A stretch of 64,000 bases of DNA from Caulobacter sp. (GTDB lineage: Bacteria; Pseudomonadota; Alphaproteobacteria; Caulobacterales; Caulobacteraceae), in contig NZ_JAGIBH010000006.1 of NCBI RefSeq assembly GCF_017744445.1, positions 1 to 64,000 of the forward strand, given 5' to 3'. A program made the position numbers and the translations under genes. Position 1 is the stretch's first letter; every line of letters starts with the position of its first letter. The notes under the pieces are model-generated. The model worked only from the letters and a program-made list of their open reading frames with translations. It was not told the DNA's origin and did not search any database. Shown piece after piece: positions 1 to 64,000 of the stretch.

Positions 1-95
1 GCCACGAAGTCCAGCGCTTCGGGGGTGAGTACTTCCGCAGCGCGGCCTTCGACCGGACCGGTGACCTGGATGTTGGCGGCGATGTCGAGCGGCAT
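1..95 (-). CDS. aceB: Malate synthase, N-terminal fragment (runs off the window)
   Basis: Only the first 31 codons are present, starting at the ATG at 95 with a purine-rich GGAAAG stretch just upstream. The peptide opens MPLDIAANIQVTGPVEG and continues into AEVLTPEALDFVA, which resembles the conserved N-terminal segment of A-type malate synthases (ExLTPEAL-F). The enzyme condenses glyoxylate with acetyl-CoA to malate. It lies downstream of isocitrate lyase on the same strand, as expected for a glyoxylate-bypass operon. The assignment rests on a short peptide plus context; the catalytic residues lie outside the window. Confidence 0.72.
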   Translation of the reverse strand, partial: MPLDIAANIQVTGPVEGRAAEVLTPEALDFV

Positions 96-151
96 GGGAA
101 GCTTTCCGGTAAAGGCAGAAACGGATCTGGAGGCGACTGCCCCCGCACCGA

Positions 152-245
152 CCATCCCCGCGAAAGCGGGGATCCAAGCTGAAGCGGGATATCTAGCAGC
201 CGAACGTCAGCTTGGGTCCCCGCTTTCGCGGGGACAGTCGGATTG
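152..245. repeat. Long palindromic intergenic element (REP-like), copy 1
   Basis: Two arms of 27 bases, at 156-182 and 207-233, are inverted copies of each other with one mismatch. Each arm carries its own small hairpin (CCCCGCGAAAGCGGGG) followed by a (G/A)CCCAAGCTGA-type tail. The element sits between the small ORF and malate synthase. Two related elements occur at 27335-27436 and 40836-40946. It could form a very stable RNA stem within the aceA-aceB transcript. Confidence 0.8.
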
Positions 246-250
246 AGGGG

Positions 251-475
251 CTAACGAGTACCGTTGGGGCGGACGGTCGGGACGATCTGGTCGCCCCAGT
301 TACCGGTTCCGTCATGGTGGCGCGAGGTGCGCACCAGTTCCACCGAGTAGCCCGCGGCGATGGCGCGCTGCACGGCGTCGTTCAGGCGGTGGGCGGCCTC
401 GGCCACCCGGTCCACCGCGCGCTTCTGGGCGTCGGTATCCGGCATGGCGGCGGGGGCGAATTGCGTAACGCTCAT
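251..475 (-). CDS. Small hypothetical protein between aceA and aceB (74 aa)
   Basis: The ATG at 475 is preceded by a good ribosome binding site (GAGGAGA), which overlaps the end of the isocitrate lyase gene; the gap between the two genes is 11 bases. The protein has no signal peptide or membrane segment. Its middle (DAQKRAVDRVAEAAHRLNDA) is a likely amphipathic helix. I do not recognise a family. Tight spacing and the strong ribosome binding site suggest that it is translated as part of the glyoxylate-bypass operon. Confidence 0.65.
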   Translation of the reverse strand: MSVTQFAPAAMPDTDAQKRAVDRVAEAAHRLNDAVQRAIAAGYSVELVRTSRHHDGTGNWGDQIVPTVRPNGTR

Positions 476-486
476 GGCTTTCTCCT

Positions 487-2106
487 CTATTCAGCCGCGA
501 ACTGGTTCATGGTGTTGGCGTGGCCGCCGGCCTTCAGGGCGCGCTCGCCGGCGACCATCTCCTTGAAGGTGTCGCCGAGATCCGAGCCGACCTCGTGCTG
601 GTGCTTGACGGCCGACACGCCGCGGCGGATCTCCTCGCGCTGCACCGTATTGACGTAGGCCTGCATCCGCTCCTCGCCGAAGTAGCCGCGCGACAGCTCG
701 TCGACGCTCTTGGCGGTCAGGTGGAAGGTCGGCAGGGTGATCAGGTTGTGGAACACGCCGGCGCGGGTCGAGATGTCGACCTGGAAGCGCGCCAGGCGAT
801 CGTCGGCCTCGCGGCCCAGGTCGCTCTTGTCGTACTCGGCTGACATCAAGCTGTTGCCGTCCGGGTAGCTGTCCTTGTGGATCTTGCCCTCGGCGATCCA
901 CTGGTCGCGGACCTGCTTGCGCAGATTGAGCGTCCAGTTGAACGACGGCGAGTTGTTGTAGGTCAGCTTGGCGTTCGGCACGACCTTGCGGATCTCGGCC
1001 ACCATCGAGGCGATCTCGTCGACATTGGGGGTGTCGGTCTCGATCCACAGCAGGTCGGCGCCGCCTTGCGTCAGGTTGGCGATGCAGTCCTCGATGACCC
1101 GGGCGCGGCCGGTGCCGTCCTGGAAGGCGAACAGGCCATTGGGCATGCGCACCGGCTTGACGAAGGCGCCGTCCTTCATGATCGCCAACTCGCCGTCCTT
1201 CAGCGGATTTTCCGGCGTGATGGCCTCGGTCTTCAGCCACTTGATGTAATCGGCGGCCAGGTCGCCTTCGCCGGCGCTGACCGGGATCTTCTGGGTCAGG
1301 CCCGCGCCCAGGCTGTCGGTGCGGGCGACGATCACGCCCTCGTCGACACCCAGTTCCTCGAAGGCCAGGCGGCAGGCGCGCAGCTTCTCGATGAAGTCCT
1401 CGCGCGGCACGGTGACCTTGCCGTCCTGGTGGCCGCACTGCTTGGCGTCCGAAACCTGGTTCTCGATCTGCAGGCAGCAGGCGCCGGCCTTGATCATCTC
1501 CTTGGCCAGCAGATAGGTCGCGTGCTCGTTACCGAAGCCGGCGTCGATGTCGGCGATGATCGGCACCACGTGGGTCTCGAAGGTGTCGATCGCCTTGATC
1601 GCGGCCTGCTCGGCGACCTGGTCGCCGGCGGTGCGGGCCGCGCGCAGGGTCTTGAAGAGGTCGTTGATCGCCACTTCATCGGCCTGGCGCAGCGAGACGT
1701 AGATCTCCTCGATCAGGTCGACGACCGAGGTCTTCTCGTGCATCGACTGGTCGGGCAGGTGGCCAAAGCGGTTGCGCAGGCCGGCGACCATCCAGCCCGA
1801 CAGGTAGACATAGGCGCCCTTGGTCGTGCCGCGCAGGCGCTTGACCGCCTTGATCATCTGCTGGGCGTGGAAGCCCGACCAGCAGCCCAGTGACTGGGTG
1901 AACTTCGAACTGTCGGCGTCATAGGCGGCCATGTCGGCGCGCATGACCGGAGCCATGCCGCGAGCGATGTCCAGGTGGGTCGGGAAGGTGTTCTGCAGCT
2001 TCAGCTGGATGATGTCGTCGATGTCGACGCCGCCCGGCGCCACGCCGTTCGGATAGCGCGCCAGCAGGGCGTCGCGGTGGTCGGCATAGGTCTTGCGCTG
2101 CGTCAT
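487..2106 (-). CDS. aceA: Isocitrate lyase (long, 539-residue type)
   Basis: It cleaves isocitrate to glyoxylate and succinate, the first step of the glyoxylate bypass, in the cytoplasm. The catalytic-cysteine signature is present as KQCGHQDGKV rather than the KKCGH of the shorter E. coli enzyme; this variant is typical of the ~530-residue subgroup found in pseudomonads and alphaproteobacteria. Other family marks are WSGFHAQQ near residue 80, YLSGW near 105 and LTYNNSPSFNW in the C-terminal third. The frame is intact and full length. The gene is divergent from a RamB/ScfR-type regulator and is followed closely by a small ORF and malate synthase, so acetate or fatty-acid control through that regulator is the natural inference. 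Confidence 0.96.
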   Translation of the reverse strand: MTQRKTYADHRDALLARYPNGVAPGGVDIDDIIQLKLQNTFPTHLDIARGMAPVMRADMAAYDADSSKFTQSLGCWSGFHAQQMIKAVKRLRGTTKGAYVYLSGWMVAGLRNRFGHLPDQSMHEKTSVVDLIEEIYVSLRQADEVAINDLFKTLRAARTAGDQVAEQAAIKAIDTFETHVVPIIADIDAGFGNEHATYLLAKEMIKAGACCLQIENQVSDAKQCGHQDGKVTVPREDFIEKLRACRLAFEELGVDEGVIVARTDSLGAGLTQKIPVSAGEGDLAADYIKWLKTEAITPENPLKDGELAIMKDGAFVKPVRMPNGLFAFQDGTGRARVIEDCIANLTQGGADLLWIETDTPNVDEIASMVAEIRKVVPNAKLTYNNSPSFNWTLNLRKQVRDQWIAEGKIHKDSYPDGNSLMSAEYDKSDLGREADDRLARFQVDISTRAGVFHNLITLPTFHLTAKSVDELSRGYFGEERMQAYVNTVQREEIRRGVSAVKHQHEVGSDLGDTFKEMVAGERALKAGGHANTMNQFAAE

Positions 2107-2231
2107 GGTCGTTCGATCCCACTAAGGAGCCCGGGGCGTTTCGCCTTTGCGGGCCAAGGAAAGCTGTTCGTGGTGAGCTAACGCTGCGCTGCGGGATGGG
2201 TCGAACCTATTGAAGGTGATTTGTCAAAGAT

Positions 2232-2256
2232 CGACTTTGTAAAATCTGTAAAGTCG
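2232..2256. promoter_or_regulatory. Candidate operator in the aceA/regulator intergenic region
   Basis: A perfect inverted repeat, CGACTTT-N11-AAAGTCG, lies 15 bases upstream of the regulator's start codon in an AT-rich stretch between the divergent genes. The position suits autoregulation and control of aceA. That the neighbouring XRE-type protein binds here is inference. Confidence 0.45.
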
Positions 2257-2271
2257 TGACAAGTTGACGAA

Positions 2272-3696
2272 ATGGCGACAGGTGACAAGAAGCTCTTTCT
2301 AGGGGGGCGGCTGAAGCGGCTGCGGCGCGATCTGGGGGTGACCCAGGCGCGGATGGCCGAGGAGCTGGGCGTCTCGGCCAGCTATCTGAACCTGCTGGAG
2401 CGCAACCAGCGGCCGGTCACCGCCCAGCTGCTGCTGCGTCTGGCCGACGCCTACGACCTGGACCTGCGCAGCCTGTCGGCCGACGACCCGGGCGGCGGCG
2501 CGGGGCTGGAAGAGGTGCTGGCCGACAAGATGTTCGCCGACCTGGGCGTCTCGCGTCATGAAGCGGCCGAGGTGGCCGAGCTGTCGCCGGGCCTGGCCGA
2601 GGCGGTGACGCGGCTCTACCGCGCCTATCTGGATCGCGGCCGGATGATCGACCTGGGCGCCTTCGAACGGCCGGACGGGGCGGGGCCGGTGTCGGAGCAG
2701 TCGCCGACCGACTGGGTCCGCGACCTGGTCGGCGCCCAGCGCAACCACTTCGCCGAGCTGGAGACCCTGGCCGAGAAGATCGTCGCGCAGCTGAAGGCCG
2801 ACCCGCAGGACCTGGGCCCCGCGGTCCGCGAGCGCCTGCAGAGCAAGTTCAGCGTCCAGACCCGGGTCATGCCGGTCGAGGTGATGACCGGCTCGCTGCG
2901 CCGCTACGACCATCACCGCAAGCGCCTGATGCTGTCGGAGACCCTGGCCCCGGCCAGCCGGATCTTCGGCATGTGCTACCAGCTGGGCCTGATGGAGGGC
3001 GGCGAGGTGCTGTCGGACCTGACCGACCGCTTCAAGGCGCCGGACCGCGCCACCCGTCAGTTGCTCAAGGTGTTCCTGGACGGCTACCTGGCGGCGGCGA
3101 TCATGATGCCTTACGAGGCCTTCCTCAGCGCCATGGAGGCCAGCGGCTACGACATCGAGCGGGTGCGTCCGCGCTTCGGCGTCAGCTACGAACAGGCCGC
3201 CCAGCGCCTGACCACCCTGGGCCGTTCGGGCTCGCGCGGCGTGCCGTTCTTCATGATGCGGCTGGACGCGGCGGGGAACATCTCCAAACGCTTCGCGTCC
3301 GGCCCGTTTCCGTTCTCGCGCTTCGGCGGCGCCTGTCCGCGCTGGAACGTGCACGACAGCTTCAAGACCCCCGGCCGCATCGTCACCCAGGTGATCGAGA
3401 CCCCCGACGGCGAGCGCTACTTCACCCTGTCGCGCACGGTGCGGCGGGTGTCGGGCCTGCACTCGGGTCTCGAGGATGAGCTGGTGATCGGCCTGGGTTG
3501 CGAGCTGAAATATGCGAGCAAGCTGGTGCAGGCGCGCGGCCTGGACATCGCCAATCCCATCACGGTCGAGATCGGCCCCTCGTGCCGGATCTGCGAACGG
3601 CCCGCCTGTCCCCAGCGGGCCGCCGCGCCGATCAACAGGACCCTGCTGGTCGAGGAGACCAGCAAGTCCCTCTCGCCGTTCCCGTTCGCCCGCTAG
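2272..3696 (+). CDS. XRE-family regulator of the short-chain fatty acyl (ScfR/RamB) type
   Basis: This 474-residue cytosolic regulator has an N-terminal XRE helix-turn-helix at about residues 10-65 (RLKRLRRDLGVTQARMAEEL, then SASYLNLLERNQRPVT). A long middle region corresponds to the IrrE-like (DUF955) part, and the C-terminal DUF2083 region carries the cysteine cluster CRICERPACPQR. Relatives include RamB and PrpC/MccR-type regulators of acetate, glyoxylate and propionate metabolism. The HExxH motif of true IrrE peptidases is absent; the corresponding stretch reads LAPASRIFGMCYQLGL, so it is probably a ligand-sensing pseudo-peptidase. Divergent orientation to aceA supports control of the glyoxylate bypass. 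Confidence 0.88.
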   Translation: MATGDKKLFLGGRLKRLRRDLGVTQARMAEELGVSASYLNLLERNQRPVTAQLLLRLADAYDLDLRSLSADDPGGGAGLEEVLADKMFADLGVSRHEAAEVAELSPGLAEAVTRLYRAYLDRGRMIDLGAFERPDGAGPVSEQSPTDWVRDLVGAQRNHFAELETLAEKIVAQLKADPQDLGPAVRERLQSKFSVQTRVMPVEVMTGSLRRYDHHRKRLMLSETLAPASRIFGMCYQLGLMEGGEVLSDLTDRFKAPDRATRQLLKVFLDGYLAAAIMMPYEAFLSAMEASGYDIERVRPRFGVSYEQAAQRLTTLGRSGSRGVPFFMMRLDAAGNISKRFASGPFPFSRFGGACPRWNVHDSFKTPGRIVTQVIETPDGERYFTLSRTVRRVSGLHSGLEDELVIGLGCELKYASKLVQARGLDIANPITVEIGPSCRICERPACPQRAAAPINRTLLVEETSKSLSPFPFAR

Positions 3697-3718
3697 GCGC
3701 TCATCAGGTTGTGCTGAG

Positions 3719-3738
3719 GCATAAGAATATCCTTATGC
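3719..3738. promoter_or_regulatory. Short perfect palindrome upstream of a Crp/Fnr gene
   Basis: GCATAAG-N6-CTTATGC is a perfect inverted repeat about 115 bases before the Crp-type start codon and 22 bases after the previous stop codon. It may be an operator or a small hairpin. There is no T-run after it, so a terminator is less likely. Confidence 0.35.
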
Positions 3739-3853
3739 GATCGGTCGACATGCCTATCAGATGATAAAGACCGTGGTCTGGCTCGCTGCTAGGGACGTAG
3801 CGACCAATGACGATATTCACGGTACGGCGCGTTTCAGTCGGGGCGGACACCCC

Positions 3854-4549
3854 ATGATAGGCAGCCCCTCGCAGGGGGCGGTCGACAAGCCGCATGTCCG
3901 AAGGCTGAAGCGTTATGGCCCGCTCCTCGATGAGGACGTGGCGGCGCTGGAGGCGCGGCTGGGGCGCGTGGAGACCTATCCCGCCGGCAAGAACCTGGAG
4001 CTGACCGGTTCGCCGCCGATGTTCCTGCTGTCGGGCTGGGCTTGCCTGGCCCATTCGCTACGCGATGGCCGGCGGCAGATCCTGGCTTTCCTGTTGCCGG
4101 GCGACGGGATCGGCTTCGATCTCCTGACCCGCTCGCAGCGCTCGGTCGAGGTGCTGGCCCTGACGCCGTTGAAGGTGCGCCGCGCGCAGGCGGGCTTCGC
4201 CGCCGGCACCGAGCGCCTGGGCCGGGTCTTCGCCGGCGCGGCGGCGGCACAGCAAGGACGGATGATCGACCAGATGGTGCGTCTGGGCCGCCAGACCGCC
4301 CTTGAGCGCATGGCCCACCTGCTGCTGGAGCTGCACAGCCGCCTGGCCGAAATCGGCGAGGTGAGGGGCGAGACGTTCCACCTGCCGCTCAAGCAGGAGA
4401 TCCTGGCCGACGCCTTGGGGCTGAGCCTGGTGCACGTCAACCGCACCCTGCAGCAGATGAAGCGCGACAAACTGATCGACATGCGTGGCGCTCAGGTGAC
4501 GCTGCTGGACCGTTCCGCCCTGGAAGCAGCCTCGGACCAGAGCTCCTAG
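3854..4549 (+). CDS. Crp/Fnr-family transcriptional regulator (first of a convergent pair)
   Basis: The ATG at 3854 gives a 231-residue protein of normal Crp/Fnr length; an upstream in-frame start would add 31 unconvincing residues. An N-terminal cyclic-nucleotide-type beta-roll (about residues 25-125, with LSGWACLAHSLRDGRRQILAF then LLPGDGIGFDLL) is followed by a long dimerisation helix and a winged helix-turn-helix (about 165-215: LPLKQEILADALGLSLVHVN then RTLQQMKRDKLI). There is no Fnr-type cysteine cluster, so it is unlikely to be an iron-sulfur oxygen sensor. Its stop codon overlaps that of the next, convergent Crp/Fnr gene. The effector is unknown. Confidence 0.88.
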   Translation: MIGSPSQGAVDKPHVRRLKRYGPLLDEDVAALEARLGRVETYPAGKNLELTGSPPMFLLSGWACLAHSLRDGRRQILAFLLPGDGIGFDLLTRSQRSVEVLALTPLKVRRAQAGFAAGTERLGRVFAGAAAAQQGRMIDQMVRLGRQTALERMAHLLLELHSRLAEIGEVRGETFHLPLKQEILADALGLSLVHVNRTLQQMKRDKLIDMRGAQVTLLDRSALEAASDQSS

Positions 4550-5280
4550 ATCGGCTCTTTCTGCAGGCGCAGATAGGTCGGGTCGAACTCAGCCAGCTGG
4601 GCAAGGCGCGCCCAATCCAGGATCTCCACCTTCTGGTCGCGCCAGGTGATCAGGTCGCGCCGGCGCAAGGCCTGCAGCGTGCGGTTGGCGTGCACGACCG
4701 AAAAGCCCAGCACCTCGCCCAGCTCCTGCTGGGTCAGGGGCAGGTCCATGCGCATGTCGCTGGCCAGACCCACGACTTCCAGCCGCAGGTAGAGTTCGCA
4801 GATCAGGTGGGCCAGCCGGGCTGGGCCGTTCTGACGGCCCAGAGCCAGCAGCCACTGGCGATGCACGGCCGCGTCGATCACCGTCTCCAGCCACAACATT
4901 CGCGTCAGATGCGGATAGCGTTCGGTTACGGTCTTCAGCGCTTCGTGCGGCACGTCCAGCACCGTCGAATTCGAGAAGGCGTGCACGCCGTGGTCCAGGT
5001 GCTTCATGACGAAGCCGTGCAGGTCGACGAAGTCACCCGGTACGCTGATCTCGGTGTACTGCCGCGCGCCGCTGGCCAGGGCGGAGAAGCGTCCGCATAT
5101 GCCGGAAATCAGCAGGCAGCTGACCTGGACCCGGGCAGCGTAGCCGACGACGTTTCGGCCGGCCCGCACCTCGCGCAGGCGGGCGGGCAGGGCGCGCAGG
5201 GCCTCGCGCTCGACCTCGCTAAGATCGTCGCGCCGTTCGAGCTTCCGTATGAACGGATCCATCTGGCCGCCGGCTGTCAT
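4546..5280 (-). CDS. Crp/Fnr-family transcriptional regulator (second of a convergent pair)
   Basis: This 244-residue protein has the Crp/Fnr layout: an effector beta-roll (about residues 35-130, including ISVPGDFVDLHGF), a dimerisation helix and a C-terminal winged HTH (LTQQELGEVLGFSVVHANRT then LQALRRRDLI). No Fnr cysteine cluster is seen. It overlaps the converging Crp/Fnr gene by 4 bases at the stop codons. The two share only family-level similarity, so they are not a recent duplication. A shorter version starting at residue 7 (MDPFIRKL) is possible; neither start has a clear ribosome binding site. Confidence 0.87.
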   Translation of the reverse strand: MTAGGQMDPFIRKLERRDDLSEVEREALRALPARLREVRAGRNVVGYAARVQVSCLLISGICGRFSALASGARQYTEISVPGDFVDLHGFVMKHLDHGVHAFSNSTVLDVPHEALKTVTERYPHLTRMLWLETVIDAAVHRQWLLALGRQNGPARLAHLICELYLRLEVVGLASDMRMDLPLTQQELGEVLGFSVVHANRTLQALRRRDLITWRDQKVEILDWARLAQLAEFDPTYLRLQKEPI

Positions 5281-5299
5281 CCACGAAAGACGCCGGGGG

Positions 5300-5440
5300 C
5301 GGGGTTAGGTTCCGCCCAGTACCGCGCTCTCACGTTGAACAGCACCCGGCGCGGCTCGCCCCAGTAGCCGCCTTCTCGTACCGGCTGAAAGGGGTGGCGG
5401 CGGTGCGGGCCGGCGACGCTTCGATCGTGCTGCCGCCCGG
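5300..5440 (-). pseudogene. Possible remnant of a TonB-dependent receptor C-terminus
   Basis: The 293-base gap between the Crp/Fnr gene and the sigma factor gene holds, on the minus strand, codons for GGYWGEPRRVLFNVRARYW (5316-5372). This resembles the last beta-strand of ferric-siderophore TonB receptors (a YxGEPR...LR-Y/F ending). The sequence just before it fits better in another frame (TPFSRYEK, running into the GG), which suggests a frameshift near 5375. There is no room for the rest of a receptor because the sigma factor starts at 5574 on the other strand. The call is made from a short peptide and could be coincidental. Confidence 0.38.
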
Positions 5441-5573
5441 ACGCGGCGTCTGGATCCCGGCCGGTATGCGCCAGCCGGTTCCTGAAACCGGACGTCGAGA
5501 GCCCTCTCTGCTGAGGGTACGGGTTTTCGCCGCCGGTGCGTGTTCGAGAGAATGACCGGCGCTGGAGTTCCGC

Positions 5574-6146
5574 ATGCTCCTGGAGCATGAACAGTTCATG
5601 GAGGGACCGCGCGACGCGTCGAGCGAGCAAGGCCGCCGCGCCCAGGCGCGCGGGGCGGCGCTGGCGGCTTCTCTCAATGAGCCGCTGGCGGCCTTCTTCC
5701 GCCGGCGCCTTGGACCCTGCCAGGAGGCCGAGGTCGAGGACCTGACGCAGGAGGTCTTCGTCCGCGCGGCCGACCAGCTGAGCCTGGCCGAGGAAGAGCA
5801 CGCGCGGGCCTATGTCTTCCGCGTCGCCGCCAGCGTCTGGATCGACCGCCATCGGCGGCGCCAGGCGCGGCGGGCCGACCGGCACGTGCCTTTCGACCCC
5901 GACCGCCACGACGGCGAAGGCCTGGATCTGGCCCGTCAGCTGGACGCCCGCGAGAGCCTGCGCATCGCCACCCAGGCGCTCTCGACCCTGCCCGAGCGCA
6001 CCCGGGCCATCTTCATCCTTCGCCGCATCGAGGGTCTGGCCGTGCGCGAGGTCGCCCACCAGCTGGGGCTTTCGACCAGCGCGGTCGAAAAGCACATGGT
6101 GCGCGCCCTCGAACACCTCCTGGCGCATACGAGGATCCCGCGATGA
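5574..6146 (+). CDS. ECF sigma factor, FecI-like
   Basis: At 190 residues it has both regions of an ECF sigma factor: region 2 (EVEDLTQEVFVRAADQL, about residues 58-75) and region 4 (RTRAIFILRRIEGLAVREVA then HQLGLSTSAVEKHMVRALEH, about 143-182). It directs RNA polymerase to a small regulon, usually iron-siderophore receptor genes. The following FecR gene starts inside its stop codon (ATGA), so the pair is translationally coupled. The ATG at 5574 is preceded by CTGGAG; an internal ATG eight codons later is an alternative. No intact cognate receptor lies immediately beside the pair. Confidence 0.92.
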   Translation: MLLEHEQFMEGPRDASSEQGRRAQARGAALAASLNEPLAAFFRRRLGPCQEAEVEDLTQEVFVRAADQLSLAEEEHARAYVFRVAASVWIDRHRRRQARRADRHVPFDPDRHDGEGLDLARQLDARESLRIATQALSTLPERTRAIFILRRIEGLAVREVAHQLGLSTSAVEKHMVRALEHLLAHTRIPR

Positions 6147-7144
6147 CCGACCGTATGCTCAGCGACCTGGCGGGCCTGCCGCCGGACCAGGCCGCCGCCC
6201 GCCTGCTGGTCGAGATCGACGAGGCCGATCCGGTCCAGGCCGCGCGCCTGGACGCCTGGCTGGACCAGGATCCGGCGCACCGGGAGGCCTGGCTGAACGC
6301 CCAGGAGGTGCTGGCCAGCTTCGACTTCGCCGACGAGCACCGGCCGCTGGACCTGCCGCGCCGTCGGGCAAAGGCGCTGCGGGGGCCGCGATCGGTCACG
6401 CCGTGGCTGGCGGCGGCCGCCTGCGCGGTGGCGGCGGTCGGGCTGGCCGTGACCCTGGCGCCGTGGAAGGCCGATCCGGTCACGCCGGCGGCGGCGACCC
6501 AGCGCATCGACTTCGAGACCGCCGACCAGCAGCGCCTGTTTCCCATGCCGGACGGCAGCAAGGCGACCTTGGCCCCCGGCAGCGCCCTGGACCTGGCCTA
6601 TACCGCCGGCGAGCGGCGGGCGCGGCTGGTGCGGGGGCAGGCCTATTTCGATATCGCCCACGACGCCGCGCGACCCTTCGTGGTCGAGGCCGAGGGCAGG
6701 CTGGTCACGGCCTTGGGCACGCGCTTCGACGTGCGCAGCGACTCCGAGGGCCTGCGCGTGACCTTGCTGGAGGGCAGCGTCCGCGTCGACGTGCCTGGCG
6801 CCAGTCCCGCCCAGGCCGCTGTGGTGCTGCGCCCGGGGCAGGAGCTGCTGGTCGCGCCGGGCAAGCCGGAGGTGGTGCGGGAGGCTGATACGACCCGCTC
6901 GGAGACCTGGCGCGAGGTCCGCATGGTGTTTGACGACAAGCCGCTGAGCGAGGTCGTCGCCGAGCTCAATCGTTACGCCGTGCTGCAGCTGGTGATCGAC
7001 GATCCGCGCGTGGCGGCCCTGCGGATCACCGGCCAGTTCCGCACCGGCGACAACGCCCGCTTCGCCCGCAGCCTGGCCAAGCTCTATCCGGTGCGGGCCG
7101 TGCCCGATGGGCCGGGCCGGTTGAAGCTGGTGCGGGCCGACTAG
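6143..7144 (+). CDS. FecR-type anti-sigma factor/inner-membrane signal transducer
   Basis: The 333 residues follow the FecR plan. An N-terminal cytosolic anti-sigma segment with DAWLDQDPAHREAWLNAQEV binds the sigma factor, followed by one membrane helix (about residues 86-108, WLAAAACAVAAVGLAVTLAP). The periplasmic FecR domain has RGQAYFDIAHDAARPFVVEA, then LGTRFDVRS and LLEGSVRV. A C-terminal STN-like segment (EVVAELNRYAVLQLVIDDP) follows. It normally relays occupancy of a TonB transducer to the sigma factor. Its stop codon overlaps that of the converging AraC-type gene. Confidence 0.9.
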   Translation: MTDRMLSDLAGLPPDQAAARLLVEIDEADPVQAARLDAWLDQDPAHREAWLNAQEVLASFDFADEHRPLDLPRRRAKALRGPRSVTPWLAAAACAVAAVGLAVTLAPWKADPVTPAAATQRIDFETADQQRLFPMPDGSKATLAPGSALDLAYTAGERRARLVRGQAYFDIAHDAARPFVVEAEGRLVTALGTRFDVRSDSEGLRVTLLEGSVRVDVPGASPAQAAVVLRPGQELLVAPGKPEVVREADTTRSETWREVRMVFDDKPLSEVVAELNRYAVLQLVIDDPRVAALRITGQFRTGDNARFARSLAKLYPVRAVPDGPGRLKLVRAD

Positions 7145-7563
7145 GCGGTGCGGTGATCGCGCCGCCAAGCCGTGGGCGTCATGCCCATCAGGCGACGGAA
7201 GCGGTTGGTGAAGTGCGACTGGTCGGCGAAGCCGCAGGCCAGGGCGATCTGGTTCAGCGGCTCGTCGGTGGTGGCCATCAGCACCTTGGCCCGATCGAGA
7301 CGCTTGCGGGTGATCAGGGCGCGTGGAGCCAGGCCGAAGGTGTCCTTGCAGGCTCGCCCGAAATAGCCCGGGCCCACGCCCGAGAAGGCGGCGATACGGG
7401 CGACGCTGAGCGGCAGGCTCAGGTTCTCGTCGATGAACCGCTCGACCTGGCGGGCGCGCCAGGGCGCCAGGCCGCCGATCCTTGGCTGTTTGTATTGGGG
7501 CGGCTCGTAGTGGGGCGGCTCCCGGTAGGTATGAGTTTCGACGCCCCCGACATGTCCCAGCAT
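7141..7563 (-). CDS. AraC-family DNA-binding protein (short, HTH domain only)
   Basis: The ATG at 7563 is preceded by GGGGAGAA, giving 140 residues. Almost the whole protein is the double helix-turn-helix of AraC/XylS proteins (about residues 40-135: ENLSLPLSVARIAAFSGVGP, IALACGFADQSHFTNRFRRL and MGMTPTAWRR). There is only a short tyrosine/proline-rich N-terminus and no sensor domain, so it probably needs no ligand or is controlled by its own level. It converges on the FecR gene. Confidence 0.85.
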   Translation of the reverse strand: MLGHVGGVETHTYREPPHYEPPQYKQPRIGGLAPWRARQVERFIDENLSLPLSVARIAAFSGVGPGYFGRACKDTFGLAPRALITRKRLDRAKVLMATTDEPLNQIALACGFADQSHFTNRFRRLMGMTPTAWRRDHRTA

Positions 7564-7651
7564 GATGTTCTCCCCGAGACCCGAGAGGCCTCGACTCAAG
7601 AACACGCACGGCGCCGGAGAACCCGTACGCCGTGCGCTGGCAGAAGCGGGA

Positions 7652-8629
7652 TCAGGCCTTGATGAAGGCCAAGAGGTCGGGGTTCACCACCTCGGGGTGG
7701 GTCGTGCACAGGCCGTGCGGCAGGCCCTTGTAGGTCTTCAGCGTGCCGTTCTTCAGCAGCTTGACCGACAGCGGCGCGCTATCCGCATACGGAACGATCT
7801 GGTCGTCGTCGCCGTGCATGACCAGGGTTGGGACGGTGATGGCCTTCAGGTCCTCGGTGAAGTCGGTCTCCGAGAAGGCCTTGATGCAGTCGTAGTGGGC
7901 CTTGATGCCGCCCATCATACCCTGGCGCCACCAGTTCAGGATCACGCCCTGGTCGACCTTCGCGCCCGCGCGGTTGTAGCCGTAGAACGGGCCGGCCGGC
8001 ACGTCGTGGAAGAACTGGGCGCGGTTGGCGGCGGTGGCGGCGCGGAAGCCGTCGAACACCTCCAGCGGCAGGCCGCCGGGGTTCTTATCGGACTTGACCA
8101 TGATCGGCGGCACCGCGCCGATCAGCACGGCCTTGGCCACGCGGCCGGGCTCGGAGCGCGCCACGTAGCGGGCGACTTCGCCGCCGCCGGTCGAGTGGCC
8201 GATGTGGACGGCGTTCTTTAGGTCCAGGTGCTTGGCCACCGCGATCATGTCGGCGGCGTAGGTGTCCATCTCGTTGCCGGTGTCGGTCTGGGTCGAGCGG
8301 CCGTGGCCTCGGCGATCGTGGGCGATGACCCGGAAGCCCTGGGCGTAGAAGAACATCATCTGATTGTCCCAGTCGTCCGCGCTCAGCGGCCAGCCGTGGT
8401 GGAACACGATCGGCTGGGCGGTCTTGGGACCCCAGTCCTTGTAGAAGATCTGGACGCCGTCCTTGGTGGTGACAAAGCCGCTGCTCATCTGGGTCATTCC
8501 TTGTGGGTTCTGAGGTTGGGCCGTACAGGCCGCCTGGGGCCCGGCCATCGCCAGCAGGGCGATGCCGAGGCCTCCGCCGACGACGCCGCGACGCGTGACG
8601 TCATCGTCCTTGGGTTCGGGTGAGTTCAT
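7652..8629 (-). CDS. Exported alpha/beta hydrolase of the non-heme chloroperoxidase/arylesterase type
   Basis: The 325-residue protein starts at ATG 8629. Family marks are the oxyanion segment [11 protein letters not shown], the nucleophile elbow GHSTGG (Ser146), an acid in HGDDDQIVP and the catalytic His in [10 protein letters not shown]. Cofactor-free haloperoxidase/esterase relatives are about 275 residues and cytosolic. Here 44 extra residues form a Tat-like leader ([19 protein letters not shown]), suggesting export in folded form. It is divergent from a catalase gene, so a link to peroxide or peracid chemistry is possible but unproven. A cytosolic product starting at Met45 cannot be excluded. 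Confidence 0.85.
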
Positions 8630-8784
8630 CAAAGCCCCCGTTTTTCGAACGCGGGCATTCTTGGTCCGGCGCGGCGGATCGGTCTTGCACCAACCGAGCG
8701 TGATCCACGGTCAGTTCGTTCAATCCTGGCGGGCGCGACGTCGCCAAGCTTTGGGCCATCGCTTGGATCGCCCGGAGCCGCCTT

Positions 8785-10227
8785 GTGTCCGATCACCGCC
8801 TGACCCGCGCCAACGGCGCCCCCGTCGCCGACAACGTCAACATCGAGACCGCCGGCCCGCGCGGGCCCGCCTTGCTGCAGGACATCTGGCTGATCGAGAA
8901 ACTGGCCCACTTCGACCGCGAGGTGATCCCCGAGCGCCGGATGCACGCCAAGGGCTCGGGCGCCTACGGGACCTTCACGGTCACCGGCGACATCACCCGC
9001 TTCACCAAGGCCAAGATCTTTGCGGAGGTCGGCAAGCAGACGCCGGTGTTCCTGCGCTTCTCGACCGTGGCCGGCGAGCGCGGGGCGGCCGACGCCGAGC
9101 GCGACATCCGCGGCTTCGCGGTCAAGTTCTACACCGAGGAGGGCAACTGGGACCTCGTGGGCAACAACACCCCGGTGTTCTTCTTCCGCGATCCGCTGCG
9201 CTTTCCGGACCTGAACCACGCGGTCAAGCGCGACCCGCGCACGGGCATGCGCAGCAGTCAGAACAACTGGGACTTCTGGACCCTGCTGCCCGAGGCCCTG
9301 CACCAGGTGACCATCGTGATGAGCGACCGGGGCCTGCCGCGCGGCTATCGCCACATGCACGGCTTCGGCAGCCACACCTTCAGCTTCATCAGCGAAGGCG
9401 GCGAACGGACCTGGGTCAAGTTCCACTTCCGCAGCCACCAGGGCATCGAGAACCTGACCGACAGCGAGGCCGAGGCCCTGGTCGGCAAGGATCGCGAGAG
9501 CAGCCAGCGCGACCTGTTCGAGGCCATCGAGCGCGGCGACTTCCCGCGCTGGACCCTGTCGATCCAGGTGATGACGGACGCCCAGGCCAAGGCTTTCAAG
9601 TTCAACCCGTTCGACCTGACCAAGGTCTGGCCCAAGGGCCAGTTCCCGCTGGTCGAGGCCGGGGTGCTGGAGCTGAACCGCAATCCCGACAATGTCTTCG
9701 CCGAGGTCGAGCAGGCGGCGTTCACGCCGGCCAATATCGTGCCGGGCATCGGCGTCTCGCCGGACAAGATGCTGCAGGCGCGGCTGTTCTCGTACGGCGA
9801 CGCCCAGCGCTACCGGCTGGGCGTCAACTTCAACCATATCCCGGTCAATGCGCCCAAGTGCCCGTTCCACAGCTATCACCGCGACGGGGCGATGCGGACG
9901 GACGGCAATCTGGGCGGGACAACGCACTACTGGCCCAACAGCCGGGGCGAGTGGATCGACAGGCCCGAGCTGAACGAGCCGCCGCTGGCCATCGACGGCG
10001 CGGCCGCCCATTGGGATCACCGGGTCGACGAGGACCACTGGCAGCAGCCCGGCGACCTGTTCCGGCTGATGAACGCCACGCAGCGCCAGGCCCTGTTCGA
10101 CAACACCGCCCGCTCGCTGGGCGGGGCCAGCGTCGACATCCAGGAGCGCCACATCGCCAACTGCGTCCGGGCTGATCCAGCCTATGGCGCGGGCGTCGCC
10201 GAGGCGCTGGCTCGCCTGGCGCCATAG
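8785..10227 (+). CDS. katA: Monofunctional heme catalase (small-subunit, clade 3 type)
   Basis: It disproportionates hydrogen peroxide. The 480 residues match the small-subunit group. The essential residues are in place: distal His54 ([11 protein letters not shown]), distal Asn127 ([15 protein letters not shown]) and the heme-ligand Tyr337 ([14 protein letters not shown]). The start is GTG at 8785 with CGGAG about eight bases upstream. There is no signal peptide, so it acts in the cytoplasm. It is monocistronic, followed by a strong inverted repeat, and divergent from the exported hydrolase. C. crescentus is best known for a KatG catalase-peroxidase; this is the unrelated monofunctional type. 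Confidence 0.96.
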
Positions 10228-10266
10228 GTTCGGGTCCGCCACCGCCGCTGCACACTTGGACCCGAA

Positions 10267-10306
10267 GGGCCGTCCCGAACGGTTTCCCCGGCCGCCGGGA
10301 CGGCCC
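10267..10306. terminator. Inverted repeat between the convergent catalase and LysR genes
   Basis: An 11-base perfect stem (GGGCCGTCCCG / CGGGACGGCCC) with an 18-base loop is followed by GCTTTCTC. It lies between two converging genes and probably ends transcription from both sides. Confidence 0.65.
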
Positions 10307-10323
10307 GCTTTCTCAGTCCATTT

Positions 10324-11214
10324 TCAGGCCGCGTCGGCCAGGTAGCCGGACGTCTTCAACCCCTCGGCCGTGGCCTCGACCAGCGCCCGCACGCGCGGCG
10401 TCTGGCGCACGTCGCGGTGCACTCCCAGCCACACCGTCCGCGTCGGAGGCAGAGAATGGGTGACGATCTCCACAAGGCCCGGGGTCTTCTCGCCCAGGCA
10501 GCGCGGCAGCACCGCGACGCCCGCCCCGGCGGCGCAGGCGCGGGCCTGGGCTTCGCGGCTGTTGCTGCGCAGGGCGACATGGGCGTCGACGGCGATGCCG
10601 GCCAGCCACTCGGCGTCGACCTGGCCGCCGTGCTGCTCGTCCATCTGGATGATGGCGTGGCCGCCCATGCCGGTCCGGCAATCGGGCGTACCGCGCCGCG
10701 CGATGTAGTCCGGCGAGGCGAACAGGGCGTGCGGCACGTCGGCCACCTTGCGCTGGAAGATGTCGGCCTGGTCGAAGCGGTTGAAGGACAGGGCGATGTC
10801 GGCCTCGCGCCGCGTCAGGCTGAACAGGCGCACGTCGGTCAGCAGCTCGATGGTCACCTCCGGATGCTCCAGGGTGAAGTCGGCGAAGATCGGGGCCAGG
10901 ACGCGGGCGGCGAACCACTCGATGGCGGTGACGCGAACGGGGCCGGACAGGCCCGCGTCGTGGCCGATGATCATCCGCTCGACGGCGAGGGCCTCGCCCT
11001 CCATCCGCTCCAGGCCCGCCAGGATCGCCGCGCCGGCGGCGGTGGTGATGTAGCCGGTCGGGGTGCGGTCCAGCAGGCGCGCGCCGGTGCGCTTCTCCAG
11101 CGCCGCGATGCGTCGGCCGACCGTGGGCTGGCTGAGCCCCAGGTCGCGGGCCGCGCGGGTCAGGCTGCCCGACTTGGCCACCGCCAGGAATACGCGGAGG
11201 TCGTCCCAGTCCAT
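10324..11214 (-). CDS. LysR-family transcriptional regulator
   Basis: The 296 residues have the LysR order. A winged HTH at residues 1-60 (MDWDDLRVFLAVAKSGSLTR, then LGLSQPTVGRRIAALEKRTG) is followed by a periplasmic-binding-protein-like sensor domain from about 88 to 290. It is divergent from an exported protein/redoxin/AhpD-like operon, the usual arrangement of a LysR regulator with its target. The inducer is unknown. It converges on the catalase gene, across a terminator-like repeat. Confidence 0.92.
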   Translation of the reverse strand: MDWDDLRVFLAVAKSGSLTRAARDLGLSQPTVGRRIAALEKRTGARLLDRTPTGYITTAAGAAILAGLERMEGEALAVERMIIGHDAGLSGPVRVTAIEWFAARVLAPIFADFTLEHPEVTIELLTDVRLFSLTRREADIALSFNRFDQADIFQRKVADVPHALFASPDYIARRGTPDCRTGMGGHAIIQMDEQHGGQVDAEWLAGIAVDAHVALRSNSREAQARACAAGAGVAVLPRCLGEKTPGLVEIVTHSLPPTRTVWLGVHRDVRQTPRVRALVEATAEGLKTSGYLADAA

Positions 11215-11334
11215 CGCTCATCCCATGCGAATTTGAATAGCGTTCGGACGAAACTGGGCAGTCCCACAACGAAAATCAACCACCACCTTCTTCACAACGG
11301 CGGCCGAGGCCGCGCTCATCAAGGGGTAGTCTTC

Positions 11335-12069
11335 ATGTCCAAGCTGCGTTCGGCGCTCGCCGCCTCCGCCCTTTCGTTCCTGACCGCCGGCAGTGTCGCG
11401 GCCCAAGCGATCACCGCTCCGGCCACGCCGGCCGCCGCCGCGCCGTTCGACATCGTCCGCACCGAGATCGTCTCGAACGGCGCGGATGTCGCCTTCAAGG
11501 TCCAGGTGCGCGGCAAGGCCGGGGAGCTGAAGCCCAAGGCCACCGGCCAGTTCGCCGGCAGCGCGGTCTACAGCTATGTCTGGCCGACCTCGCTGGACAG
11601 CGCCACGGTCGGCTTCGACAGCGCCCAGGGGATCCTGGCCCTGGCCGTGACCTTCCACCCGGACTTCGACGACGGCGCGGGCGGAGCGGTCAACCGCCAC
11701 GTCTGGCACCCGCACTGGGTGGTGCTGACCAAGGATCCCGCCTGCGGCCCGGCCGCGCTGAAGGTCAAGGACATCCCGGAAGGCGCCAAGCCCAAGCTGC
11801 CGGCCACCTGGCCCGGCGTGCCGCTGCTGATCGACAGCCCGACCTATCCGACCACCCTGGCCACCGACACCGTGGAGGTGAAGGTCCCGGTCTCGGTGAT
11901 CGGCGCGACCGAGGGCGTCAAGTTCGACGGCGTCACCTCGGCCCTGAAGGTCAACGGCAACCTGCACGCGCCGCTGCTGTGCGTGTCCGACGTCTTCGAC
12001 GTGGCCTCCGGCGATCTCAGCCTGCCGGGCAAGGTCACTTCCATCACCAAGGGCGCCCACGCCCACTAA
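11335..12069 (+). CDS. Exported protein of unknown function (244 aa)
   Basis: A clear Sec signal peptide (SALAASALSFLTAGSVAAQA, cleavage near residue 24) precedes a soluble, probably beta-rich periplasmic protein. It contains a His-rich stretch (NRHVWHPHWVVL) and two cysteines, and ends in GAHAH, so metal binding is conceivable. I do not recognise a family. It is the first gene of a three-gene unit with a redoxin and an AhpD-like protein (gaps of 11 and 15 bases) and is divergent from the LysR gene. The ATG at 11335 was chosen because the signal peptide starts there. Confidence 0.75.
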   Translation: MSKLRSALAASALSFLTAGSVAAQAITAPATPAAAAPFDIVRTEIVSNGADVAFKVQVRGKAGELKPKATGQFAGSAVYSYVWPTSLDSATVGFDSAQGILALAVTFHPDFDDGAGGAVNRHVWHPHWVVLTKDPACGPAALKVKDIPEGAKPKLPATWPGVPLLIDSPTYPTTLATDTVEVKVPVSVIGATEGVKFDGVTSALKVNGNLHAPLLCVSDVFDVASGDLSLPGKVTSITKGAHAH

Positions 12070-12080
12070 GGAACAAGCCC

Positions 12081-12602
12081 ATGCCATCGCTGAATGGCCC
12101 TGCGCCGTCCTGGATGACGACGCAGTGGTTCAACACGCCTGTACCCCTAACCCTGGAGAGCCTGCGCGGCAAGGCCGTCGCGCTGTACGCCTTCCAGATG
12201 CTGTGCCCGGGATGCGTCAGCCACGCGCTGCCCCAGGCCCAGCGCCTGCGCGAGGCCTTCCCCGCCGAGGACCTGGCGGTGGTCGGCCTGCACAGCGTCT
12301 TCGAGCACCACGAGGCCAACAGCCCCGCCACGCTCGAGGCCTTCCTGCACGAGTACCGGATCAAGTTCCCGGTCGGCATCGACGCCGCCGGCATCGACGA
12401 TCCGATCCCTCGGACCATGTCGGCCTATCGCATGCGCGGCACCCCGACCCTGGTGCTGATCGACGCCGAGGGTCGGCTGCGCCGCCAGGTGTTCGGCCAT
12501 GCGCCGGACCTGAATGTCGGAGCCGAGATCACCCGCATCCTGCAATCCAAAGCCCCTGCCGACGACTGCGCCAGCGGCGTCTGCGCCATTCCCCAGACCT
12601 AG
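12081..12602 (+). CDS. Thioredoxin-fold redoxin (AhpC/TSA-like) with CPGC motif
   Basis: This 173-residue cytosolic protein has a thioredoxin fold, with the redox motif as MLCPGCVSHALP near residues 38-49, a redoxin-type LAVVGLHSVFEHH strand and the cis-Pro segment MRGTPTLVLIDAEG. CPGC is an unusual active-site dipeptide. A second cysteine pair lies close to the C-terminus (DDCASGVC). It could be a peroxidase or a thiol reductant working with the AhpD-like protein encoded next. Confidence 0.83.
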   Translation: MPSLNGPAPSWMTTQWFNTPVPLTLESLRGKAVALYAFQMLCPGCVSHALPQAQRLREAFPAEDLAVVGLHSVFEHHEANSPATLEAFLHEYRIKFPVGIDAAGIDDPIPRTMSAYRMRGTPTLVLIDAEGRLRRQVFGHAPDLNVGAEITRILQSKAPADDCASGVCAIPQT

Positions 12603-12617
12603 AGAAGGAGACTAACC

Positions 12618-13163
12618 ATGACCCGTGTGAACCTGATCGACCCGGCCGCTGCCGGCGCCGACGTCAAGCCGGCCCTCGACCAGATCAAGGGCGCGTTCGG
12701 CGTCGTGCCGAACATGTTCAAGGCCGTCGCCAATTCGCCGGCGGCTCTCAGCAGCATGTGGAGCGCGTTCGGCGCCTTGGGCGGCGGCAAGCTGGGCGCG
12801 CGCCTGGGCGAGGAGATCGCCGTGGCCATCGCCAACGCCAACGCTTGCGAATACTGCCTGGCCGCCCACACCGCCCTGGGCCGCCGCGCCGGCGCCTCGG
12901 CCGACGAGATGGCCGCCGCCCAGGTCGGGACCTCGGCGGATCCGCGCACCCAGGCGGCCCTGACCTTCGCCCTGAAGGTGGTCCGCGACCGCGCGGCGAT
13001 CTCGGAAGGCGATGTCGCGGCGCTGAAGGCCGCCGGCTTCGATGACGAGGGCGTGGTCGAGATCATCGCTCACGTGGCGCTGAACCTCTTCACCAACTAC
13101 GTCAATGTCGCCCTGGACGTGCCGGTGGACTTCCCCGGTGTGCGCCTCAAGTCCGCCGCCTAA
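12618..13163 (+). CDS. AhpD-like / carboxymuconolactone decarboxylase-family protein
   Basis: This 181-residue, mostly helical protein contains the AhpD redox motif CEYCLAAHTALGRRAG (CxxC-xxxH, near residues 76-83), used by AhpD proteins in thiol-peroxide chemistry. The N-terminal DQIKGAFGVVPNMFKAVANS is typical of the uncharacterised peroxidase-related subgroup. A good ribosome binding site (AGAAGGAGA) precedes the ATG. Its 3' end overlaps by 17 bases the converging small membrane-protein gene. Pairing with a redoxin suggests an antioxidant thiol system. Confidence 0.9.
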   Translation: MTRVNLIDPAAAGADVKPALDQIKGAFGVVPNMFKAVANSPAALSSMWSAFGALGGGKLGARLGEEIAVAIANANACEYCLAAHTALGRRAGASADEMAAAQVGTSADPRTQAALTFALKVVRDRAAISEGDVAALKAAGFDDEGVVEIIAHVALNLFTNYVNVALDVPVDFPGVRLKSAA

Positions 13164-13317
13164 GGCGGGCCCAGACGATCACCACGAGCGGGACCGCCAG
13201 GCCGATCCACGAGACCCAGTCGTTGAGGCCGTCGCCCAGCAGGGCGGCGACCAGGCCGATCAGGCTGACGACGGCGATCGCGATCGGGGCGGCCCAGACG
13301 CGGCGGAAGGGGCTCAT
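13147..13317 (-). CDS. Small two-helix membrane protein (56 aa)
   Basis: The ATG at 13317 overlaps the stop codon of the PepSY gene (ATGA), so translation is coupled. Two hydrophobic segments (IAIAVVSLIGLVAALLG and WIGLAVPLVVIVWA) flank a short loop, and a basic tail (RLRRRT) follows. Small proteins of this kind often follow PepSY genes in iron-uptake operons; the function is unknown. Confidence 0.68.
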   Translation of the reverse strand: MSPFRRVWAAPIAIAVVSLIGLVAALLGDGLNDWVSWIGLAVPLVVIVWARLRRRT

Positions 13318-14414
13318 GACGCCTCTCCGCCGCGACGCTTGGAGAGCCACAGATAGAGGCCGGTGACCAGCACCACGATGGTCACCACGTCCAGCAGCGC
13401 CCACAGGATCTTCAGCGGCAGGCCGCCATAGTCGCCGAAGTGCAGGGGCTGTGACAGCAGCAGCGCCTGGGCGTACCAGGGCATGCGGCGCATGGCGGTG
13501 AGCTGGCCTGTCTCGGCGTCGATCAGCGCCGGGGTCAGCAGTTTCTCGGTGGCCGGCGTCTCGCCTTGCATGAAGACGGCATAGTGGTGGTTGCTCGAAA
13601 ACGAGCCGCCCGGGAACGCCACGAACTGCACCCGCATGCCCGGCGCGGCGGCTTGAGCGGTGGCCACGGCCTTGCCGATCGAGCTGAGATGCGTCGGGAC
13701 GGGCTTGCCCTTGTAGGGCGCGGTCATGGCGGCCAGTTCGTTGGCCTTCCAGACCTGGATGATCGGTTCGGACAGGGTGTTGATGACGCCCGTCAGGCCC
13801 ACGACGATGACCCAGGCCGCCGTCACGACGCCCAGTAGGTTGTGATAGTCCAACCACTTTAGACGGCTCGAGCGCGAGACGCGCACCGTGCCGAAATCCA
13901 GCTTGCGCATGAAGGGCGGGTAGACGACCAGGCCCGAGACGATGGCGGCCGTGAATAGCAGCCCCATGAAGCCCAGGAACAGCAGGCCCGGCAGCCCCAG
14001 GAACATGTCCTTGTGGATGCGTAGGATGACGTCCATCACCCCGCCCGCCGCGCCGCCGGGGGCCAGGATCTTGCCCGTGGTCAGGTCGATCGACGCGAAG
14101 TGCATCTGGCTCTCGGGCGCGTCTGGGCGAGGGCCGCTGGTGACGTTCACGACCGGCCGGTCGATGTCGAAGCTCATGAACAGGCCGACCTCGCCGGGGC
14201 GCGCCTTCAGCGCGGTGTCCAGCACCTCGTCCAGGGTCGCGAGACGCTGACCGGGCTGGGCGACGATCTTCGGCTCATGGTTCAGCGCCCCGTCGATCTC
14301 GTCGTGGAAGACCAGCGGCAGGCCGGTGACGCAAAGCATCAGCAGGAACGCCGTGCAGATCAGGCTGGTCCACTTGTGGATCAGCGTCCAGGCGCGGACG
14401 GTCTTGGGCGTCAT
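13314..14414 (-). CDS. PepSY-associated transmembrane protein (iron-uptake type)
   Basis: The 366 residues show the PepSY_TM plan: an N-terminal helix (LIHKWTSLICTAFLLMLCVT) opening with the family's characteristic H-K/R-W, a periplasmic PepSY region, a second helix pair near residues 140-165 (LLFLGFMGLLFTAAIVSGLV), the conserved WLDYHNLLGVVT and a final helix near the C-terminus. Homologues accompany siderophore receptors and some act as inner-membrane ferric-siderophore reductases. It lies 235 bases downstream of a TonB receptor on the same strand, with a Fur-like box directly upstream. Confidence 0.88.
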   Translation of the reverse strand: MTPKTVRAWTLIHKWTSLICTAFLLMLCVTGLPLVFHDEIDGALNHEPKIVAQPGQRLATLDEVLDTALKARPGEVGLFMSFDIDRPVVNVTSGPRPDAPESQMHFASIDLTTGKILAPGGAAGGVMDVILRIHKDMFLGLPGLLFLGFMGLLFTAAIVSGLVVYPPFMRKLDFGTVRVSRSSRLKWLDYHNLLGVVTAAWVIVVGLTGVINTLSEPIIQVWKANELAAMTAPYKGKPVPTHLSSIGKAVATAQAAAPGMRVQFVAFPGGSFSSNHHYAVFMQGETPATEKLLTPALIDAETGQLTAMRRMPWYAQALLLSQPLHFGDYGGLPLKILWALLDVVTIVVLVTGLYLWLSKRRGGEAS

Positions 14415-14430
14415 CGAGAACTCGAGCGAA

Positions 14431-14445
14431 TGAGAAGCGTTCGCG
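14431..14445. promoter_or_regulatory. Fur-like box upstream of the PepSY gene
   Basis: TGAGAAGCGTTCGCG follows the 7-1-7 Fur pattern (TGAGAA-N3-TTCGC) and lies 16 bases before the start codon. The 235-base gap around it holds no convincing gene. It also contains GATTAAT (14588-14594) and its inverted copy ATTAATC (14614-14620), meaning unknown. Iron control fits the gene's family but is inferred. Confidence 0.4.
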
Positions 14446-14649
14446 TAGCGGTTCCGATGGCGCGGAGCAAGGTGGCGCGTCCCCGGTTCGGCGGGCAGGC
14501 CTCGCCGGGGACGCCCGCGCCGGCCCCAAGAGGAGAGCCCGAGGCGGCGCTGAGTTGTGCGGCGTCAAAGGGGAGGAAGACGCTGCTGATTAATTCCTAT
14601 TCATTTGATGGGGATTAATCGAGGCAGATTTTCTGGAGGCGGTTTCAGC

Positions 14650-16794
14650 CTAGCCGGGACCGCCGCCGGGGCTCTGGAAGTCGAAGCCCGGATCCTTGCG
14701 AGACTTGCCGGTTCCGAAGGTCCAGGCCAGGCCCACGCGAACCCAGCGGGCGTCGACGTCGCGGACGACCAGGCTCTTCAGCGTCGGGGTGTCGATCACC
14801 TGCTTGTCGCGGAACAGGCCGAAGGCGTCCTGCACCGTGACCACCAGAGACAGCCGGTCGTCGATCTTGCGGCGATAACCCAGGTCGATGCCGATGGCGG
14901 GCAGGGCGTAGCCCTGGGCGGTCAGGCGCTTGCCGCTGATGAAGCCGTTCATCTGCAAGAGGTCCTTGGGCGTGGCCTGCCAGTTCAGGCTGCCGCGTCC
15001 CTGGACAGTGACCATCGAACGCGTGCCGGGGATGCCCAGGTTCGAACCGTCCAGCTCGGCCCAGAAGGTGTTGCTGCTGATATTGTAGGTCACTTTGGAG
15101 GTCAGCTTGCCATTCAGGACGAGCTCCAGACCGCCGTTGCGGGTCTGGGAGACATTGGCCTTGGTGGTGACGAACACCCCGCCGCCCATGTCGGTGACGA
15201 CGTCCGACACCACCTTGTCGTTCTCACGATAGTACAGGGTGGCCAGGGCCGTCAGCGGGGCCTTGCGATACTGCCAGCCCAGCTCGAACGAATGGGTCTG
15301 CTGGGGTTTGAGGTTCGGATTGCCGATCCGGTAGTTCAGCGGGTCCAGCATGAACGGCACCGGGTTCAGGTCGAACGGGCCGGGGCGTTGCAGGCGCTGG
15401 CTGTAGCTGGCGGTCAGCTTCTGGCGGTCGGTCAGCGGGTACGACACGTGCAGGCTGGGCATCAGCCTGGTGGTGTCGTTGTCGGTCTTCACGCCGGCGG
15501 CGGTCAGATCCAGCTTCGACTGCTCGTAGCGCAGGCCGGCCAGCAGGGTCAGCTTGGCCAGCGGCCGCTCGTAGGTGACATAGGCCTGGCTGAGTTGCTG
15601 CTCGTAGAAGAACCGGCTGGTCAGGCCCGGATCGACCACGAGGTTTGACAGGCTGGTCCCGCGCAGGCCGACATTGTCGTAGCCGTTGTCGTCGAACTGC
15701 AGGTCGAAGCCGACCTTCAGCGTCTGGCCCGGACCCATGGGCCGGACATAGTCGCCCTTCAGGTCGGTCTGGCGGGTGTCGTAGCCCAGCCGCTGCTGGT
15801 CCCAGGTGCTGGAGGCGGTGGGCAGCACGGTCGCGGTGTGGCCGGTGCGCGTGCGGTTGTCGTCCACGACGTCGTAGCTGAGCTTCAACGACAGCTCGTG
15901 GCCGTCGCCGTCGAACTTCTTCTTCAGGTTCGTGCTGAGGGCGGCGTTGTCGCGGGTCTGGCGGATGGTCAGGTCGCGATGGAAGGCCTGGGTCAGGGCG
16001 CCCAGGCCGTCGCGGCGGGTGGTGTCGGCGGCGGCGTCCAGGCCCAGCTTGAAGCGGCTGAGACGCGCCTCGCCGCCGATCCGCAGCTTGTCGGAGATGT
16101 CGTAGTCGACCGTGCCCTGGCTGGTCAGGCTGCGGAAGTCGAAGCTGGTCTTGCCTTGGGTCTCGTTGTCCAGATTGGCCTGCTGGCGGCGCTCATAGTC
16201 GGCCTGGCTGGCCGGGTCGCGGCGCCAGTTGATGTCGCCGGCCGCCGACAGCTTGCCGCTGTTGTAGCCGATATTGGCGCTGGCCCCGCTGCGGCCCGCG
16301 TCGCCGGCGGTCAGGCGCAGGCCGCTGGTGCGACCGGCGCCCTTGGCCTTCTTGGTGATCAGGTTGATGACCCCGCCCGTGCCGTCGGCGCGGAACTCGG
16401 CCGAGGGGTTGGTGATCACCTCGACGCGGTCGATGCGCTCGGCCGGCATCTGCTGCAGCGCCTGGCCTCGGCCCTCACCCTGGAACAGGCCCGAGGGCTT
16501 GCCGTCGATCAGGATGGTGACGTTGGGATCGCCGCGCAGGCTGACATTGCCCTGCACGTCGACCTCGACCGACGGCAGGTTCCTCAAGGCGTCCGAGACC
16601 GAGCCGGTCTGGGCGGTCAGGTCATTGGCGACGCTGTAGCTGCGGCGGTCGATCGAGGTGCGCACGGCAGGCGCGTCGGCGGTGACGGTCACCGCGCTGA
16701 CGCCATTGGCGGGCTCGGCCGGCTTTTGCGGCGGCGGAGCGGGCGTGGTGGCTTGCGCGGCGACGACCGCGGCCCAGACGAGGCCGATATGCAC
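14650..16794 (-). CDS. TonB-dependent outer-membrane receptor (714 aa)
   Basis: The GTG start at 16794 is preceded by GGGGGA at ideal spacing and gives a compact signal peptide (MHIGLVWAAVVAAQA). The plug domain has VSDALRNLPSVEVDVQGNVS, then LRGDPNVTILIDGKPSG and IDRVEVITNPSAEFRADGTG; the 500-residue remainder is a beta-barrel. The plug resembles the OMP_b-brl_3 group that ends in an outer-membrane barrel without a classic C-terminal aromatic strand. The TonB-box-like segment is VSAVTVTAD. The neighbouring PepSY protein suggests a ferric-siderophore or other metal ligand, but the substrate cannot be read from sequence. Confidence 0.9.
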   Translation of the reverse strand: MHIGLVWAAVVAAQATTPAPPPQKPAEPANGVSAVTVTADAPAVRTSIDRRSYSVANDLTAQTGSVSDALRNLPSVEVDVQGNVSLRGDPNVTILIDGKPSGLFQGEGRGQALQQMPAERIDRVEVITNPSAEFRADGTGGVINLITKKAKGAGRTSGLRLTAGDAGRSGASANIGYNSGKLSAAGDINWRRDPASQADYERRQQANLDNETQGKTSFDFRSLTSQGTVDYDISDKLRIGGEARLSRFKLGLDAAADTTRRDGLGALTQAFHRDLTIRQTRDNAALSTNLKKKFDGDGHELSLKLSYDVVDDNRTRTGHTATVLPTASSTWDQQRLGYDTRQTDLKGDYVRPMGPGQTLKVGFDLQFDDNGYDNVGLRGTSLSNLVVDPGLTSRFFYEQQLSQAYVTYERPLAKLTLLAGLRYEQSKLDLTAAGVKTDNDTTRLMPSLHVSYPLTDRQKLTASYSQRLQRPGPFDLNPVPFMLDPLNYRIGNPNLKPQQTHSFELGWQYRKAPLTALATLYYRENDKVVSDVVTDMGGGVFVTTKANVSQTRNGGLELVLNGKLTSKVTYNISSNTFWAELDGSNLGIPGTRSMVTVQGRGSLNWQATPKDLLQMNGFISGKRLTAQGYALPAIGIDLGYRRKIDDRLSLVVTVQDAFGLFRDKQVIDTPTLKSLVVRDVDARWVRVGLAWTFGTGKSRKDPGFDFQSPGGGPG

Positions 16795-16893
16795 TGATGG
16801 ATCCCCCAAACGGCCGCGAGGCGCGGCGACCGGCGAAGGATCGCTTTCAGGTCAGGTGAACTACAAGTGTACTTTCCGTAATGCGACGAAAGC

Positions 16894-18393
16894 CTACTTG
16901 TGGCCGCTCAACTCGGCTCCGGCGTCCTTGTCGAAGCGGCGGTTCCAGATCGTGGCCGAGGCGGAGATCGCGGTGACCACCAGGAAGGCGACGGTGAAGT
17001 CCAACAGCTGCGGATTGGCGTGGCCGCCGGCCAGCATGCCGACATGCAGCGCCGCCGCCCCCGCGCAGACGCCCATCGACAGCATCAGCTGCTGGAAGGT
17101 GGCGTAGAAGCTGGTCGCCGCGCTCATCCGCTCGGGCGGGATCTCGTCATAGGCGATGGTGTTGTAGGCGGTGAACTGGAACGACATGCAGAACCCGCTG
17201 GCCATCAGGGTCAGGAAGATCAGCGGGATCGGCCAGCCGGGCCGGAAGAAGCCGCACAGGGCGTAGCCGACGCTGGCGGCCAGTCCGGCGACGATCATGC
17301 TGTCGCGAAAGCCGAAGCGGCGCAGCAGGCGTGGCGCCAGGCTCTTCATGGCTAGCGAGCCGATGGCTCCGGCGATGGTGATCGTGCCGCTGACCGCCGC
17401 GCTCATGCCGAAACCCAGCTGCAGCATCAGCGGGATCAGGAACGGCTGGGCGCCCTGGGTGATGCGGGTCAGAGAGCCACCGATCACCGACAGCCGGAAC
17501 GAGGGGACCTGCATCAGGGTCAGGTCAAGGATCGGCGCGGCGTGTCTGCGGGCGTGGCGGATGTAGAGCGCGCCGGCGACAACGCCGATGGCGATCAGCA
17601 TCAAGGCGTTGGTCAGCTCGCCGCTGCGGCTGGTCATCTCGAAGCCGAACAGCAGGCAGCCCAGTGACATGCCCGACAGCAGGAAGCCCGGAATGTCGGT
17701 ACGCTTAGGCGTCTCGCCGCGCACCTCGTCGATAAACAGGGTGACCAAAACGAGGCCCAGCAGACCGATCGGGATGTTCAGGTAAAAGATCCAGCGCCAG
17801 TCCAGATAGGTGACGATGAAGCCACCGATCGGCGGGCCGATGATTGGGCCGATCAGGGCCGGCATGATCAGCCACGAGGTCGCCGAGACCATGTCCTGCT
17901 TGGCCACCGAGCGCAGCAAAACCAGGCGCCCGATCGGGATCATCATCGCTCCGCCCATGCCTTGCAGGAAGCGGGCGAGGATCAGGAACGGCAGGTTGGT
18001 CGCCTGGCCGCACAGGGTCGAGCCGGCCACGAAGATGATGATGGCCAGGCGAAAGACGGTCTTGGCCCCGAAGCGGTCGGCCAGGCGTCCGCTGGCGGGG
18101 ATGAACACGGCCAGGGCCAGCAGATAGGCGGTCAGGGCCGAGCTGAGGTTGGTGGCTGGGACGCCGAAGTCGCGGGCCATGGTCGGCAGGGCGGTCGCCA
18201 GCACGGTGGCGTCCATCTGCTCCATGAAGAGGGCGCAGGCGATGATCATCGCCACGATGCGGTAGTCGCGGGCCTTGGGGGCTTCGGCAGTCGCGGTCTC
18301 GGGCGAGACGGTCACGCCGTCGGCGGCGGGGACGATGCCGTCGCGGATCTCGGAATTGATCGACGCCAGACCGCGCCGACGAAACTTCACCAT
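16894..18393 (-). CDS. MFS exporter of the DHA2 (EmrB/QacA) type
   Basis: About 499 residues with some 14 hydrophobic helices, as in the DHA2 drug:proton antiporters. Motifs are the helix-1 segment MEQMDATVLATALPTMARDF, the A-like loop GRLADRFGAKTVFRLAI and the antiporter motif C region MPALIGPIIGPPIGG. A roughly 50-residue cytosolic N-terminus precedes helix 1. The ATG at 18393 lacks a strong ribosome binding site and a nearby start is possible. It lies 70 bases downstream of a siderophore-uptake operon on the same strand, so secretion of a siderophore or toxic compound is possible, not shown. Confidence 0.9.
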   Translation of the reverse strand: MVKFRRRGLASINSEIRDGIVPAADGVTVSPETATAEAPKARDYRIVAMIIACALFMEQMDATVLATALPTMARDFGVPATNLSSALTAYLLALAVFIPASGRLADRFGAKTVFRLAIIIFVAGSTLCGQATNLPFLILARFLQGMGGAMMIPIGRLVLLRSVAKQDMVSATSWLIMPALIGPIIGPPIGGFIVTYLDWRWIFYLNIPIGLLGLVLVTLFIDEVRGETPKRTDIPGFLLSGMSLGCLLFGFEMTSRSGELTNALMLIAIGVVAGALYIRHARRHAAPILDLTLMQVPSFRLSVIGGSLTRITQGAQPFLIPLMLQLGFGMSAAVSGTITIAGAIGSLAMKSLAPRLLRRFGFRDSMIVAGLAASVGYALCGFFRPGWPIPLIFLTLMASGFCMSFQFTAYNTIAYDEIPPERMSAATSFYATFQQLMLSMGVCAGAAALHVGMLAGGHANPQLLDFTVAFLVVTAISASATIWNRRFDKDAGAELSGHK

Positions 18394-18463
18394 AGGAACT
18401 CGACGAGCTGCGACGTTCCTCCCTGGCGGTGAGATAGGCCCTCCGCGCACGGAGGGCCACCCA

Positions 18464-19969
18464 CTAAACGGCCGATCTGGGTTTCAGCGTCGTGGCCGCC
18501 AGCAGCGCGGCCGTGGCTAGCAGACTGGCGTCGATGATCCAGCCCACCGGGTCGGCCATGCTGCCGAAATGGAAGCCGGCATGGGCCAGGGCGACCAGGG
18601 TCAGCAGGCCGGCGGCGATGCGGCGCAGGGCGATCGAGATGCCGGCCGGCGTCCCGACGATGGCCGAGGCGCAGGCCGCCAGGGTCGCCAGGCCCCAGAC
18701 CGCGACGGGCGGCGTCGGCGGCGACAGCACCGCGACCAGGGCCGAGAAGGCGTAGGCCACGGGCTGGCTCCAGACGAAGGCGATCCAGATCCGCTCCCAG
18801 CGCGGCGCCGGACGACCCTTGTCGCGGCGGCGTGCCAGCCAGATGGCGACGCCGCTGGAGGTCACCGCCGTCAGGCCCAGGCCCAGCAGCAGATAGGCGA
18901 CCTTCACCGGCCAGCCGCCGAACCAGCCGAAGTGCAGCGGGGTCATGGTCGACAGCACACGCATGCCGACCGAGCCGCTCTCGTAGCCGACCTCGCCCAG
19001 GATCTTGCCGGCCCCGTCGACGACCACGGTCTCGCCGCGCGACAGGCGGCCGTCGTGCACGACATTGACGCTGGCGTGCTGGCCCATCTCGGTCGGGTGC
19101 TCGATGTAGAGATAGTTCACGCGGCCTTCGGGGTAGCGGGCCTTCAGCGTCGTCAGGGCGGCCTCGACATTGAACGGCTGGGCCGCCGGGCGCGGGTCGT
19201 CCTTGACCTGGGGACCCGTGAACAGGGCGTAGGCTTTGCTGGTGTCGCCCTTGAAGGTGGCCAGGGCCAGCACGCCGACGATGATCACGGTCAGCCCTAG
19301 GAAGGCGCCGGTCAGCGAGACCACCAGGTGGAACGGCAGGCCCCACACCGAGATGCGGTTGTGCAGGTCGGCTTCCTGCAGGCGCTTGGAGCCGCCCCAG
19401 CGAAACGCGAAGGCGTCCTTGAACACGCGCGGATGCGACAGCACGCCCGAGACCAGCGAGGACAGCAAAGCGACGCCCGTCAGGCCGACGATGAAGCCAC
19501 CCCAGGCGCGCGGCAGGTGCAGCACGGTGTGCAGCTCGGCCTGGAACGTCATCCAGGGCGTCTGCTGCTCGGCCACGACCTTGCCGGACGCGTCGGCGAA
19601 CCAGGTGTGCTCGCCGCCCTTGGCGTCGTCGCCGTGGACCGACAGGCGCGGATAGGCCGGCTCGGGCAGGCGGACGAACAGGTCGTGGGCCTTGGGGTTC
19701 TTGGCCAGCACCTCACGGAAGGCCGCGTCGGCGGCCTGGGGCGTGACGTCGTGCAGGACGGGCCCGGCGGGCTGTTCCCAGCGGCCGAACTCCTGCGTGA
19801 AGACGGCGATCGAGCCCGAAAAGCAGACCAAATAGATCAGCGCCGCGAAGGCCAGGCCCAGGGCCGAGTGGCCGGCCAGCATGGCGCGGACGAACTCGGC
19901 GGGCACCTTGGGCCAGATCGGCTTGCCGGCGACCTTCGTCTTGGCCGGAGCGGCGGTTGTACCGTCCAT
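18464..19969 (-). CDS. PepSY-associated transmembrane protein (second iron-uptake group)
   Basis: A 501-residue inner-membrane protein with a long cytosolic lead and a first helix (ALGLAFAALIYLVCFSGSIA), a periplasmic PepSY region (LHTVLHLPRAWGGFIVGLTG), the conserved LHNRISVWGLPFHLVVSLTG and several C-terminal helices. Its ATG shares one base with the stop codon of the preceding gene (TGATG), indicating coupled translation. It is the third gene of a receptor / membrane protein / PepSY unit. Members of this family are proposed to reduce or process ferric siderophores at the inner membrane. Confidence 0.9.
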   Translation of the reverse strand: MDGTTAAPAKTKVAGKPIWPKVPAEFVRAMLAGHSALGLAFAALIYLVCFSGSIAVFTQEFGRWEQPAGPVLHDVTPQAADAAFREVLAKNPKAHDLFVRLPEPAYPRLSVHGDDAKGGEHTWFADASGKVVAEQQTPWMTFQAELHTVLHLPRAWGGFIVGLTGVALLSSLVSGVLSHPRVFKDAFAFRWGGSKRLQEADLHNRISVWGLPFHLVVSLTGAFLGLTVIIVGVLALATFKGDTSKAYALFTGPQVKDDPRPAAQPFNVEAALTTLKARYPEGRVNYLYIEHPTEMGQHASVNVVHDGRLSRGETVVVDGAGKILGEVGYESGSVGMRVLSTMTPLHFGWFGGWPVKVAYLLLGLGLTAVTSSGVAIWLARRRDKGRPAPRWERIWIAFVWSQPVAYAFSALVAVLSPPTPPVAVWGLATLAACASAIVGTPAGISIALRRIAAGLLTLVALAHAGFHFGSMADPVGWIIDASLLATAALLAATTLKPRSAV

Positions 19970-20532
19970 CACAGCGCTCCCTTCAGGAAGGCCGCGCCCA
20001 AGGTGACGACCGAGACGCCGGCCAGCACGGCGAAGGCGCGCAGGATCTTGTCGTCCGACAGGGTCCAGGCCATGCCGCCGGCCCACAGGAACGGAACCAT
20101 CAGCCCGCCAATGACCATGCGGCTCTGGATCTGGCCCGGCGCGCAGATGGCCACGGCCAGGCCGCAGCCCAGGGCCGCGACGCCCGCCAGCGGACCGGCG
20201 AGAAAGCCGCGCAGCCAGCCGCGCCAGACGACGCGGCGACGGTCCGAGGGTTCGGGCGCCAGCTCGCGCAGAGCCTTCTTCTTGGCGTTGCGGCGCTCGA
20301 CGCCGGCGGCGACCAGGATCAGCGCGACGGTCGAGCCGATCGACAGCATGACGAACGGACCTCGCGCGGGCCCCATCAGCGGGACCGAGGCGGCGATGGC
20401 GACGGCCAGCAGGCCCCAGCCGCCGAGGATGAAACGAGGCCGGTTCGGGCCGGGCTCGTCCCAGGCCTTCTTCAGCAGAAACGCCCCCGCCAACGGCAGG
20501 GGCGCGAGGGCCAGGCTCCAGAGCGGGCTCAC
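19969..20532 (-). CDS. Inner-membrane protein of unknown function (187 aa)
   Basis: Four to five hydrophobic segments are visible (SLALAPLPLAGAFLL, FILGGWGLLAVAIAASVPL, FVMLSIGSTVALILVAAGV, AVLAGVSVVTLGAAFL). A basic cytosolic loop (VERRNAKKKALREL) separates two halves. The GTG start overlaps the stop codon of the TonB receptor gene (GTGA), and its own stop overlaps the PepSY start, so all three genes are translationally coupled. Small membrane proteins of this kind are common in siderophore-receptor operons; no activity can be assigned. Confidence 0.8.
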   Translation of the reverse strand: MSPLWSLALAPLPLAGAFLLKKAWDEPGPNRPRFILGGWGLLAVAIAASVPLMGPARGPFVMLSIGSTVALILVAAGVERRNAKKKALRELAPEPSDRRRVVWRGWLRGFLAGPLAGVAALGCGLAVAICAPGQIQSRMVIGGLMVPFLWAGGMAWTLSDDKILRAFAVLAGVSVVTLGAAFLKGAL

Positions 20533-22850
20533 CAGCGGGTCTCCAGGGTCACGCCCAGGATGCGCGGCTCGCTGAGCAGGGCGATGTGGGCGTCGTCGCG
20601 ATTGTACTGGCTGTAGGTGGCGTTCAGCAGGTTCTTGGCGAAGACATAGGCGCCCCAGTGCTCGCGTTCGTAGCCAAGGCGGGCGTTGAACAGCAGGCGG
20701 GCCTTCACCAGCGCCTCCTGGGCCTGGCTGATGTCGGCCTGCGAGAACGAGTCGCTGCGGTAGTTGCCGTCCAGGTGGGCCAGCACGCCGTTGTCCCAGC
20801 GGTAGTCGGCGCCGGCCGCCAGCGTCCAGTGCGGGGCATAGGGGAATTCCGAGCCCGACAGGTTTGTCGTGGCCGTGCCCGCATTGACCGTGAAGTCGTC
20901 GAACTTGGTCTTGGTGTGGCCCGCCGAGGCGTACCAGGACAGCTGCGGCGTGACGCGCTGGTTCACCTCGACCTCGAAGCCGTACAGGTGCGACTTGCCG
21001 GCGTTCTTGACCTCGTAGTCATAGGCGTTGAGGCCCATGTTGACGGTGACCTGCTGGTCCTTCCAGTCGGTGTAGAAGGCGTTGGCGTTGACCGTCAGGG
21101 TCCCGTCCAGCCAGGCGGTGCGCAGCGAGGCCTCGTAGTTCCAGGTGTATTCCGGATCATAGGCCGCCACCGACGAGCGCGCGGCGTTGACCGTCGACCC
21201 GCCCGAGCGATAGCCGCGCTGGGCGACCAGGCTGGTGTTGATGTCCGGCGTCCACTCGTATTTGACGCCGACCTTGGGCAGGAAGGCGTTGAACTTGCGA
21301 GTGCCCGTGGGCGCGGACGAGTTGGCCTGGGCGACCATGCCGGCCACGAAGGCGTTCACCTGGACCACATAGGGCGCGTAGGCGCCGAAGGCGGCGGGCG
21401 TCGGATAGGTCCCGGCGAAGCGCGCCGTCTGCACAGTGCTGCTGGTGTTCTCTTCGTGGTCGTAGCGGAAGCCGCCCAGCACCGAGAGCTTGTCGGTCAG
21501 CGCGAAGCTGGCGTCGGCGAAGATGGCGCTGGTGTCGATCACTGAGGGCTGGTCGCCGGTATAGTCGACCGGCACCACCGGCAGAGCGGCGATGTAGAGG
21601 TTGGCGAAGGCATTGGCCTGGGCCGCGGCGCCGGCCTGCTGCGCGGGCGTCGGCGAAGGCGTGCCGGCCAGCAGGGTCGAGGTCAGGACGCTGACCAGGG
21701 TGGCGCGCGGGAACGGCACGTTGGTCAGGCTGACCGAATAGTCCCGGGCGTCGCGCCGGGCTTGATACAGGCCGACCAGGCCCTTCAGCCGCTCGCCCTC
21801 ATAGTTCAGCCGCAGCTCCAGCGAGGTGGTGTCGTTGCGCTGGCTGCGGGTGCCGTACGAGCTGCGGACCGGCAGGTAGTCGAAGTCGACCGTAGCGTCG
21901 CTGGCGACGGCGTTGAACGAGGCGATGGCGTTCAGGGTCAGCTTGTCGGTGAACGCGTAGGACGCGTCCAGCGTCAGGATGTCCGACTTGGTCTTGGTGC
22001 GGCTGGGATCGCCCGAGGTGTCGATGCGGTGGTCGTAGTAGTCGGGGCGATCGGTGCGCGCATAGGTGAACAGATACGCCCCGTCGCGGTCGTTGTGGGC
22101 GTAGGCTAGCATCGCCCGCAGGTTCGGCGCGGCGGTGGGCGTGAACAGCAGCTTGCCGCGGACATACAGGTTGTCGACCGCGTCCATGTCCTGCTTCAGG
22201 GTCGGATTGTAGATGAAGCCGTCGCTCTTCTTCTTCTCGGCGGCCAGGCGGAAGGCCAACTGGTCCTGGACGATCGGACCGCTGAGCGCCAGCGCCACGC
22301 TGCGCTCGTCGCCGCTGGCGTAGCCGACGCGGGCGCGGCCCTGGAAGGTCTGGGTCGGGTTGGCCGAGGTGATGATCACCGCGCCGGCCAGCGAGTTGCG
22401 GCCTTGCAGGGTCGACTGCGGACCGCGCAGCACCTCCACCTGGCCGATGTCCCACAGGTCCAGCGGACCTCCGTAGCTGGCTTCCACCGGCAGGGCCGCG
22501 CCGTCGACATAGATGGTGGCCAGGCCACCAGTCCCGCCGCCCGAGACGTTGCTGTTGGACACGCCCCGGATCGTGAAGCCGGTCTTGCCGTAGGTCTCGC
22601 TCATGTTCGCCGTGCCGGCGACCACGTCGTAGAAGTTCCGGATGTTCTCGCGCTCGATCTTGGCGGCGGTGGTGACGGCCACGCTGGTGACGGTCTGCTG
22701 CAGTCCCCGGTTGGTCTTTTCGCCGGTGACGATGACGGCCTCGACGGCATTGGCCTGATCGTCAACGGGCGGGGCGGTCTCGGCCGCGTGGACCCCTTGC
22801 GCCATAACCAGAACGCCCAGCGCGCTCGCCGCCAACCACATCCGCTTCAT
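20529..22850 (-). CDS. TonB-dependent receptor, siderophore-type operon (773 aa)
   Basis: The ATG at 22850 opens a standard signal peptide (MKRMWLAASALGVLVMAQGV, then HA-A). The TonB-box-like VEAVIVTGE is followed by a plug with YGKTGFTIRGVSNSNVSGGG and GQVEVLRGPQSTLQGRNSLA, then a 22-strand-type barrel ending RILGVTLETRW, with a C-terminal aromatic residue as the assembly signal. Coupling to a membrane protein and a PepSY protein, and a Fur-like box 53 bases upstream, make a ferric siderophore the likely ligand. This is inference from the operon, not from a recognised binding site. Confidence 0.93.
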   Translation of the reverse strand: MKRMWLAASALGVLVMAQGVHAAETAPPVDDQANAVEAVIVTGEKTNRGLQQTVTSVAVTTAAKIERENIRNFYDVVAGTANMSETYGKTGFTIRGVSNSNVSGGGTGGLATIYVDGAALPVEASYGGPLDLWDIGQVEVLRGPQSTLQGRNSLAGAVIITSANPTQTFQGRARVGYASGDERSVALALSGPIVQDQLAFRLAAEKKKSDGFIYNPTLKQDMDAVDNLYVRGKLLFTPTAAPNLRAMLAYAHNDRDGAYLFTYARTDRPDYYDHRIDTSGDPSRTKTKSDILTLDASYAFTDKLTLNAIASFNAVASDATVDFDYLPVRSSYGTRSQRNDTTSLELRLNYEGERLKGLVGLYQARRDARDYSVSLTNVPFPRATLVSVLTSTLLAGTPSPTPAQQAGAAAQANAFANLYIAALPVVPVDYTGDQPSVIDTSAIFADASFALTDKLSVLGGFRYDHEENTSSTVQTARFAGTYPTPAAFGAYAPYVVQVNAFVAGMVAQANSSAPTGTRKFNAFLPKVGVKYEWTPDINTSLVAQRGYRSGGSTVNAARSSVAAYDPEYTWNYEASLRTAWLDGTLTVNANAFYTDWKDQQVTVNMGLNAYDYEVKNAGKSHLYGFEVEVNQRVTPQLSWYASAGHTKTKFDDFTVNAGTATTNLSGSEFPYAPHWTLAAGADYRWDNGVLAHLDGNYRSDSFSQADISQAQEALVKARLLFNARLGYEREHWGAYVFAKNLLNATYSQYNRDDAHIALLSEPRILGVTLETRW

Positions 22851-22902
22851 CGATAACCCCCGCCACAAAACTGATGGGAGGGCGCTTACGTGCTCATGAT
22901 TA

Positions 22903-22917
22903 TGCGAGTCAATCTCA
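22903..22917. promoter_or_regulatory. Fur-like box upstream of the siderophore-receptor operon
   Basis: TGCGAGTCAATCTCA (reverse complement TGAGATTGACTCGCA) fits the 7-1-7 Fur pattern well and lies in an AT-rich patch 53 bases upstream of the receptor start. Repression by iron-loaded Fur is the expected reading. Confidence 0.6.
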
Positions 22918-22976
22918 ATTACGAAAATGACCTGACGTAAGCGCGCCAGAACCGGCGGGCGAGCGCGGCGGCGCTC

Positions 22977-24440
22977 TTAGGTCGCGCGGCGCAGGAAGCG
23001 GCCGGCGCGCTGCGGCGTCGGCCCGCCGTCCGACCAGGCCAGTACGCCATTGACGAAGACATGGGCGATGCCGCGCGCCGCCTGGGTCGGGGCCTCATAG
23101 GTGGCCAGGTCCAGGATGGTCGCCGCGTCGAACACGGTGATGTCGGCCTTCATGCCCACGGCGATGCGGCCGCGGTCCTTGAGGCGGAAGGTCTCGGCGG
23201 CCAGGCCGGTCATCTTGTGCACGGCGGCCTCCAGGCTCATCAGGCCCAGGTCGCGGGCATAGTGGCCCAGCACGCGCGGGAAGGCCCCCCACAGGCGCGG
23301 GTGGGGCAGGGTGTCGTGCGGCAGGCCATCCGAGCCGACCATGCAGCAGGCGTGGCTGAGGATGGCCTGCATGTCGCGCTCGGCCATCTGGAAGTAGCTG
23401 GCGCCGCCGGGCTGCAGCCGCTCGGCCGCCTCGGGCTGGCTCAGGCCCCATTCCTCGGCGATCGACTTGAGGGTGCGGCCGCCCATATCGGGATGCGGCT
23501 CGGACCAGTTGATCAGGATCTCGACCTCGCCGTCGGCCAAGTCGGGGCGGATGATCGTCGAGCCGGCCGTGTAGGGGTAGCAATCCAGATAGACCGGCTG
23601 CTTCTGGCGGGTCTGGTCGATCAGGCCCAGGGTCTCGGCCGCGCGGCCCCAGTTGCGCACGCCGGCGCACTTGTGGTGCGACAGGATCAGCGGGGCGGGG
23701 CCACGCTCTGTTCCCCCTTGGGCGACCTCGAAGGCCTCCTTCAGCGCTTCGATGATGCCCTCACGCTCGTCGCGGATGTGGGCGGTGTAGACACCGTCGG
23801 CCTTGGCGACCGTGTGGGCCAGGCCTTGCAGTTCCGCGACATCGGCCGCCTGGGCCGGGGCGTAGAAGACGCCGGAGCTGAGGCCCAGGGCGCCTTCGTC
23901 CAGGGCGTCCTGCAGCAGGGCGTCCATGTGCGCGCGCTGATCGGCGTCGGCGGGGCGCTCCAGGTCGTCCATCGCCACGACCCGCAGGGCCGAATGGCCG
24001 ACCAGGGCGGCGACATTGACGCGCGGCACGGCCGCTTCCACCGCCCGGCGGTAGTCGGCGAAGGTGTCGTATGCGAAGTCCTCGCGCGCGCCCAAGAGGT
24101 TGAAGGGCTCGGCGACGGCATCGTCGAAGCGCAGCAGCGGCGCCGAGATCCCGCAGTTGCCGGCCACCACCGTGGTGACGCCCTGGCTGATCTTGGGCGT
24201 CATGTCTGGCTGAGTGATGCAGATCAGGTCGTCGTGCGTATGCACGTCGATGAAGCCGGGGGCGACGACCAGGCCGGTGACGTCGACGATCTCGCGCGCC
24301 TCAATCGCCAGGTCCGGGCCGATGGCGACGATGACGTCGTCCTTGATCGCCACGTCGGCCGCGAAGGCCTCGCCGCCGCCGCCGTCGATGACCAGGCCGT
24401 TCTTGAGGAGGATGTCGGCGGTGATGCTGTCTGTGACCAT
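22977..24440 (-). CDS. N-acyl-D-amino-acid deacylase (D-aminoacylase, amidohydrolase fold)
   Basis: The 487 residues show an N-terminal beta-sandwich with LLKNGLVIDGGGGEAFAADV, then the metal-site strand APGFIDVHTHDDL. Further metal and active-site segments are VVAGNCGIS and LILSHHKCAG, plus MVGSDGLPHD near residue 365. The C-terminal GRIAVGMKADITVFDA closes the sandwich. These enzymes release D-amino acids from N-acyl derivatives. The gene follows a DSD1-like PLP enzyme by 8 bases. The ATG at 24440 is used; a TTG overlapping the previous stop would add four residues. The exact substrate (N-acyl-D-Glu, -D-Asp or other) is not readable. Confidence 0.9.
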   Translation of the reverse strand: MVTDSITADILLKNGLVIDGGGGEAFAADVAIKDDVIVAIGPDLAIEAREIVDVTGLVVAPGFIDVHTHDDLICITQPDMTPKISQGVTTVVAGNCGISAPLLRFDDAVAEPFNLLGAREDFAYDTFADYRRAVEAAVPRVNVAALVGHSALRVVAMDDLERPADADQRAHMDALLQDALDEGALGLSSGVFYAPAQAADVAELQGLAHTVAKADGVYTAHIRDEREGIIEALKEAFEVAQGGTERGPAPLILSHHKCAGVRNWGRAAETLGLIDQTRQKQPVYLDCYPYTAGSTIIRPDLADGEVEILINWSEPHPDMGGRTLKSIAEEWGLSQPEAAERLQPGGASYFQMAERDMQAILSHACCMVGSDGLPHDTLPHPRLWGAFPRVLGHYARDLGLMSLEAAVHKMTGLAAETFRLKDRGRIAVGMKADITVFDAATILDLATYEAPTQAARGIAHVFVNGVLAWSDGGPTPQRAGRFLRRAT

Positions 24441-24448
24441 GATACGCG

Positions 24449-25732
24449 TCAAAAGAACGTCTTGAGGCCGCCCAGGACGGCGTAGTCGTCATCGACCTCC
24501 AGCAGCAGCGACCACTTGTCGAAGGTCGTGCACGGGTGGGAGATCTCGAAGCCCAACAGGTCGCCGACCTTGAGGTCCGCGTCGGGCGGGACGGACAGGA
24601 AGCCGTGCTGGTCGGCCAGCTTCTCGACGGTGACGTCGGGGGCGGGCTGGGGCGCGGCGTGCAGGCCCTCGCGGAACCACTTGCGGGCCATGGGCAGGTG
24701 GATGTCGAACGACACGTCGCGCTTGCCCATCATGACCATGGCCAGGTTCGGCTGCGGGCGCGAGATGACCCGGGTCCAGACCTCTAGCGCGGGCTTCAGG
24801 CGCGGCGGTTCGCCGATCACGCTGCGATCGTCCATGCGGGCCAGAAGCTCGCGATAGAAGCCGCTGTCGTGGGTGACGTAGCAGCCGCTGCGCAGCACGG
24901 GCACGGCGCCGGGCGTATCGCCAGCCAAGGCGCGGGCGACGAGGTCGTAATAGGCCGAGCCGCCGGCGGTCAGGATGACCTCGTCCGGATCGGCGAAGAG
25001 AGCCTCGGCGCGCAGTTGGTCGTAGAAGCCCTGTAGCCCGCCCAGATAGGCGTCGACGTCGGTCGCGTCCTGCTTGGCATGGTCGGTGAAGATCAGGCCT
25101 TCATAACCCTCGACGCCGTGCAGTTCGACGCGCGGCAGGTCGCGGACCAGGCGGGCCAGGGCCAGACCCTCGTCCAGGGTGCGCACGCCGCAGCGGCCGT
25201 CGGCCATGCCCAGCTCGATCAGCAGGCGCGCGGGCGGGGCGTCCGGGAAGCGGGCGAAGACGTCCGAGATGGCGCGGGCGCCGCCCTCGCTATCGATCAG
25301 GACGTAGCAGGGGCGGTCGGGCGCGGCGGCGGTCAGGCGCGCCAGGCCCTCGATCTCGGCCCGGCCCACCAGCTGGTTGGCCAGGATGATGCGTGGCGCG
25401 CCCAGGTCGTGACACAGCTTCAGCTGGGTTATGGTCGCCACCGTCAGCCCCCAGGCGCCGCCGTCCAACTGGCGCCGCAGAAGCTGCGGGCACATGGTGG
25501 TCTTGGCGTGGGGGGCGAGCTTGGCGCCGGCCTTGTCGACATAGGCCTGCATGACGGCGAGGTTGTTCTCCAGCGCCGAGCGCTTGAGCACCGCCGCCGG
25601 GACCGGCACGTCGCCGGCCAGCAGGTTGAGGCCGGCGTGGGCCAGGTCGCCGACCGTCCGGATCGAACCATCCAGCGAAATGGCCTTGGTTCCCGGCGCG
25701 AGTTCCAGCTTGTCGATGTCCCCCAGCACCAC
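24449..25732 (-). CDS. PLP-dependent D-amino-acid deaminase/aldolase (DSD1/D-threonine aldolase fold)
   Basis: The 427 residues form an alanine-racemase-type N-terminal barrel with the PLP lysine in HAKTTMCPQLLRRQL (near residue 77), followed by GAWGLTVATITQLK and ILANQLVGRAEI. The C-terminal beta domain carries a putative metal site in EISHPCTTFDKW, as in metal-dependent D-serine dehydratases and D-threonine aldolases. D-glucosaminate dehydratase belongs to the same superfamily. The start is GTG at 25732 behind AGAGGGCGGAC. It lies between RidA and D-aminoacylase genes; RidA deaminates the enamine/imine intermediates released by such dehydratases, which supports an ammonia-releasing reaction. 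Confidence 0.87.
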   Translation of the reverse strand: MVLGDIDKLELAPGTKAISLDGSIRTVGDLAHAGLNLLAGDVPVPAAVLKRSALENNLAVMQAYVDKAGAKLAPHAKTTMCPQLLRRQLDGGAWGLTVATITQLKLCHDLGAPRIILANQLVGRAEIEGLARLTAAAPDRPCYVLIDSEGGARAISDVFARFPDAPPARLLIELGMADGRCGVRTLDEGLALARLVRDLPRVELHGVEGYEGLIFTDHAKQDATDVDAYLGGLQGFYDQLRAEALFADPDEVILTAGGSAYYDLVARALAGDTPGAVPVLRSGCYVTHDSGFYRELLARMDDRSVIGEPPRLKPALEVWTRVISRPQPNLAMVMMGKRDVSFDIHLPMARKWFREGLHAAPQPAPDVTVEKLADQHGFLSVPPDADLKVGDLLGFEISHPCTTFDKWSLLLEVDDDYAVLGGLKTFF

Positions 25733-25741
25733 GTCCGCCCT

Positions 25742-26131
25742 CTAGGCTTGCGGCTTCAGGGCGACGACTTCGATCTCGACCTTGGCGTCGATCATCAGCG
25801 GCGACTGCACGCAGGCGCGGGCCGGGAAACCCTCTGCGAAATAGCTGGCGTAGACGCGGTTGAAGGCGTGGAAGTCACGGGCGTCGTCCAGCCAGATGTT
25901 GGCCTTCACCACGTCCTTCAGGGTGCAGCCGGCCTTTTCCAGGATGGCGATGACATTCTGGATGGTCTTGTGGGTCTGCGGGACGATGCCGCCTTCGACC
26001 ACGACGCCGTTCTCGTCCATGGCCACCTGGCCCGACACGAACACGAACCCGTTGGCGATCGTCGCCTGGCAGAAGGGCAGGGTCTGGCCGCCAGTTCCGG
26101 TGGCCGTGGCCCCGATGCGTTCGATCGACAA
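25742..26131 (-). CDS. ridA: RidA-family enamine/imine deaminase
   Basis: The TTG at 26131 is the best start, with GGAGG six bases upstream. It yields 129 residues, the usual family length; starting further upstream would add an unrelated tail. Family features are FVFVSGQVAMDENGVVVEGG, then QTHKTIQNVIAILEKAGCTL and FPARACVQ (the arginine that binds the carboxylate), then VEIEVVAL. RidA hydrolyses reactive enamines from PLP dehydratases. It is the first gene of the three-gene unit with the PLP enzyme and deacylase and is divergent from the RpiR regulator. Confidence 0.93.
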   Translation of the reverse strand: MSIERIGATATGTGGQTLPFCQATIANGFVFVSGQVAMDENGVVVEGGIVPQTHKTIQNVIAILEKAGCTLKDVVKANIWLDDARDFHAFNRVYASYFAEGFPARACVQSPLMIDAKVEIEVVALKPQA

Positions 26132-26179
26132 GAGAACCTCCAGAAGCTTGCGAAACACGCGCTGTTGCGATCGCAAGAG

Positions 26180-26225
26180 CCACTATGGATGTAGTGGTGT
26201 CAACGAAAATGTAGTGAAACTTTCA
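26180..26225. promoter_or_regulatory. Candidate RpiR operator region
   Basis: A perfect inverted repeat CCACTA-N6-TAGTGG (26180-26197) overlaps the first of two direct copies of ATGTAGTG (26189 and 26209, 20 bases apart). The second reads TGTAGTGAAACTTTCA, whose left half matches the TGTAGT half-site of HexR/RpiR-type operators. It lies between the divergent ridA and rpiR-type genes. Confidence 0.5.
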
Positions 26226-26356
26226 TTTGATCTATCATTCAGCCGTCAAACACGATTGCCGACCCACATCGGCGCCACTATCTGTTGCGGTGCGACGCGA
26301 AACAGTCCGAAGATGTGGCCTGTGGGGTGCCCGTGGGGTGTAAGGGGAATGACGGG

Positions 26357-27310
26357 ATGAGCAGCCAGCCTGCAGCGCCGACCGATGGCGGCGACATCCT
26401 CCCGCGGCTCGAGTCGATGATGGAGGCGATGACGCGCTCCGATCTTAAGATCGCCAAGCTGATCCTGAAGTCGCCCAACGAATTCGTCCGCTCCAGCGTC
26501 CGCTCCGTCGCCACCGATCTAGGCCTGTCCGAGCCCACCGTCCTGCGCTTCTGCCGCACCGTCGGGTGCGAGGGCTTCAAGGACCTGAAGTTCCGGCTGA
26601 TCCAGGAACTGGCCCTGGCTCAGGCCATGACCGACCAGCGCGAGCGGGCCACGCGTCCGGCCCCCGCGCCGCGCCGTCCCGACCCCGCCGCGCGCAATCT
26701 GGCGGCCGGCGACGAGGCGGTCGGCGACCGCGTCTTCGACACCATCATCGAGGCCCTGAGCCGCACCCGCGACACCCTGGTCGAGAAGGACCTGGAGGCC
26801 GCCGCCGCGGCCGTCGCGCGGGCCGGGCGGGTGGTGATCTATGGCATCGGCGGCAGCTCGGCGGCCCTGGCCACCGAGATCCACAACCGCCTGTTCCGCC
26901 TGGACGTGCCGGCCATGGTATTTACCGACGGCTACGCCCAGCGCATGTCTGCGGCGATCCTGTCCGAGGGCGACGTGGCGCTGTTCCTGTCCTCCACCGG
27001 CCGCCCGCGCGAGCTGCAGGAGAGCATGGAGCTGGCCAAGTACTACAAGGCCGTCTGCATCGCGATCACCGACGGCGAGTCGCCCCTGGGCCGCGACGCC
27101 GACATCTGCCTGCACGTGGGCCTGGCCGCTTCGGGCGTGGAGGAGTTCCAGCCCAATCCGATGCGGTTCGCGCAGCTCTTCGTGATCGACCGCCTGGCCT
27201 ATGCCGTGGCGGTGGCGTTGGGCGACCGCGCGCACCAGATGCTGCGCCGGGCGCGGGGGAGTGTGGCGTGGCTGCACGGCATCGCGCCGCGGCAGCCGAT
27301 CGGGGACTAA
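26357..27310 (+). CDS. RpiR-family regulator (HTH plus SIS domain)
   Basis: The 317 residues carry an N-terminal RpiR HTH (about 15-90: RSSVRSVATDLGLSEPTVLR then FCRTVGCEGFKDLKF), a proline-rich linker and a C-terminal SIS domain (about 150-285: VVIYGIGGSSAALATEIHNR, then ALFLSSTGRPRELQE). SIS domains bind phosphosugars. Divergent orientation to the ridA / PLP enzyme / deacylase unit makes that unit its probable target. The mix of a sugar-sensing regulator and D-amino-acid enzymes hints at amino-sugar or amino-sugar-acid catabolism. Confidence 0.9.
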   Translation: MSSQPAAPTDGGDILPRLESMMEAMTRSDLKIAKLILKSPNEFVRSSVRSVATDLGLSEPTVLRFCRTVGCEGFKDLKFRLIQELALAQAMTDQRERATRPAPAPRRPDPAARNLAAGDEAVGDRVFDTIIEALSRTRDTLVEKDLEAAAAAVARAGRVVIYGIGGSSAALATEIHNRLFRLDVPAMVFTDGYAQRMSAAILSEGDVALFLSSTGRPRELQESMELAKYYKAVCIAITDGESPLGRDADICLHVGLAASGVEEFQPNPMRFAQLFVIDRLAYAVAVALGDRAHQMLRRARGSVAWLHGIAPRQPIGD

Positions 27311-27334
27311 GATCTCTGAACTCGCACTAAATTC

Positions 27335-27436
27335 CTCGTCATCCCGGGCGGCGTAGCCGACCCGGGACCCAGGGGCCAGCGCACTGCGGCTGTCCTGGGT
27401 CCCGGCTCTCCGCTTCGCTGCGGCCGGGATGACGAG
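27335..27436. repeat. Long palindromic intergenic element (REP-like), copy 2
   Basis: The outer arms CTCGTCATCCCGG (27335-27347) and CCGGGATGACGAG (27424-27436) are perfect inverted copies. The inner arms CCGGGACCCAGG (27362-27373) and CCTGGGTCCCGG (27394-27405) also pair perfectly. It sits between the converging RpiR and GH20 genes and could also act as a terminator. The inner GGGACCCA core is shared with the other two elements in the window. Confidence 0.8.
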
Positions 27437-27449
27437 TTGGAGTTTGGGG

Positions 27450-29744
27450 CTATGGGGTTGGCGTCAGCGTCACCGCATCCAACGCCCACAGCATGTCCCG
27501 GCTGGGGCGATTGAACGTCAGGCACAGGTCTTTGACCCCCACCGTGGCCGGGATCTTCGTGGTGATCTCCGACAGCCCCGCCTTGCCGGCCGCCGCCGCG
27601 TCGATCGGCAGGATGGCCAGGGTTTCCCCATCACACGTCGGCCCACCGGTCTCGCGCTTGCGGACTACCAGCTCACCATAAGGACTGGTCGTAGGCTTGT
27701 TGAAGTCGACGATGCGGCGGCCGCCGGCCAGCTGGAAATTGAACGGCGTCTGGCCGATGCGCGCCGTCAGGGTCGCGCCCTTGGCGACGTCCGCGCCTTC
27801 CCAGACCCAGCAGGGGCGGTAGTTGCCGGTCATGAACACCGGCCGTTGGCCGTTGCGTGGGAAGTCGGCCTCCATGCGCAGCGGCACGGTCTCGCCGCAG
27901 AACTTCAGGTGGCTGCTGACGCGGGTGTTCAGCGCCCGGGTCGAGACGTCGATGTCGCGCACGCCGCCCAGAGGCTGGCCATTGAGGAAGGTGCGGGCCT
28001 TCAGCGTCGCGCCGTCCGCCAGGGTCAGCGGCTCGGCATAGAGCGGCGAGGCGGCCGTCGGGGCCTTGCCGTCCGTAGCGTAGCGGATCTCGCCGACGCC
28101 CAGGGCCGAGGCGAGGCTGACGCTCAGGCGGTTGCCGGCCGGGGCCAGGGTCGCCTCGGGCTCGAACGGTACGCCGTCGTGCGCGACGCCCAGGGTGTCG
28201 AGTTGGCCCCGGGTCACCGTCAGGCCGTGGCTGTAACGGTTCCAGTCGCGGCGCGCGGGCTGGGTCCAGCCCAGCTCGGCCACGGCGGTCAGGCGCGGGA
28301 AGACCATGGTCTCGACCCGCTTGGCCGTGCGCTGGTGCTCGGTGAAGGTATTGGCCTGCACGCCGATCACGTGGCGCGCCTGCTCCGGCGTCATGCCCTC
28401 GGCCAGCTCGTTGAAGGTGTAGAGGCCCTTCAGCGTCGACAGCTCGCTGCGGCCGGGCGGTTCGTTGGCCGACAGGCTCTGGCGGCTGTCCATGTAGAAC
28501 TGGGGGTGCGCGGTCAGGATGGTGTCGTGGCCATGCCGGGCGGCCTCGGCGGCGCGGTCGACGCCGCGCCAGGCCATGATGATCGAGCTCTGCTGGGCGC
28601 CGCCCTCGAGGATCTCGTCCCAGCCGACGATCCGCCGGCCCTTGGTCGCCAGGTGCGCGGCGATGCGGTTGATGAACCAGCTCTGCAGCTTGTCCTCGTT
28701 CTCGAGGCCCAGGGCCTTGATCTTGGCCTGGACCTTGGGGCTGGCCTGCCACTGGTTCTTGATCGCCTCGTCGCCGCCGATGTGCAGGTAGGGAGCGGGG
28801 AAGATGTCGACCACCTCGTCCAGCACCGTTTCCAGGAAGGCGAAGGTGGCGTCGTCGACATTGTAGAGGTTGGGGAAGACGCCCCAGTCCGACATGCCCG
28901 ACTCCGGGATCTTCCCCGTGACGCCCAGCTCCGGATAGGCGGTGATCGCCGCGGTGGCGTGGCCGGGCAGCTCGATCTCGGGCACGACCATGATGTTGCG
29001 GGCCGCCGCATAGGCGACGATCTCGCGCGCCTGGGCCTGGGTGTAGAAGCCGCCATAGGGCTCGTACTTCGCCGGCGCTGGGCGGTAGGCGTCGGCGCCC
29101 TTGGGCTGGCGCCAGGCGCCGACGCTGGTCAGTTTCGGGTAGGCCTTGATCTCCAGCCGCCAGCCCTGGTCGTCGTTCAGGTGCCAGTGCAGGACGTTCA
29201 GCTTGTAGGCCGCCATGGCGTCGATCAGGCGCTTGATCTCGGCGACGCTCTGCATATGCCGGGCGCTGTCCAGCATGAGGCCGCGCCAAGCATAGCGCGG
29301 GGCGTCCTGGATGCTGGCGGCGGGCAGGGCGGGGCCGTTGGTCGCTAACTGCCAGACGGTGACCGCGCCATAGAACAGGCCCTTACGGTCGCCGGCGGCG
29401 ATGGTGACGCCGGCGGGGGCGATCTCCAGGTCATAGGCCTCGCCCGTGCGCTCGCCGCGCTTGAGGACGATCGCGCCAGTCGGGACCGCGCCGCCCTCGA
29501 CGATCTTTAGGGATGGCTTGCCGGCGCGGACCAGCATGTCGCGCAGCTGCAGCGCCACGGCCTTGGCCTCGGCGTCGCCGGCGGGGACGTGGATCGCGGT
29601 CTTGGCGGTGAGCTTGAAGGCGCCGGCCTCTGGCGCATAGGCGGCGGGCCAGGGCACCAGAGCCGGCGTCGAGGCCGCCAGGGCGGGCGAAGCCAGGCAG
29701 GAGGCGGCGGCCAGGGCTAGCATCAGGGGGCGAAAAGCCGTCAT
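27450..29744 (-). CDS. Exported beta-N-acetylhexosaminidase, GH20
   Basis: The 764-residue protein has a signal peptide (MLALAAASCLASPALAA). A GH20b-type N-terminal domain covers about 30-140. The catalytic barrel starts near YAWRGLMLDSARHMQSV, followed by LNVLHWHLNDDQGWRLEIK. The catalytic pair is Asp325-Glu326 in YLHIGGDEAIKNQW, as required for substrate-assisted cleavage of terminal GlcNAc or GalNAc. The C-terminal ~250 residues form beta domains (a chitobiase-like segment with RYATDGKAPTAASPLYAEPL). It probably acts in the periplasm on chitin- or peptidoglycan-derived oligosaccharides. It is divergent from a TonB receptor that may import them. Confidence 0.94.
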   Translation of the reverse strand: MTAFRPLMLALAAASCLASPALAASTPALVPWPAAYAPEAGAFKLTAKTAIHVPAGDAEAKAVALQLRDMLVRAGKPSLKIVEGGAVPTGAIVLKRGERTGEAYDLEIAPAGVTIAAGDRKGLFYGAVTVWQLATNGPALPAASIQDAPRYAWRGLMLDSARHMQSVAEIKRLIDAMAAYKLNVLHWHLNDDQGWRLEIKAYPKLTSVGAWRQPKGADAYRPAPAKYEPYGGFYTQAQAREIVAYAAARNIMVVPEIELPGHATAAITAYPELGVTGKIPESGMSDWGVFPNLYNVDDATFAFLETVLDEVVDIFPAPYLHIGGDEAIKNQWQASPKVQAKIKALGLENEDKLQSWFINRIAAHLATKGRRIVGWDEILEGGAQQSSIIMAWRGVDRAAEAARHGHDTILTAHPQFYMDSRQSLSANEPPGRSELSTLKGLYTFNELAEGMTPEQARHVIGVQANTFTEHQRTAKRVETMVFPRLTAVAELGWTQPARRDWNRYSHGLTVTRGQLDTLGVAHDGVPFEPEATLAPAGNRLSVSLASALGVGEIRYATDGKAPTAASPLYAEPLTLADGATLKARTFLNGQPLGGVRDIDVSTRALNTRVSSHLKFCGETVPLRMEADFPRNGQRPVFMTGNYRPCWVWEGADVAKGATLTARIGQTPFNFQLAGGRRIVDFNKPTTSPYGELVVRKRETGGPTCDGETLAILPIDAAAAGKAGLSEITTKIPATVGVKDLCLTFNRPSRDMLWALDAVTLTPTP

Positions 29745-30298
29745 GTCGAGGTCCTCCCGGCATTCGCCGCGATCATCTTTGATAGTGTGACTACATCGCG
29801 CCTTCCTTCAGGTCGAGAGGGGCGCTGGACATTTGAAGTTGGCGTAACGGAATCTGTCGCTTGGGTAGAATTGCTGAAAATCATTGAAAAGACGAGGTAT
29901 CCGGTTGTGGGACCGGTAGCATGGCGTGGCTCCGAAAATCGAGCGACCGCCGCCGACGCCGCTTTCTTGAGCATCGCGCTGTCACCTTGAAAAACAAGAG
30001 GAATTCACCGAATGGCGATGTAAAAGCGAGCAATGATTTTATGAGTGCTACATAAATGAATGTTTTGTGATTGACGATATTCGAACCCCATGCCTATCCT
30101 CGCCTCGTTCTGATCAAGGCACTCGGCAAAGGTCAATGAGAACGTATCGCAAGTACGATCCTGGTCCTCACCGATCTCCGGAAGTCGAAACGCTAACAGC
30201 GCTCCCGCGCTGATAATAAAAAACAAGTAATGCGACGCAGTCAGCGCTCCAGCAGAGGGCGCCAGGAGAGTGGTCTTCTCAGCACGGGGGTAGGGATT
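29745..30298. promoter_or_regulatory. Divergent intergenic region, GH20 / TonB receptor
   Basis: This 554-base stretch is AT-richer than its surroundings and shows no convincing gene; short frames on either strand lack ribosome binding sites or recognisable content. It should hold the promoters of both flanking genes. CGCTAACA (30191-30198) matches one half of the LacI-type operator TGTTAGCGCTAACA, without a good second half. An AT-rich patch near 30040-30075 (ACATAAATGAATG) is the other notable sequence. Confidence 0.5.
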
Positions 30299-33226
30299 TT
30301 GTTCAAGTTCAATCGCGGCTTTTATGCCGGCACCGCGTCGGCGCTGGCGCTGTTGTCCTGGGGGGCGACGGCCAATGCGGCGCAACAAGCTGATACGGCG
30401 ACCGCCGACGACACGACCATCACCGAAGTCGTCGTCACCGGCACGCGCCTCAATTCACGCGGCTTCAACCAGCCGACGCCGACCACGACGGTGACGTCGG
30501 AGGACCTGGACAAGGCTGCTCAGCCCAACGTCTTCCAGGCCATCACCCAGATGCCGGCCCTGCAGGGCAGCACCGGCCGCAGCGTCGGCGCCAACGGCAC
30601 CAGCTCGGGCCAGCAGGGCCTGTCCTCGCTCAGCCTGCGCGGCCTGGGCGCGACCCGCACCCTGACCCTGCTGGACGGCCAGCGCGTCACGCCCGCCAAC
30701 GTCAATGGCGTCACCGACGTCAGCCAGTTCCCGCAACTGCTGATCAAGCAGGTCGACGTGGTGACCGGCGGCGCCTCGGCCTCGTACGGCTCGGACGCCA
30801 TCGGCGGGGTGGTCAACTTCGTCACCGACAAGACCTTCGAGGGCTTCAAGGCCCGCTTCGAAGGCGGCGAGAGCAAGTATCACGACAACGACACGGTCGT
30901 GGCCCAGGTGGCGCTCGGCAAGGCGTTCCTGAACGACCGCCTGCACGTGACCGCGAGCGGCGAGTTCAGCCGTGAAGCCGGCGTCCTGGCCGGCGGCTTC
31001 GGCACCAAGCAGGCCGGTGGCCGCGACTGGTTCACGACCCCCGCCATCCAGGTGCGTCCGCTGGCCTCGACCACCGACGGCCTGCCGCAGTACCGCGTGA
31101 TCAACAACGCCCAGCAGATCCAGTACGCCCAGTACGGGCTGATCACCAACGGCCCGCTGCAAGGCATCGCCTTCGGCCCCGGCGGTCAGCCCCGTCAGTT
31201 CCAGTACGGCTCGAACGGCGTCGCCACCGGCACGGGCGCGGTGACCAACTGCTTCAGCCCGTTCTGCGTGGGCGGGGATCTCTCCGGCGGCATCGGCGCC
31301 TCGCCGACCCTGGCCGCGCGCATCAAGCGCAAGGTCGCCTATACCCGCGTCGGCTATCAGGTCAGCGACAACTTCGAGGTCTACCTGACCGCCAACTTCG
31401 CCCAGGTGTTCTCGCTCAACCAGCCGAACATCGGCGCCGAGCGCACCGGTCTGACGATCCAGTGCGAGAACCCGTTCGTGCCGGCCGCCATCAAGGCCGC
31501 CTGCGTCAGCAACGGCATCACCAACTTCCAGTTCGGCACCAGCAACGGCGGCTTTGGCCCCATCGATGTCAACATCAAGCGCGAACAGAAGCGCTTCGTG
31601 CTGGGCTTCAACGGCACGCAGAACCTGTTCGGCACGGACTGGAAATACGACGCCTACTACGCCTACGGCATGAACCGCGTCCGCCTGGACGTGGACAACA
31701 TCTCGGTCACGCCGCGCTACAACGCCGCGATCGACGCGATCGCCGGTCCGAACGGCACGATCATCTGCCGTGACCCGGTCGCCCGCGCCAATGGCTGCGT
31801 GCCGCTGAACGTCATCGGCCAGGTGGCCCTGGAGCCGGCGGCGCTGAACTACGTCATGCCCAAGAACGGCCCGCGTCAGCGTTCCAAGCAGATCGAGTCG
31901 GTGGCCAGCTTCAACGTCAGCGGCGAGCCCTTCTCGCTGCCGGCCGGTCCGGTGGCCATCGCCGCCGGCGTCGAATGGCGCGAGGAAGACTACAAGACCC
32001 TCGGCGACCCCTATGGCGACGGCATCTGGGCCGAGAACCCCTATACCGACGACTATCCGGCCGACCCGCTGATCCGCACCGCCGGCAACAACTGGTACGC
32101 CGGCAACTACCACAGCGGCGCGGGCTACTACCACGTGACCGAAGGCTACGTCGAAGCCAACGTCCCGCTGTTCAAGTCGGACGCGCTGGGCGAAGGCAAC
32201 ATCAACGGCGCGGTCCGCCAGACCAAGTACTCGACGGCGGGCAACGTCACGACCTGGAAGATCGGCGGCGTCTGGAAGACCCCGTTCGAGGGCCTGCGCT
32301 TCCGCGCCGTGACCTCGCGCGACATCCGCGCCCCGAACCTGGGCGAGATCGCCGCGCCGCCGGTGGTGGTCAACGCTACCGTCCTCTATCGCGGTACGGC
32401 CGTGAACGTGCTGCAGGAGACCGTCGGCAACCGCAACCTGCGGCCCGAAATCGCCCGCAACACCGAGGTCGGCGTGGTCCTGACCGAGCCGAAGTTCCTG
32501 CCGGGCTTCAGCTTCTCGGCCGACTACTTCCAGATCAAGGTCGACGGCGCGATCAGCTCGCTGGCCGCCCAGGACCTGGTCGACCTGTGCGTCGCCGGGA
32601 ACCAGGAGATCTGCGGCGCGATGCTGCTGACCAGCACGGTCCCGAACACCAACTACGTCCGGGTACAGGCCTTCAACGTCGCCACCCTCAGCAACAAGGG
32701 CTTCGACCTGGAAGCCGTGTACCGCAAGAACCTGGAAGACTGGGGCCTGAAGGGCACGCTCTCGCTGCGCGCCCTGGCCACCCACATGATCGAGTTCAAG
32801 ACCAATTCGGGCGTCCTGGGCACGATCACGGTGGACAGCGCCGGCGTGAACAGCGGCAACACCCCGGACTGGAAGGCGACGTTCAGCCAGACCTGGTCGA
32901 CCGACAGGCTCAGCCTGTCGATCTACGAGCGCTGGTTCAGCGACGGCGTCTACAACAACGAGTGGATCCAGTGCACCAGCGGCTGCCCGGTCTCGACCGT
33001 GGCCTACCGCACCATCGACAAGAACAAGATGAAGGGCGCGACCTACATCGACATCGGTGGTTCCTACGAAGTGACGAACAACGCGACGGCCTACTTCAAG
33101 GTCGACAACCTGTTCGATAAGGATCCGGCCGCCTCGCCGACGACCAATGTCAGCCCCGGCGTGAACCCCTTCCTCTATGACGTCATCGGCCGGATGTACC
33201 GCGCCGGCGTGCGCCTGAGGTTCTAG
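30299..33226 (+). CDS. TonB-dependent receptor (975 aa), probably for glycans
   Basis: The TTG at 30299, with GGGGGTAGGGA just upstream, gives a clean signal peptide (MFKFNRGFYAGTASALALLS, then WGATANA). The TonB-box-like ITEVVVTGTR precedes a plug with LRGLGATRTLTLLDGQRV and GGASASYGSDAIGGVVNFVT. The barrel ends YRAGVRLRF, with a terminal Phe. It belongs to the long Caulobacter/Xanthomonas receptor group often tied to carbohydrate uptake. Divergence from GH20 and a GntP-type permease downstream favour an amino-sugar or sugar-acid ligand; this is contextual only. A strong terminator follows. Confidence 0.92.
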   Translation: MFKFNRGFYAGTASALALLSWGATANAAQQADTATADDTTITEVVVTGTRLNSRGFNQPTPTTTVTSEDLDKAAQPNVFQAITQMPALQGSTGRSVGANGTSSGQQGLSSLSLRGLGATRTLTLLDGQRVTPANVNGVTDVSQFPQLLIKQVDVVTGGASASYGSDAIGGVVNFVTDKTFEGFKARFEGGESKYHDNDTVVAQVALGKAFLNDRLHVTASGEFSREAGVLAGGFGTKQAGGRDWFTTPAIQVRPLASTTDGLPQYRVINNAQQIQYAQYGLITNGPLQGIAFGPGGQPRQFQYGSNGVATGTGAVTNCFSPFCVGGDLSGGIGASPTLAARIKRKVAYTRVGYQVSDNFEVYLTANFAQVFSLNQPNIGAERTGLTIQCENPFVPAAIKAACVSNGITNFQFGTSNGGFGPIDVNIKREQKRFVLGFNGTQNLFGTDWKYDAYYAYGMNRVRLDVDNISVTPRYNAAIDAIAGPNGTIICRDPVARANGCVPLNVIGQVALEPAALNYVMPKNGPRQRSKQIESVASFNVSGEPFSLPAGPVAIAAGVEWREEDYKTLGDPYGDGIWAENPYTDDYPADPLIRTAGNNWYAGNYHSGAGYYHVTEGYVEANVPLFKSDALGEGNINGAVRQTKYSTAGNVTTWKIGGVWKTPFEGLRFRAVTSRDIRAPNLGEIAAPPVVVNATVLYRGTAVNVLQETVGNRNLRPEIARNTEVGVVLTEPKFLPGFSFSADYFQIKVDGAISSLAAQDLVDLCVAGNQEICGAMLLTSTVPNTNYVRVQAFNVATLSNKGFDLEAVYRKNLEDWGLKGTLSLRALATHMIEFKTNSGVLGTITVDSAGVNSGNTPDWKATFSQTWSTDRLSLSIYERWFSDGVYNNEWIQCTSGCPVSTVAYRTIDKNKMKGATYIDIGGSYEVTNNATAYFKVDNLFDKDPAASPTTNVSPGVNPFLYDVIGRMYRAGVRLRF

Positions 33227-33339
33227 CCCCCTGGGGCGCGCCGCCGGTGGGCGCGCTTCATCGCCCGCCGCTCTCCCACCTCCCCGGTGGAGCGGCGGGC
33301 AGAGCCCCTCCGACGGTCCTCCCCGCCGCGAGGGTTCCT

Positions 33340-33390
33340 GATTCCCCGGTATAGCGATCGGACCTCGCGACACCGGGGAATCGCTCTTTT
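33340..33390 (+). terminator. Rho-independent terminator after the TonB receptor gene
   Basis: A perfect 11-base stem (GATTCCCCGGT at 33340 / ACCGGGGAATC ending 33382) is followed by GCTCTTTTC. It should separate the receptor transcript from the GntP-type gene starting at 33437. Confidence 0.8.
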
Positions 33391-33436
33391 CTAGTCAGAT
33401 CGCGGAACGTCTCCGCGTTTGAGGGCGAGGCTCCTG

Positions 33437-34765
33437 ATGGTGTTCGCGGTCGTCGCGCTGATCGCGCTGCTGGTCGTCCTGATCGGCTGGGGCAAGGTCC
33501 CGCCGTTCGTCGCCTTCCTGCTGACCGCCCTGGTCGCGGCCTTGAGCTTCGGCATGCCGCTGGATCACGTGGCCAAGTCGATGGAGAAGGGCGTCGGCGA
33601 CATGCTGGGCGGCCTGACCGCCATCATCTGCCTGGGCGCCATGTTCGGCCGCGCGATCGCCGACAGTGGGGCGGCCCAGAGCATCGCCCGCACCCTGATC
33701 GGCGCGGTGGGCCTGCGCTTCATCCTGCTGGCCATGGCCCTGACCGGCCTGATCGTTGGCATCCCGCTCTTCTACAGCGTCGGCTTCGTGGTCATGATCC
33801 CGCTGATCCTGACCATAGCCAAGCGTGCCGACCTGCCGCCGGTCTATGTGGGTCTGCCGCTGCTTTGCGGCCTGTCGGTAGCGCACGGCTTCCTGCCGCC
33901 GCATCCCTCGCCCGTGGCGCTGATCAGCCTGTTTGGCGCCGACACCGGCCTGACCCTGGGCTACGGCCTGATCGTCAGCATTGCTGCCCTGGCGGCGGGC
34001 GGGCCGCTGCTGGCCCTGACCCTCAAGCGTCTGAACGCCATTCCGCAGGCGCAGGCGGGCGCGGAGACCTCGTTCGCCGTGGCCGAGACCGAGGACGCCA
34101 AGACGCCCGGCGCCTTCAACAGCTTCACCACCGCCCTGCTGCCGGTGGTGCTGATCGCCGTGACTACAGTTCTGCTGGTGATCCTGCCAGCGGCCTCGCA
34201 GGCCAAGCCGCTGGTCGGCTTCCTGGGTCAGTCGGTCGTGGTGCTGACCCTGTCGCTAATCTACGCCAACTTCAGCCTGGGTGTGTTGCGGGGGCAGGCA
34301 TTTACCGGCCAGATGGGCCGCTATGCCGACGCCCTGAAGGATGTCGCCGGCATCCTGCTGATCCTGGCCGGGGCGGGGGCGCTGAAGCAGGTGTTTGTCG
34401 ATGCCGGCATCAGCGACCAGTTGGGCGCCTGGCTGACGGCGCTGCCGCTGCATCCGCTGGTGCTGGGCTGGCTGATCGCCATGGTCATCCGCGTGGCCCT
34501 GGGCTCGGCCACCATCGCCGGCCTGACCGCCGCGGGCCTGCTGCAGCCGGTCATCGCCGCCAGCCATGTCGATCCCAACCTGATGGTGCTGGCGGTGGGC
34601 GCGGGCAGCCTGATGTTCTCGCACGTCAACGACCCGGGTTTCTGGCTGTTCAAGGAGTATTTCGGCCTGGATCTCAAAGGCACCTTCCTGTCGTGGACGG
34701 TGATGGAAAGCCTGGTCGGCGTGGTCGGCCTGCTGTGCGTGCTGGGCCTGAGCCTGGTCGTCTGA
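33437..34765 (+). CDS. GntP-family gluconate:H+ symporter-like permease
   Basis: A 442-residue inner-membrane protein with about 12 hydrophobic helices. Family segments include MLGGLTAIICLGAMFGRAIA, then GFLPPHPSPVALISLFGAD (the conserved HP.P loop), AGAGALKQVFVDAGISDQLG and VLAVGAGSLMFSHVNDPGFW. GntP proteins import gluconate and related sugar acids with protons. The ATG at 33437 is preceded by GAGG; an upstream TTG would add six residues. It lies downstream of a TonB receptor and a terminator and within 10 kb of the RpiR / RidA / PLP-enzyme group, so a sugar-acid or amino-sugar-acid substrate is plausible. Confidence 0.9.
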   Translation: MVFAVVALIALLVVLIGWGKVPPFVAFLLTALVAALSFGMPLDHVAKSMEKGVGDMLGGLTAIICLGAMFGRAIADSGAAQSIARTLIGAVGLRFILLAMALTGLIVGIPLFYSVGFVVMIPLILTIAKRADLPPVYVGLPLLCGLSVAHGFLPPHPSPVALISLFGADTGLTLGYGLIVSIAALAAGGPLLALTLKRLNAIPQAQAGAETSFAVAETEDAKTPGAFNSFTTALLPVVLIAVTTVLLVILPAASQAKPLVGFLGQSVVVLTLSLIYANFSLGVLRGQAFTGQMGRYADALKDVAGILLILAGAGALKQVFVDAGISDQLGAWLTALPLHPLVLGWLIAMVIRVALGSATIAGLTAAGLLQPVIAASHVDPNLMVLAVGAGSLMFSHVNDPGFWLFKEYFGLDLKGTFLSWTVMESLVGVVGLLCVLGLSLVV

Positions 34766-34856
34766 GAACTCGCGTTTCGGGCGATCCCTCGGGCGCGAAT
34801 CGTAGCCCTATGACAACGCGACTTCCCTGACGGAAGAGGGCTCGGGCGGGACCCTG

Positions 34857-36605
34857 ATGTTGAAGCGGCCGACGGACGTGACCCAGCTGGACGGGCTGGT
34901 GCGCTACTCGCGTAGCGTCGCCCTGTCGCGCCTGGCCCTGGTCGCGGTTTTAGTCCTGCTGCTGATGAGCTTCGCGCCTTGGGGCATCTCCGCCCTGGGC
35001 GTCGTGGAGTTCGGCCTCTACTTCGGCCTGTTCATGGCCACCGAGGTCGCCCTGCGCGATCCGGACCCGGTGAAGGCCCACAAGCGCCTGGCCCTGCAGT
35101 CCGACATCCTGATGCTGCTGCTGGTCGGCAACGCCTGCTGGATGGCGGTGCAAATCCGGCTTTGGGAGGGCGCTCAGTATCAGGTCGAGGCCGCGCTGCT
35201 GGCGATCTCCGTGCTGCTGTTCGCGGCGTTGCGCGTGCACCTGACGCGGGTCAGCTATTTGATCGGGGTGGTCCCGCCGTCGCTGACCCTGGTCTGGATC
35301 GCGGTCGACTGGAGCCACCCCTTCCAGCTGGATCACTACACCCTGGCCGTGATGCTGTTCGTGGCGGCGGTGCTGCTGGTGACCGCGCGTCAGCAGGCGA
35401 CGGATCGGGCTCTGACGCGGACCGCGCGCGACCTGACCCGCAACAACGTCGCCCTCACCCAGGCCATGCACGAGGCCAAGGCCGCCAACCGCGCCAAGAG
35501 CGAACTCTTGGCCGTCGCCAGCCACGAGATCCGCACGCCGCTGAACGCCATTCTGGGCTTTGCCCGCTCGCTGCGCGGCGAGCCGCTGACGCCGCGCCAG
35601 GCCGAGCTGGCCGCCGGGGTGGTCGAGGGCGGCGAGCAGCTGAACCGCCTGCTGGACGGGATCCTGGATTTGGCCCGCGCCGACCCGCTGCGGGCCAAGC
35701 TGGACATCGCGCCGGTCGACCTGCGGACCCTGGCGCGGTCGGTGGTGCGGGTGTGGAGCAGCCATGCCCGGGCCATTGGCGTGTCGCTGATCTTGGAGGA
35801 CGCCGACCCGGCCCTGTCCTTCCACGTGGTCGCCGATCTCGTCCGGCTGGAGCAGACCCTGGTCAACCTGGTCTCCAACGCCCTGGGCGCCGTCTCGGCC
35901 GGCGGCAAGGTCACGTTGCGTCTAGCCGGGGCGGTGCAGGGCGGCGACCTGCGGGTGCTGATCGAGGTGGCCGACACCGGCCCGCCGATCCCCGCCGACG
36001 AGCGGCTCAAGGTGTTCGAGGCCTGGGAGCAGACCGAGCGTGGCCGGCTTCAGGGCGGCACGGGCATGGGCCTGAAGATCTGCGCCCAGAACCTGGCTCT
36101 GATGGGCGGCGAGATCGCGGTCGGTCCGGCGGAGGGCGGGGCGGTGTTCTGGTTCGCCTTCGCCGCGCCGATCCATCGCCCGGCGTCCACGCCCGTCTCC
36201 CGCGAGAAGGGCCAGCCCGGCGAGATCCGGGTTCTGGCGGCCGAGGACAACGCCGCCAACCGTCGGGTGCTGGCCCTGGCGCTGGAGAACGCGCCGGTTT
36301 CCCTGACCTTCGCCGAGGATGGGGCCCTGGCCCTGGATCTGTGGCGGACGGGCGCCTTCGACCTGATCCTGATGGACGTCAATATGCCGGTGCTGGGCGG
36401 CCGTGACGCTGTCCGCGAGATCCGCCGCGCAGAGCCGGCCGGGACGCACATCCCGATCTGGATGCTGACCGCCAACGTCTTCCCCGAGGATGTCGCCCGC
36501 TATCGCGAGGACGGGGCCGACGGGGTGCTGCGCAAGCCGCTGGATGTCGCCGCCCTGTACGCCCTGCTGGCCGACGTCGCCCAAGTGCGGTTCGCCGCGA
36601 CCTGA
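34857..36605 (+). CDS. Hybrid sensor histidine kinase with receiver domain
   Basis: 582 residues. About six membrane helices fill residues 25-178 without a large periplasmic loop, then a short coiled-coil leads to the HisKA domain with phospho-acceptor His223 (AVASHEIRTPLNAILGF). The ATPase domain has the N-box NLVSNALGAV, a G1 box VADTGPPI and a G2 box GGTGMGLKI. The C-terminal receiver has acceptor Asp507 (FDLILMDVNMPVLGG) and the conserved Lys in RKPLDV. No DNA-binding domain is fused, so a partner phosphotransferase or regulator encoded elsewhere is needed. It precedes the galactan genes by 80 bases on the same strand; a role in sensing is speculative. Confidence 0.92.
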   Translation: MLKRPTDVTQLDGLVRYSRSVALSRLALVAVLVLLLMSFAPWGISALGVVEFGLYFGLFMATEVALRDPDPVKAHKRLALQSDILMLLLVGNACWMAVQIRLWEGAQYQVEAALLAISVLLFAALRVHLTRVSYLIGVVPPSLTLVWIAVDWSHPFQLDHYTLAVMLFVAAVLLVTARQQATDRALTRTARDLTRNNVALTQAMHEAKAANRAKSELLAVASHEIRTPLNAILGFARSLRGEPLTPRQAELAAGVVEGGEQLNRLLDGILDLARADPLRAKLDIAPVDLRTLARSVVRVWSSHARAIGVSLILEDADPALSFHVVADLVRLEQTLVNLVSNALGAVSAGGKVTLRLAGAVQGGDLRVLIEVADTGPPIPADERLKVFEAWEQTERGRLQGGTGMGLKICAQNLALMGGEIAVGPAEGGAVFWFAFAAPIHRPASTPVSREKGQPGEIRVLAAEDNAANRRVLALALENAPVSLTFAEDGALALDLWRTGAFDLILMDVNMPVLGGRDAVREIRRAEPAGTHIPIWMLTANVFPEDVARYREDGADGVLRKPLDVAALYALLADVAQVRFAAT

Positions 36606-36610
36606 ACAGC

Positions 36611-36637
36611 CGCTTGCATCAATTGTACGATAAATGA
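36611..36637 (+). promoter_or_regulatory. Shared upstream motif of the galactan genes, copy 1
   Basis: CGCTTGC followed after 11 bases by GATAAATGA (36629-36637), with ATTG just before. The same elements recur at 38036-38067 ahead of the TonB receptor gene. The stretch is also imperfectly palindromic (TCAATTG...AAATGA). A common regulator or promoter type is inferred. Confidence 0.42.
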
Positions 36638-36685
36638 TAGTCGCTCCGCAGCGGCGCGCCTCGATGCGCCCGCGACGGAGGAAAC

Positions 36686-38032
36686 ATGTCGAACGCCCGC
36701 ACCTCGCTGATCGCGCTTTCGCTGGCCGCCTTGCTGGCCGCGCCGGCGCACGCCGCGCCCCAGACCTACCTGGGCGTCGACATCTCCTACGCCAACGAGA
36801 TGGAGGACTGCGGGGCGGTCTATCGGGCGGGCGGCAAGACAGTCGAGCCCTACGCCTTCTTCAAGTCGGCGGGCGCCAACGTCGCGCGGATCCGGGTCTG
36901 GAACGACCCCGACTGGACGCCCTATTCGAACCTGAAGGACGTCAAGCGCAGCATCGCCAAGGCTCGCAAGGCCGGGCTGCAGGTGCTGCTGGACTTCCAC
37001 TATTCCGACGACTGGGCCGACGGCGACAAGCAGATCGCCCCCAAGGCCTGGGCCGAGCTGTCGACGCCGGATCAGGCCAAGGCGCTGTACGCCTTCACCC
37101 ACGACACCCTGGCGCAGCTGGATCGCGAGGGGCTGATGCCCGACCTTGTGCAGGTCGGCAACGAAACCAATGGCGAGATCGTCTCCAGCTTGGCCAGGGC
37201 GAAGGAGCCGATCGACTGGACCCGCAACGCCCTGCTGTTCAACGCCGGGATCAAGGCCGTTCGCGACGCCGGCGCGGCCTCGAAGATCAAGCCGCGGGTG
37301 ATGCTGCACATCGCCCAGCCCGAGAACGTCGAGCCCTGGTTCGCTGCCGCCGAGAAGGCCGGGGTCACCGACTTCGACCTGATCGGCGTCAGCTACTACA
37401 GCAAGTGGTCCAAGCGCTCGATGGCGCAGCTGGGTGAGACGATCAACCGCCTGCGGCACCTCTATTCGGCTGACGTGCTGGTAGTCGAGACGGCCTATCC
37501 GTTCACCAATGACGGCGCCGACAGCTCGCCCAACCTGCTGGGCGCGGACTCGCTGATCGCCGGCTATCCAGCCACCCCGGCGGGCCAGAAGAAATACCTC
37601 ACCGACCTGACCCAGCTGGTCTACGCCAACGGCGGGGTCGGGGTCGTCTACTGGGAGCCGGCGTGGCTCTCGACCAAGTGCAAGACCCGCTGGGGCACGG
37701 GCTCCAACTGGGAGAACGCGGCGCTGTTCGACTTCAAGGGCCAAGCCCTGGAAGGCGTTCAGTGGCTGACCGCGCCCTATGTCATGCCGGTCGACGTGAC
37801 CTTCCGCGTCGCCGCCCATGGCGAGGCCGCCCGGTTCATCGACGGCGACTTCCTGGGCGGGGTCGGGCCACGCCCGATGACGCTGGAGAACGGCGCCTGG
37901 ACCTATCGCACCCGCCTGATGCCCGGCGCCTCGGTGACCGCCGCCACCGCGACCGATGCCGCTGCCGTTGGCGACGCCCCGGCCAAGACCGCGACTGTGG
38001 GCAAGGGCGCCAGCGTCATTCCGTTGGAGTGA
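36686..38032 (+). CDS. Exported arabinogalactan endo-beta-1,4-galactanase, GH53
   Basis: The 448-residue protein has a signal peptide (TSLIALSLAALLAAPAHAA) and a strong ribosome binding site (GGAGGAAAC). The GH53 barrel includes YLGVDISYANEMEDCGAVY, then VARIRVWNDP and LDFHYSDDWADG. The acid/base is Glu160 in QVGNETNGEI and the nucleophile Glu268 in VVETAYPF; the ending VYWEPAW is also characteristic. It cuts beta-1,4-galactan side chains of pectin. A beta-sandwich-like tail of about 90 residues follows the barrel (from near residue 365). The next genes encode a TonB receptor and a beta-galactosidase, together a coherent galactan-degradation set. Confidence 0.94.
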   Translation: MSNARTSLIALSLAALLAAPAHAAPQTYLGVDISYANEMEDCGAVYRAGGKTVEPYAFFKSAGANVARIRVWNDPDWTPYSNLKDVKRSIAKARKAGLQVLLDFHYSDDWADGDKQIAPKAWAELSTPDQAKALYAFTHDTLAQLDREGLMPDLVQVGNETNGEIVSSLARAKEPIDWTRNALLFNAGIKAVRDAGAASKIKPRVMLHIAQPENVEPWFAAAEKAGVTDFDLIGVSYYSKWSKRSMAQLGETINRLRHLYSADVLVVETAYPFTNDGADSSPNLLGADSLIAGYPATPAGQKKYLTDLTQLVYANGGVGVVYWEPAWLSTKCKTRWGTGSNWENAALFDFKGQALEGVQWLTAPYVMPVDVTFRVAAHGEAARFIDGDFLGGVGPRPMTLENGAWTYRTRLMPGASVTAATATDAAAVGDAPAKTATVGKGASVIPLE

Positions 38033-38035
38033 CAG

Positions 38036-38067
38036 CGCTTGCCTTGTCCGATTGATATGATAAATGA
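38036..38067 (+). promoter_or_regulatory. Shared upstream motif of the galactan genes, copy 2
   Basis: CGCTTGC followed after 16 bases by GATAAATGA (38059-38067), preceded by ATTGATAT. It differs from copy 1 mainly by five extra bases between the two parts. It lies between the galactanase and receptor genes, implying that the receptor has its own regulated start. Confidence 0.42.
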
Positions 38068-38172
38068 GGGGCGTGACGTTCGCGGGAGCGTCTGACGCCC
38101 AGACACGTCGAAGCCCAAGGCAGCCGCGCCACAAAAAACGAAGCGCGGCGCTGTTTCATCAGGGGGAAACAC

Positions 38173-40818
38173 ATGACTCGCCATGCCATTCTGCTCGCCG
38201 CTGTCAGCGGCCTTGCTCTGACGTCGGCCGCCGGAGCCTACGCCCAGACCACCGAAACCTCGCAGGTCGAAGAAGTCGTCGTCACCGGCGTGCGCAAGAG
38301 CCTGCGCGACGCCCTGGCCGTGAAGCAGGGCTCCGACAAGGTCGTCGAAGCCATCTCGGCCAAGGATATCGGCATCCTGCCCGACGTCACCATCGCCGAG
38401 TCCATCGCCCGCCTGCCGGGCGTCAACGCCACCCGCGACCGGGGCAATGACAGCCAGGCCGTCGTGCGCGGCCTGGGCGCGCGCCTGGTGCTGGGCACGA
38501 TCAACAACCGCGAAGTCGCCTCGTCCGAGCCCGACCGCAACGTGCGCTGGGAGATCTATCCCTCGGAAGTCGTCTCCGGCGTGCAGGTCTACAAGTCGCA
38601 GTCGGCCGACCTGATCGCCGGCGGCGTCGCGGCCACGATCAACATCGACACCATCGCGCCCCTGGATTATCGCGGCCCGGCCTTCGTGCTGCGCGCCGGT
38701 CCGGTGTTCTATGACGGCGGCAAGGACATTCCGAACTACGGCACGACCGGCTATCGCGGTTCGGGCTCGTTCGTTCACAAGCTGAATGACGACCTGGCCG
38801 TGGTCCTGGGCGTCACCGCTCAGCGCCAGAAGAACGGCTATGGCTCGTTCACGGGCTGGGGCTACAACGACAGCAACGCCCGCCCGCCGGCCGGGGCCAG
38901 CGACTATTCCAGCGACCTGAACCGCGACGGCAAGGTCGACTACACGCCCTGGGGCGCGCAGATGTCGGCCAGCCGCATCGACCAGAAGCGCACCGGGATC
39001 TCGGGCGGCCTGCAGTTCAAGCCGACCGACAGGTTCGAGTTGAAGGCCGACGCCCTCTACTCGAAGATCAAGATCACCGAGGTCCAGGACCAGACCGTCT
39101 GGGGCGCCAACAACTGGGGCAACTGGAACCGCGGCGACGGCACCAACACCGGCTGGAACGACGCCGACTATCACGCCGCCGGTGCGTCCTTCACCCTGAT
39201 CAACAACGCCGTCGTGGCCGGCCGCCTGCCGTTCAGCTCGGTGCAGACCGTGCTGGCCAAGTACAGCGAGGACAAGGACCTGTTCGCCGGCGGCCTGAAC
39301 GGCAAGTGGACCGGCGACCAGTGGACCGTCACCGCCGACGCCTCGTACTCGAAGGCCAAGCGCAAGAACACCTGGAAGGCCGTGCGCTTCGAGGCTTGGC
39401 CCGCCTGGACCACCTTCGACTGGCGCGCGGGCGTGACGCCGACCATCACCACCAGCGACGAGAGCATCAAGCTCAGCCAAACCGCCGACCTGGCTGGCTC
39501 GCACGATGGCCCTGAGCGTCTGAACGACGAGTTGAAGGCGGCCGCCCTGGACTTCGCCCGCGACTTCGGCGGCGACAGCGTCTTCAAGAGCGTGCAGTTC
39601 GGCGTGCGCGCCTCGGACCGCACCAAGGACCACACCCGCTTCACCTTCAGCCCGGCGGCCACCGGCGCGACGGTGCCGGCCAGCCTGCTCAGCGCCTACA
39701 AGCTGAGCGACGGCGCCAATGTGCCGGCCCTGCTGACCGGCGACATCGACAAGATCGCGGCCGTGGCCTACGCGGCGGGCGCCTTCGACCTGAAGAACGC
39801 CAGTGAAGACCTGGGCTCGCGCTGGGCGGTCAACGAGAAGGTCTATGAAGGCTTCGGCAAGCTGAACTTCGCCGGCGACGGCGTGGGCGGTTCGTGGGTC
39901 ACCGGCAATGTCGGCGCCCGCCTGGTCCACACCGAGACCAGCAGCGACGGCATGCAGCAGGACGCCGCCAGCGCCTTCAAGGCGGTGACGATCGACAACA
40001 GCTACACCGACCTCTTGCCCTCGGCGAACGCCAAGCTGGACTTCGGCGACGGCAAGCTGATCCGCCTGGGCGTGGCCAAGGTCATCGCCCGTCCGCCGCT
40101 GGATGAACTGCGCGCCAGCCGCACCCTGGCCAACTGGTCGCCGTGGACCGGCAGCGCCGGCAATCCCAAGCTGAAGCCGTTCGAAGCCATCCAGTTCGAC
40201 GCCTCGGCCGAGTACTACTTCCGTCCGGAAGCCCTGGTCGCGATCTCGTACTACTACAAGGCCGTCGACAGCTATATCGGCTGGAAGCAGACCCCGGCCA
40301 CGTTCAACGGCCAGACCTACACGGTCGCCAGCCCCGCCAATGGCGGCAGCGGCCACATCCAGGGCGCGGAACTGACCTTCCAGACGCCGTTCTTCTTCCT
40401 GCCGGGTCCGCTCAGCAAGTTCGGGATCTATTCGAACTACGCCTATGTGGACTCGAACCTGAAGGAGTTCTCGCCGGTCAATAATCCGCTGCGGATGACC
40501 GGTCTGGCCAAGAACACCGCGACGGTGGACCTGTGGTACTCCAACGCCGGCTTCGAGGCCCGCCTGGGCTGGAAGTACCACTCGCCGATGACCGTGATCT
40601 ACGGCTGGAACGGTTCGGACCTGCAGACCCTGCAGACCGAGAAGACCCTGGACTTCAGCTCGTCCTATCAGGTCAACGAGCGCATCGGCGTCCGCTTCCA
40701 GGTCAACAACCTGACCAACCAGGAACTGCGGATGTACCGCGACAACGATCCCAACCGGATCGGCCGCTACGACAGCTATGGCCGTCGTTTCCTCGTCGAC
40801 GTGACGCTGAAGTTCTAG
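38173..40818 (+). CDS. TonB-dependent receptor (881 aa), galactan-locus
   Basis: Signal peptide ILLAAVSGLALTSAAGAYAQ, TonB-box-like VEEVVVTGVRKS, then the plug with DVTIAESIARLPGVNATRDR and VRGLGARLVLGTINNREVAS, typical of the Xanthomonas/Caulobacter-specific receptor family. The barrel ends RRFLVDVTLKF with a terminal Phe. GGGGGAAAC precedes the ATG. Position between GH53 galactanase and GH2 beta-galactosidase indicates uptake of beta-1,4-galacto-oligosaccharides across the outer membrane. The binding specificity itself cannot be seen in the sequence. Confidence 0.93.
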   Translation: MTRHAILLAAVSGLALTSAAGAYAQTTETSQVEEVVVTGVRKSLRDALAVKQGSDKVVEAISAKDIGILPDVTIAESIARLPGVNATRDRGNDSQAVVRGLGARLVLGTINNREVASSEPDRNVRWEIYPSEVVSGVQVYKSQSADLIAGGVAATINIDTIAPLDYRGPAFVLRAGPVFYDGGKDIPNYGTTGYRGSGSFVHKLNDDLAVVLGVTAQRQKNGYGSFTGWGYNDSNARPPAGASDYSSDLNRDGKVDYTPWGAQMSASRIDQKRTGISGGLQFKPTDRFELKADALYSKIKITEVQDQTVWGANNWGNWNRGDGTNTGWNDADYHAAGASFTLINNAVVAGRLPFSSVQTVLAKYSEDKDLFAGGLNGKWTGDQWTVTADASYSKAKRKNTWKAVRFEAWPAWTTFDWRAGVTPTITTSDESIKLSQTADLAGSHDGPERLNDELKAAALDFARDFGGDSVFKSVQFGVRASDRTKDHTRFTFSPAATGATVPASLLSAYKLSDGANVPALLTGDIDKIAAVAYAAGAFDLKNASEDLGSRWAVNEKVYEGFGKLNFAGDGVGGSWVTGNVGARLVHTETSSDGMQQDAASAFKAVTIDNSYTDLLPSANAKLDFGDGKLIRLGVAKVIARPPLDELRASRTLANWSPWTGSAGNPKLKPFEAIQFDASAEYYFRPEALVAISYYYKAVDSYIGWKQTPATFNGQTYTVASPANGGSGHIQGAELTFQTPFFFLPGPLSKFGIYSNYAYVDSNLKEFSPVNNPLRMTGLAKNTATVDLWYSNAGFEARLGWKYHSPMTVIYGWNGSDLQTLQTEKTLDFSSSYQVNERIGVRFQVNNLTNQELRMYRDNDPNRIGRYDSYGRRFLVDVTLKF

Positions 40819-40835
40819 CTTTAAGATCCGCATCC

Positions 40836-40946
40836 CCCGGCGAAAGCCGGGGCCCAGATGGAAGAGCGCTGTGGGTGACGCCACCAGCTCAACGCTTTTC
40901 CAATCAGCCCTGGCGCCATGGGATCTGGGTCCCGGCTTTCGCCGGG
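40836..40946. repeat. Long palindromic intergenic element (REP-like), copy 3
   Basis: Arms of 24 bases (40836-40859 and 40923-40946) are inverted copies with a single mismatch. Each contains a CCCGGCGAAAGCCGGG hairpin followed by a (G/A)CCCAGAT tail. The ~63 bases between them are not obviously repeated. The layout closely parallels copy 1 at 152-245. It lies between the receptor and beta-galactosidase genes and may tune expression of the latter. Confidence 0.82.
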
Positions 40947-40975
40947 AAGACGGTGTTGAGTTGAGGGAGTTTCCG

Positions 40976-43465
40976 ATGGTCCAGATCAACCGACGCCAGG
41001 CCCTGGCCGCTACGGCGGGCGCCGCGCTGCTGGCCAAGGCCGCCGCGGCCAACGCCCAGGTCGCGCCCGTCGCCGCCGTGGACCTGGGCCCGCGCGAGCG
41101 GACCTCCCTGGACTTCGACTGGCGCTTCGCCCTGGGCCATGCGTCCGACCCAGCCAAGGACTTCGGCTTCGGCGCCAACCAGCGCACCTTCGCCAAGGCC
41201 GGGGCCAGCGCGCCCAGCTGGTGGGTGGCCGCCGCCGCGCAGAAGGACTTCGACGACGGCGCCTGGAAACCGGTGACCCTGCCGCACGACTGGGCCGTCG
41301 AGCTGCCGTTCGCCAACAACCCCGACTACAAGCCCTCGGGCAAGCCGGACGACGAGGACCTGCGCGCCGCCCATGGCTACAAGGCGCTGGGCCGCGAGTT
41401 CCCGGAGACCAGCGTCGGCTGGTACCGCAAGACCTTCGCCCTGCCGGCCAGCGATGCCGGCAAGCGGCTGTCGATCGAATTCGACGGCGCCTTCCGCGAC
41501 GCCCTGGTCATCGTCAACGGCTACGTCCTGGAGCGTGAGGACAGCGGCTATTCGCCGTTCCGCGTCGACATCACCGACATCGCCAATGTCGGCGGCGACA
41601 ACCAGCTGACCGTCCGCGTCGACGCCAGCCTGGGTGAGGGCTGGTTCTACGAGGGGGCGGGGCTCTATCGCCACGTCTGGCTGGTCAAGACCGCGCCGGT
41701 GCACGTGCCGCAGTGGGGCGTCTTCGTTCGCGCCAAGGTCGACGGCACGCTGCAGATCGATACCGAGCTGGTGAACGAGGGCGATGCAGCCGCCGCTTTC
41801 GAGGTCTCGCACGCCGTGCTGGACGCCGCCGGCAAGCCGGTGCTGGCCGTGGCTCCCGCCGCCGACCGCATCCCGGCCTGGGAGCGCCAGAGCCTGTCCC
41901 AGACCGTGACCCTGGCCAATCCCGTGCTGTGGTCGCTGGAGAGCCCGCACCTCTACACGCTGGTCACCGAGGTGAAGGTGGGCGGCGCGGTTGTCGACCG
42001 TTTCGTCACCCGCTTCGGTGTTCGCTCGGTCCGCTTCGACGGCCAGCAGGGTTTCTTCCTCAACGACAGGCCGGTGAAGCTGAAGGGCGCTTGCAACCAC
42101 CAGGACCACGCCGGCGTCGGCGCGGCCATCCCGGACGCCTTGCAGGTCTGGCGGCTGGAGCAGCTGAAGTCGATGGGCTGCAACGCCTATCGCGCCTCGC
42201 ACAATCCGCCGACCGTCGAGCTGCTGGACGCCTGCGATCGCCTGGGCATCCTGGTGATCGACGAGACCCGCCGGATGTCCAGCGACCCGACCTCGATGGA
42301 CGAGCTGGAGCGCCTGGTCCGCCGCGACCGCAACCATCCCTCGGTGATCCTGTGGTCGATCGGCAACGAGGAGCCGCAGCAGGCCACCGCGCGCGGGATC
42401 AAGGTCGCTAGGACCATGAAGCGCCTGGTCAATCGCCTGGACCCCTCGCGCCTGGTTACGGCGGCGATGGACAACGGTTTCGGCGAGGGCATCAGCACGG
42501 TCATCGACGTGCAGGGCTTCAACTATCGCCACGAGAAGATGGACGCCTTCCACGAGCGCTTCCCGGCCATGCCCATCATCGGCAGCGAGAGCGCCAGCGT
42601 GGTGACGACGCGCGGCGAATACGTCCGCGACGAGGCCAAGAGCTACGTCCCGGCCTATGACACCGACCACCCCTGGTGGGCGACGACGGCCGAGAAGTGG
42701 TGGAGTCACGCGGCCGAGCGGCCGTGGATGGCGGGCGGCTTCATCTGGACCGGCTTCGACTATCGCGGCGAGCCGACGCCGTTCAATCGCTGGCCCAGCA
42801 TCAGCTCGCACTTCGGCGCCTTCGACACCTGCGGCTTTCCGAAGGACAACTATTTCTACTACCGCGCCTGGTGGCGGTCCGAGCCGCTGCTGCACCTGCT
42901 GCCGCACTGGAACTGGGAAGGCCGCGAGGGCCAGCCGTTGGCGGTCTGGGCGCACAGCAACTGCGACAAGGTCGAGCTGTTCCTGAACGGCAAGAGCCAG
43001 GGCGTGCGCGACGTGAAGGCCAACCACCACGTCGAGTGGTCCGTGCCCTACGCCGCGGGCGTGCTCGAGGCCCACGGCTACAAGAACGGCAAGGTGATCC
43101 TGCGGGCGCGTCGCGAGACGGCCGGCGCGCCGGCCGCTCTGCGCCTAACGGCGGACCGTTCGAAGCTGAAGGCCGACGGCCAGGACGTGGCGATCCTCAA
43201 GGTCGAGGTGTTGGACGCCAAGGGCCGCATCGTGCCGCGTGCCGACACGCTGGTCCGCTTCGAGCTGTCGGGCGCAGCGGACGTGATCGGCGTCGGCAAC
43301 GGCAACCCGACCAGCCACGAGCCCGACGTCGCCAGCCAGCGCAAAGCCTTCAACGGCTTGGCCCAGGCGATCGTCCGGACCCGGCGGAATCAGCCGGGGC
43401 GGGTGAGGGTGGTCGCGTCCGCCGACGGCCTGAAGAGCGCGAGCGTCGATATCGACCTCGGCTGA
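40976..43465 (+). CDS. Tat-exported beta-galactosidase, GH2
   Basis: The 829-residue protein opens with a twin-arginine leader (NRRQALAATAGAALLAKAAA). The GH2 order is a sugar-binding domain (WKPVTLPHDWAVELPF, then GWYRKTFALP), an immunoglobulin-like domain and the TIM barrel (residues ~360-600). The barrel contains LKGACNHQDHAG, acid/base Glu465 (ILWSIGNEEPQ) and nucleophile Glu538 (PIIGSESAS). C-terminal beta domains follow (DVAILKVEVLDAKGRIVPRA). A periplasmic enzyme releasing galactose from imported oligosaccharides fits the locus. The ATG at 40976 follows GAGGGAG and the repeat element. Confidence 0.93.
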   Translation: MVQINRRQALAATAGAALLAKAAAANAQVAPVAAVDLGPRERTSLDFDWRFALGHASDPAKDFGFGANQRTFAKAGASAPSWWVAAAAQKDFDDGAWKPVTLPHDWAVELPFANNPDYKPSGKPDDEDLRAAHGYKALGREFPETSVGWYRKTFALPASDAGKRLSIEFDGAFRDALVIVNGYVLEREDSGYSPFRVDITDIANVGGDNQLTVRVDASLGEGWFYEGAGLYRHVWLVKTAPVHVPQWGVFVRAKVDGTLQIDTELVNEGDAAAAFEVSHAVLDAAGKPVLAVAPAADRIPAWERQSLSQTVTLANPVLWSLESPHLYTLVTEVKVGGAVVDRFVTRFGVRSVRFDGQQGFFLNDRPVKLKGACNHQDHAGVGAAIPDALQVWRLEQLKSMGCNAYRASHNPPTVELLDACDRLGILVIDETRRMSSDPTSMDELERLVRRDRNHPSVILWSIGNEEPQQATARGIKVARTMKRLVNRLDPSRLVTAAMDNGFGEGISTVIDVQGFNYRHEKMDAFHERFPAMPIIGSESASVVTTRGEYVRDEAKSYVPAYDTDHPWWATTAEKWWSHAAERPWMAGGFIWTGFDYRGEPTPFNRWPSISSHFGAFDTCGFPKDNYFYYRAWWRSEPLLHLLPHWNWEGREGQPLAVWAHSNCDKVELFLNGKSQGVRDVKANHHVEWSVPYAAGVLEAHGYKNGKVILRARRETAGAPAALRLTADRSKLKADGQDVAILKVEVLDAKGRIVPRADTLVRFELSGAADVIGVGNGNPTSHEPDVASQRKAFNGLAQAIVRTRRNQPGRVRVVASADGLKSASVDIDLG

Positions 43466-43692
43466 CGCGCCGCAACCAAACTCGAAAATCCATGCACGCA
43501 TGGGAGGCGGCGGCTAGCGCGATGCTGGCCGCCGTCGCGCATTCGCATGCGTGGACACCGGTTTCCTTCGCGAAATGTAACGCAACCTTGGCGAGATCGG
43601 CGGAATAGGACGCCCTCGCGGCAGTGCAGCGGGCGGCCAAAAATACCGGTCATTTGTAGTAGGATTGCGACCAGAACGGCCTTGAAAAATAA

Positions 43693-43749
43693 TTGCTAGC
43701 GCTGTCAATTGGCCATTGCGGCGGTCTGAGACCGATGTTACCGCTAACT
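43693..43749. promoter_or_regulatory. Two LacI-type operators upstream of the receptor/halogenase operon
   Basis: TTGCTAGCGCTGTCAA (43693-43708) and TGTTACCGCTAACT (43736-43749) both fit the LacI-family palindrome TGTTAGCGCTAACA, the type recognised by Caulobacter sugar repressors such as XylR. Their centres are 42 bases apart, about four helical turns. They lie in the 402-base gap before the receptor gene, which otherwise shows no gene. The repressor is not encoded in the window. Confidence 0.65.
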
Positions 43750-43867
43750 GGTCTCTCGTGCATGGGTTGTTCACTCAGGACGGGAACGGGAAGAGGGCCG
43801 GGAAAATGCTCCCGGTTCGCAACAATAAACATCGCCCCAGAGAGGGCTTTTTTTAGGGGGAACGGCT

Positions 43868-46800
43868 ATGAAGCGGCTTCGTCGCTTGCACGCGTCTGCC
43901 TCTTGCGTCGCCATCACGGCGGCCATGTTCGCCGGTTCGGCGATCGCGCAGACTCAAGACAGCACCGCCGTCGACGAGATCGTCGTCACCGGCATCCGCG
44001 CTTCGCTCGAACGGTCGATCGAGATCAAGCGCAACAACAGCGGCGTCGTCGACGCCATCTCCGCCGAAGATATGGGCAAGTTCCCAGACACCAACCTGGC
44101 GGAATCCCTGCAGCGCATCACCGGCGTGTCGATCGATCGCACCAACGGCGAAGGCTCCCAGGTCACGGTCCGTGGCTTTGGTCCCAGCTTCAACCTGGTG
44201 ACCCTGAACGGTCGCACCATGCCGACCGCGCGGGTCGCCACGGTCGGCGGGGACCAGAGCTCGGACACCGCGGCCGGCACCAGCCGCTCGTTCGACTTCT
44301 CGAACCTCGCCTCGGAAGGCGTGTCCACGCTGGAGGTCTATAAGACCGGTCGCGCGGCCATCCCGACCGGCGGCATCGGCGCCACGATCAACGTCAAGAC
44401 CCGCCGCCCCCTGGACGGCAAGCCGGGCTTGAACGGCAGCATCGGCGTCAAGGGCGTCTACGACACCAGCATGGACAAGAAGGTCGACGACTTCGGCCAC
44501 AAGTACACGCCGGAAGTCTCGGGCCTGGTCAACTGGGTCGACGACAGCGAGAAGTTCGGCGTCACCCTGTTCGGCAGCTACCAGAAGCGCGACTACACCT
44601 CGCGCTCGGCCACGGTGAATGACTGGAACATCAAGTCGTACGCCGACTTCATCAATCCGGATAACGGTTTCGTTCGTCCGGGCGGCGCGACCCAGATCAC
44701 CAATGCGCCGTCGAGCGGGAGCACCTGGGTCGCGATCCCCAACGACAGCCGCTACCACTTCGCGCAAGGCGAACGCGAGCGCGTCAATGGTCAGCTGACG
44801 GTCCAGTTCCGTCCGGTCGAGACCATGACGATCACGGCCGACGCCCTCTACGCCAACGACAAGACGTTCGAGCGTCGCAACGACAGCACCAACTGGTTCA
44901 ACCGCCCGTTCGACCGGGTGACCTTCGACAAGAACCCGACGGTCGCCACCGCCGTGCTGTTGTCGGAAAACCTGAGCGGCACCAAGGATACGGGCTTCGA
45001 GCAGCAATATCGCGGCAACGAGGACTCGCTGAAGTCGTTCGGCCTGAACGGCACGTGGGACGTCTCGGACCGCTTCCACGTCACCGTGGACGGCCACATC
45101 TCGAAGGCCGACTCCAAGCCGAACACGCCGAACGGCGCCAGCTCGACGGCGGTTTCGATCGCCGCGCCGGTCCTGACGACCCAGACCGGCAATTATGAGA
45201 GCGGGATCCCGATCCAGAGCATCACGTTCAACGATGCTCTGCGCGGCAACGGCAACGGCCAGCTGGATGTCGGTGACTTGGCCAGCCAGGTCGCCCGCAC
45301 CTGGGCGCAACGCCAGCAGCAGAAGGTCAAGGAAATCCGGGCCGACTTCCGCTGGGACCTGGACGACAACGGCAGCCGTGTCGAGTTCGGGGGTAACTAC
45401 CGCGACTCCAACATGCTGCAGACCAGCAAGTCGACCCAGCAAGACCTGGGCAGCTGGGGCATGTCCAGCCCGCGCGACGTCTCGGCCTCCGCCGGAAACC
45501 TCGTGAAGGCGTTCTGCCTGGCCTGTCAGTTCAACGACTTCAACCTGAACCAGTCGGGCGCCGGCCTGGTGTCGTTCCGCGCCAACGCCATCGACCTCTA
45601 CAACGCCCTGTCGCCGGTCTATGCGGCCAAGGGCAATGCGGTCGGCGTCACGGGTCAGGAAAACAACCGCATCCAGGAAAAGATCGCCTCGGTCTATGGC
45701 CAGCTGGTCTGGAAGTCGGAGCTGCTGGATCGTCCGACCGAACTGGTCGCCGGCCTGCGCTACGAAACCACCAAGACCGATGCGGTCTCGCTGGTCCTCG
45801 TGCCCAGCGCCATCGTCTGGACGGCGGACAACGACTTCACCCTGAAGACCTCGGGCGTCTACCAGCCGCTGACGGGCAAGGGTAAGTACAACAACCTGCT
45901 GCCCTCGATGGACTTCAAGATCGAGCTGCGGGACGACCTGACGGGCCGCTTCTCGTTCAGCCGCACGATCGCGCGTCCGGACTACAACAACCTGTTCGCC
46001 GCCCAGAGCGTCGGCACGCCGAACCGCCCGGTCGCCAACGGGGCCATCCCGCTGGGCGCCATCGGCAACACCGACCTCGACCCGCTGGTCTCCGACAACG
46101 TCGATGTCTCGCTGGAGTGGTACTACAAGCCCAGCAGCTACATCTCGGTCGGTTTCTTCGACAAGCGCGTGAGCAACTTCGTCGGCACCGGCACGAAGAT
46201 GTCGAGCATGTTCGGCCTGCGTGACCCCAGCTCCGGCGCGCCGGGCACCCTGTCGGGCAACGCCAAGACCGCCCTGGCGGCCATCGGCGCGGGCGTCGGC
46301 GACGTGAACCTGTTCACGATGGCGGCCCTGATCCAGACGACCGGTTCGGTGGCGGCGGCCACGGCCCAGTTCCAGGCCAACCGCCTTCCCAGCGGCGATC
46401 TGAACCAGGCCTTCGTGGACCAGATTCTGGCGGCCACGGACATCACGGCCAGCGCCACCGATCCGCTGTTCAACTTCCAGGTCTCGCAGCCGATCAACAA
46501 GACGGGCAACATCCACGGCTTCGAAATCGCGGGTCAGCACTTCTTCGGCGACACCGGCTTCGGCGTCGCGGGGGCCTACACGCTGGTGCGCGGTGACGTC
46601 GGCTTCAACAACGCCGCCGACCCCGGCCAGGACCAGTTCGCCCTGCTGGGTCTGTCGGACACGGCCAACGCCACGCTGATCTACGAGAAGTACGGCTTCT
46701 CGGCCCGTGTGGCCTACAACTGGCGGGACAAGTTCCTGCAAGCCACCAATCGCGGCGGCTCGCGCAACCCCGTCAACGTGGCGCCGTTCGGCCAGCTGGA

Positions 46801-46963
46801 CATCAACGTCAGCTACGACGTGACCGAGAAGCTGTCGGTCTCCTTCGAAGGCATCAACCTGACCAAGGAGCACCTGCGCACCTACGCGCGTGACGAGAAG
46901 CAGGTCTGGTTCGCTCAAGAACTGGATCGCCGCTTCCTCCTCGGCGCCCGCTACCGCTTCTAG
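43868..46963 (+). CDS. TonB-dependent receptor (1031 aa) heading the SapC/halogenase operon
   Basis: Signal peptide SCVAITAAMFAGSAIAQT, TonB-box-like VDEIVVTGIRAS, then the plug of the Xanthomonas/Caulobacter receptor family: DTNLAESLQRITGVSIDRTN, then EGSQVTVRGFGPSFNLVTLN and GASATINVKT-type ending (seen as GIGATINVKTRRPL). A large barrel ends RRFLLGARYRF. Receptors followed by SapC, a cupin-like protein and a halogenase-type protein recur in Caulobacter and Xanthomonas sugar-uptake loci. LacI-type operators upstream support control by a sugar; which sugar is unknown. A terminator-like hairpin follows. Confidence 0.93.
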   Translation: MKRLRRLHASASCVAITAAMFAGSAIAQTQDSTAVDEIVVTGIRASLERSIEIKRNNSGVVDAISAEDMGKFPDTNLAESLQRITGVSIDRTNGEGSQVTVRGFGPSFNLVTLNGRTMPTARVATVGGDQSSDTAAGTSRSFDFSNLASEGVSTLEVYKTGRAAIPTGGIGATINVKTRRPLDGKPGLNGSIGVKGVYDTSMDKKVDDFGHKYTPEVSGLVNWVDDSEKFGVTLFGSYQKRDYTSRSATVNDWNIKSYADFINPDNGFVRPGGATQITNAPSSGSTWVAIPNDSRYHFAQGERERVNGQLTVQFRPVETMTITADALYANDKTFERRNDSTNWFNRPFDRVTFDKNPTVATAVLLSENLSGTKDTGFEQQYRGNEDSLKSFGLNGTWDVSDRFHVTVDGHISKADSKPNTPNGASSTAVSIAAPVLTTQTGNYESGIPIQSITFNDALRGNGNGQLDVGDLASQVARTWAQRQQQKVKEIRADFRWDLDDNGSRVEFGGNYRDSNMLQTSKSTQQDLGSWGMSSPRDVSASAGNLVKAFCLACQFNDFNLNQSGAGLVSFRANAIDLYNALSPVYAAKGNAVGVTGQENNRIQEKIASVYGQLVWKSELLDRPTELVAGLRYETTKTDAVSLVLVPSAIVWTADNDFTLKTSGVYQPLTGKGKYNNLLPSMDFKIELRDDLTGRFSFSRTIARPDYNNLFAAQSVGTPNRPVANGAIPLGAIGNTDLDPLVSDNVDVSLEWYYKPSSYISVGFFDKRVSNFVGTGTKMSSMFGLRDPSSGAPGTLSGNAKTALAAIGAGVGDVNLFTMAALIQTTGSVAAATAQFQANRLPSGDLNQAFVDQILAATDITASATDPLFNFQVSQPINKTGNIHGFEIAGQHFFGDTGFGVAGAYTLVRGDVGFNNAADPGQDQFALLGLSDTANATLIYEKYGFSARVAYNWRDKFLQATNRGGSRNPVNVAPFGQLDINVSYDVTEKLSVSFEGINLTKEHLRTYARDEKQVWFAQELDRRFLLGARYRF

Positions 46964-46991
46964 GACCGGAAGTCTCCTAGCAGTGAGGGCA

Positions 46992-47022
46992 GGGACCGTC
47001 GCGCTTGCGGCGGTCCCTTTCT
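46992..47022 (+). terminator. Terminator-like hairpin between receptor and SapC genes
   Basis: GGGACCGTCGC / GCGGCGGTCCC pair with one internal mismatch and a 4-base loop, followed by TTTCTTCCTTT. It lies 41 bases before the SapC start. It may partially end transcription so that the receptor is made in excess of the downstream proteins. Confidence 0.65.
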
Positions 47023-47062
47023 TCCTTTGAAGTGCACGCCTTCAGGGCGTGAGTAGGCCGAT

Positions 47063-47785
47063 ATGAACCGAGTGCTTCTGAACAACGTCGACCACGCCGA
47101 CCTGCGCGTGATCGCCGGCCACGGCGTCGCCTATGGCGATGCGCTGAACCAGGTGCTGGTGCTGCCCACCGAGTTCGAGGCGGTGCAGCGCGAATATCCC
47201 ATCCTGATCCGCAAGGACGCCGCCGGGGCCTGGCAGGCCGTGGCGCTGCTGGGTCTGGACCGTGACGAGAACCTGTTCCTGGACGAGACCGGCTGGAACG
47301 CCCGCTACGTCCCGGCCGTGCAGCGGCGCGGCCCGTTCTCGATCGCGCTGCAACGCGACGAGCGGGGCGCAGAGCCCCGGCCGATGATCCATGTCGACCT
47401 GGATCACCCGCGCGTCAGCCGCGACGAAGGCGAGCGCCTGTTCCTGCCGGCTGGCGGCAACTCGCCGTACCTGCAAGGGATCAACCAGGCGCTGGGCCAG
47501 ATCCACGACGGCCTGGAGATCAGCGGCCCGATGTTCGCCTTCTTCGAGGAGCTGGGGCTGATCGAACCGATCGACATCGAGATCAAGCTGGGCGACCAGA
47601 CCAGCTACGACCTGCCCGACGTCTTCACCCTGGCCCCGGATCGCCTGGCGGCCATCACCGGCGAAGACCTGGAACGGCTGCACCAGTCGGGGCTGCTGCG
47701 CGCGGCGCATTGGATCATCTCGTCGATGGGCAACATCGAGGAGCTGGTCGCCCGCAAGACTCGTAAACAGGCTCATCTCGCATGA
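47063..47785 (+). CDS. SapC-family protein
   Basis: This 240-residue protein has no signal peptide. SapC features include HGVAYGDALNQVLVLPTEF, then QREYPILIRKD, AGAWQAVALLGLDRDENLFL and WNARYVPAVQRRGPFSIAL. The family was named after a Campylobacter S-layer-locus protein, but homologues mostly occur beside TonB receptors. Its biochemical role is unknown; it may be a cytosolic partner of the cupin-like and halogenase-like proteins. Its stop codon overlaps the next start (ATGA). Confidence 0.9.
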   Translation: MNRVLLNNVDHADLRVIAGHGVAYGDALNQVLVLPTEFEAVQREYPILIRKDAAGAWQAVALLGLDRDENLFLDETGWNARYVPAVQRRGPFSIALQRDERGAEPRPMIHVDLDHPRVSRDEGERLFLPAGGNSPYLQGINQALGQIHDGLEISGPMFAFFEELGLIEPIDIEIKLGDQTSYDLPDVFTLAPDRLAAITGEDLERLHQSGLLRAAHWIISSMGNIEELVARKTRKQAHLA

Positions 47786-48816
47786 CCGCGATCACCGCCC
47801 GTCGGACGCTGGAGACCACGGTGGCGACGCCGGGTCAGATCCCGTTCGAGGCGGTGCTGACCGGCCAGACCCCCATGCTGTTCAAGGGCCTGGCGCGCGA
47901 CTGGCCGCTGGTCCAGGCGGGCCTCCAGTCCGCCCAGGCGGCCCGCGACTACATCCGCGCCTACGACCGGGGCGGCCGGGTGGTGGGCTACACCGGCGAC
48001 GCGTCGATTGGCGGGCGCTTCTTCTACGACGACACCCACACGGCCATGAACTTCAAGGCCGAGCGCGCGCCGCTGGAGGTGTTCCTCCAGCGCCTGGAGG
48101 AGGTCGAGGGCCGCAACGACGCGCCGGCGGTCTATGTCGGCTCGGCCGACCTGGACGCCTATTTCCCCGACCTGAAGGCCGCCAACGATCTGGGCCTGGG
48201 CTCGGAGGTGTTCGGCCCCGAGCCGCCGATGGCCGGCATCTGGATCGGCAACCGCACGACAGCGGCGGCCCACTACGACATGTCCAACAACATCGCCATC
48301 TGCGCCGTGGGCCGGCGGCGCTTCACTCTGTTTCCGCCGGACCAGGTGGCCAACCTCTATCCCGGCCCGCTGGAGCCGACGCCCGGCGGCCAGGTGGTCA
48401 GCCTGGTCGACTTCCAAAATCCCAACTTCGACGCCCATCCCGGTTTCCGCGCGGCGATCGACAGCGCCCAGGTGGCGGAGATGGAGCCCGGCGACGTGCT
48501 GGTCTACCCGGCCCTGTGGTGGCACCAGGTCGAGGCGCTGGAGCCGTTCAACGTGCTGGTGAACAACTGGTGGAACAGCGCGCCGGCCCATCTGGACACG
48601 CCGATGACGACGCTGCTGCACGGCCTGCTGAGCCTGCGCGACCGGCCCGATTTCGAGAAGCAGGGCTGGAAGGCCCTGTTCGACTACTACGTGTTCGGTC
48701 CCGCCGACCGCGCGGGGGCGCCGATGCCCGAAGCCGCGCGCGGTCCACTGGGACCGATGGACCAGACCAAGGCCAGGCGGCTGCGGGCGTACCTGCTCGA
48801 CCGGCTGAACCGATAA
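47782..48816 (+). CDS. Cupin/JmjC-like (cupin_8) protein
   Basis: 344 residues with an N-terminal TPMLFKGLARDWPLVQAGL and a double-stranded beta-helix. The probable iron-binding set is H-x-D in AAHYDMSNN (near residue 170) and a distal His in LVYPALWWHQVEAL, as in 2-oxoglutarate-dependent JmjC-type hydroxylases. GRRRFTLFPPDQVANLYPGP is the typical substrate-side stretch. It is translationally coupled to SapC and followed 19 bases later by the halogenase-like gene. Whether it hydroxylates a protein or a small molecule is unknown. Confidence 0.88.
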   Translation: MTAITARRTLETTVATPGQIPFEAVLTGQTPMLFKGLARDWPLVQAGLQSAQAARDYIRAYDRGGRVVGYTGDASIGGRFFYDDTHTAMNFKAERAPLEVFLQRLEEVEGRNDAPAVYVGSADLDAYFPDLKAANDLGLGSEVFGPEPPMAGIWIGNRTTAAAHYDMSNNIAICAVGRRRFTLFPPDQVANLYPGPLEPTPGGQVVSLVDFQNPNFDAHPGFRAAIDSAQVAEMEPGDVLVYPALWWHQVEALEPFNVLVNNWWNSAPAHLDTPMTTLLHGLLSLRDRPDFEKQGWKALFDYYVFGPADRAGAPMPEAARGPLGPMDQTKARRLRAYLLDRLNR

Positions 48817-48835
48817 ACGAAGGGGAGGGGACGCC

Positions 48836-50335
48836 ATGACCCAGCAGACGATCCGCAAGGTGGTGATCGCGGGCGGCGGCACCGCTGGCTGGATGGCCGC
48901 CGCGGCCCTAGCCCGCCAGTTGGGCCCGCTGCTGGACATCACCCTGGTCGAGTCCGAGGACATCGGCACGGTCGGGGTCGGTGAATCGACCATCCCGACG
49001 GCCCGCACCTTCAACGCCCTGCTCGGCATCGACGAGCCAGAGTTCATGCGCGCCACCCAGGCGACCTTCAAGCTGGGCATCTCGTTCGAGCATTGGGGCG
49101 AGATCGGCGACCGCTACATCCACTCGTTCGGCCAGGTCGGCAAATCCACCTGGATGGGCGGTTTCCATCACTTCTGGCTGCAGGCCCAGGAGCAGGGTTT
49201 CGGCGGGGATCTGGGCGACTACTGTTTCGAGCTGAAGGCGGCCGAGCAGCACAGGTTCTTCACCGGCGAGCAGAGCCCGCTGAACTATGCCTACCACCTG
49301 GACGCCGGCCTCTACGGCCGCTTCCTGCGCGGCATGGCCGAGGGCGACGGCGTGCGCCGCGTCGAGGGCAAGATCGCCTCGGTGCGCCAGAACGCCGAGA
49401 GCGGCTTCGTCGAGGCCCTGGTCATGGAGAGTGGTGCGGTCGTCGAAGGCGACTTCTTCATCGACTGCACCGGTTTCCGGGGGCTGCTGATCGAGCAGAC
49501 CCTGAAGGCGGGATTCGAGGATTGGGGCCATTGGCTGCCGACCAACAGCGCCTTGGCCGTTCAGACCCGCTCGACCGAGCCGGCCGTGCCCTACACCCGC
49601 GCCATCGCCCACAAGGCCGGTTGGCGCTGGAAGATCCCGCTGCAGCACCGCGTGGGCAACGGCCTCGTCTACTGCAACGAATACATGTCCGACGACGAGG
49701 CGCGCGACATGCTAACGGCCGAGATCGAGGGCGAGACCCTAATCGAGCCGCGCCTGATCCGCTACCGCACGGGCCGCCGCCGCAAGACCTGGGACAAGAA
49801 CGTCGTGGCGCTAGGCTTGGCCAGCGGTTTTGTCGAGCCGCTGGAGTCGACGTCGATCCACCTGATCATGATCGGCATGACGCGCCTGATGAAGCTGTTC
49901 CCGTTCGGCGGCGTCAGCCAGGCGGCGGTCGACTTCTACAACCATCAGGCCGACGACGAGCTTGAGAAGATCCGCGACTTCATCATCCTGCACTACAAGG
50001 CGACCGAGCGGACCGACAGCCCGTTCTGGGACCGTGTGCGGACGATGGACATTCCCGACAGCCTGGCCCACCGGATCGAACTCTTCCGCGAGAGCGCCCA
50101 GGTCTACCAGGCGGCCGGCGAGCTGTTCCAGACCGACTCGTGGCTGCAGGTGCTGCTGGGCCAGCGTATCCAGCCCCAGACCTATCACCACATGGGCCGG
50201 CTGATGCCGCCGCAGCAGCTGAAGGCGGCGCTCGAGGATCTGAAGCGCAACATCGCCGGGGCGGTGACGCGCCTGCCGCAGCACCAGGCCTTCCTGGACA
50301 GCTACTGCGCCGAGCCGGTCAGCAAGAGCGCTTAA
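48836..50335 (+). CDS. FAD-dependent tryptophan-halogenase family protein
   Basis: The 499-residue protein has the FAD-binding GGGTAGWMAA motif (residues 13-22) and the family motif VGVGESTIPT. The catalytic lysine is at exactly position 79 (ATFKLGISF), as in PrnA. The halogenase signature GWRWKIPL is at 262-269, and Glu337 in EPLESTSIHL corresponds to the second catalytic residue. All the chemistry needed for flavin-dependent halogenation therefore looks intact. In this genomic setting (TonB receptor, SapC, cupin) the substrate is unknown, and it is not part of an antibiotic cluster. It converges with a glycosyltransferase gene, overlapping it by 4 bases. Confidence 0.93.
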   Translation: MTQQTIRKVVIAGGGTAGWMAAAALARQLGPLLDITLVESEDIGTVGVGESTIPTARTFNALLGIDEPEFMRATQATFKLGISFEHWGEIGDRYIHSFGQVGKSTWMGGFHHFWLQAQEQGFGGDLGDYCFELKAAEQHRFFTGEQSPLNYAYHLDAGLYGRFLRGMAEGDGVRRVEGKIASVRQNAESGFVEALVMESGAVVEGDFFIDCTGFRGLLIEQTLKAGFEDWGHWLPTNSALAVQTRSTEPAVPYTRAIAHKAGWRWKIPLQHRVGNGLVYCNEYMSDDEARDMLTAEIEGETLIEPRLIRYRTGRRRKTWDKNVVALGLASGFVEPLESTSIHLIMIGMTRLMKLFPFGGVSQAAVDFYNHQADDELEKIRDFIILHYKATERTDSPFWDRVRTMDIPDSLAHRIELFRESAQVYQAAGELFQTDSWLQVLLGQRIQPQTYHHMGRLMPPQQLKAALEDLKRNIAGAVTRLPQHQAFLDSYCAEPVSKSA

Positions 50336-51633
50336 GGCTCGATCGGCGCGAACAGCTTCTGCAGCGTGGCGCCGATCCGGGTCGTGGCCGGATCGGTGTC
50401 GGCCAGGCCCATGGCGTTCAGCTGCCAGCCCAGGCGGGCGCCGACATCCAGCAGGGGGCGGCTGGTGACCTGCGCGTTCGCCAGAGTCTCAATCGCCTGC
50501 GCATAGCGGGCGGCGTTGAGGTTCTCCAGCGCCCAGGCGCGAGCGGCCTTGCCCGTCTCGCGGCGCAGGGCCTCGTCGGCGACCAAGCGCTCGAGCACTT
50601 CGCGCAGCTCGTCGACCACGATCTCGCCGTCGATCTTGAACACCAGGTCGTCGGGCAGCTCGCCGTAGAAGCCGGCGCGGGCCACCACGGTCGGGCGGCC
50701 GCTGAGCATGCCTTCGCAGGCCGAGCCCGAAGCGCCTTCCAGCACCGGCTTGCGCAGGGCGACCATGATGTCGGCCTCGTCCAGGCGGCGGTCCAGGGTC
50801 TCGTCATCGACAGCGCCGTCGATGACCAGGTTCGCAAAGCCCACCTCGGCCGCGACGCCTTCCAGCTTGACGCGCTCCTCGTCCGAGATCGGGCCGACCA
50901 GGCGATAGACGCAGGCCTTCAGCGCGTCGGAACCGCCGATGGCGTGGATCACGTCGGCCACGCGCTTGTTGGGGTTCATCACCCCGACGGTGGTGAGGGT
51001 CAGCTGGCGCTTGGGCTTGGGCGGACCGGGCGGCGTGGCGCGATCGGGGCAGCACAGTGGCGTGACGTCCACCGGGCCGGTGACGACGGCCTCCAGCTTG
51101 GGCGCATAGAAGCGCGCATGGGCCAGGGCGGCCTGGCAGCGGCGAGCCAGCCATTCGGTCATCGGCAGATGCTTGGCGATCTCGCCCATGTCCAGCATCT
51201 GGCCCGAACGCACAGCTACGGCGTGGGGCAGGGCCGCCTCGCCATAGGTCGCGACGATCTCGGCGTCGTGCCGACGATAGTCCAGGCCGTTGTGGTACAG
51301 CCAGCCCGAGAACAGGTTGTAGATATAGAAGTCGTGGAAGATCCCCAGGCACGGCGCGGCGTCCAGCACGTGGAACACGCCGGCGTGGAAGGGGAAGTTG
51401 TCGCCGATATTGACGATGACGACGTCGAACTCGGTTCGCAGGCGCGACAGGTCGTAGCGGCGCCAGTGATGGACGGGCAGGGCGGTCGGGTGCAGCGGCT
51501 CCTCGCCGACCTCATCCTCGCAGCGCAGGATCTCGACCTGGTGGCCGCGCGCGGCCAGGGCCTGGGCGACCTCGGCGCTGACCCGGCCGATCGACGAGCG
51601 CAGGACGAAGGGCGTCACCCAGCAGATCTTCAT
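50332..51633 (-). CDS. Glycosyltransferase family 4-like
   Basis: The 433-residue GT-B protein has an N-terminal MKICWVTPFVLRSSIGRVSA, then DVVIVNIGDNFPFHAGVFHV. The C-terminal nucleotide-sugar half has TLTTVGVMNPNKRVADVIHA and the acidic ADIMVALRKPVLEGASGSAC followed by EGMLSGRPTV, the E-x7-E-like region of GT4 enzymes. It has no signal peptide. It follows the FkbM methyltransferase gene by 12 bases. Its position near S-layer and O-antigen genes suggests work on a cell-surface glycan; donor and acceptor are unknown. Confidence 0.87.
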   Translation of the reverse strand: MKICWVTPFVLRSSIGRVSAEVAQALAARGHQVEILRCEDEVGEEPLHPTALPVHHWRRYDLSRLRTEFDVVIVNIGDNFPFHAGVFHVLDAAPCLGIFHDFYIYNLFSGWLYHNGLDYRRHDAEIVATYGEAALPHAVAVRSGQMLDMGEIAKHLPMTEWLARRCQAALAHARFYAPKLEAVVTGPVDVTPLCCPDRATPPGPPKPKRQLTLTTVGVMNPNKRVADVIHAIGGSDALKACVYRLVGPISDEERVKLEGVAAEVGFANLVIDGAVDDETLDRRLDEADIMVALRKPVLEGASGSACEGMLSGRPTVVARAGFYGELPDDLVFKIDGEIVVDELREVLERLVADEALRRETGKAARAWALENLNAARYAQAIETLANAQVTSRPLLDVGARLGWQLNAMGLADTDPATTRIGATLQKLFAPIEP

Positions 51634-51645
51634 GCGGAGCAGTCC

Positions 51646-52887
51646 TTAGCGCTTCAGCAGGCGCTTTTCGGCGTCGCCGCCGGCGCGCACGAAGGCGATG
51701 TTGGCCGAAACCACCTTGGCGGCGGCCTTGGCGCTGGTCGGTTCGGCCGCGCTGGTCGCCTCGTCGATGATGTAGGCCTTGAAGCCGGCGTCGGCGAAGG
51801 CCTTGAACCACTGGACCGGGGTCTGGCCGACGCGCTTGAGGTGCTCGGGGCCGAACTCGGCGACGATGGCCAGGTCGGGATTCTTGGCGATCACGCCCTT
51901 CATGCCGGCCAGTACGTCCAGCTCGGCGCCCTCGACGTCGATCTTGACGACATCCATGCGCTTGGCAGGGGCGACATCGTCGAGGCGGACCACCTCGACC
52001 TGGATTTCGCGGGAGCCCTCGTTTTCGGGCAAGGCGTACAGCGAGCTGTGGCCGATGATGTCGCTGACGTGGAAGGTCAGCTGGCCAGCCTTCTCGCCGA
52101 CGGCCTGGTCGCGCACCTCAACCCAAGACAGGCCATTGAGATGCTTCATCTTTTCGAGGTTCGAGCGCGGAACGGCCTCGGGCTCGAACGAGATCACCCG
52201 ACCGCCGGGGCCGGTCGCCCAGGCCATGACGAGGGTCAGCATGCCGATATTGGCGCCGACGTCGGCGACCACCATGCCGGGCTGGACCAGGCGGCGCAGG
52301 ACGTCGCTGGTGCCGGGCTCCAGGCCCTTGCTGGTGGCGTTGGCCAGCATGGTGACGAAGGTCGGCAGGGCCGTGGGGGCCATGACATAGCCGTCGCGCA
52401 TGCGGATCGCGGTCGACTCGGCGTCGTAGTGGATCAGCGGCCGTTGCTTTATCTCCAGCTCGTCGAAGCGCGGGCCGAACAGGGCGGGTAGGGCGGCCAG
52501 CTCGCCATAGGCTTGGTCGCCGCGCGTCTCGATGCGTTGGGTGGCCGGTTCGATGCGCGCCAGCTGGGCCGTCATCGACTGCATGGCCGCGGCCGAGACC
52601 TGCTGTTGTTGCAGCACCAGATGCAGCAGGGTCTGGGTGTGGTCCAGACGCGCCTGGGTCGCGTGCAGCTCGCCGGACAGGGCGTTCAGATGGTGCTGGG
52701 TCTGGCGCAGCTCGTGCTCGACCGTGGCCTGCAGGTAGCGGCGGGCATAGTTGGCGACCGGCGAGAGCACCGGGGCCAGCAGGCGGCGCGCGAACGCGAA
52801 GCGGCGACGCGGCGGCGGACCGGCCGGGCCGGCTTCGGGCGAAACGTTCGGAGTCTCGGCGGCGGGAGCGCGCATCGCGGCGCTCAT
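51646..52887 (-). CDS. FkbM-family methyltransferase with N-terminal coiled coil
   Basis: 413 residues. The C-terminal half is an FkbM methyltransferase: SAM motif VVADVGANIGMLTLVMAWA, acidic VISFEPEAVPRSNLE, KIDVEGAELDVLAGM and a final AFADAGFKAYIIDE. The N-terminal ~140 residues hold a proline/arginine-rich start and a long predicted coiled coil rich in Gln, Leu and His (HELRQTQHHLNALSGELHAT through RIEPATQRIE), which may mediate oligomerisation. FkbM enzymes O-methylate sugars of surface polysaccharides. Together with the glycosyltransferase it probably modifies a glycan. The ATG at 52887 is used; Met5 is possible. Confidence 0.87.
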   Translation of the reverse strand: MSAAMRAPAAETPNVSPEAGPAGPPPRRRFAFARRLLAPVLSPVANYARRYLQATVEHELRQTQHHLNALSGELHATQARLDHTQTLLHLVLQQQQVSAAAMQSMTAQLARIEPATQRIETRGDQAYGELAALPALFGPRFDELEIKQRPLIHYDAESTAIRMRDGYVMAPTALPTFVTMLANATSKGLEPGTSDVLRRLVQPGMVVADVGANIGMLTLVMAWATGPGGRVISFEPEAVPRSNLEKMKHLNGLSWVEVRDQAVGEKAGQLTFHVSDIIGHSSLYALPENEGSREIQVEVVRLDDVAPAKRMDVVKIDVEGAELDVLAGMKGVIAKNPDLAIVAEFGPEHLKRVGQTPVQWFKAFADAGFKAYIIDEATSAAEPTSAKAAAKVVSANIAFVRAGGDAEKRLLKR

Positions 52888-53000
52888 CGCCAGGTCCAGG
52901 CGTGCGGGCCTCAAGTCAGTCCTTCCCGCGCGCGGCTCTCGCAAGACCCGTCGCGCCTCTGATCTGGCAACATCCGGAGCGCGAACTCCGGACGTTTCGT

Positions 53001-54575
53001 CTAGACCAGATTCCCGTCGTTCAGGAAGGACGAATGATTGCCGACCAGGCTGATCGAGCCGCCGTCGGCGAAGTCGAACGTCATGCTGGTCAGGTGGGTG
53101 GCCGCGCTGGCGTCATGCAGGATGCGGGCGTCGAACATCACGATGTCCGTGCCCTGCACCATCACCTCGACCACCATGGTGTGCGCCATGAAGTAGTCGA
53201 TGAATTGCTTGACCAGGTCCGACGAGACGAACGGCGAGGTCGGCGCCGCCGGAAGCGGCGCCGGCGTCGGGATCGGCGTCGGTGCGACCGGCGTCTGGAT
53301 CGGCGCCGTGTCGGTCGGTTCCGTCGGCGTCGGCGTCGACGTCAAGCTGTCCTGCGGCGGGGCCGCCGGCGTTTCGGCCACGGGCGTGGTGACGACGGGT
53401 TCGGCCGGAGCGGCAGGCGCGCTGGGCGGCGTGACCGCGTAGTGATCACCCTTGGAGATCAACTCGGCCAGGATGTCGGGCAGCTTGGCGACTTCGATTA
53501 CCGAAATCTTCTGCGCGCCGGTATCGCCGGCCAGGCCGCGGATCAGCTGCACGGCTTCGACCGAGGGGAGGCCGCTGAGCGACAGGCCCAGGCGCACGTC
53601 GAGCGCCCAGTTCGCCGCATCGCTGGTCGGCGCGGGCAGGGGGGAGAGTTCGATGCCGTGGCTGGGCGGGCCGCCGCCGCCATTTCCACCGCCGCTACCG
53701 CCGCCGCCGCCGATCATGCCCTCAGAGGCGGAGGCTTCGAGTTGCGGCATGGTCGAGAGGATCGCCACCAGCGACAGCACGCTCGAGACCGTCTGGACCG
53801 GCGTGTTCTCGATCACCGTCGCGTGCGTCGTCGGCATGAGCAGCGCGCTGCTGTCCTGGCTGTGCTGGGCGGGCGCGCCGCCGAAGTCGAGCGAGGCCGC
53901 CGCCGCGGAGATCGCCGCGCGGGCGGACGCGTCCAGGCTGGCGGTGTCGACGCCGTAGTCCGAGGCCAGCAGAGCCGCGGCCAGGATCAGCACGGCCTGA
54001 TTGGCCGGAACCTGCACGGAATCATAAGTAGGCTGCTGGAAGCCGACGGGCGCGACGCCGTTCGTCAGGCCGGCGTTCGAGCTGGACGACAGGAGCGCCG
54101 GGCGGGCGTGACCCGACTGCGGCGGGTTGGCCGCGCCGGTCTCGGCCGCGCGGGCCTCGCCCGTCTTGAAGAAGGCGGTGCCGACCACGGCGACCAGCAG
54201 GGCCGCGGGGTGGATCGACAGGTTGCTGTTGTTGTCGGCGCGACGGATCAGCGGGTGGCGGGCCACCATGTTGCGGACCAGGGCCGAGAAATCGAACCCA
54301 CGGGCGATCTCTTCATAGGCCGGGCCGGCGATCAGATATTCGCCGTCGATGCGCGCGAAGTGAATCACCACCTCGCCGTCGTCGGAACGATAGAAGACGA
54401 ACCACGGCTCGTTCTCGTCGCTCAGGCCGCGGTCGGTGCCGACGCGGATGCCGGCGCGGATCAGGGCGCTCTCGACGCGATAGAACTCGGCCAGCTCCTG
54501 CTGGGTCCAGTCTACCGACGGAGTGGGCGCGTAGCGCGGCGAACGCTGAAAGAACGAAAGGACCTGAGCGGCCAT
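53001..54575 (-). CDS. Unrecognised single-pass membrane protein beside the S-layer locus (524 aa)
   Basis: I do not recognise a family. An N-terminal globular domain (about 1-110) has QELAEFYRVESALIRAGIRV, then ENEPWFVFYRSDDGEVVIHF and YEEIARGFDFSALVRNMVAR. A hydrophobic segment follows (about 121-136, IHPAALLVAVVGTAFFKTGE). Then come ~170 residues rich in Ala and Ser, a poly-Gly stretch (GGGGGSGGGNGGGG, about 287-300), a helical domain and a Pro/Thr linker of about 75 residues. The C-terminal domain (FVSSDLVKQFIDYFMAHTMV to SSFLNDGNLV) completes it. The plan suggests a cytosolic head, one membrane pass and a long exported stalk. It lies between the FkbM gene and the XRE gene. Confidence 0.8.
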   Translation of the reverse strand: MAAQVLSFFQRSPRYAPTPSVDWTQQELAEFYRVESALIRAGIRVGTDRGLSDENEPWFVFYRSDDGEVVIHFARIDGEYLIAGPAYEEIARGFDFSALVRNMVARHPLIRRADNNSNLSIHPAALLVAVVGTAFFKTGEARAAETGAANPPQSGHARPALLSSSSNAGLTNGVAPVGFQQPTYDSVQVPANQAVLILAAALLASDYGVDTASLDASARAAISAAAASLDFGGAPAQHSQDSSALLMPTTHATVIENTPVQTVSSVLSLVAILSTMPQLEASASEGMIGGGGGSGGGNGGGGPPSHGIELSPLPAPTSDAANWALDVRLGLSLSGLPSVEAVQLIRGLAGDTGAQKISVIEVAKLPDILAELISKGDHYAVTPPSAPAAPAEPVVTTPVAETPAAPPQDSLTSTPTPTEPTDTAPIQTPVAPTPIPTPAPLPAAPTSPFVSSDLVKQFIDYFMAHTMVVEVMVQGTDIVMFDARILHDASAATHLTSMTFDFADGGSISLVGNHSSFLNDGNLV

Positions 54576-54642
54576 ACGGTGGACGTTTCCCCACGTCTAG
54601 ACGAGCTGCCGGCTTCCCTCCGGCGGCGGCACACTAACCGAA

Positions 54643-54942
54643 CTACTCTCCGCTGAACAGGATTTCGTAGGTGATCGGATCGTAGAAGCGGAGCAGTTCG
54701 CGGACGAAAGTCTTTTCCGACACCTCGAGGGCCTGCGCCCAGTCGCGATAACGGTCCGGCGGAATGCGGCCGCGGCCCGTCTCTAGCTGAGAGATGAAGG
54801 TATAGTAGTCGGCGCCCACCTTGGCGGCGAGCTGGCGTTGCGACAGGCCGGCGGCCTCGCGTTGCTCTTTAAGCCAGCGACCGCCCTCGCGGCGGAGGTC
54901 TTGAACCTCCGAGGCGCTGCGGCGTTGTGGATTGCCGTACAT
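54643..54942 (-). CDS. Small XRE-family DNA-binding protein divergent from rsaA
   Basis: 99 residues from the ATG at 54942, which follows a GAGG ribosome binding site; an upstream GTG would add five residues. The centre is a lambda-repressor-type HTH (LKEQREAAGLSQRQLAAKVG then ADYYTFISQLETGRGRIPPD), and the C-terminal half (RYRDWAQALEVSEKTFVREL) ends in LRFYDPITYEILF. No sensor domain is present. It is divergent from the S-layer gene with 265 bases between start codons, and candidate palindromic operators lie in that gap, so control of rsaA and of itself is a reasonable hypothesis. Confidence 0.88.
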   Translation of the reverse strand: MYGNPQRRSASEVQDLRREGGRWLKEQREAAGLSQRQLAAKVGADYYTFISQLETGRGRIPPDRYRDWAQALEVSEKTFVRELLRFYDPITYEILFSGE

Positions 54943-55016
54943 AATCAATGACCTCACGCTTCTTCCGACGCGGGGAACGCGGGCGCGCGCTCGCTCATCC
55001 GCCAGTCGAAGTCACT

Positions 55017-55062
55017 CTATATATAGCCGGTTCCGGAGGGGGGTTCAAGGAACGCTATATAG
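55017..55062. promoter_or_regulatory. Paired CTATATAG palindromes between the XRE gene and rsaA
   Basis: CTATATATAG (55017-55026) and CTATATAG (55055-55062) are each self-complementary. Extended, TATATAGC and GCTATATA form an inverted pair 26 bases apart. They are 50-95 bases upstream of the rsaA -35 element. Nearby, TGCTGTACC is repeated at 55068 and 55088, exactly 20 bases apart. These are good candidate sites for the XRE protein or another regulator. Confidence 0.48.
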
Positions 55063-55111
55063 GAATTTGCTGTACCGGTTAGAAAAATGCTGTACCCCGC
55101 GATTTCAGGTA

Positions 55112-55140
55112 TTGTCGACGTATGACGTTTGCTCTATAGC
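55112..55140 (+). promoter_or_regulatory. rsaA promoter
   Basis: TTGTCG (55112-55117), a 17-base spacer and TATAGC (55135-55140) form a housekeeping-type promoter. The sequence from here to the start codon, including the T8 run and GGGAGAC ribosome binding site, is as I remember it for C. crescentus rsaA, with only a base or so different. The leader is about 60 bases long. Confidence 0.7.
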
Positions 55141-55207
55141 CATCGCTGCTCCCATGCGCGCCACTCGGTCGCAGGGGGTGTGGGATTTTTTTTGGGAGAC
55201 GATCCTC

Positions 55208-58200
55208 ATGGCCTATACCACGGCCCAGTTGGTGACTGCGTACACCAACGCTAACCTCGGCAAGGCGCCCGACGCCGCCACCACCCTGACGCTGGACGCC
55301 TACGCGTCGCAGTCGCAAACCGGTGGCATCTCGGACGCCGCCGCTCTGGCGAACACCCTGAAGCTGGTGAACAACACGACGGCCGTCGCCGTCGAAACCT
55401 ACCAGTTCTTCACCGGCCGCGCTCCGTCGGCCGCTGGTCTGTCGTACCTGGTCAACTCGACCACCAACACGAACGACCTGAACGACACCTACTACTCGAA
55501 GTTCGGCCAAGAAAACCGCTTCATCAACTTCTCGATCAACCTGGCCACCGGCGCCGGTGAAGGCGCTGCCGCCTTCGCGACCGCCTATGGTTCGGTCTCG
55601 TACGCTCAAACCGTCGCTTCGGCCTATGACAAGATCATCGGCAACGAAGTCGCCAAGGCCGCCGGCGTCGACGTCGCCGCCGCCGTGGCTTACCTGAGCC
55701 GCGCCGAGAACGTCACCTACCTGACGAACTTCGTGAAGGCCAACACGACCCTGACGGCCGCGGCCGACATCGATCTGGCCGTCAAGGCCGCCCTGATCGG
55801 TGAAATCCTGAACGCCGCCACGGTGTCGGGCCTGGGTGGTTACGCCACCGCCACGACCGCTCTGATCAACGACCTGTCGGACGGCACCCTGACGTCGGAC
55901 AACGCCGCTGGCGTGAACATCTTCACGGCCTACCCGTCGTCGGGCGCCGTTGGTAAGTCGTTCGTGCTGACCACGGGCGCTGATACCGGCGCTACGTTCG
56001 TCGGCACCACCGGCAACGACACCTACACGGCCGCTGAAGTCGGCGGTAACACCGTGTTCACCGTCGGTGACTCGGTCGATGGCGGCGCTGGCGTCGACAC
56101 CCTGAACATCACGCAGACGGGCGCCTTCGCGATGCCGGTCGGCGCGACCGTCTCGAACATCGAAGTCGTCAACCTGACCACGGGCACCTCGGGCTCGGTG
56201 ATCGACACGTCGACCTGGACCGGCGTGACCACCCTGGGCGTCATCGGTACGGGCGCTCAGACCGTCACCGCCGCCACCACCACCAACGTCACCGTTGGCG
56301 ATGCGACCCTGGGCGCCAGCGCTCTGTCGGTCACCGGTGGTTCGGCCGTCAACGTGACGACCGCCACGACCGCCGGTGGCACCATCGCCGTGTCGGGCGC
56401 CGCTGGCGCTGTCACCGTGAAGGCCACCGTCAATGGCACCGGCGCTACGACGCAGGGCACCATCGGCGTGACCGGCGGTACGGCCATCAACATCACGACG
56501 GCCGCGACCCAAGCCACGAACAACACCTCGACCACGCAGGCCGCCATCACCGCCACCGGCGGTGCGACGACCACGTCGGTCACGGTTGTTGAACAAGCCG
56601 CTGTCGCCGCTGGCGCCTCGGCCAAGGGCATCATCGGCGGCGCCGTCACGGTTCTGGACGCTAACCGCACCAGCGCCACGAAGGCCGGCACGATCGCCAC
56701 TGTCTCGCTGACCAACTACGGCGACGGCAGCACGATCAACTCGGGCGCTCTGACCACCCTGAACCTCAGCGGCACCGTCGGTGACCTGGGTGTCACCACC
56801 GGCGCTCTGACGACGGCGGCTGTCACCACCCTGGCCCTGAACGTCAACGCCGTCAGCAAGGCCGCCAACGTCGCCGACAACGACCTGACGATCGACACCG
56901 ACATCACGACGCTGAACATCACGTCGTCGACCAAGGCTTCGACCTTCAGCAACGTGACCGCCGCTGGCGTGACCACGCTGAACATCGCTGGCGACGCCAA
57001 GCTGACCCTGACCGCCGACACCTTCGCCGCGCTGACCTCGGTCGTCTCGACGAACACCGCTGGCGTGACCCTGGGCACCGCCCTGGCCGCTGGCACCGCC
57101 TTCGCGGGCGGCGCTGGCGCCGACACCATCACCCTGTCGAACCTCTTCACGAAGGCGATCACGCTGGGCGCTGGTGACGACAAGGTGACCTACGGTGGCG
57201 CTGCTGGCACGGGCGGTTCGGTTGTGGCCGGCGACGGCACCGACACCATCGTGATGACGGGCGCTCAAGCCGCTGCGGCTTCGGGTTCGGCTGTGTTCAA
57301 CAACAGCTTCTCGGGCTTCGAAGTCCTCGACGTGACCACCCCGGCTGCCACCACCATCAACCTGGCTGGCATCAACGGCGTGAACAGCGTCGTGACCCGC
57401 GGCGCCACCGGCGTCACGCTGAACGGCTACACCTCGGGCGGCACGCTGACCATCGATGCGGCCAGCACCACCATCAACGCCAACGTCACGAACGCTGTCC
57501 TGTCGGCCAGCGACGTGTTCAACATCAAGGTCACGGGCGCTGCCACGGTTGCCGCTGGCACCGTCGTCGCGACCGGCGTTGAAACCATCAACGTCACCGC
57601 GACCGACACGGACGTGGATGGCGGCGCCAACCTGCACACGCTGACCATCAGCGACGCCGACGCCACGAAGATCACCGTGGCTGGCAACACCGGTATCAAC
57701 CTGACGAACACGACGGCCACCCTGGTGACCACGTTTGACGCCAGCGCGCACACCGGCGACGCCAACGACGGCGCGGGCGTGGGCTACACCTCGGCCTACG
57801 TCGGTGCGAGCACCACCTCGATCACCGGTGGCGCTGGTAACGACACCCTGACCGGCGCGTCGGCCAAGGACGTCATCGTCGGCGGCGCTGGCGACGACAC
57901 GATCACGGGCGGTACGGGCATCGACACCCTGACGGGTGGCGCTGGCGCCGACACCTTCAAGTTCGCGTCGGGCGATGCTGGCATCACGGGTACGGAAAAG
58001 ATCACGGACTACACCACCGGCACCGGCGGTGACATCCTGGATCTGGCCACCACCACCCTGATCGCCGACAACGCCGGCGTGACGGTCATCGGCGCCGTTG
58101 GCGGCGCTGTCGACCTGACCGCGGTTGTCAAGAACGGCGTGATCACCCTGTCGGGCGCCGACGTTGGCCTCGTCGACACGATCGGCGAAATCAAGGCCAT

Positions 58201-58387
58201 CTTCGAGCTGCTGGACACGGACGGCGCTGCCGACGTCGGTGCGATCCAACTGGGTAACAACACCTACGTGCTGATCGACAACGGCGCTGGCCCGGATGTC
58301 ACCACCGACATCATCCAGCTGACCGGCGTCACCGGCATCACCTCGGTTGGCGGCGCCGACGGCGCTCACGCCATCCACATCGCCTAA
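55208..58387 (+). CDS. rsaA: S-layer protein RsaA (type I secretion substrate, RTX-like)
   Basis: The 1059-residue protein forms the hexagonal surface array. It has no N-terminal signal peptide. Residues 1 to ~245 (MAYTTAQLVTAYTNANLGKA onward) closely match the C. crescentus RsaA domain that binds O-antigen; C. crescentus RsaA is 1026 residues. After that the sequence is Thr/Ala/Gly-rich beta-type with little visible identity, except calcium-binding repeats: GGAGVDTLNI near 293, GGAGADTIT and LGAGDDKVTY near 635-660, and a cluster at about 874-915 (GGAGNDTLTG, GGAGDDTITGGTGIDTLTG, GGAGADTFKF). The uncleaved C-terminal secretion signal ends GGADGAHAIHIA. Codons GCT, GGT and GAA are commoner than in neighbouring genes. 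A terminator separates it from rsaD. Confidence 0.97.
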   Translation: MAYTTAQLVTAYTNANLGKAPDAATTLTLDAYASQSQTGGISDAAALANTLKLVNNTTAVAVETYQFFTGRAPSAAGLSYLVNSTTNTNDLNDTYYSKFGQENRFINFSINLATGAGEGAAAFATAYGSVSYAQTVASAYDKIIGNEVAKAAGVDVAAAVAYLSRAENVTYLTNFVKANTTLTAAADIDLAVKAALIGEILNAATVSGLGGYATATTALINDLSDGTLTSDNAAGVNIFTAYPSSGAVGKSFVLTTGADTGATFVGTTGNDTYTAAEVGGNTVFTVGDSVDGGAGVDTLNITQTGAFAMPVGATVSNIEVVNLTTGTSGSVIDTSTWTGVTTLGVIGTGAQTVTAATTTNVTVGDATLGASALSVTGGSAVNVTTATTAGGTIAVSGAAGAVTVKATVNGTGATTQGTIGVTGGTAINITTAATQATNNTSTTQAAITATGGATTTSVTVVEQAAVAAGASAKGIIGGAVTVLDANRTSATKAGTIATVSLTNYGDGSTINSGALTTLNLSGTVGDLGVTTGALTTAAVTTLALNVNAVSKAANVADNDLTIDTDITTLNITSSTKASTFSNVTAAGVTTLNIAGDAKLTLTADTFAALTSVVSTNTAGVTLGTALAAGTAFAGGAGADTITLSNLFTKAITLGAGDDKVTYGGAAGTGGSVVAGDGTDTIVMTGAQAAAASGSAVFNNSFSGFEVLDVTTPAATTINLAGINGVNSVVTRGATGVTLNGYTSGGTLTIDAASTTINANVTNAVLSASDVFNIKVTGAATVAAGTVVATGVETINVTATDTDVDGGANLHTLTISDADATKITVAGNTGINLTNTTATLVTTFDASAHTGDANDGAGVGYTSAYVGASTTSITGGAGNDTLTGASAKDVIVGGAGDDTITGGTGIDTLTGGAGADTFKFASGDAGITGTEKITDYTTGTGGDILDLATTTLIADNAGVTVIGAVGGAVDLTAVVKNGVITLSGADVGLVDTIGEIKAIFELLDTDGAADVGAIQLGNNTYVLIDNGAGPDVTTDIIQLTGVTGITSVGGADGAHAIHIA

Positions 58388-58397
58388 TCTGCTTCCG

Positions 58398-58425
58398 CCG
58401 CCAGCCGGGTTCACCCGGTTGGCGG
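58398..58425 (+). terminator. First hairpin after rsaA
   Basis: CCGCCAGCCGGGT / ACCCGGTTGGCGG pair over 13 positions with one mismatch and a 2-base loop, directly after the stop codon. There is no T-run, so it may protect the mRNA 3' end rather than terminate. Confidence 0.6.
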
Positions 58426-58443
58426 TCCGGAAACGGACATCTG

Positions 58444-58474
58444 CGCCGCCTCGGGCAACCGGGGCGGCGTTTTT
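58444..58474 (+). terminator. Rho-independent terminator after rsaA
   Basis: The stem CGCCGCCTCGG / CCGGGGCGGCG (one G-U type pair) with a 4-base loop is followed by TTTTTGTTTG. It should stop most rsaA transcripts, so the exporter genes are made at a lower level than the S-layer protein. Confidence 0.85.
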
Positions 58475-58643
58475 GTTTGGATACAACCGTCGGCCGGGCC
58501 TCTTGCGGGCGGCGCATTGCTGTGGTCTAGCCGAGGCGGTAGGCGGGGCTGCTTATTTTCCGCCACAATTTCGTGGTCGAGACGCGACCTAAGTTGTTAC
58601 TGTATACGGCTCGCCCCACGGCGGGCTGTCTCGAAGGCTCAAC

Positions 58644-60368
58644 ATGATCTTCAACCGCTCCGGCGCGAAGCCCACCATCCTTGATCGCGCGGTCGAGGTC
58701 ATGAAGCCGGCGGTGATCACCGCCATGGTCTTCAGCTTCTTCATCAACATCCTGGCGCTGGTCAGCCCGCTGTACATGCTGCAGGTCTATGACCGCGTGC
58801 TGTCCAGCCGCAACGTCGGGACGCTGGTGGTGCTGACCATCATCTGCGTCTTCCTGTTCATCATCTACGGCCTGCTGGAAGCGCTGCGCACGCAGGTGCT
58901 GGTGCGCGGCGGCCTGAAGTTCGACGGTACGGCGCGCGATCCCATCTTCCGGGCGGTGCTGGAATCGACGCTGACGCGCAAGGGCGGCGGCGGCCAGGCC
59001 TTCCGTGACATGGACCAGATCCGCGAGTTCCTGGCCGGCGGCCTGATCGCGTTCTGCGACGCGCCGTGGACCCCGGTGTTCATCGTGGTCTCGTGGATCC
59101 TGCACCCCTTCTTCGGCGTCCTGGCCATCATCAGCTGCTTCATCATCTTCGGTCTGGCGATGATGAATGACCGCGCCACCAAGAACCCGATCCAGATGGC
59201 CACCATGGCCTCGATCGCCGCCCAGAACGACGCGGGCTCCACCCTGCGCAACGCCGAGGTCATGAAGGCCATGGGCATGTGGGGCGGCCTGCAGCAGCGC
59301 TGGCGCCTGCGCCGCGACGAGCAGGTGGCCTGGCAGGCCGCCGCCAGCGACGCCGGCGGCGCCGTGATGTCGGGCATCAAGGTCTTCCGCCAGGTCGTGC
59401 AGACCCTGATCCTGGGCGGCGGCGCCTATCTGGCGATCCAGGGCAAGATCTCGCCCGGTTCGATGATCGCGGGCTCGATCCTGGTCGGCCGCGCCCTGGC
59501 GCCGATCGAAGGCGCCGTCGGGCAGTGGAAGAACCTGATCGGCACGCGCGGCGCCTGGGATCGCCTGCAAGGCATGCTGCGCGACCAGGCCAATACCGAA
59601 GATCACATGCCGCTGCCCGAGCCGCGCGGCGTGCTGTCGGCGGAAGCCGCCTCGATCCTGCCCCCCGGCGCTCAGCAGCCGTCGATGCGCCAGGCCAGCT
59701 TCCGCATCGACGCCGGCACTTCGGTCGGCATCGTCGGCCCCAGCGCGGCCGGCAAGTCGTCGCTGCTGCGCGGCATCGTCGGCGTCTGGCCGTGCGCGGC
59801 GGGCGTGATCCGTCTCGACGGCTACGACATCAAGCAGTGGGATCCCGAGAAGCTGGGCCGCCACATCGGCTACCTGCCGCAGGATATCGAGCTGTTTCAG
59901 GGCACGGTCGCCCAGAACATCGCCCGCTTCACCGAGTACGAATCCCAGGAAGTCATCGACGCGGCCACGCTGGCGGGCGTCCATGAGATGATCCAGGGCC
60001 TGCCCATGGGCTACGACACGCCGATCGGCGAAGGCGGCGCCTCGCTGTCGGGCGGTCAACGCCAGCGCCTGGCCCTGGCCCGTTCGGTCTTCCGGATGCC
60101 GGCCCTGCTGGTGCTGGACGAGCCGAACGCCAGCCTGGACCAGACGGGCGAACTCGCCCTGATGGAGGCCATGAACCGCCTGAAGGCCGCCAAGCGCACG
60201 GTGATCTTCGCCACCCACAAGGTGAACCTGCTGAACCAGGCGGACTACATCATGGTCGTCAATCAAGGCGTCATCGCCGACTTCGGCGAGCGTGACGCCA
60301 TGCTGGCCAAGCTGACCGGGGCTGCTCCGCCGCAGGCGCCGGCGCCCACGCCGATCCGCGCCAACTGA
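58644..60368 (+). CDS. rsaD: Type I secretion ABC transporter RsaD
   Basis: This 574-residue inner-membrane permease-ATPase exports the S-layer protein. The N-terminal half has helices including VITAMVFSFFINILALVSPL and VLTIICVFLFIIYGLLEALR. The C-terminal ATPase has Walker A GPSAAGKSS (Lys371), Q-loop GYLPQDIELFQGTVAQNI, signature LSGGQ (468-472), Walker B LLVLDEPNASLD (Asp492) and a switch His in FATHKVNLL. It has no extra N-terminal peptidase domain, as expected for RTX/S-layer exporters. It follows rsaA after the terminator and is itself followed by rsaE; the outer-membrane partner (rsaF) is not in the window. Confidence 0.96.
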   Translation: MIFNRSGAKPTILDRAVEVMKPAVITAMVFSFFINILALVSPLYMLQVYDRVLSSRNVGTLVVLTIICVFLFIIYGLLEALRTQVLVRGGLKFDGTARDPIFRAVLESTLTRKGGGGQAFRDMDQIREFLAGGLIAFCDAPWTPVFIVVSWILHPFFGVLAIISCFIIFGLAMMNDRATKNPIQMATMASIAAQNDAGSTLRNAEVMKAMGMWGGLQQRWRLRRDEQVAWQAAASDAGGAVMSGIKVFRQVVQTLILGGGAYLAIQGKISPGSMIAGSILVGRALAPIEGAVGQWKNLIGTRGAWDRLQGMLRDQANTEDHMPLPEPRGVLSAEAASILPPGAQQPSMRQASFRIDAGTSVGIVGPSAAGKSSLLRGIVGVWPCAAGVIRLDGYDIKQWDPEKLGRHIGYLPQDIELFQGTVAQNIARFTEYESQEVIDAATLAGVHEMIQGLPMGYDTPIGEGGASLSGGQRQRLALARSVFRMPALLVLDEPNASLDQTGELALMEAMNRLKAAKRTVIFATHKVNLLNQADYIMVVNQGVIADFGERDAMLAKLTGAAPPQAPAPTPIRAN

Positions 60369-60430
60369 TCCGTCCGTTCGCCCCCATTTTCTAAGGCCGC
60401 CTCGTGCGCGCCCATCAGGCTGAAGACAAG

Positions 60431-61741
60431 ATGAAGCCCCCCAAGATCCAGCGTCCGACGGACAACTACCAAGGCGTGGCGCGTATCGGCTACGCCATCA
60501 TCGGCATCACCTTCGTGGGGCTGCTGGGCTGGGCGGCGCTCGCGCCGCTGGACAGCGCGGTGATCGCCAACGGCGTCGTGTCGGCCGAAGGCAACCGCAA
60601 GACCATCCAGCACCTGGAAGGCGGCATGCTCCGCAAGATCCTGGTGCGTGAAGGCGAGAAGGTGAAGGCCGGGCAGCTGCTGTTCGAGCTGGATCCGACC
60701 CAGGCCAATGCCGCCGCCGGCATCACCAAGAACCAGTATGTGGCGTTGCGGGCGATGGAAGCCCGCCTGCTGGCCGAACGTGACCAGCGGCCGTCGATCA
60801 CCTTTCCCGCCGATCTGCTGAACCAGCGCGCCGACCCGATGGTGGCGCGGGCCATCTCCGACGAGCAGGCCCAGTTCCTGGAACGCCGCCAGACGATCTC
60901 GGGTCAGGTCGACCTGATGAACGCCCAGCGCGACCAGTACCAGAGCGAGATCGACGGCATCGAGCGCCAGACCCAGGGCCTGAAGGACCAGCTGGGTTAT
61001 ATCGAGGACGAGCTCTCGGACCTGCGCAAGATCTACGACAAGGGCCTGGTGCCGCGTCCGCGCCTGCTGGCGATGGAGCGTGAACAGGCTTCGCTGTCGG
61101 GCTCGATCGGTCGCTTGACCGCCGACCGCGCCAAGGCGGTGCAGGGCATGTCGGAGACGCAGCTGAAGATCCGTCAGATCAAGCAGCAGTTCTTCCAGGA
61201 AGTCAGCCAATCCATCACCGAGACCCGCGTGAAGCTGGCCGAAGTGACCGAAAAGGAAGTGGTGGCTTCGGACGCCCAGCGCCGGATCAATGTCGTGTCG
61301 CCGGTGAGCGGCACGGCGCAGAACCTGCGCTTCTTCACCGAGGGCGCCGTGGTGCGTCCGGCCGAGCCGCTGGTCGACATCGCGCCGGATGACGAGGCGT
61401 TCGTCATCCAGGCCCACTTCGCGCCGACCGACGTCGACAACGTCCATACGGGCATGGTCACGGAAGTTCGCCTGCCGGCCTTCCACTCGCGCGAGATCCC
61501 GATCCTGAACGGCAAGATCGAGGCGCTGTCGCGCGACCGGATCTCCGATCCCGAGAACAAGACGGCCTATTTCCTGGGTGTCGTCCGGGTCGACATCAAG
61601 CAGCTGCCCAAGGAGTTCCGCGCCAAGGTCACCGCCGGCATGCCTGCCCAGGTGGTCGTGCCCACGGGCGAGCGCACCGTGTTGCAGTACCTGTTCTCGC
61701 CGCTGCGCGACACCCTGCGCACCACCATGCGCGAGGAGTAG
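60431..61741 (+). CDS. rsaE: Type I secretion membrane fusion protein RsaE (HlyD family)
   Basis: The ATG at 60431 gives 436 residues, which is the RsaE length I recall; a GTG nine codons upstream is the alternative. One N-terminal membrane helix (IGYAIIGITFVGLLGWAALA) is followed by the lipoyl half-motif GNRKTIQHLEGGMLRKILVR, a long coiled-coil hairpin (about 130-285) and the second lipoyl half INVVSPVSGTAQNLRFFTEG. The C-terminal beta-barrel holds the HlyD signature (VRVDIKQLPKEFRAKVTAGM, then PAQVVVPTGERTVL). It bridges RsaD to an outer-membrane channel. Confidence 0.95.
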   Translation: MKPPKIQRPTDNYQGVARIGYAIIGITFVGLLGWAALAPLDSAVIANGVVSAEGNRKTIQHLEGGMLRKILVREGEKVKAGQLLFELDPTQANAAAGITKNQYVALRAMEARLLAERDQRPSITFPADLLNQRADPMVARAISDEQAQFLERRQTISGQVDLMNAQRDQYQSEIDGIERQTQGLKDQLGYIEDELSDLRKIYDKGLVPRPRLLAMEREQASLSGSIGRLTADRAKAVQGMSETQLKIRQIKQQFFQEVSQSITETRVKLAEVTEKEVVASDAQRRINVVSPVSGTAQNLRFFTEGAVVRPAEPLVDIAPDDEAFVIQAHFAPTDVDNVHTGMVTEVRLPAFHSREIPILNGKIEALSRDRISDPENKTAYFLGVVRVDIKQLPKEFRAKVTAGMPAQVVVPTGERTVLQYLFSPLRDTLRTTMREE

Positions 61742-61780
61742 GGCCGGGCGATTTCAAGAGCCTGAATTCCCACGCTTTTC

Positions 61781-62854
<1,074 letters not shown>

Positions 62855-62855
<1 letters not shown>

Positions 62856-63487
62856 TGAGCGCCGGCGTCGTCATCATCGGCGGCGGCGGCCACGCCAAGG
62901 TGGTCATCGAGAGCCTGCGGGCCTCGGGCCTGACCGTGGCGGCGATCGTCGACGCCGATCCGACGCCGCGTCAGGTTCTGGGCGTGCCGGTGGTCGGCGA
63001 CGACCTGAAGCTGCCCGATCTGAAAGGGCAGGGGCTTTCCCAGCTGTTCATCGCCATCGGCGACAACCGCCTGCGCGAGAAGCTGGGGCGCAAGGCCCAG
63101 GGCCTGGGCTTTGTCCTGGTCAACGCCATCCACCCTTCGGCCGTGATCTCGCCCAGCGCCAAGCTGGGCCAAGGCGTAGCGGTGATGGCCGGCGTGGCGA
63201 TTAATGCCGACACGGACGTCAGCGACCTGGCGATTATCAATACCGGCGCTGTCGTGGATCATGACGGCCGCCTGGGCGTGGCCTGCCATCTGGGGCCGGC
63301 CTCGGCCCTGGCTGGCGGCGTGACTGTCGGCGACCGGGCCTTTCTCGGCGTCGGCGCGCGGGTGATCCCGGGCGTGACGATCGGCGCCGATACGACCGTC
63401 GGCGCCGGCGGCGTCGTCGTGCGAGACCTACCGGATGCCGTTCTCGCGATCGGCGTCCCCGCGAAGATCAAAGGAGACCGGCCATGA
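62855..63487 (+). CDS. perB: GDP-perosamine N-acetyltransferase (left-handed beta-helix)
   Basis: The 210 residues have a Rossmann-like PglD-type N-terminus ([20 protein letters not shown], with [11 protein letters not shown] near residue 68), then hexapeptide repeats ([20 protein letters not shown], then [20 protein letters not shown]). The catalytic base is probably His136 ([13 protein letters not shown]), a second conserved-type His follows in VACHLGP. It acetylates the 4-amino group of GDP-perosamine with acetyl-CoA. The C. crescentus orthologue is structurally characterised. It is coupled at both ends (TGATG to gmd, ATGA to per). Confidence 0.93.
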
Positions 63488-64000
63488 CCAGCCCGGCGAA
63501 CACTCTGCCCAGGATTTCCGTCGCCGCCCCCCGCCTGGACGGCAAGGAGCGCGAATACGTCCTGGAATGCATGGACACGACCTGGATCTCGTCGGTCGGC
63601 CGCTTCATCTCGGAATTCGAGAAGGGCTTCGCCGAGTACTGCGGCGTGCGCAACGCCATCGCCTGCAACAACGGCACGACGGCGCTGCATCTGGCGCTGG
63701 TGGCGCTGGACATCGGTCCGGGCGACGAGGTGATCGTCCCCAGCCTGACCTATATCGCCTCGGCCAACGCCGTGACCTATTGCGGCGCGACGCCGGTGCT
63801 GATCGACAACGACCCGCGCACCTTCAACCTGGATCCGGCCAAGCTGGAAGCGCTGATCACGCCGCGCACCAAGGCGATCATGCCGGTGCACCTGTACGGC
63901 CAGGTCTGCGACATGGACCCGATCCTGGAGATCGCCAAGAAGCACAACCTGCTGGTCATCGAGGACGCGGCCGAGGCCGTCGGCGCGACCTACAAGGGCA
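63484..64000 (+). CDS. per: GDP-perosamine synthase, N-terminal part (runs off the window)
   Basis: The first ~172 codons are present, beginning [20 protein letters not shown]. The DegT/DnrJ/EryC1 aminotransferase start is clear: [76 protein letters not shown] and [14 protein letters not shown] (PLP-phosphate and ring contacts). The PLP-binding lysine lies beyond the window. It transfers an amino group from glutamate to the 4-keto sugar made by Gmd. The ATG overlaps the perB stop codon. Confidence 0.93.

Follow-up and report, generated by a model that had tools for sequence, protein, structure and literature searches.

In the FecI-FecR system, a transcription factor is encoded next to the protein that controls it, in which a single membrane helix joins a cytosolic N-terminal domain to an exported sensor. 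A different arrangement is the retention module of LapA-type RTX adhesins, in which a protein related to type I secretion (T1SS) is held at the envelope by its N-terminus. The S-layer protein RsaA of Caulobacter is an RTX protein exported by a T1SS, as reviewed in PMC3034196, and the S-layer is the receptor of bacteriophage phiCr30 (PMC4241560); the published RsaA literature, in the parts searched, names no regulator that links RsaA synthesis to export. Here we describe a pair of genes next to rsaA, encoding a small XRE-family regulator and a predicted bitopic membrane protein that we call SMP, within the window (the whole 64,000-nucleotide stretch of Caulobacter sp. DNA that was analysed).

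The rsaA gene, followed by rsaD and rsaE, is divergent from the XRE-SMP pair, and genes for an FkbM methyltransferase, a glycosyltransferase and a tryptophan halogenase lie on the opposite side (Table 1). The SMP reading frame extends from an ATG at 54575 to a stop at 53001, and the 327 matches at E≤1e-3 (SMP itself counted) obtained in a protein search that scored 7998 candidates argue for a real gene. Among the 120 matches listed, the other 119 are 52–82 % identical to SMP; those listed under an organism name come from Caulobacter, except for one Cupriavidus MAG, and include a 498-residue SMP of Caulobacter vibrioides (P0063). Among the source labels of close relatives (P0112 and P0115) are 'STS1 protein' and 'uncharacterized membrane protein YgcG', for which we found no support. 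Elsewhere in the window, SapC-family (PF07277), Cupin_8 and tryptophan-halogenase genes (47063–50335, plus strand) come after a 1031-residue ORF (43868–46963), and this block keeps its place beside the S-layer locus in other Caulobacter. In Chelatococcus (L016), a SapC-like gene and a 1055-residue ORF adjoin the pair, and a match to the motif described below lies about 10 bp before that ORF.

Table 1. Features of the XRE-SMP and rsaA region, in window coordinates
Feature	Coordinates	Strand	Basis
SMP, 524 residues, predicted bitopic membrane protein	53001..54575	-	Translation and protein search
SMP N-terminal domain, residues 1–115, conserved, predicted cytosolic, alpha-beta4-alpha	54231..54575	-	Alignments A5 and A8; AlphaFold2
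Predicted membrane-spanning segment of SMP, residues 119–135	54171..54221	-	Hydropathy scan, 69 relatives
Ala-Arg-Ala, SMP residues 141–143, possible signal peptidase I site past the membrane segment	54147..54155	-	Permissive AxA-type match
SMP poly-glycine linker	53671..53717	-	Sequence
SMP C-terminal alpha/beta domain, residues 450–524	53004..53228	-	AlphaFold2 and hhalign
XRE-family regulator, 99 aa, divergent from rsaA, CCNA_01058 type	54643..54942	-	HTH_3; subfamily alignment A6
Tandem GTACAGCA element, 20-bp period, between XRE and rsaA; candidate XRE operator	55068..55095	-	Conservation, genome uniqueness, de novo motif
rsaA, S-layer RTX protein; proposed target	55208..58387	+	RsaA_NTD 5.4e-58, HemolysinCabind (Pfam)
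rsaD, T1SS ABC transporter	58644..60368	+	TIGR01842, 788 bits
rsaE, T1SS adaptor (HlyD family)	60404..61741	+	TIGR01843, 466 bits
FkbM methyltransferase, downstream of SMP, same strand, conserved neighbour	51646..52944	-	PF05050, TIGR01444; synteny
Glycosyltransferase, conserved neighbour	50332..51633	-	PF00534; synteny

The first-pass annotation had described a 524-residue protein of no recognised family, with an N-terminal domain, one membrane pass, poly-Gly and Pro/Thr linkers and a distinct C-terminal domain. Translation and an AlphaFold2 model agree with this layout, and searches with SMP found no Pfam family at E≤1, nothing in NCBIfam at E≤0.1 and no PADLOC family at E≤0.01; neither a FecR or anti-sigma domain nor RTX repeats (PF00353) were matched in SMP itself (Pfam, E≤1). 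No known defence or toxin family in these three libraries was matched by SMP, and the XRE protein gave weak HTH matches alone to defence families (e.g. capH at 8e-5 in PADLOC, and couple_hipB at 23.3 bits against a cut-off of 71.65 in NCBIfam), giving no sign of an anti-phage defence or toxin-antitoxin pair.

The model of full-length SMP, built on a 69-row alignment, has an overall pLDDT of 61.8. Its N-terminal domain (about residues 25–106) is a helix, four strands and a helix, with a pLDDT of 73–95 by block and a mean of 85.5 when folded alone; in a comparison with solved folds, Frataxin/CyaY and T4 MotA-C among the candidates, none was outstanding. A helix at residues 123–139 is modelled at low confidence (pLDDT about 60), the Gly-rich and Pro/Thr-rich linkers are likewise of low confidence and modelled as disordered, and the C-terminal alpha/beta domain (residues 452–513) is confident, the pLDDT being 87–97 over residues 451–520. 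In 69 relatives, residues 100 to 200 were scanned for the 17-residue stretch of highest hydropathy, which lies mostly past the N-terminal domain, although it was misplaced in at least two rows; the mean charge of its flanks is +1.2 before and −0.9 after, the pattern that an N-inside helix would show. We infer that SMP crosses the inner membrane once, with its predicted cytosolic N-terminus inside. An AxA-type tripeptide follows soon after the hydrophobic stretch in 63 of the 69 (a permissive pattern, counted without a control). The N-terminal domain is the conserved part of the protein and the region past the membrane segment the variable part. By hhalign (94 %, E 1.4e-7), Caulobacter-type SMPs and distant non-RTX SMPs have homologous C-terminal domains; compared with the C-termini of RTX/RsaA-like proteins of the loci, SMP C-termini scored 0.5 % and 0.1 %, no better than reversed controls. 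Five of ten relatives scanned match PF00353 (L051, L062, L064, L068 and L070) and the other five do not (L054, L075, L017, L059 and L061); up to 13 GGxGxD motifs were counted in some relatives, and the RTX-bearing proteins of L062–L064 and L068 adjoin T1SS genes.

The small XRE regulator that the first-pass annotation had placed beside SMP, facing rsaA, is indeed a member of that family, its HTH_3 match (35.8 bits) exceeding the curated Pfam cut-off of 23. It represents a distinct subfamily, whose YYTFISQ-type core hardly varies and whose conserved tail contains Y-D/E-P and ends in LF (alignment A6).

Sequence comparison shows the two genes to be a conserved unit. A genome-contig scan with SMP gave 12 loci, eight aligned at full or nearly full length and four over the first 143–160 residues alone (L015–L018, the last three being from Chelatococcus, Caenispirillum and a Rhodospirillaceae bacterium), and an XRE gene lies directly upstream of SMP in all 12. 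Further neighbourhoods (29, and 10 more that are mostly XRE genes without a found partner) brought the sources to 52 (the window, L007–L018, L051–L079 and L132–L141), related loci included, and here an XRE gene lies upstream on the same strand, within 220 bp as measured between profile ends, in 41 of 44 loci with the SMP N-terminal domain. Not counted in the 44 are L077, a contig-end fragment, and L134, whose E value is above the 1e-5 cut-off. Domain loci without an adjacent XRE gene are L060 and L061, of the same genus, in which it is found about 5 kb downstream, beyond T1SS genes, and L069, with no XRE gene within the stretch read. The distances among XRE proteins and among partner domains are correlated (Mantel r 0.77 over 33 non-redundant pairs; highest of 5000 permutations, 0.26), a sequence-level relationship that shows co-inheritance and not contact. 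The domain is almost alone in L137 and L134 (158 and 102 aa), in a gene overlapping the XRE gene by 4 bases, which points to the N-terminal domain itself as the probable partner of XRE; the L134 match is weak (E 5e-5) and has no further hydrophobic stretch, and in L137 the domain is followed by about 50 residues that may include a membrane segment, without a long exported part.

The SMP N-terminal domain was detected in 17 of 385 genomes of the class with the first profile (18 with a broader alignment) and in 8 of 200 genomes of the order with the first profile. The XRE subfamily, at E≤1e-12, was present in 25 of the 385 (two weak), including all 18 domain genomes. The pair belongs to a wider, unnamed alphaproteobacterial family of putative regulators and partners, often tied to T1SS/RTX loci. 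A second XRE-SMP pair, with an RTX match, is located elsewhere in the window's genome (L051 9525–11311, contig C82); its operator type differs (ACAGTTTTTATGCAAC) and closely resembles the one found with pairs of a sister genus.

In a survey of 75 Caulobacter genomes (cut-offs of E≤1e-50 for SMP and E≤1e-150 for rsaD), rsaA-type SMP was found in 22 and rsaD in 18, and the 53 genomes without rsaA-type SMP are all without rsaD at its cut-off. The suggested link to rsaA was supported: in all 18 rsaD genomes SMP is on the same contig, with 2.9–5.4 kb between its N-terminal domain and rsaD, and a synteny check set beforehand, in which a position away from the rsaA locus in most Caulobacter genomes was to count against the link, did not find SMP so placed. 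In the SMP genomes without rsaD (G612, G619, G637 and G638), SMP is close to the end of a contig; completeness is 76–87 % for three of these four. The order SMP-XRE-rsaA-rsaD-rsaE, with XRE divergent from rsaA, occurs in 15 of the 18 (14 read, plus the window); in L191, L193 and L197 there is no intervening rsaA, and XRE and SMP precede rsaD in the same orientation. Several of the 21 genus-survey loci are the same records as loci of the 12-locus scan. In those rsaA-type loci whose read stretch reaches that far, SMP is followed by FkbM and glycosyltransferase genes of the same orientation. The rsaA frame of one 4.1-Mb Caulobacter genome (G541; L053 10726–14105) appears as two overlapping ORFs in different frames.

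Beyond the rsaA-type loci, the pair has T1SS ABC and HlyD genes as neighbours in L014, L017, L059–L064 and L068; in L054 both are 8–10 kb away, and L018 has a cut HlyD gene. An RTX ORF of 2145 codons is located about 5 kb from the pair in L058, an XRE gene stands beside an RTX ORF in L141, and XRE genes for which no domain was found adjoin T1SS genes in L133, L135 and L136 (one family). Within the stretch read, no T1SS lay close to the pair for L051 (the second copy in the window's genome) and its relatives L052, L073 and L078, for L016, L055, L058, L065–L067, L070–L072 and L074–L076, or on the short contigs L015, L056 and L057. In several lineages, then as a matter of gene neighbourhood, XRE-SMP is linked to RTX/S-layer genes and to type I secretion. 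Two further arrangements were recorded: in L132 (5608–11854), two XRE-subfamily genes flank a 996-residue RsaA-like ORF and no partner domain was found, and a Glyco_trans_4_3 (PF12000) glycosyltransferase neighbours the pair or its T1SS in two genera (L062 7921–9180; L061 11427–12686).

Between XRE and rsaA, GTACAGCA occurs twice, 20 bp apart. The tandem pattern is kept, with slight alterations, across nine aligned loci (a single base differs in L012, and the spacing is one shorter in L008) and has a single occurrence in the 5.34-Mb assembly of the window, as does its 18-base site when up to three mismatches are allowed (reversed control, 1). De novo analysis of 38 non-redundant XRE-upstream regions yielded the motif (GT)ACAGTAATTTTCTAAC, with a log-likelihood of 138 against 52, 54 and 58 in three block-shuffled controls (250 starting points in the real run, 120 in the controls); it reaches at least 9 bits in 33 of the 38 regions and is weak or absent at the other five XRE genes. 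When 832 kb from 47 of the 52 sources were scanned at a cut-off of 15 bits with XRE-upstream stretches masked, six of the 12 matches of at least 15 bits lay at T1SS ABC (five) or RsaA-like (one) genes, against 0.28 expected (binomial p 1.4e-7), a statistic that counts related loci apart and becomes three of nine when collapsed by genus. One further match, in L017, lies about 190 bp before an RsaA-like gene that the cut-off used for labelling genes missed. The exact pattern ACAGTRANYTNNTAAC gave nine matches in six of 14 whole genomes (reversed control, 3): five before T1SS ABC genes, already known when the pattern was chosen, one before XRE, and three, not known at that time, about 470–490 bp before an RTX ORF with eight or nine GGxGxD motifs in the part read, all in one genus. 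Among the 21 genus-survey loci, some of which overlap the motif training set, 17 have exactly one match of at least 14 bits, in the XRE-upstream intergenic region and facing rsaA in the 15 where rsaA was read; L191, L193 and L204 have no match at this level, and L197 has one, before an RsaA-like gene.

From this distribution we infer that the XRE protein binds the tandem GTACAGCA sites. The site lies 36–56 bp before the XRE start codon, as chosen, in L017, L018, L054, L055 and L059. By eye, the tandem sites appear to precede the likely −35 region of rsaA, a placement more usual for activators; a promoter scan of the XRE-rsaA region found no promoter there.

The genes have counterparts in published work. 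CCNA_01058 is a helix-turn-helix regulator on the minus strand (PMC5869019) and CCNA_01059 is CC_1007, that is rsaA (PMC3885167); since SMP follows XRE in the Caulobacter loci retrieved and C. vibrioides has the 498-residue SMP mentioned above, gene order identifies CCNA_01057 as the SMP orthologue. In a Tn-seq experiment following phiCr30 challenge, insertions in CCNA_01057 were enriched more than 400-fold and those in rsaA more than 160-fold, and the authors call CCNA_01057 required for S-layer assembly (PMC4241560). Where the text and legend of that report name genes with a ratio above 50, they do not include CCNA_01058, nor rsaD and rsaE, nor the FkbM and glycosyltransferase genes. The CCNA_01058 RNA is listed elsewhere among those co-purifying with the small RNA GsrN (PMC5869019). 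The idea of an S-layer accessory is partly supported: a role in S-layer display fits the CCNA_01057 phenotype, but specificity for the S-layer is not supported, as the pair is also found at other T1SS/RTX loci and, within the window's own genome, has a further copy remote from rsaA.

We propose, at somewhat short of an even chance, that the XRE protein and the bitopic SMP constitute one trans-envelope switch for S-layer/RTX export, probably a repressor with its membrane-tethered anti-repressor. The XRE protein would bind the tandem sites between its own gene and rsaA and repress both, and SMP, crossing the inner membrane once, would control it through the predicted cytosolic N-terminal domain and so have a positive effect on rsaA. 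During normal secretion and assembly SMP would keep XRE off the DNA; were the envelope or the secretion route to fail, SMP would free XRE and RsaA synthesis would stop. The RTX repeats on the exported part of some relatives could sense export or calcium. The least certain step is the direction of control. An anti-repressor is preferred over a co-activator because the Tn-seq text and legend, in the parts seen, name CCNA_01057 and not CCNA_01058, an absence that fits a repressor, and because in five distant loci the sites are at a distance from the XRE start at which a repressor would act; the silence on CCNA_01058 is a weak argument, since rsaD and rsaE go unnamed as well. More tentatively, the switch may be a class-wide, undescribed device: a protein that passes the membrane once, and whose exported domain is a calcium-binding RTX domain in many members, would restrain an XRE repressor and thereby couple S-layer/RTX synthesis to T1SS export.

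The Tn-seq phenotype would also be expected if SMP were itself an S-layer assembly or anchoring factor, its exported part helping RsaA to exit or attach and XRE merely setting the dose of the pair and of rsaA. Such a role would suit the description given by the authors of the Tn-seq study (PMC4241560, in the parts seen), the linkers leading to a folded C-terminal domain, and the variability of the region past the membrane segment. We nevertheless consider it unlikely: what is conserved is the predicted cytosolic N-terminal domain, which stands almost alone beside XRE in two genomes, and the pair is also present where no S-layer gene or T1SS is seen nearby. Those relatives that do carry PF00353 (half of the ten scanned) and the T1SS neighbours in several lineages bring to mind a T1SS cargo or plug, in which an RTX-like C-terminus enters the T1SS, the N-terminus and helix stay behind and mark or gate the exporter, and XRE is an ordinary local regulator. 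SMP itself, however, has no RTX match and its C-terminus no detectable homology to RTX C-termini, and the possible signal peptidase site past the helix suggests Sec export, which makes this explanation rather improbable. Slightly less credit still is given to a polar effect, whereby insertions in CCNA_01057 silence the downstream FkbM and glycosyltransferase genes. The products of these genes might act on the O-antigen to which RsaA is anchored, and the pair would then play no direct part in the S-layer. The conserved gene order on the SMP strand would permit such an effect, but these two genes are themselves unnamed among those with a ratio above 50 in the Tn-seq text and legend (PMC4241560, as far as seen), and the shared sites in the XRE-rsaA intergenic region implicate rsaA itself.

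The pair offers a concrete candidate for the regulator that the RsaA literature searched does not name, having named laboratory-strain genes, a candidate operator unique in the window's assembly and a published phage phenotype. Since further T1SS/RTX loci of Alphaproteobacteria have this pair beside them, what is learned in Caulobacter could apply to other surface proteins. Knowledge of XRE-SMP may also help S-layer display work, which uses the rsaA regulatory region (PMC8546985).

Several described systems resemble the pair in part. FecR and other anti-sigma regulators resemble SMP in the outline of the predicted layout and in being encoded beside a presumed regulator partner, but the partner here is an XRE protein and not a sigma factor, SMP is without any Pfam match at E≤1, and the exported part in the SMP family bears RTX repeats in some members or is a distinct alpha/beta domain. 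RTX proteins exported by T1SS share GGxGxD motifs with some SMP relatives, some of which adjoin T1SS genes, whereas SMP itself lacks the repeats and its family is defined by the conserved N-terminal domain, mostly followed by a membrane segment. From LapA-type modules, compared by description only, SMP differs in that its N-terminal domain is paired with an XRE gene. Among XRE-family repressors and controller proteins, the closest PDB sequence match of the XRE profile is C.BclI (2b5a, E 6.5e-8); the HTH_3 domain is shared, as is, in most subfamily members, a site upstream of the gene itself, but the subfamily described here is distinct and often tied to T1SS/RTX loci. Trans-envelope regulators are a known kind, and the suggestion that this pair was undescribed holds within the family libraries and literature searched, where the combination of an XRE protein with a predicted bitopic, sometimes RTX-bearing partner appears to be new.
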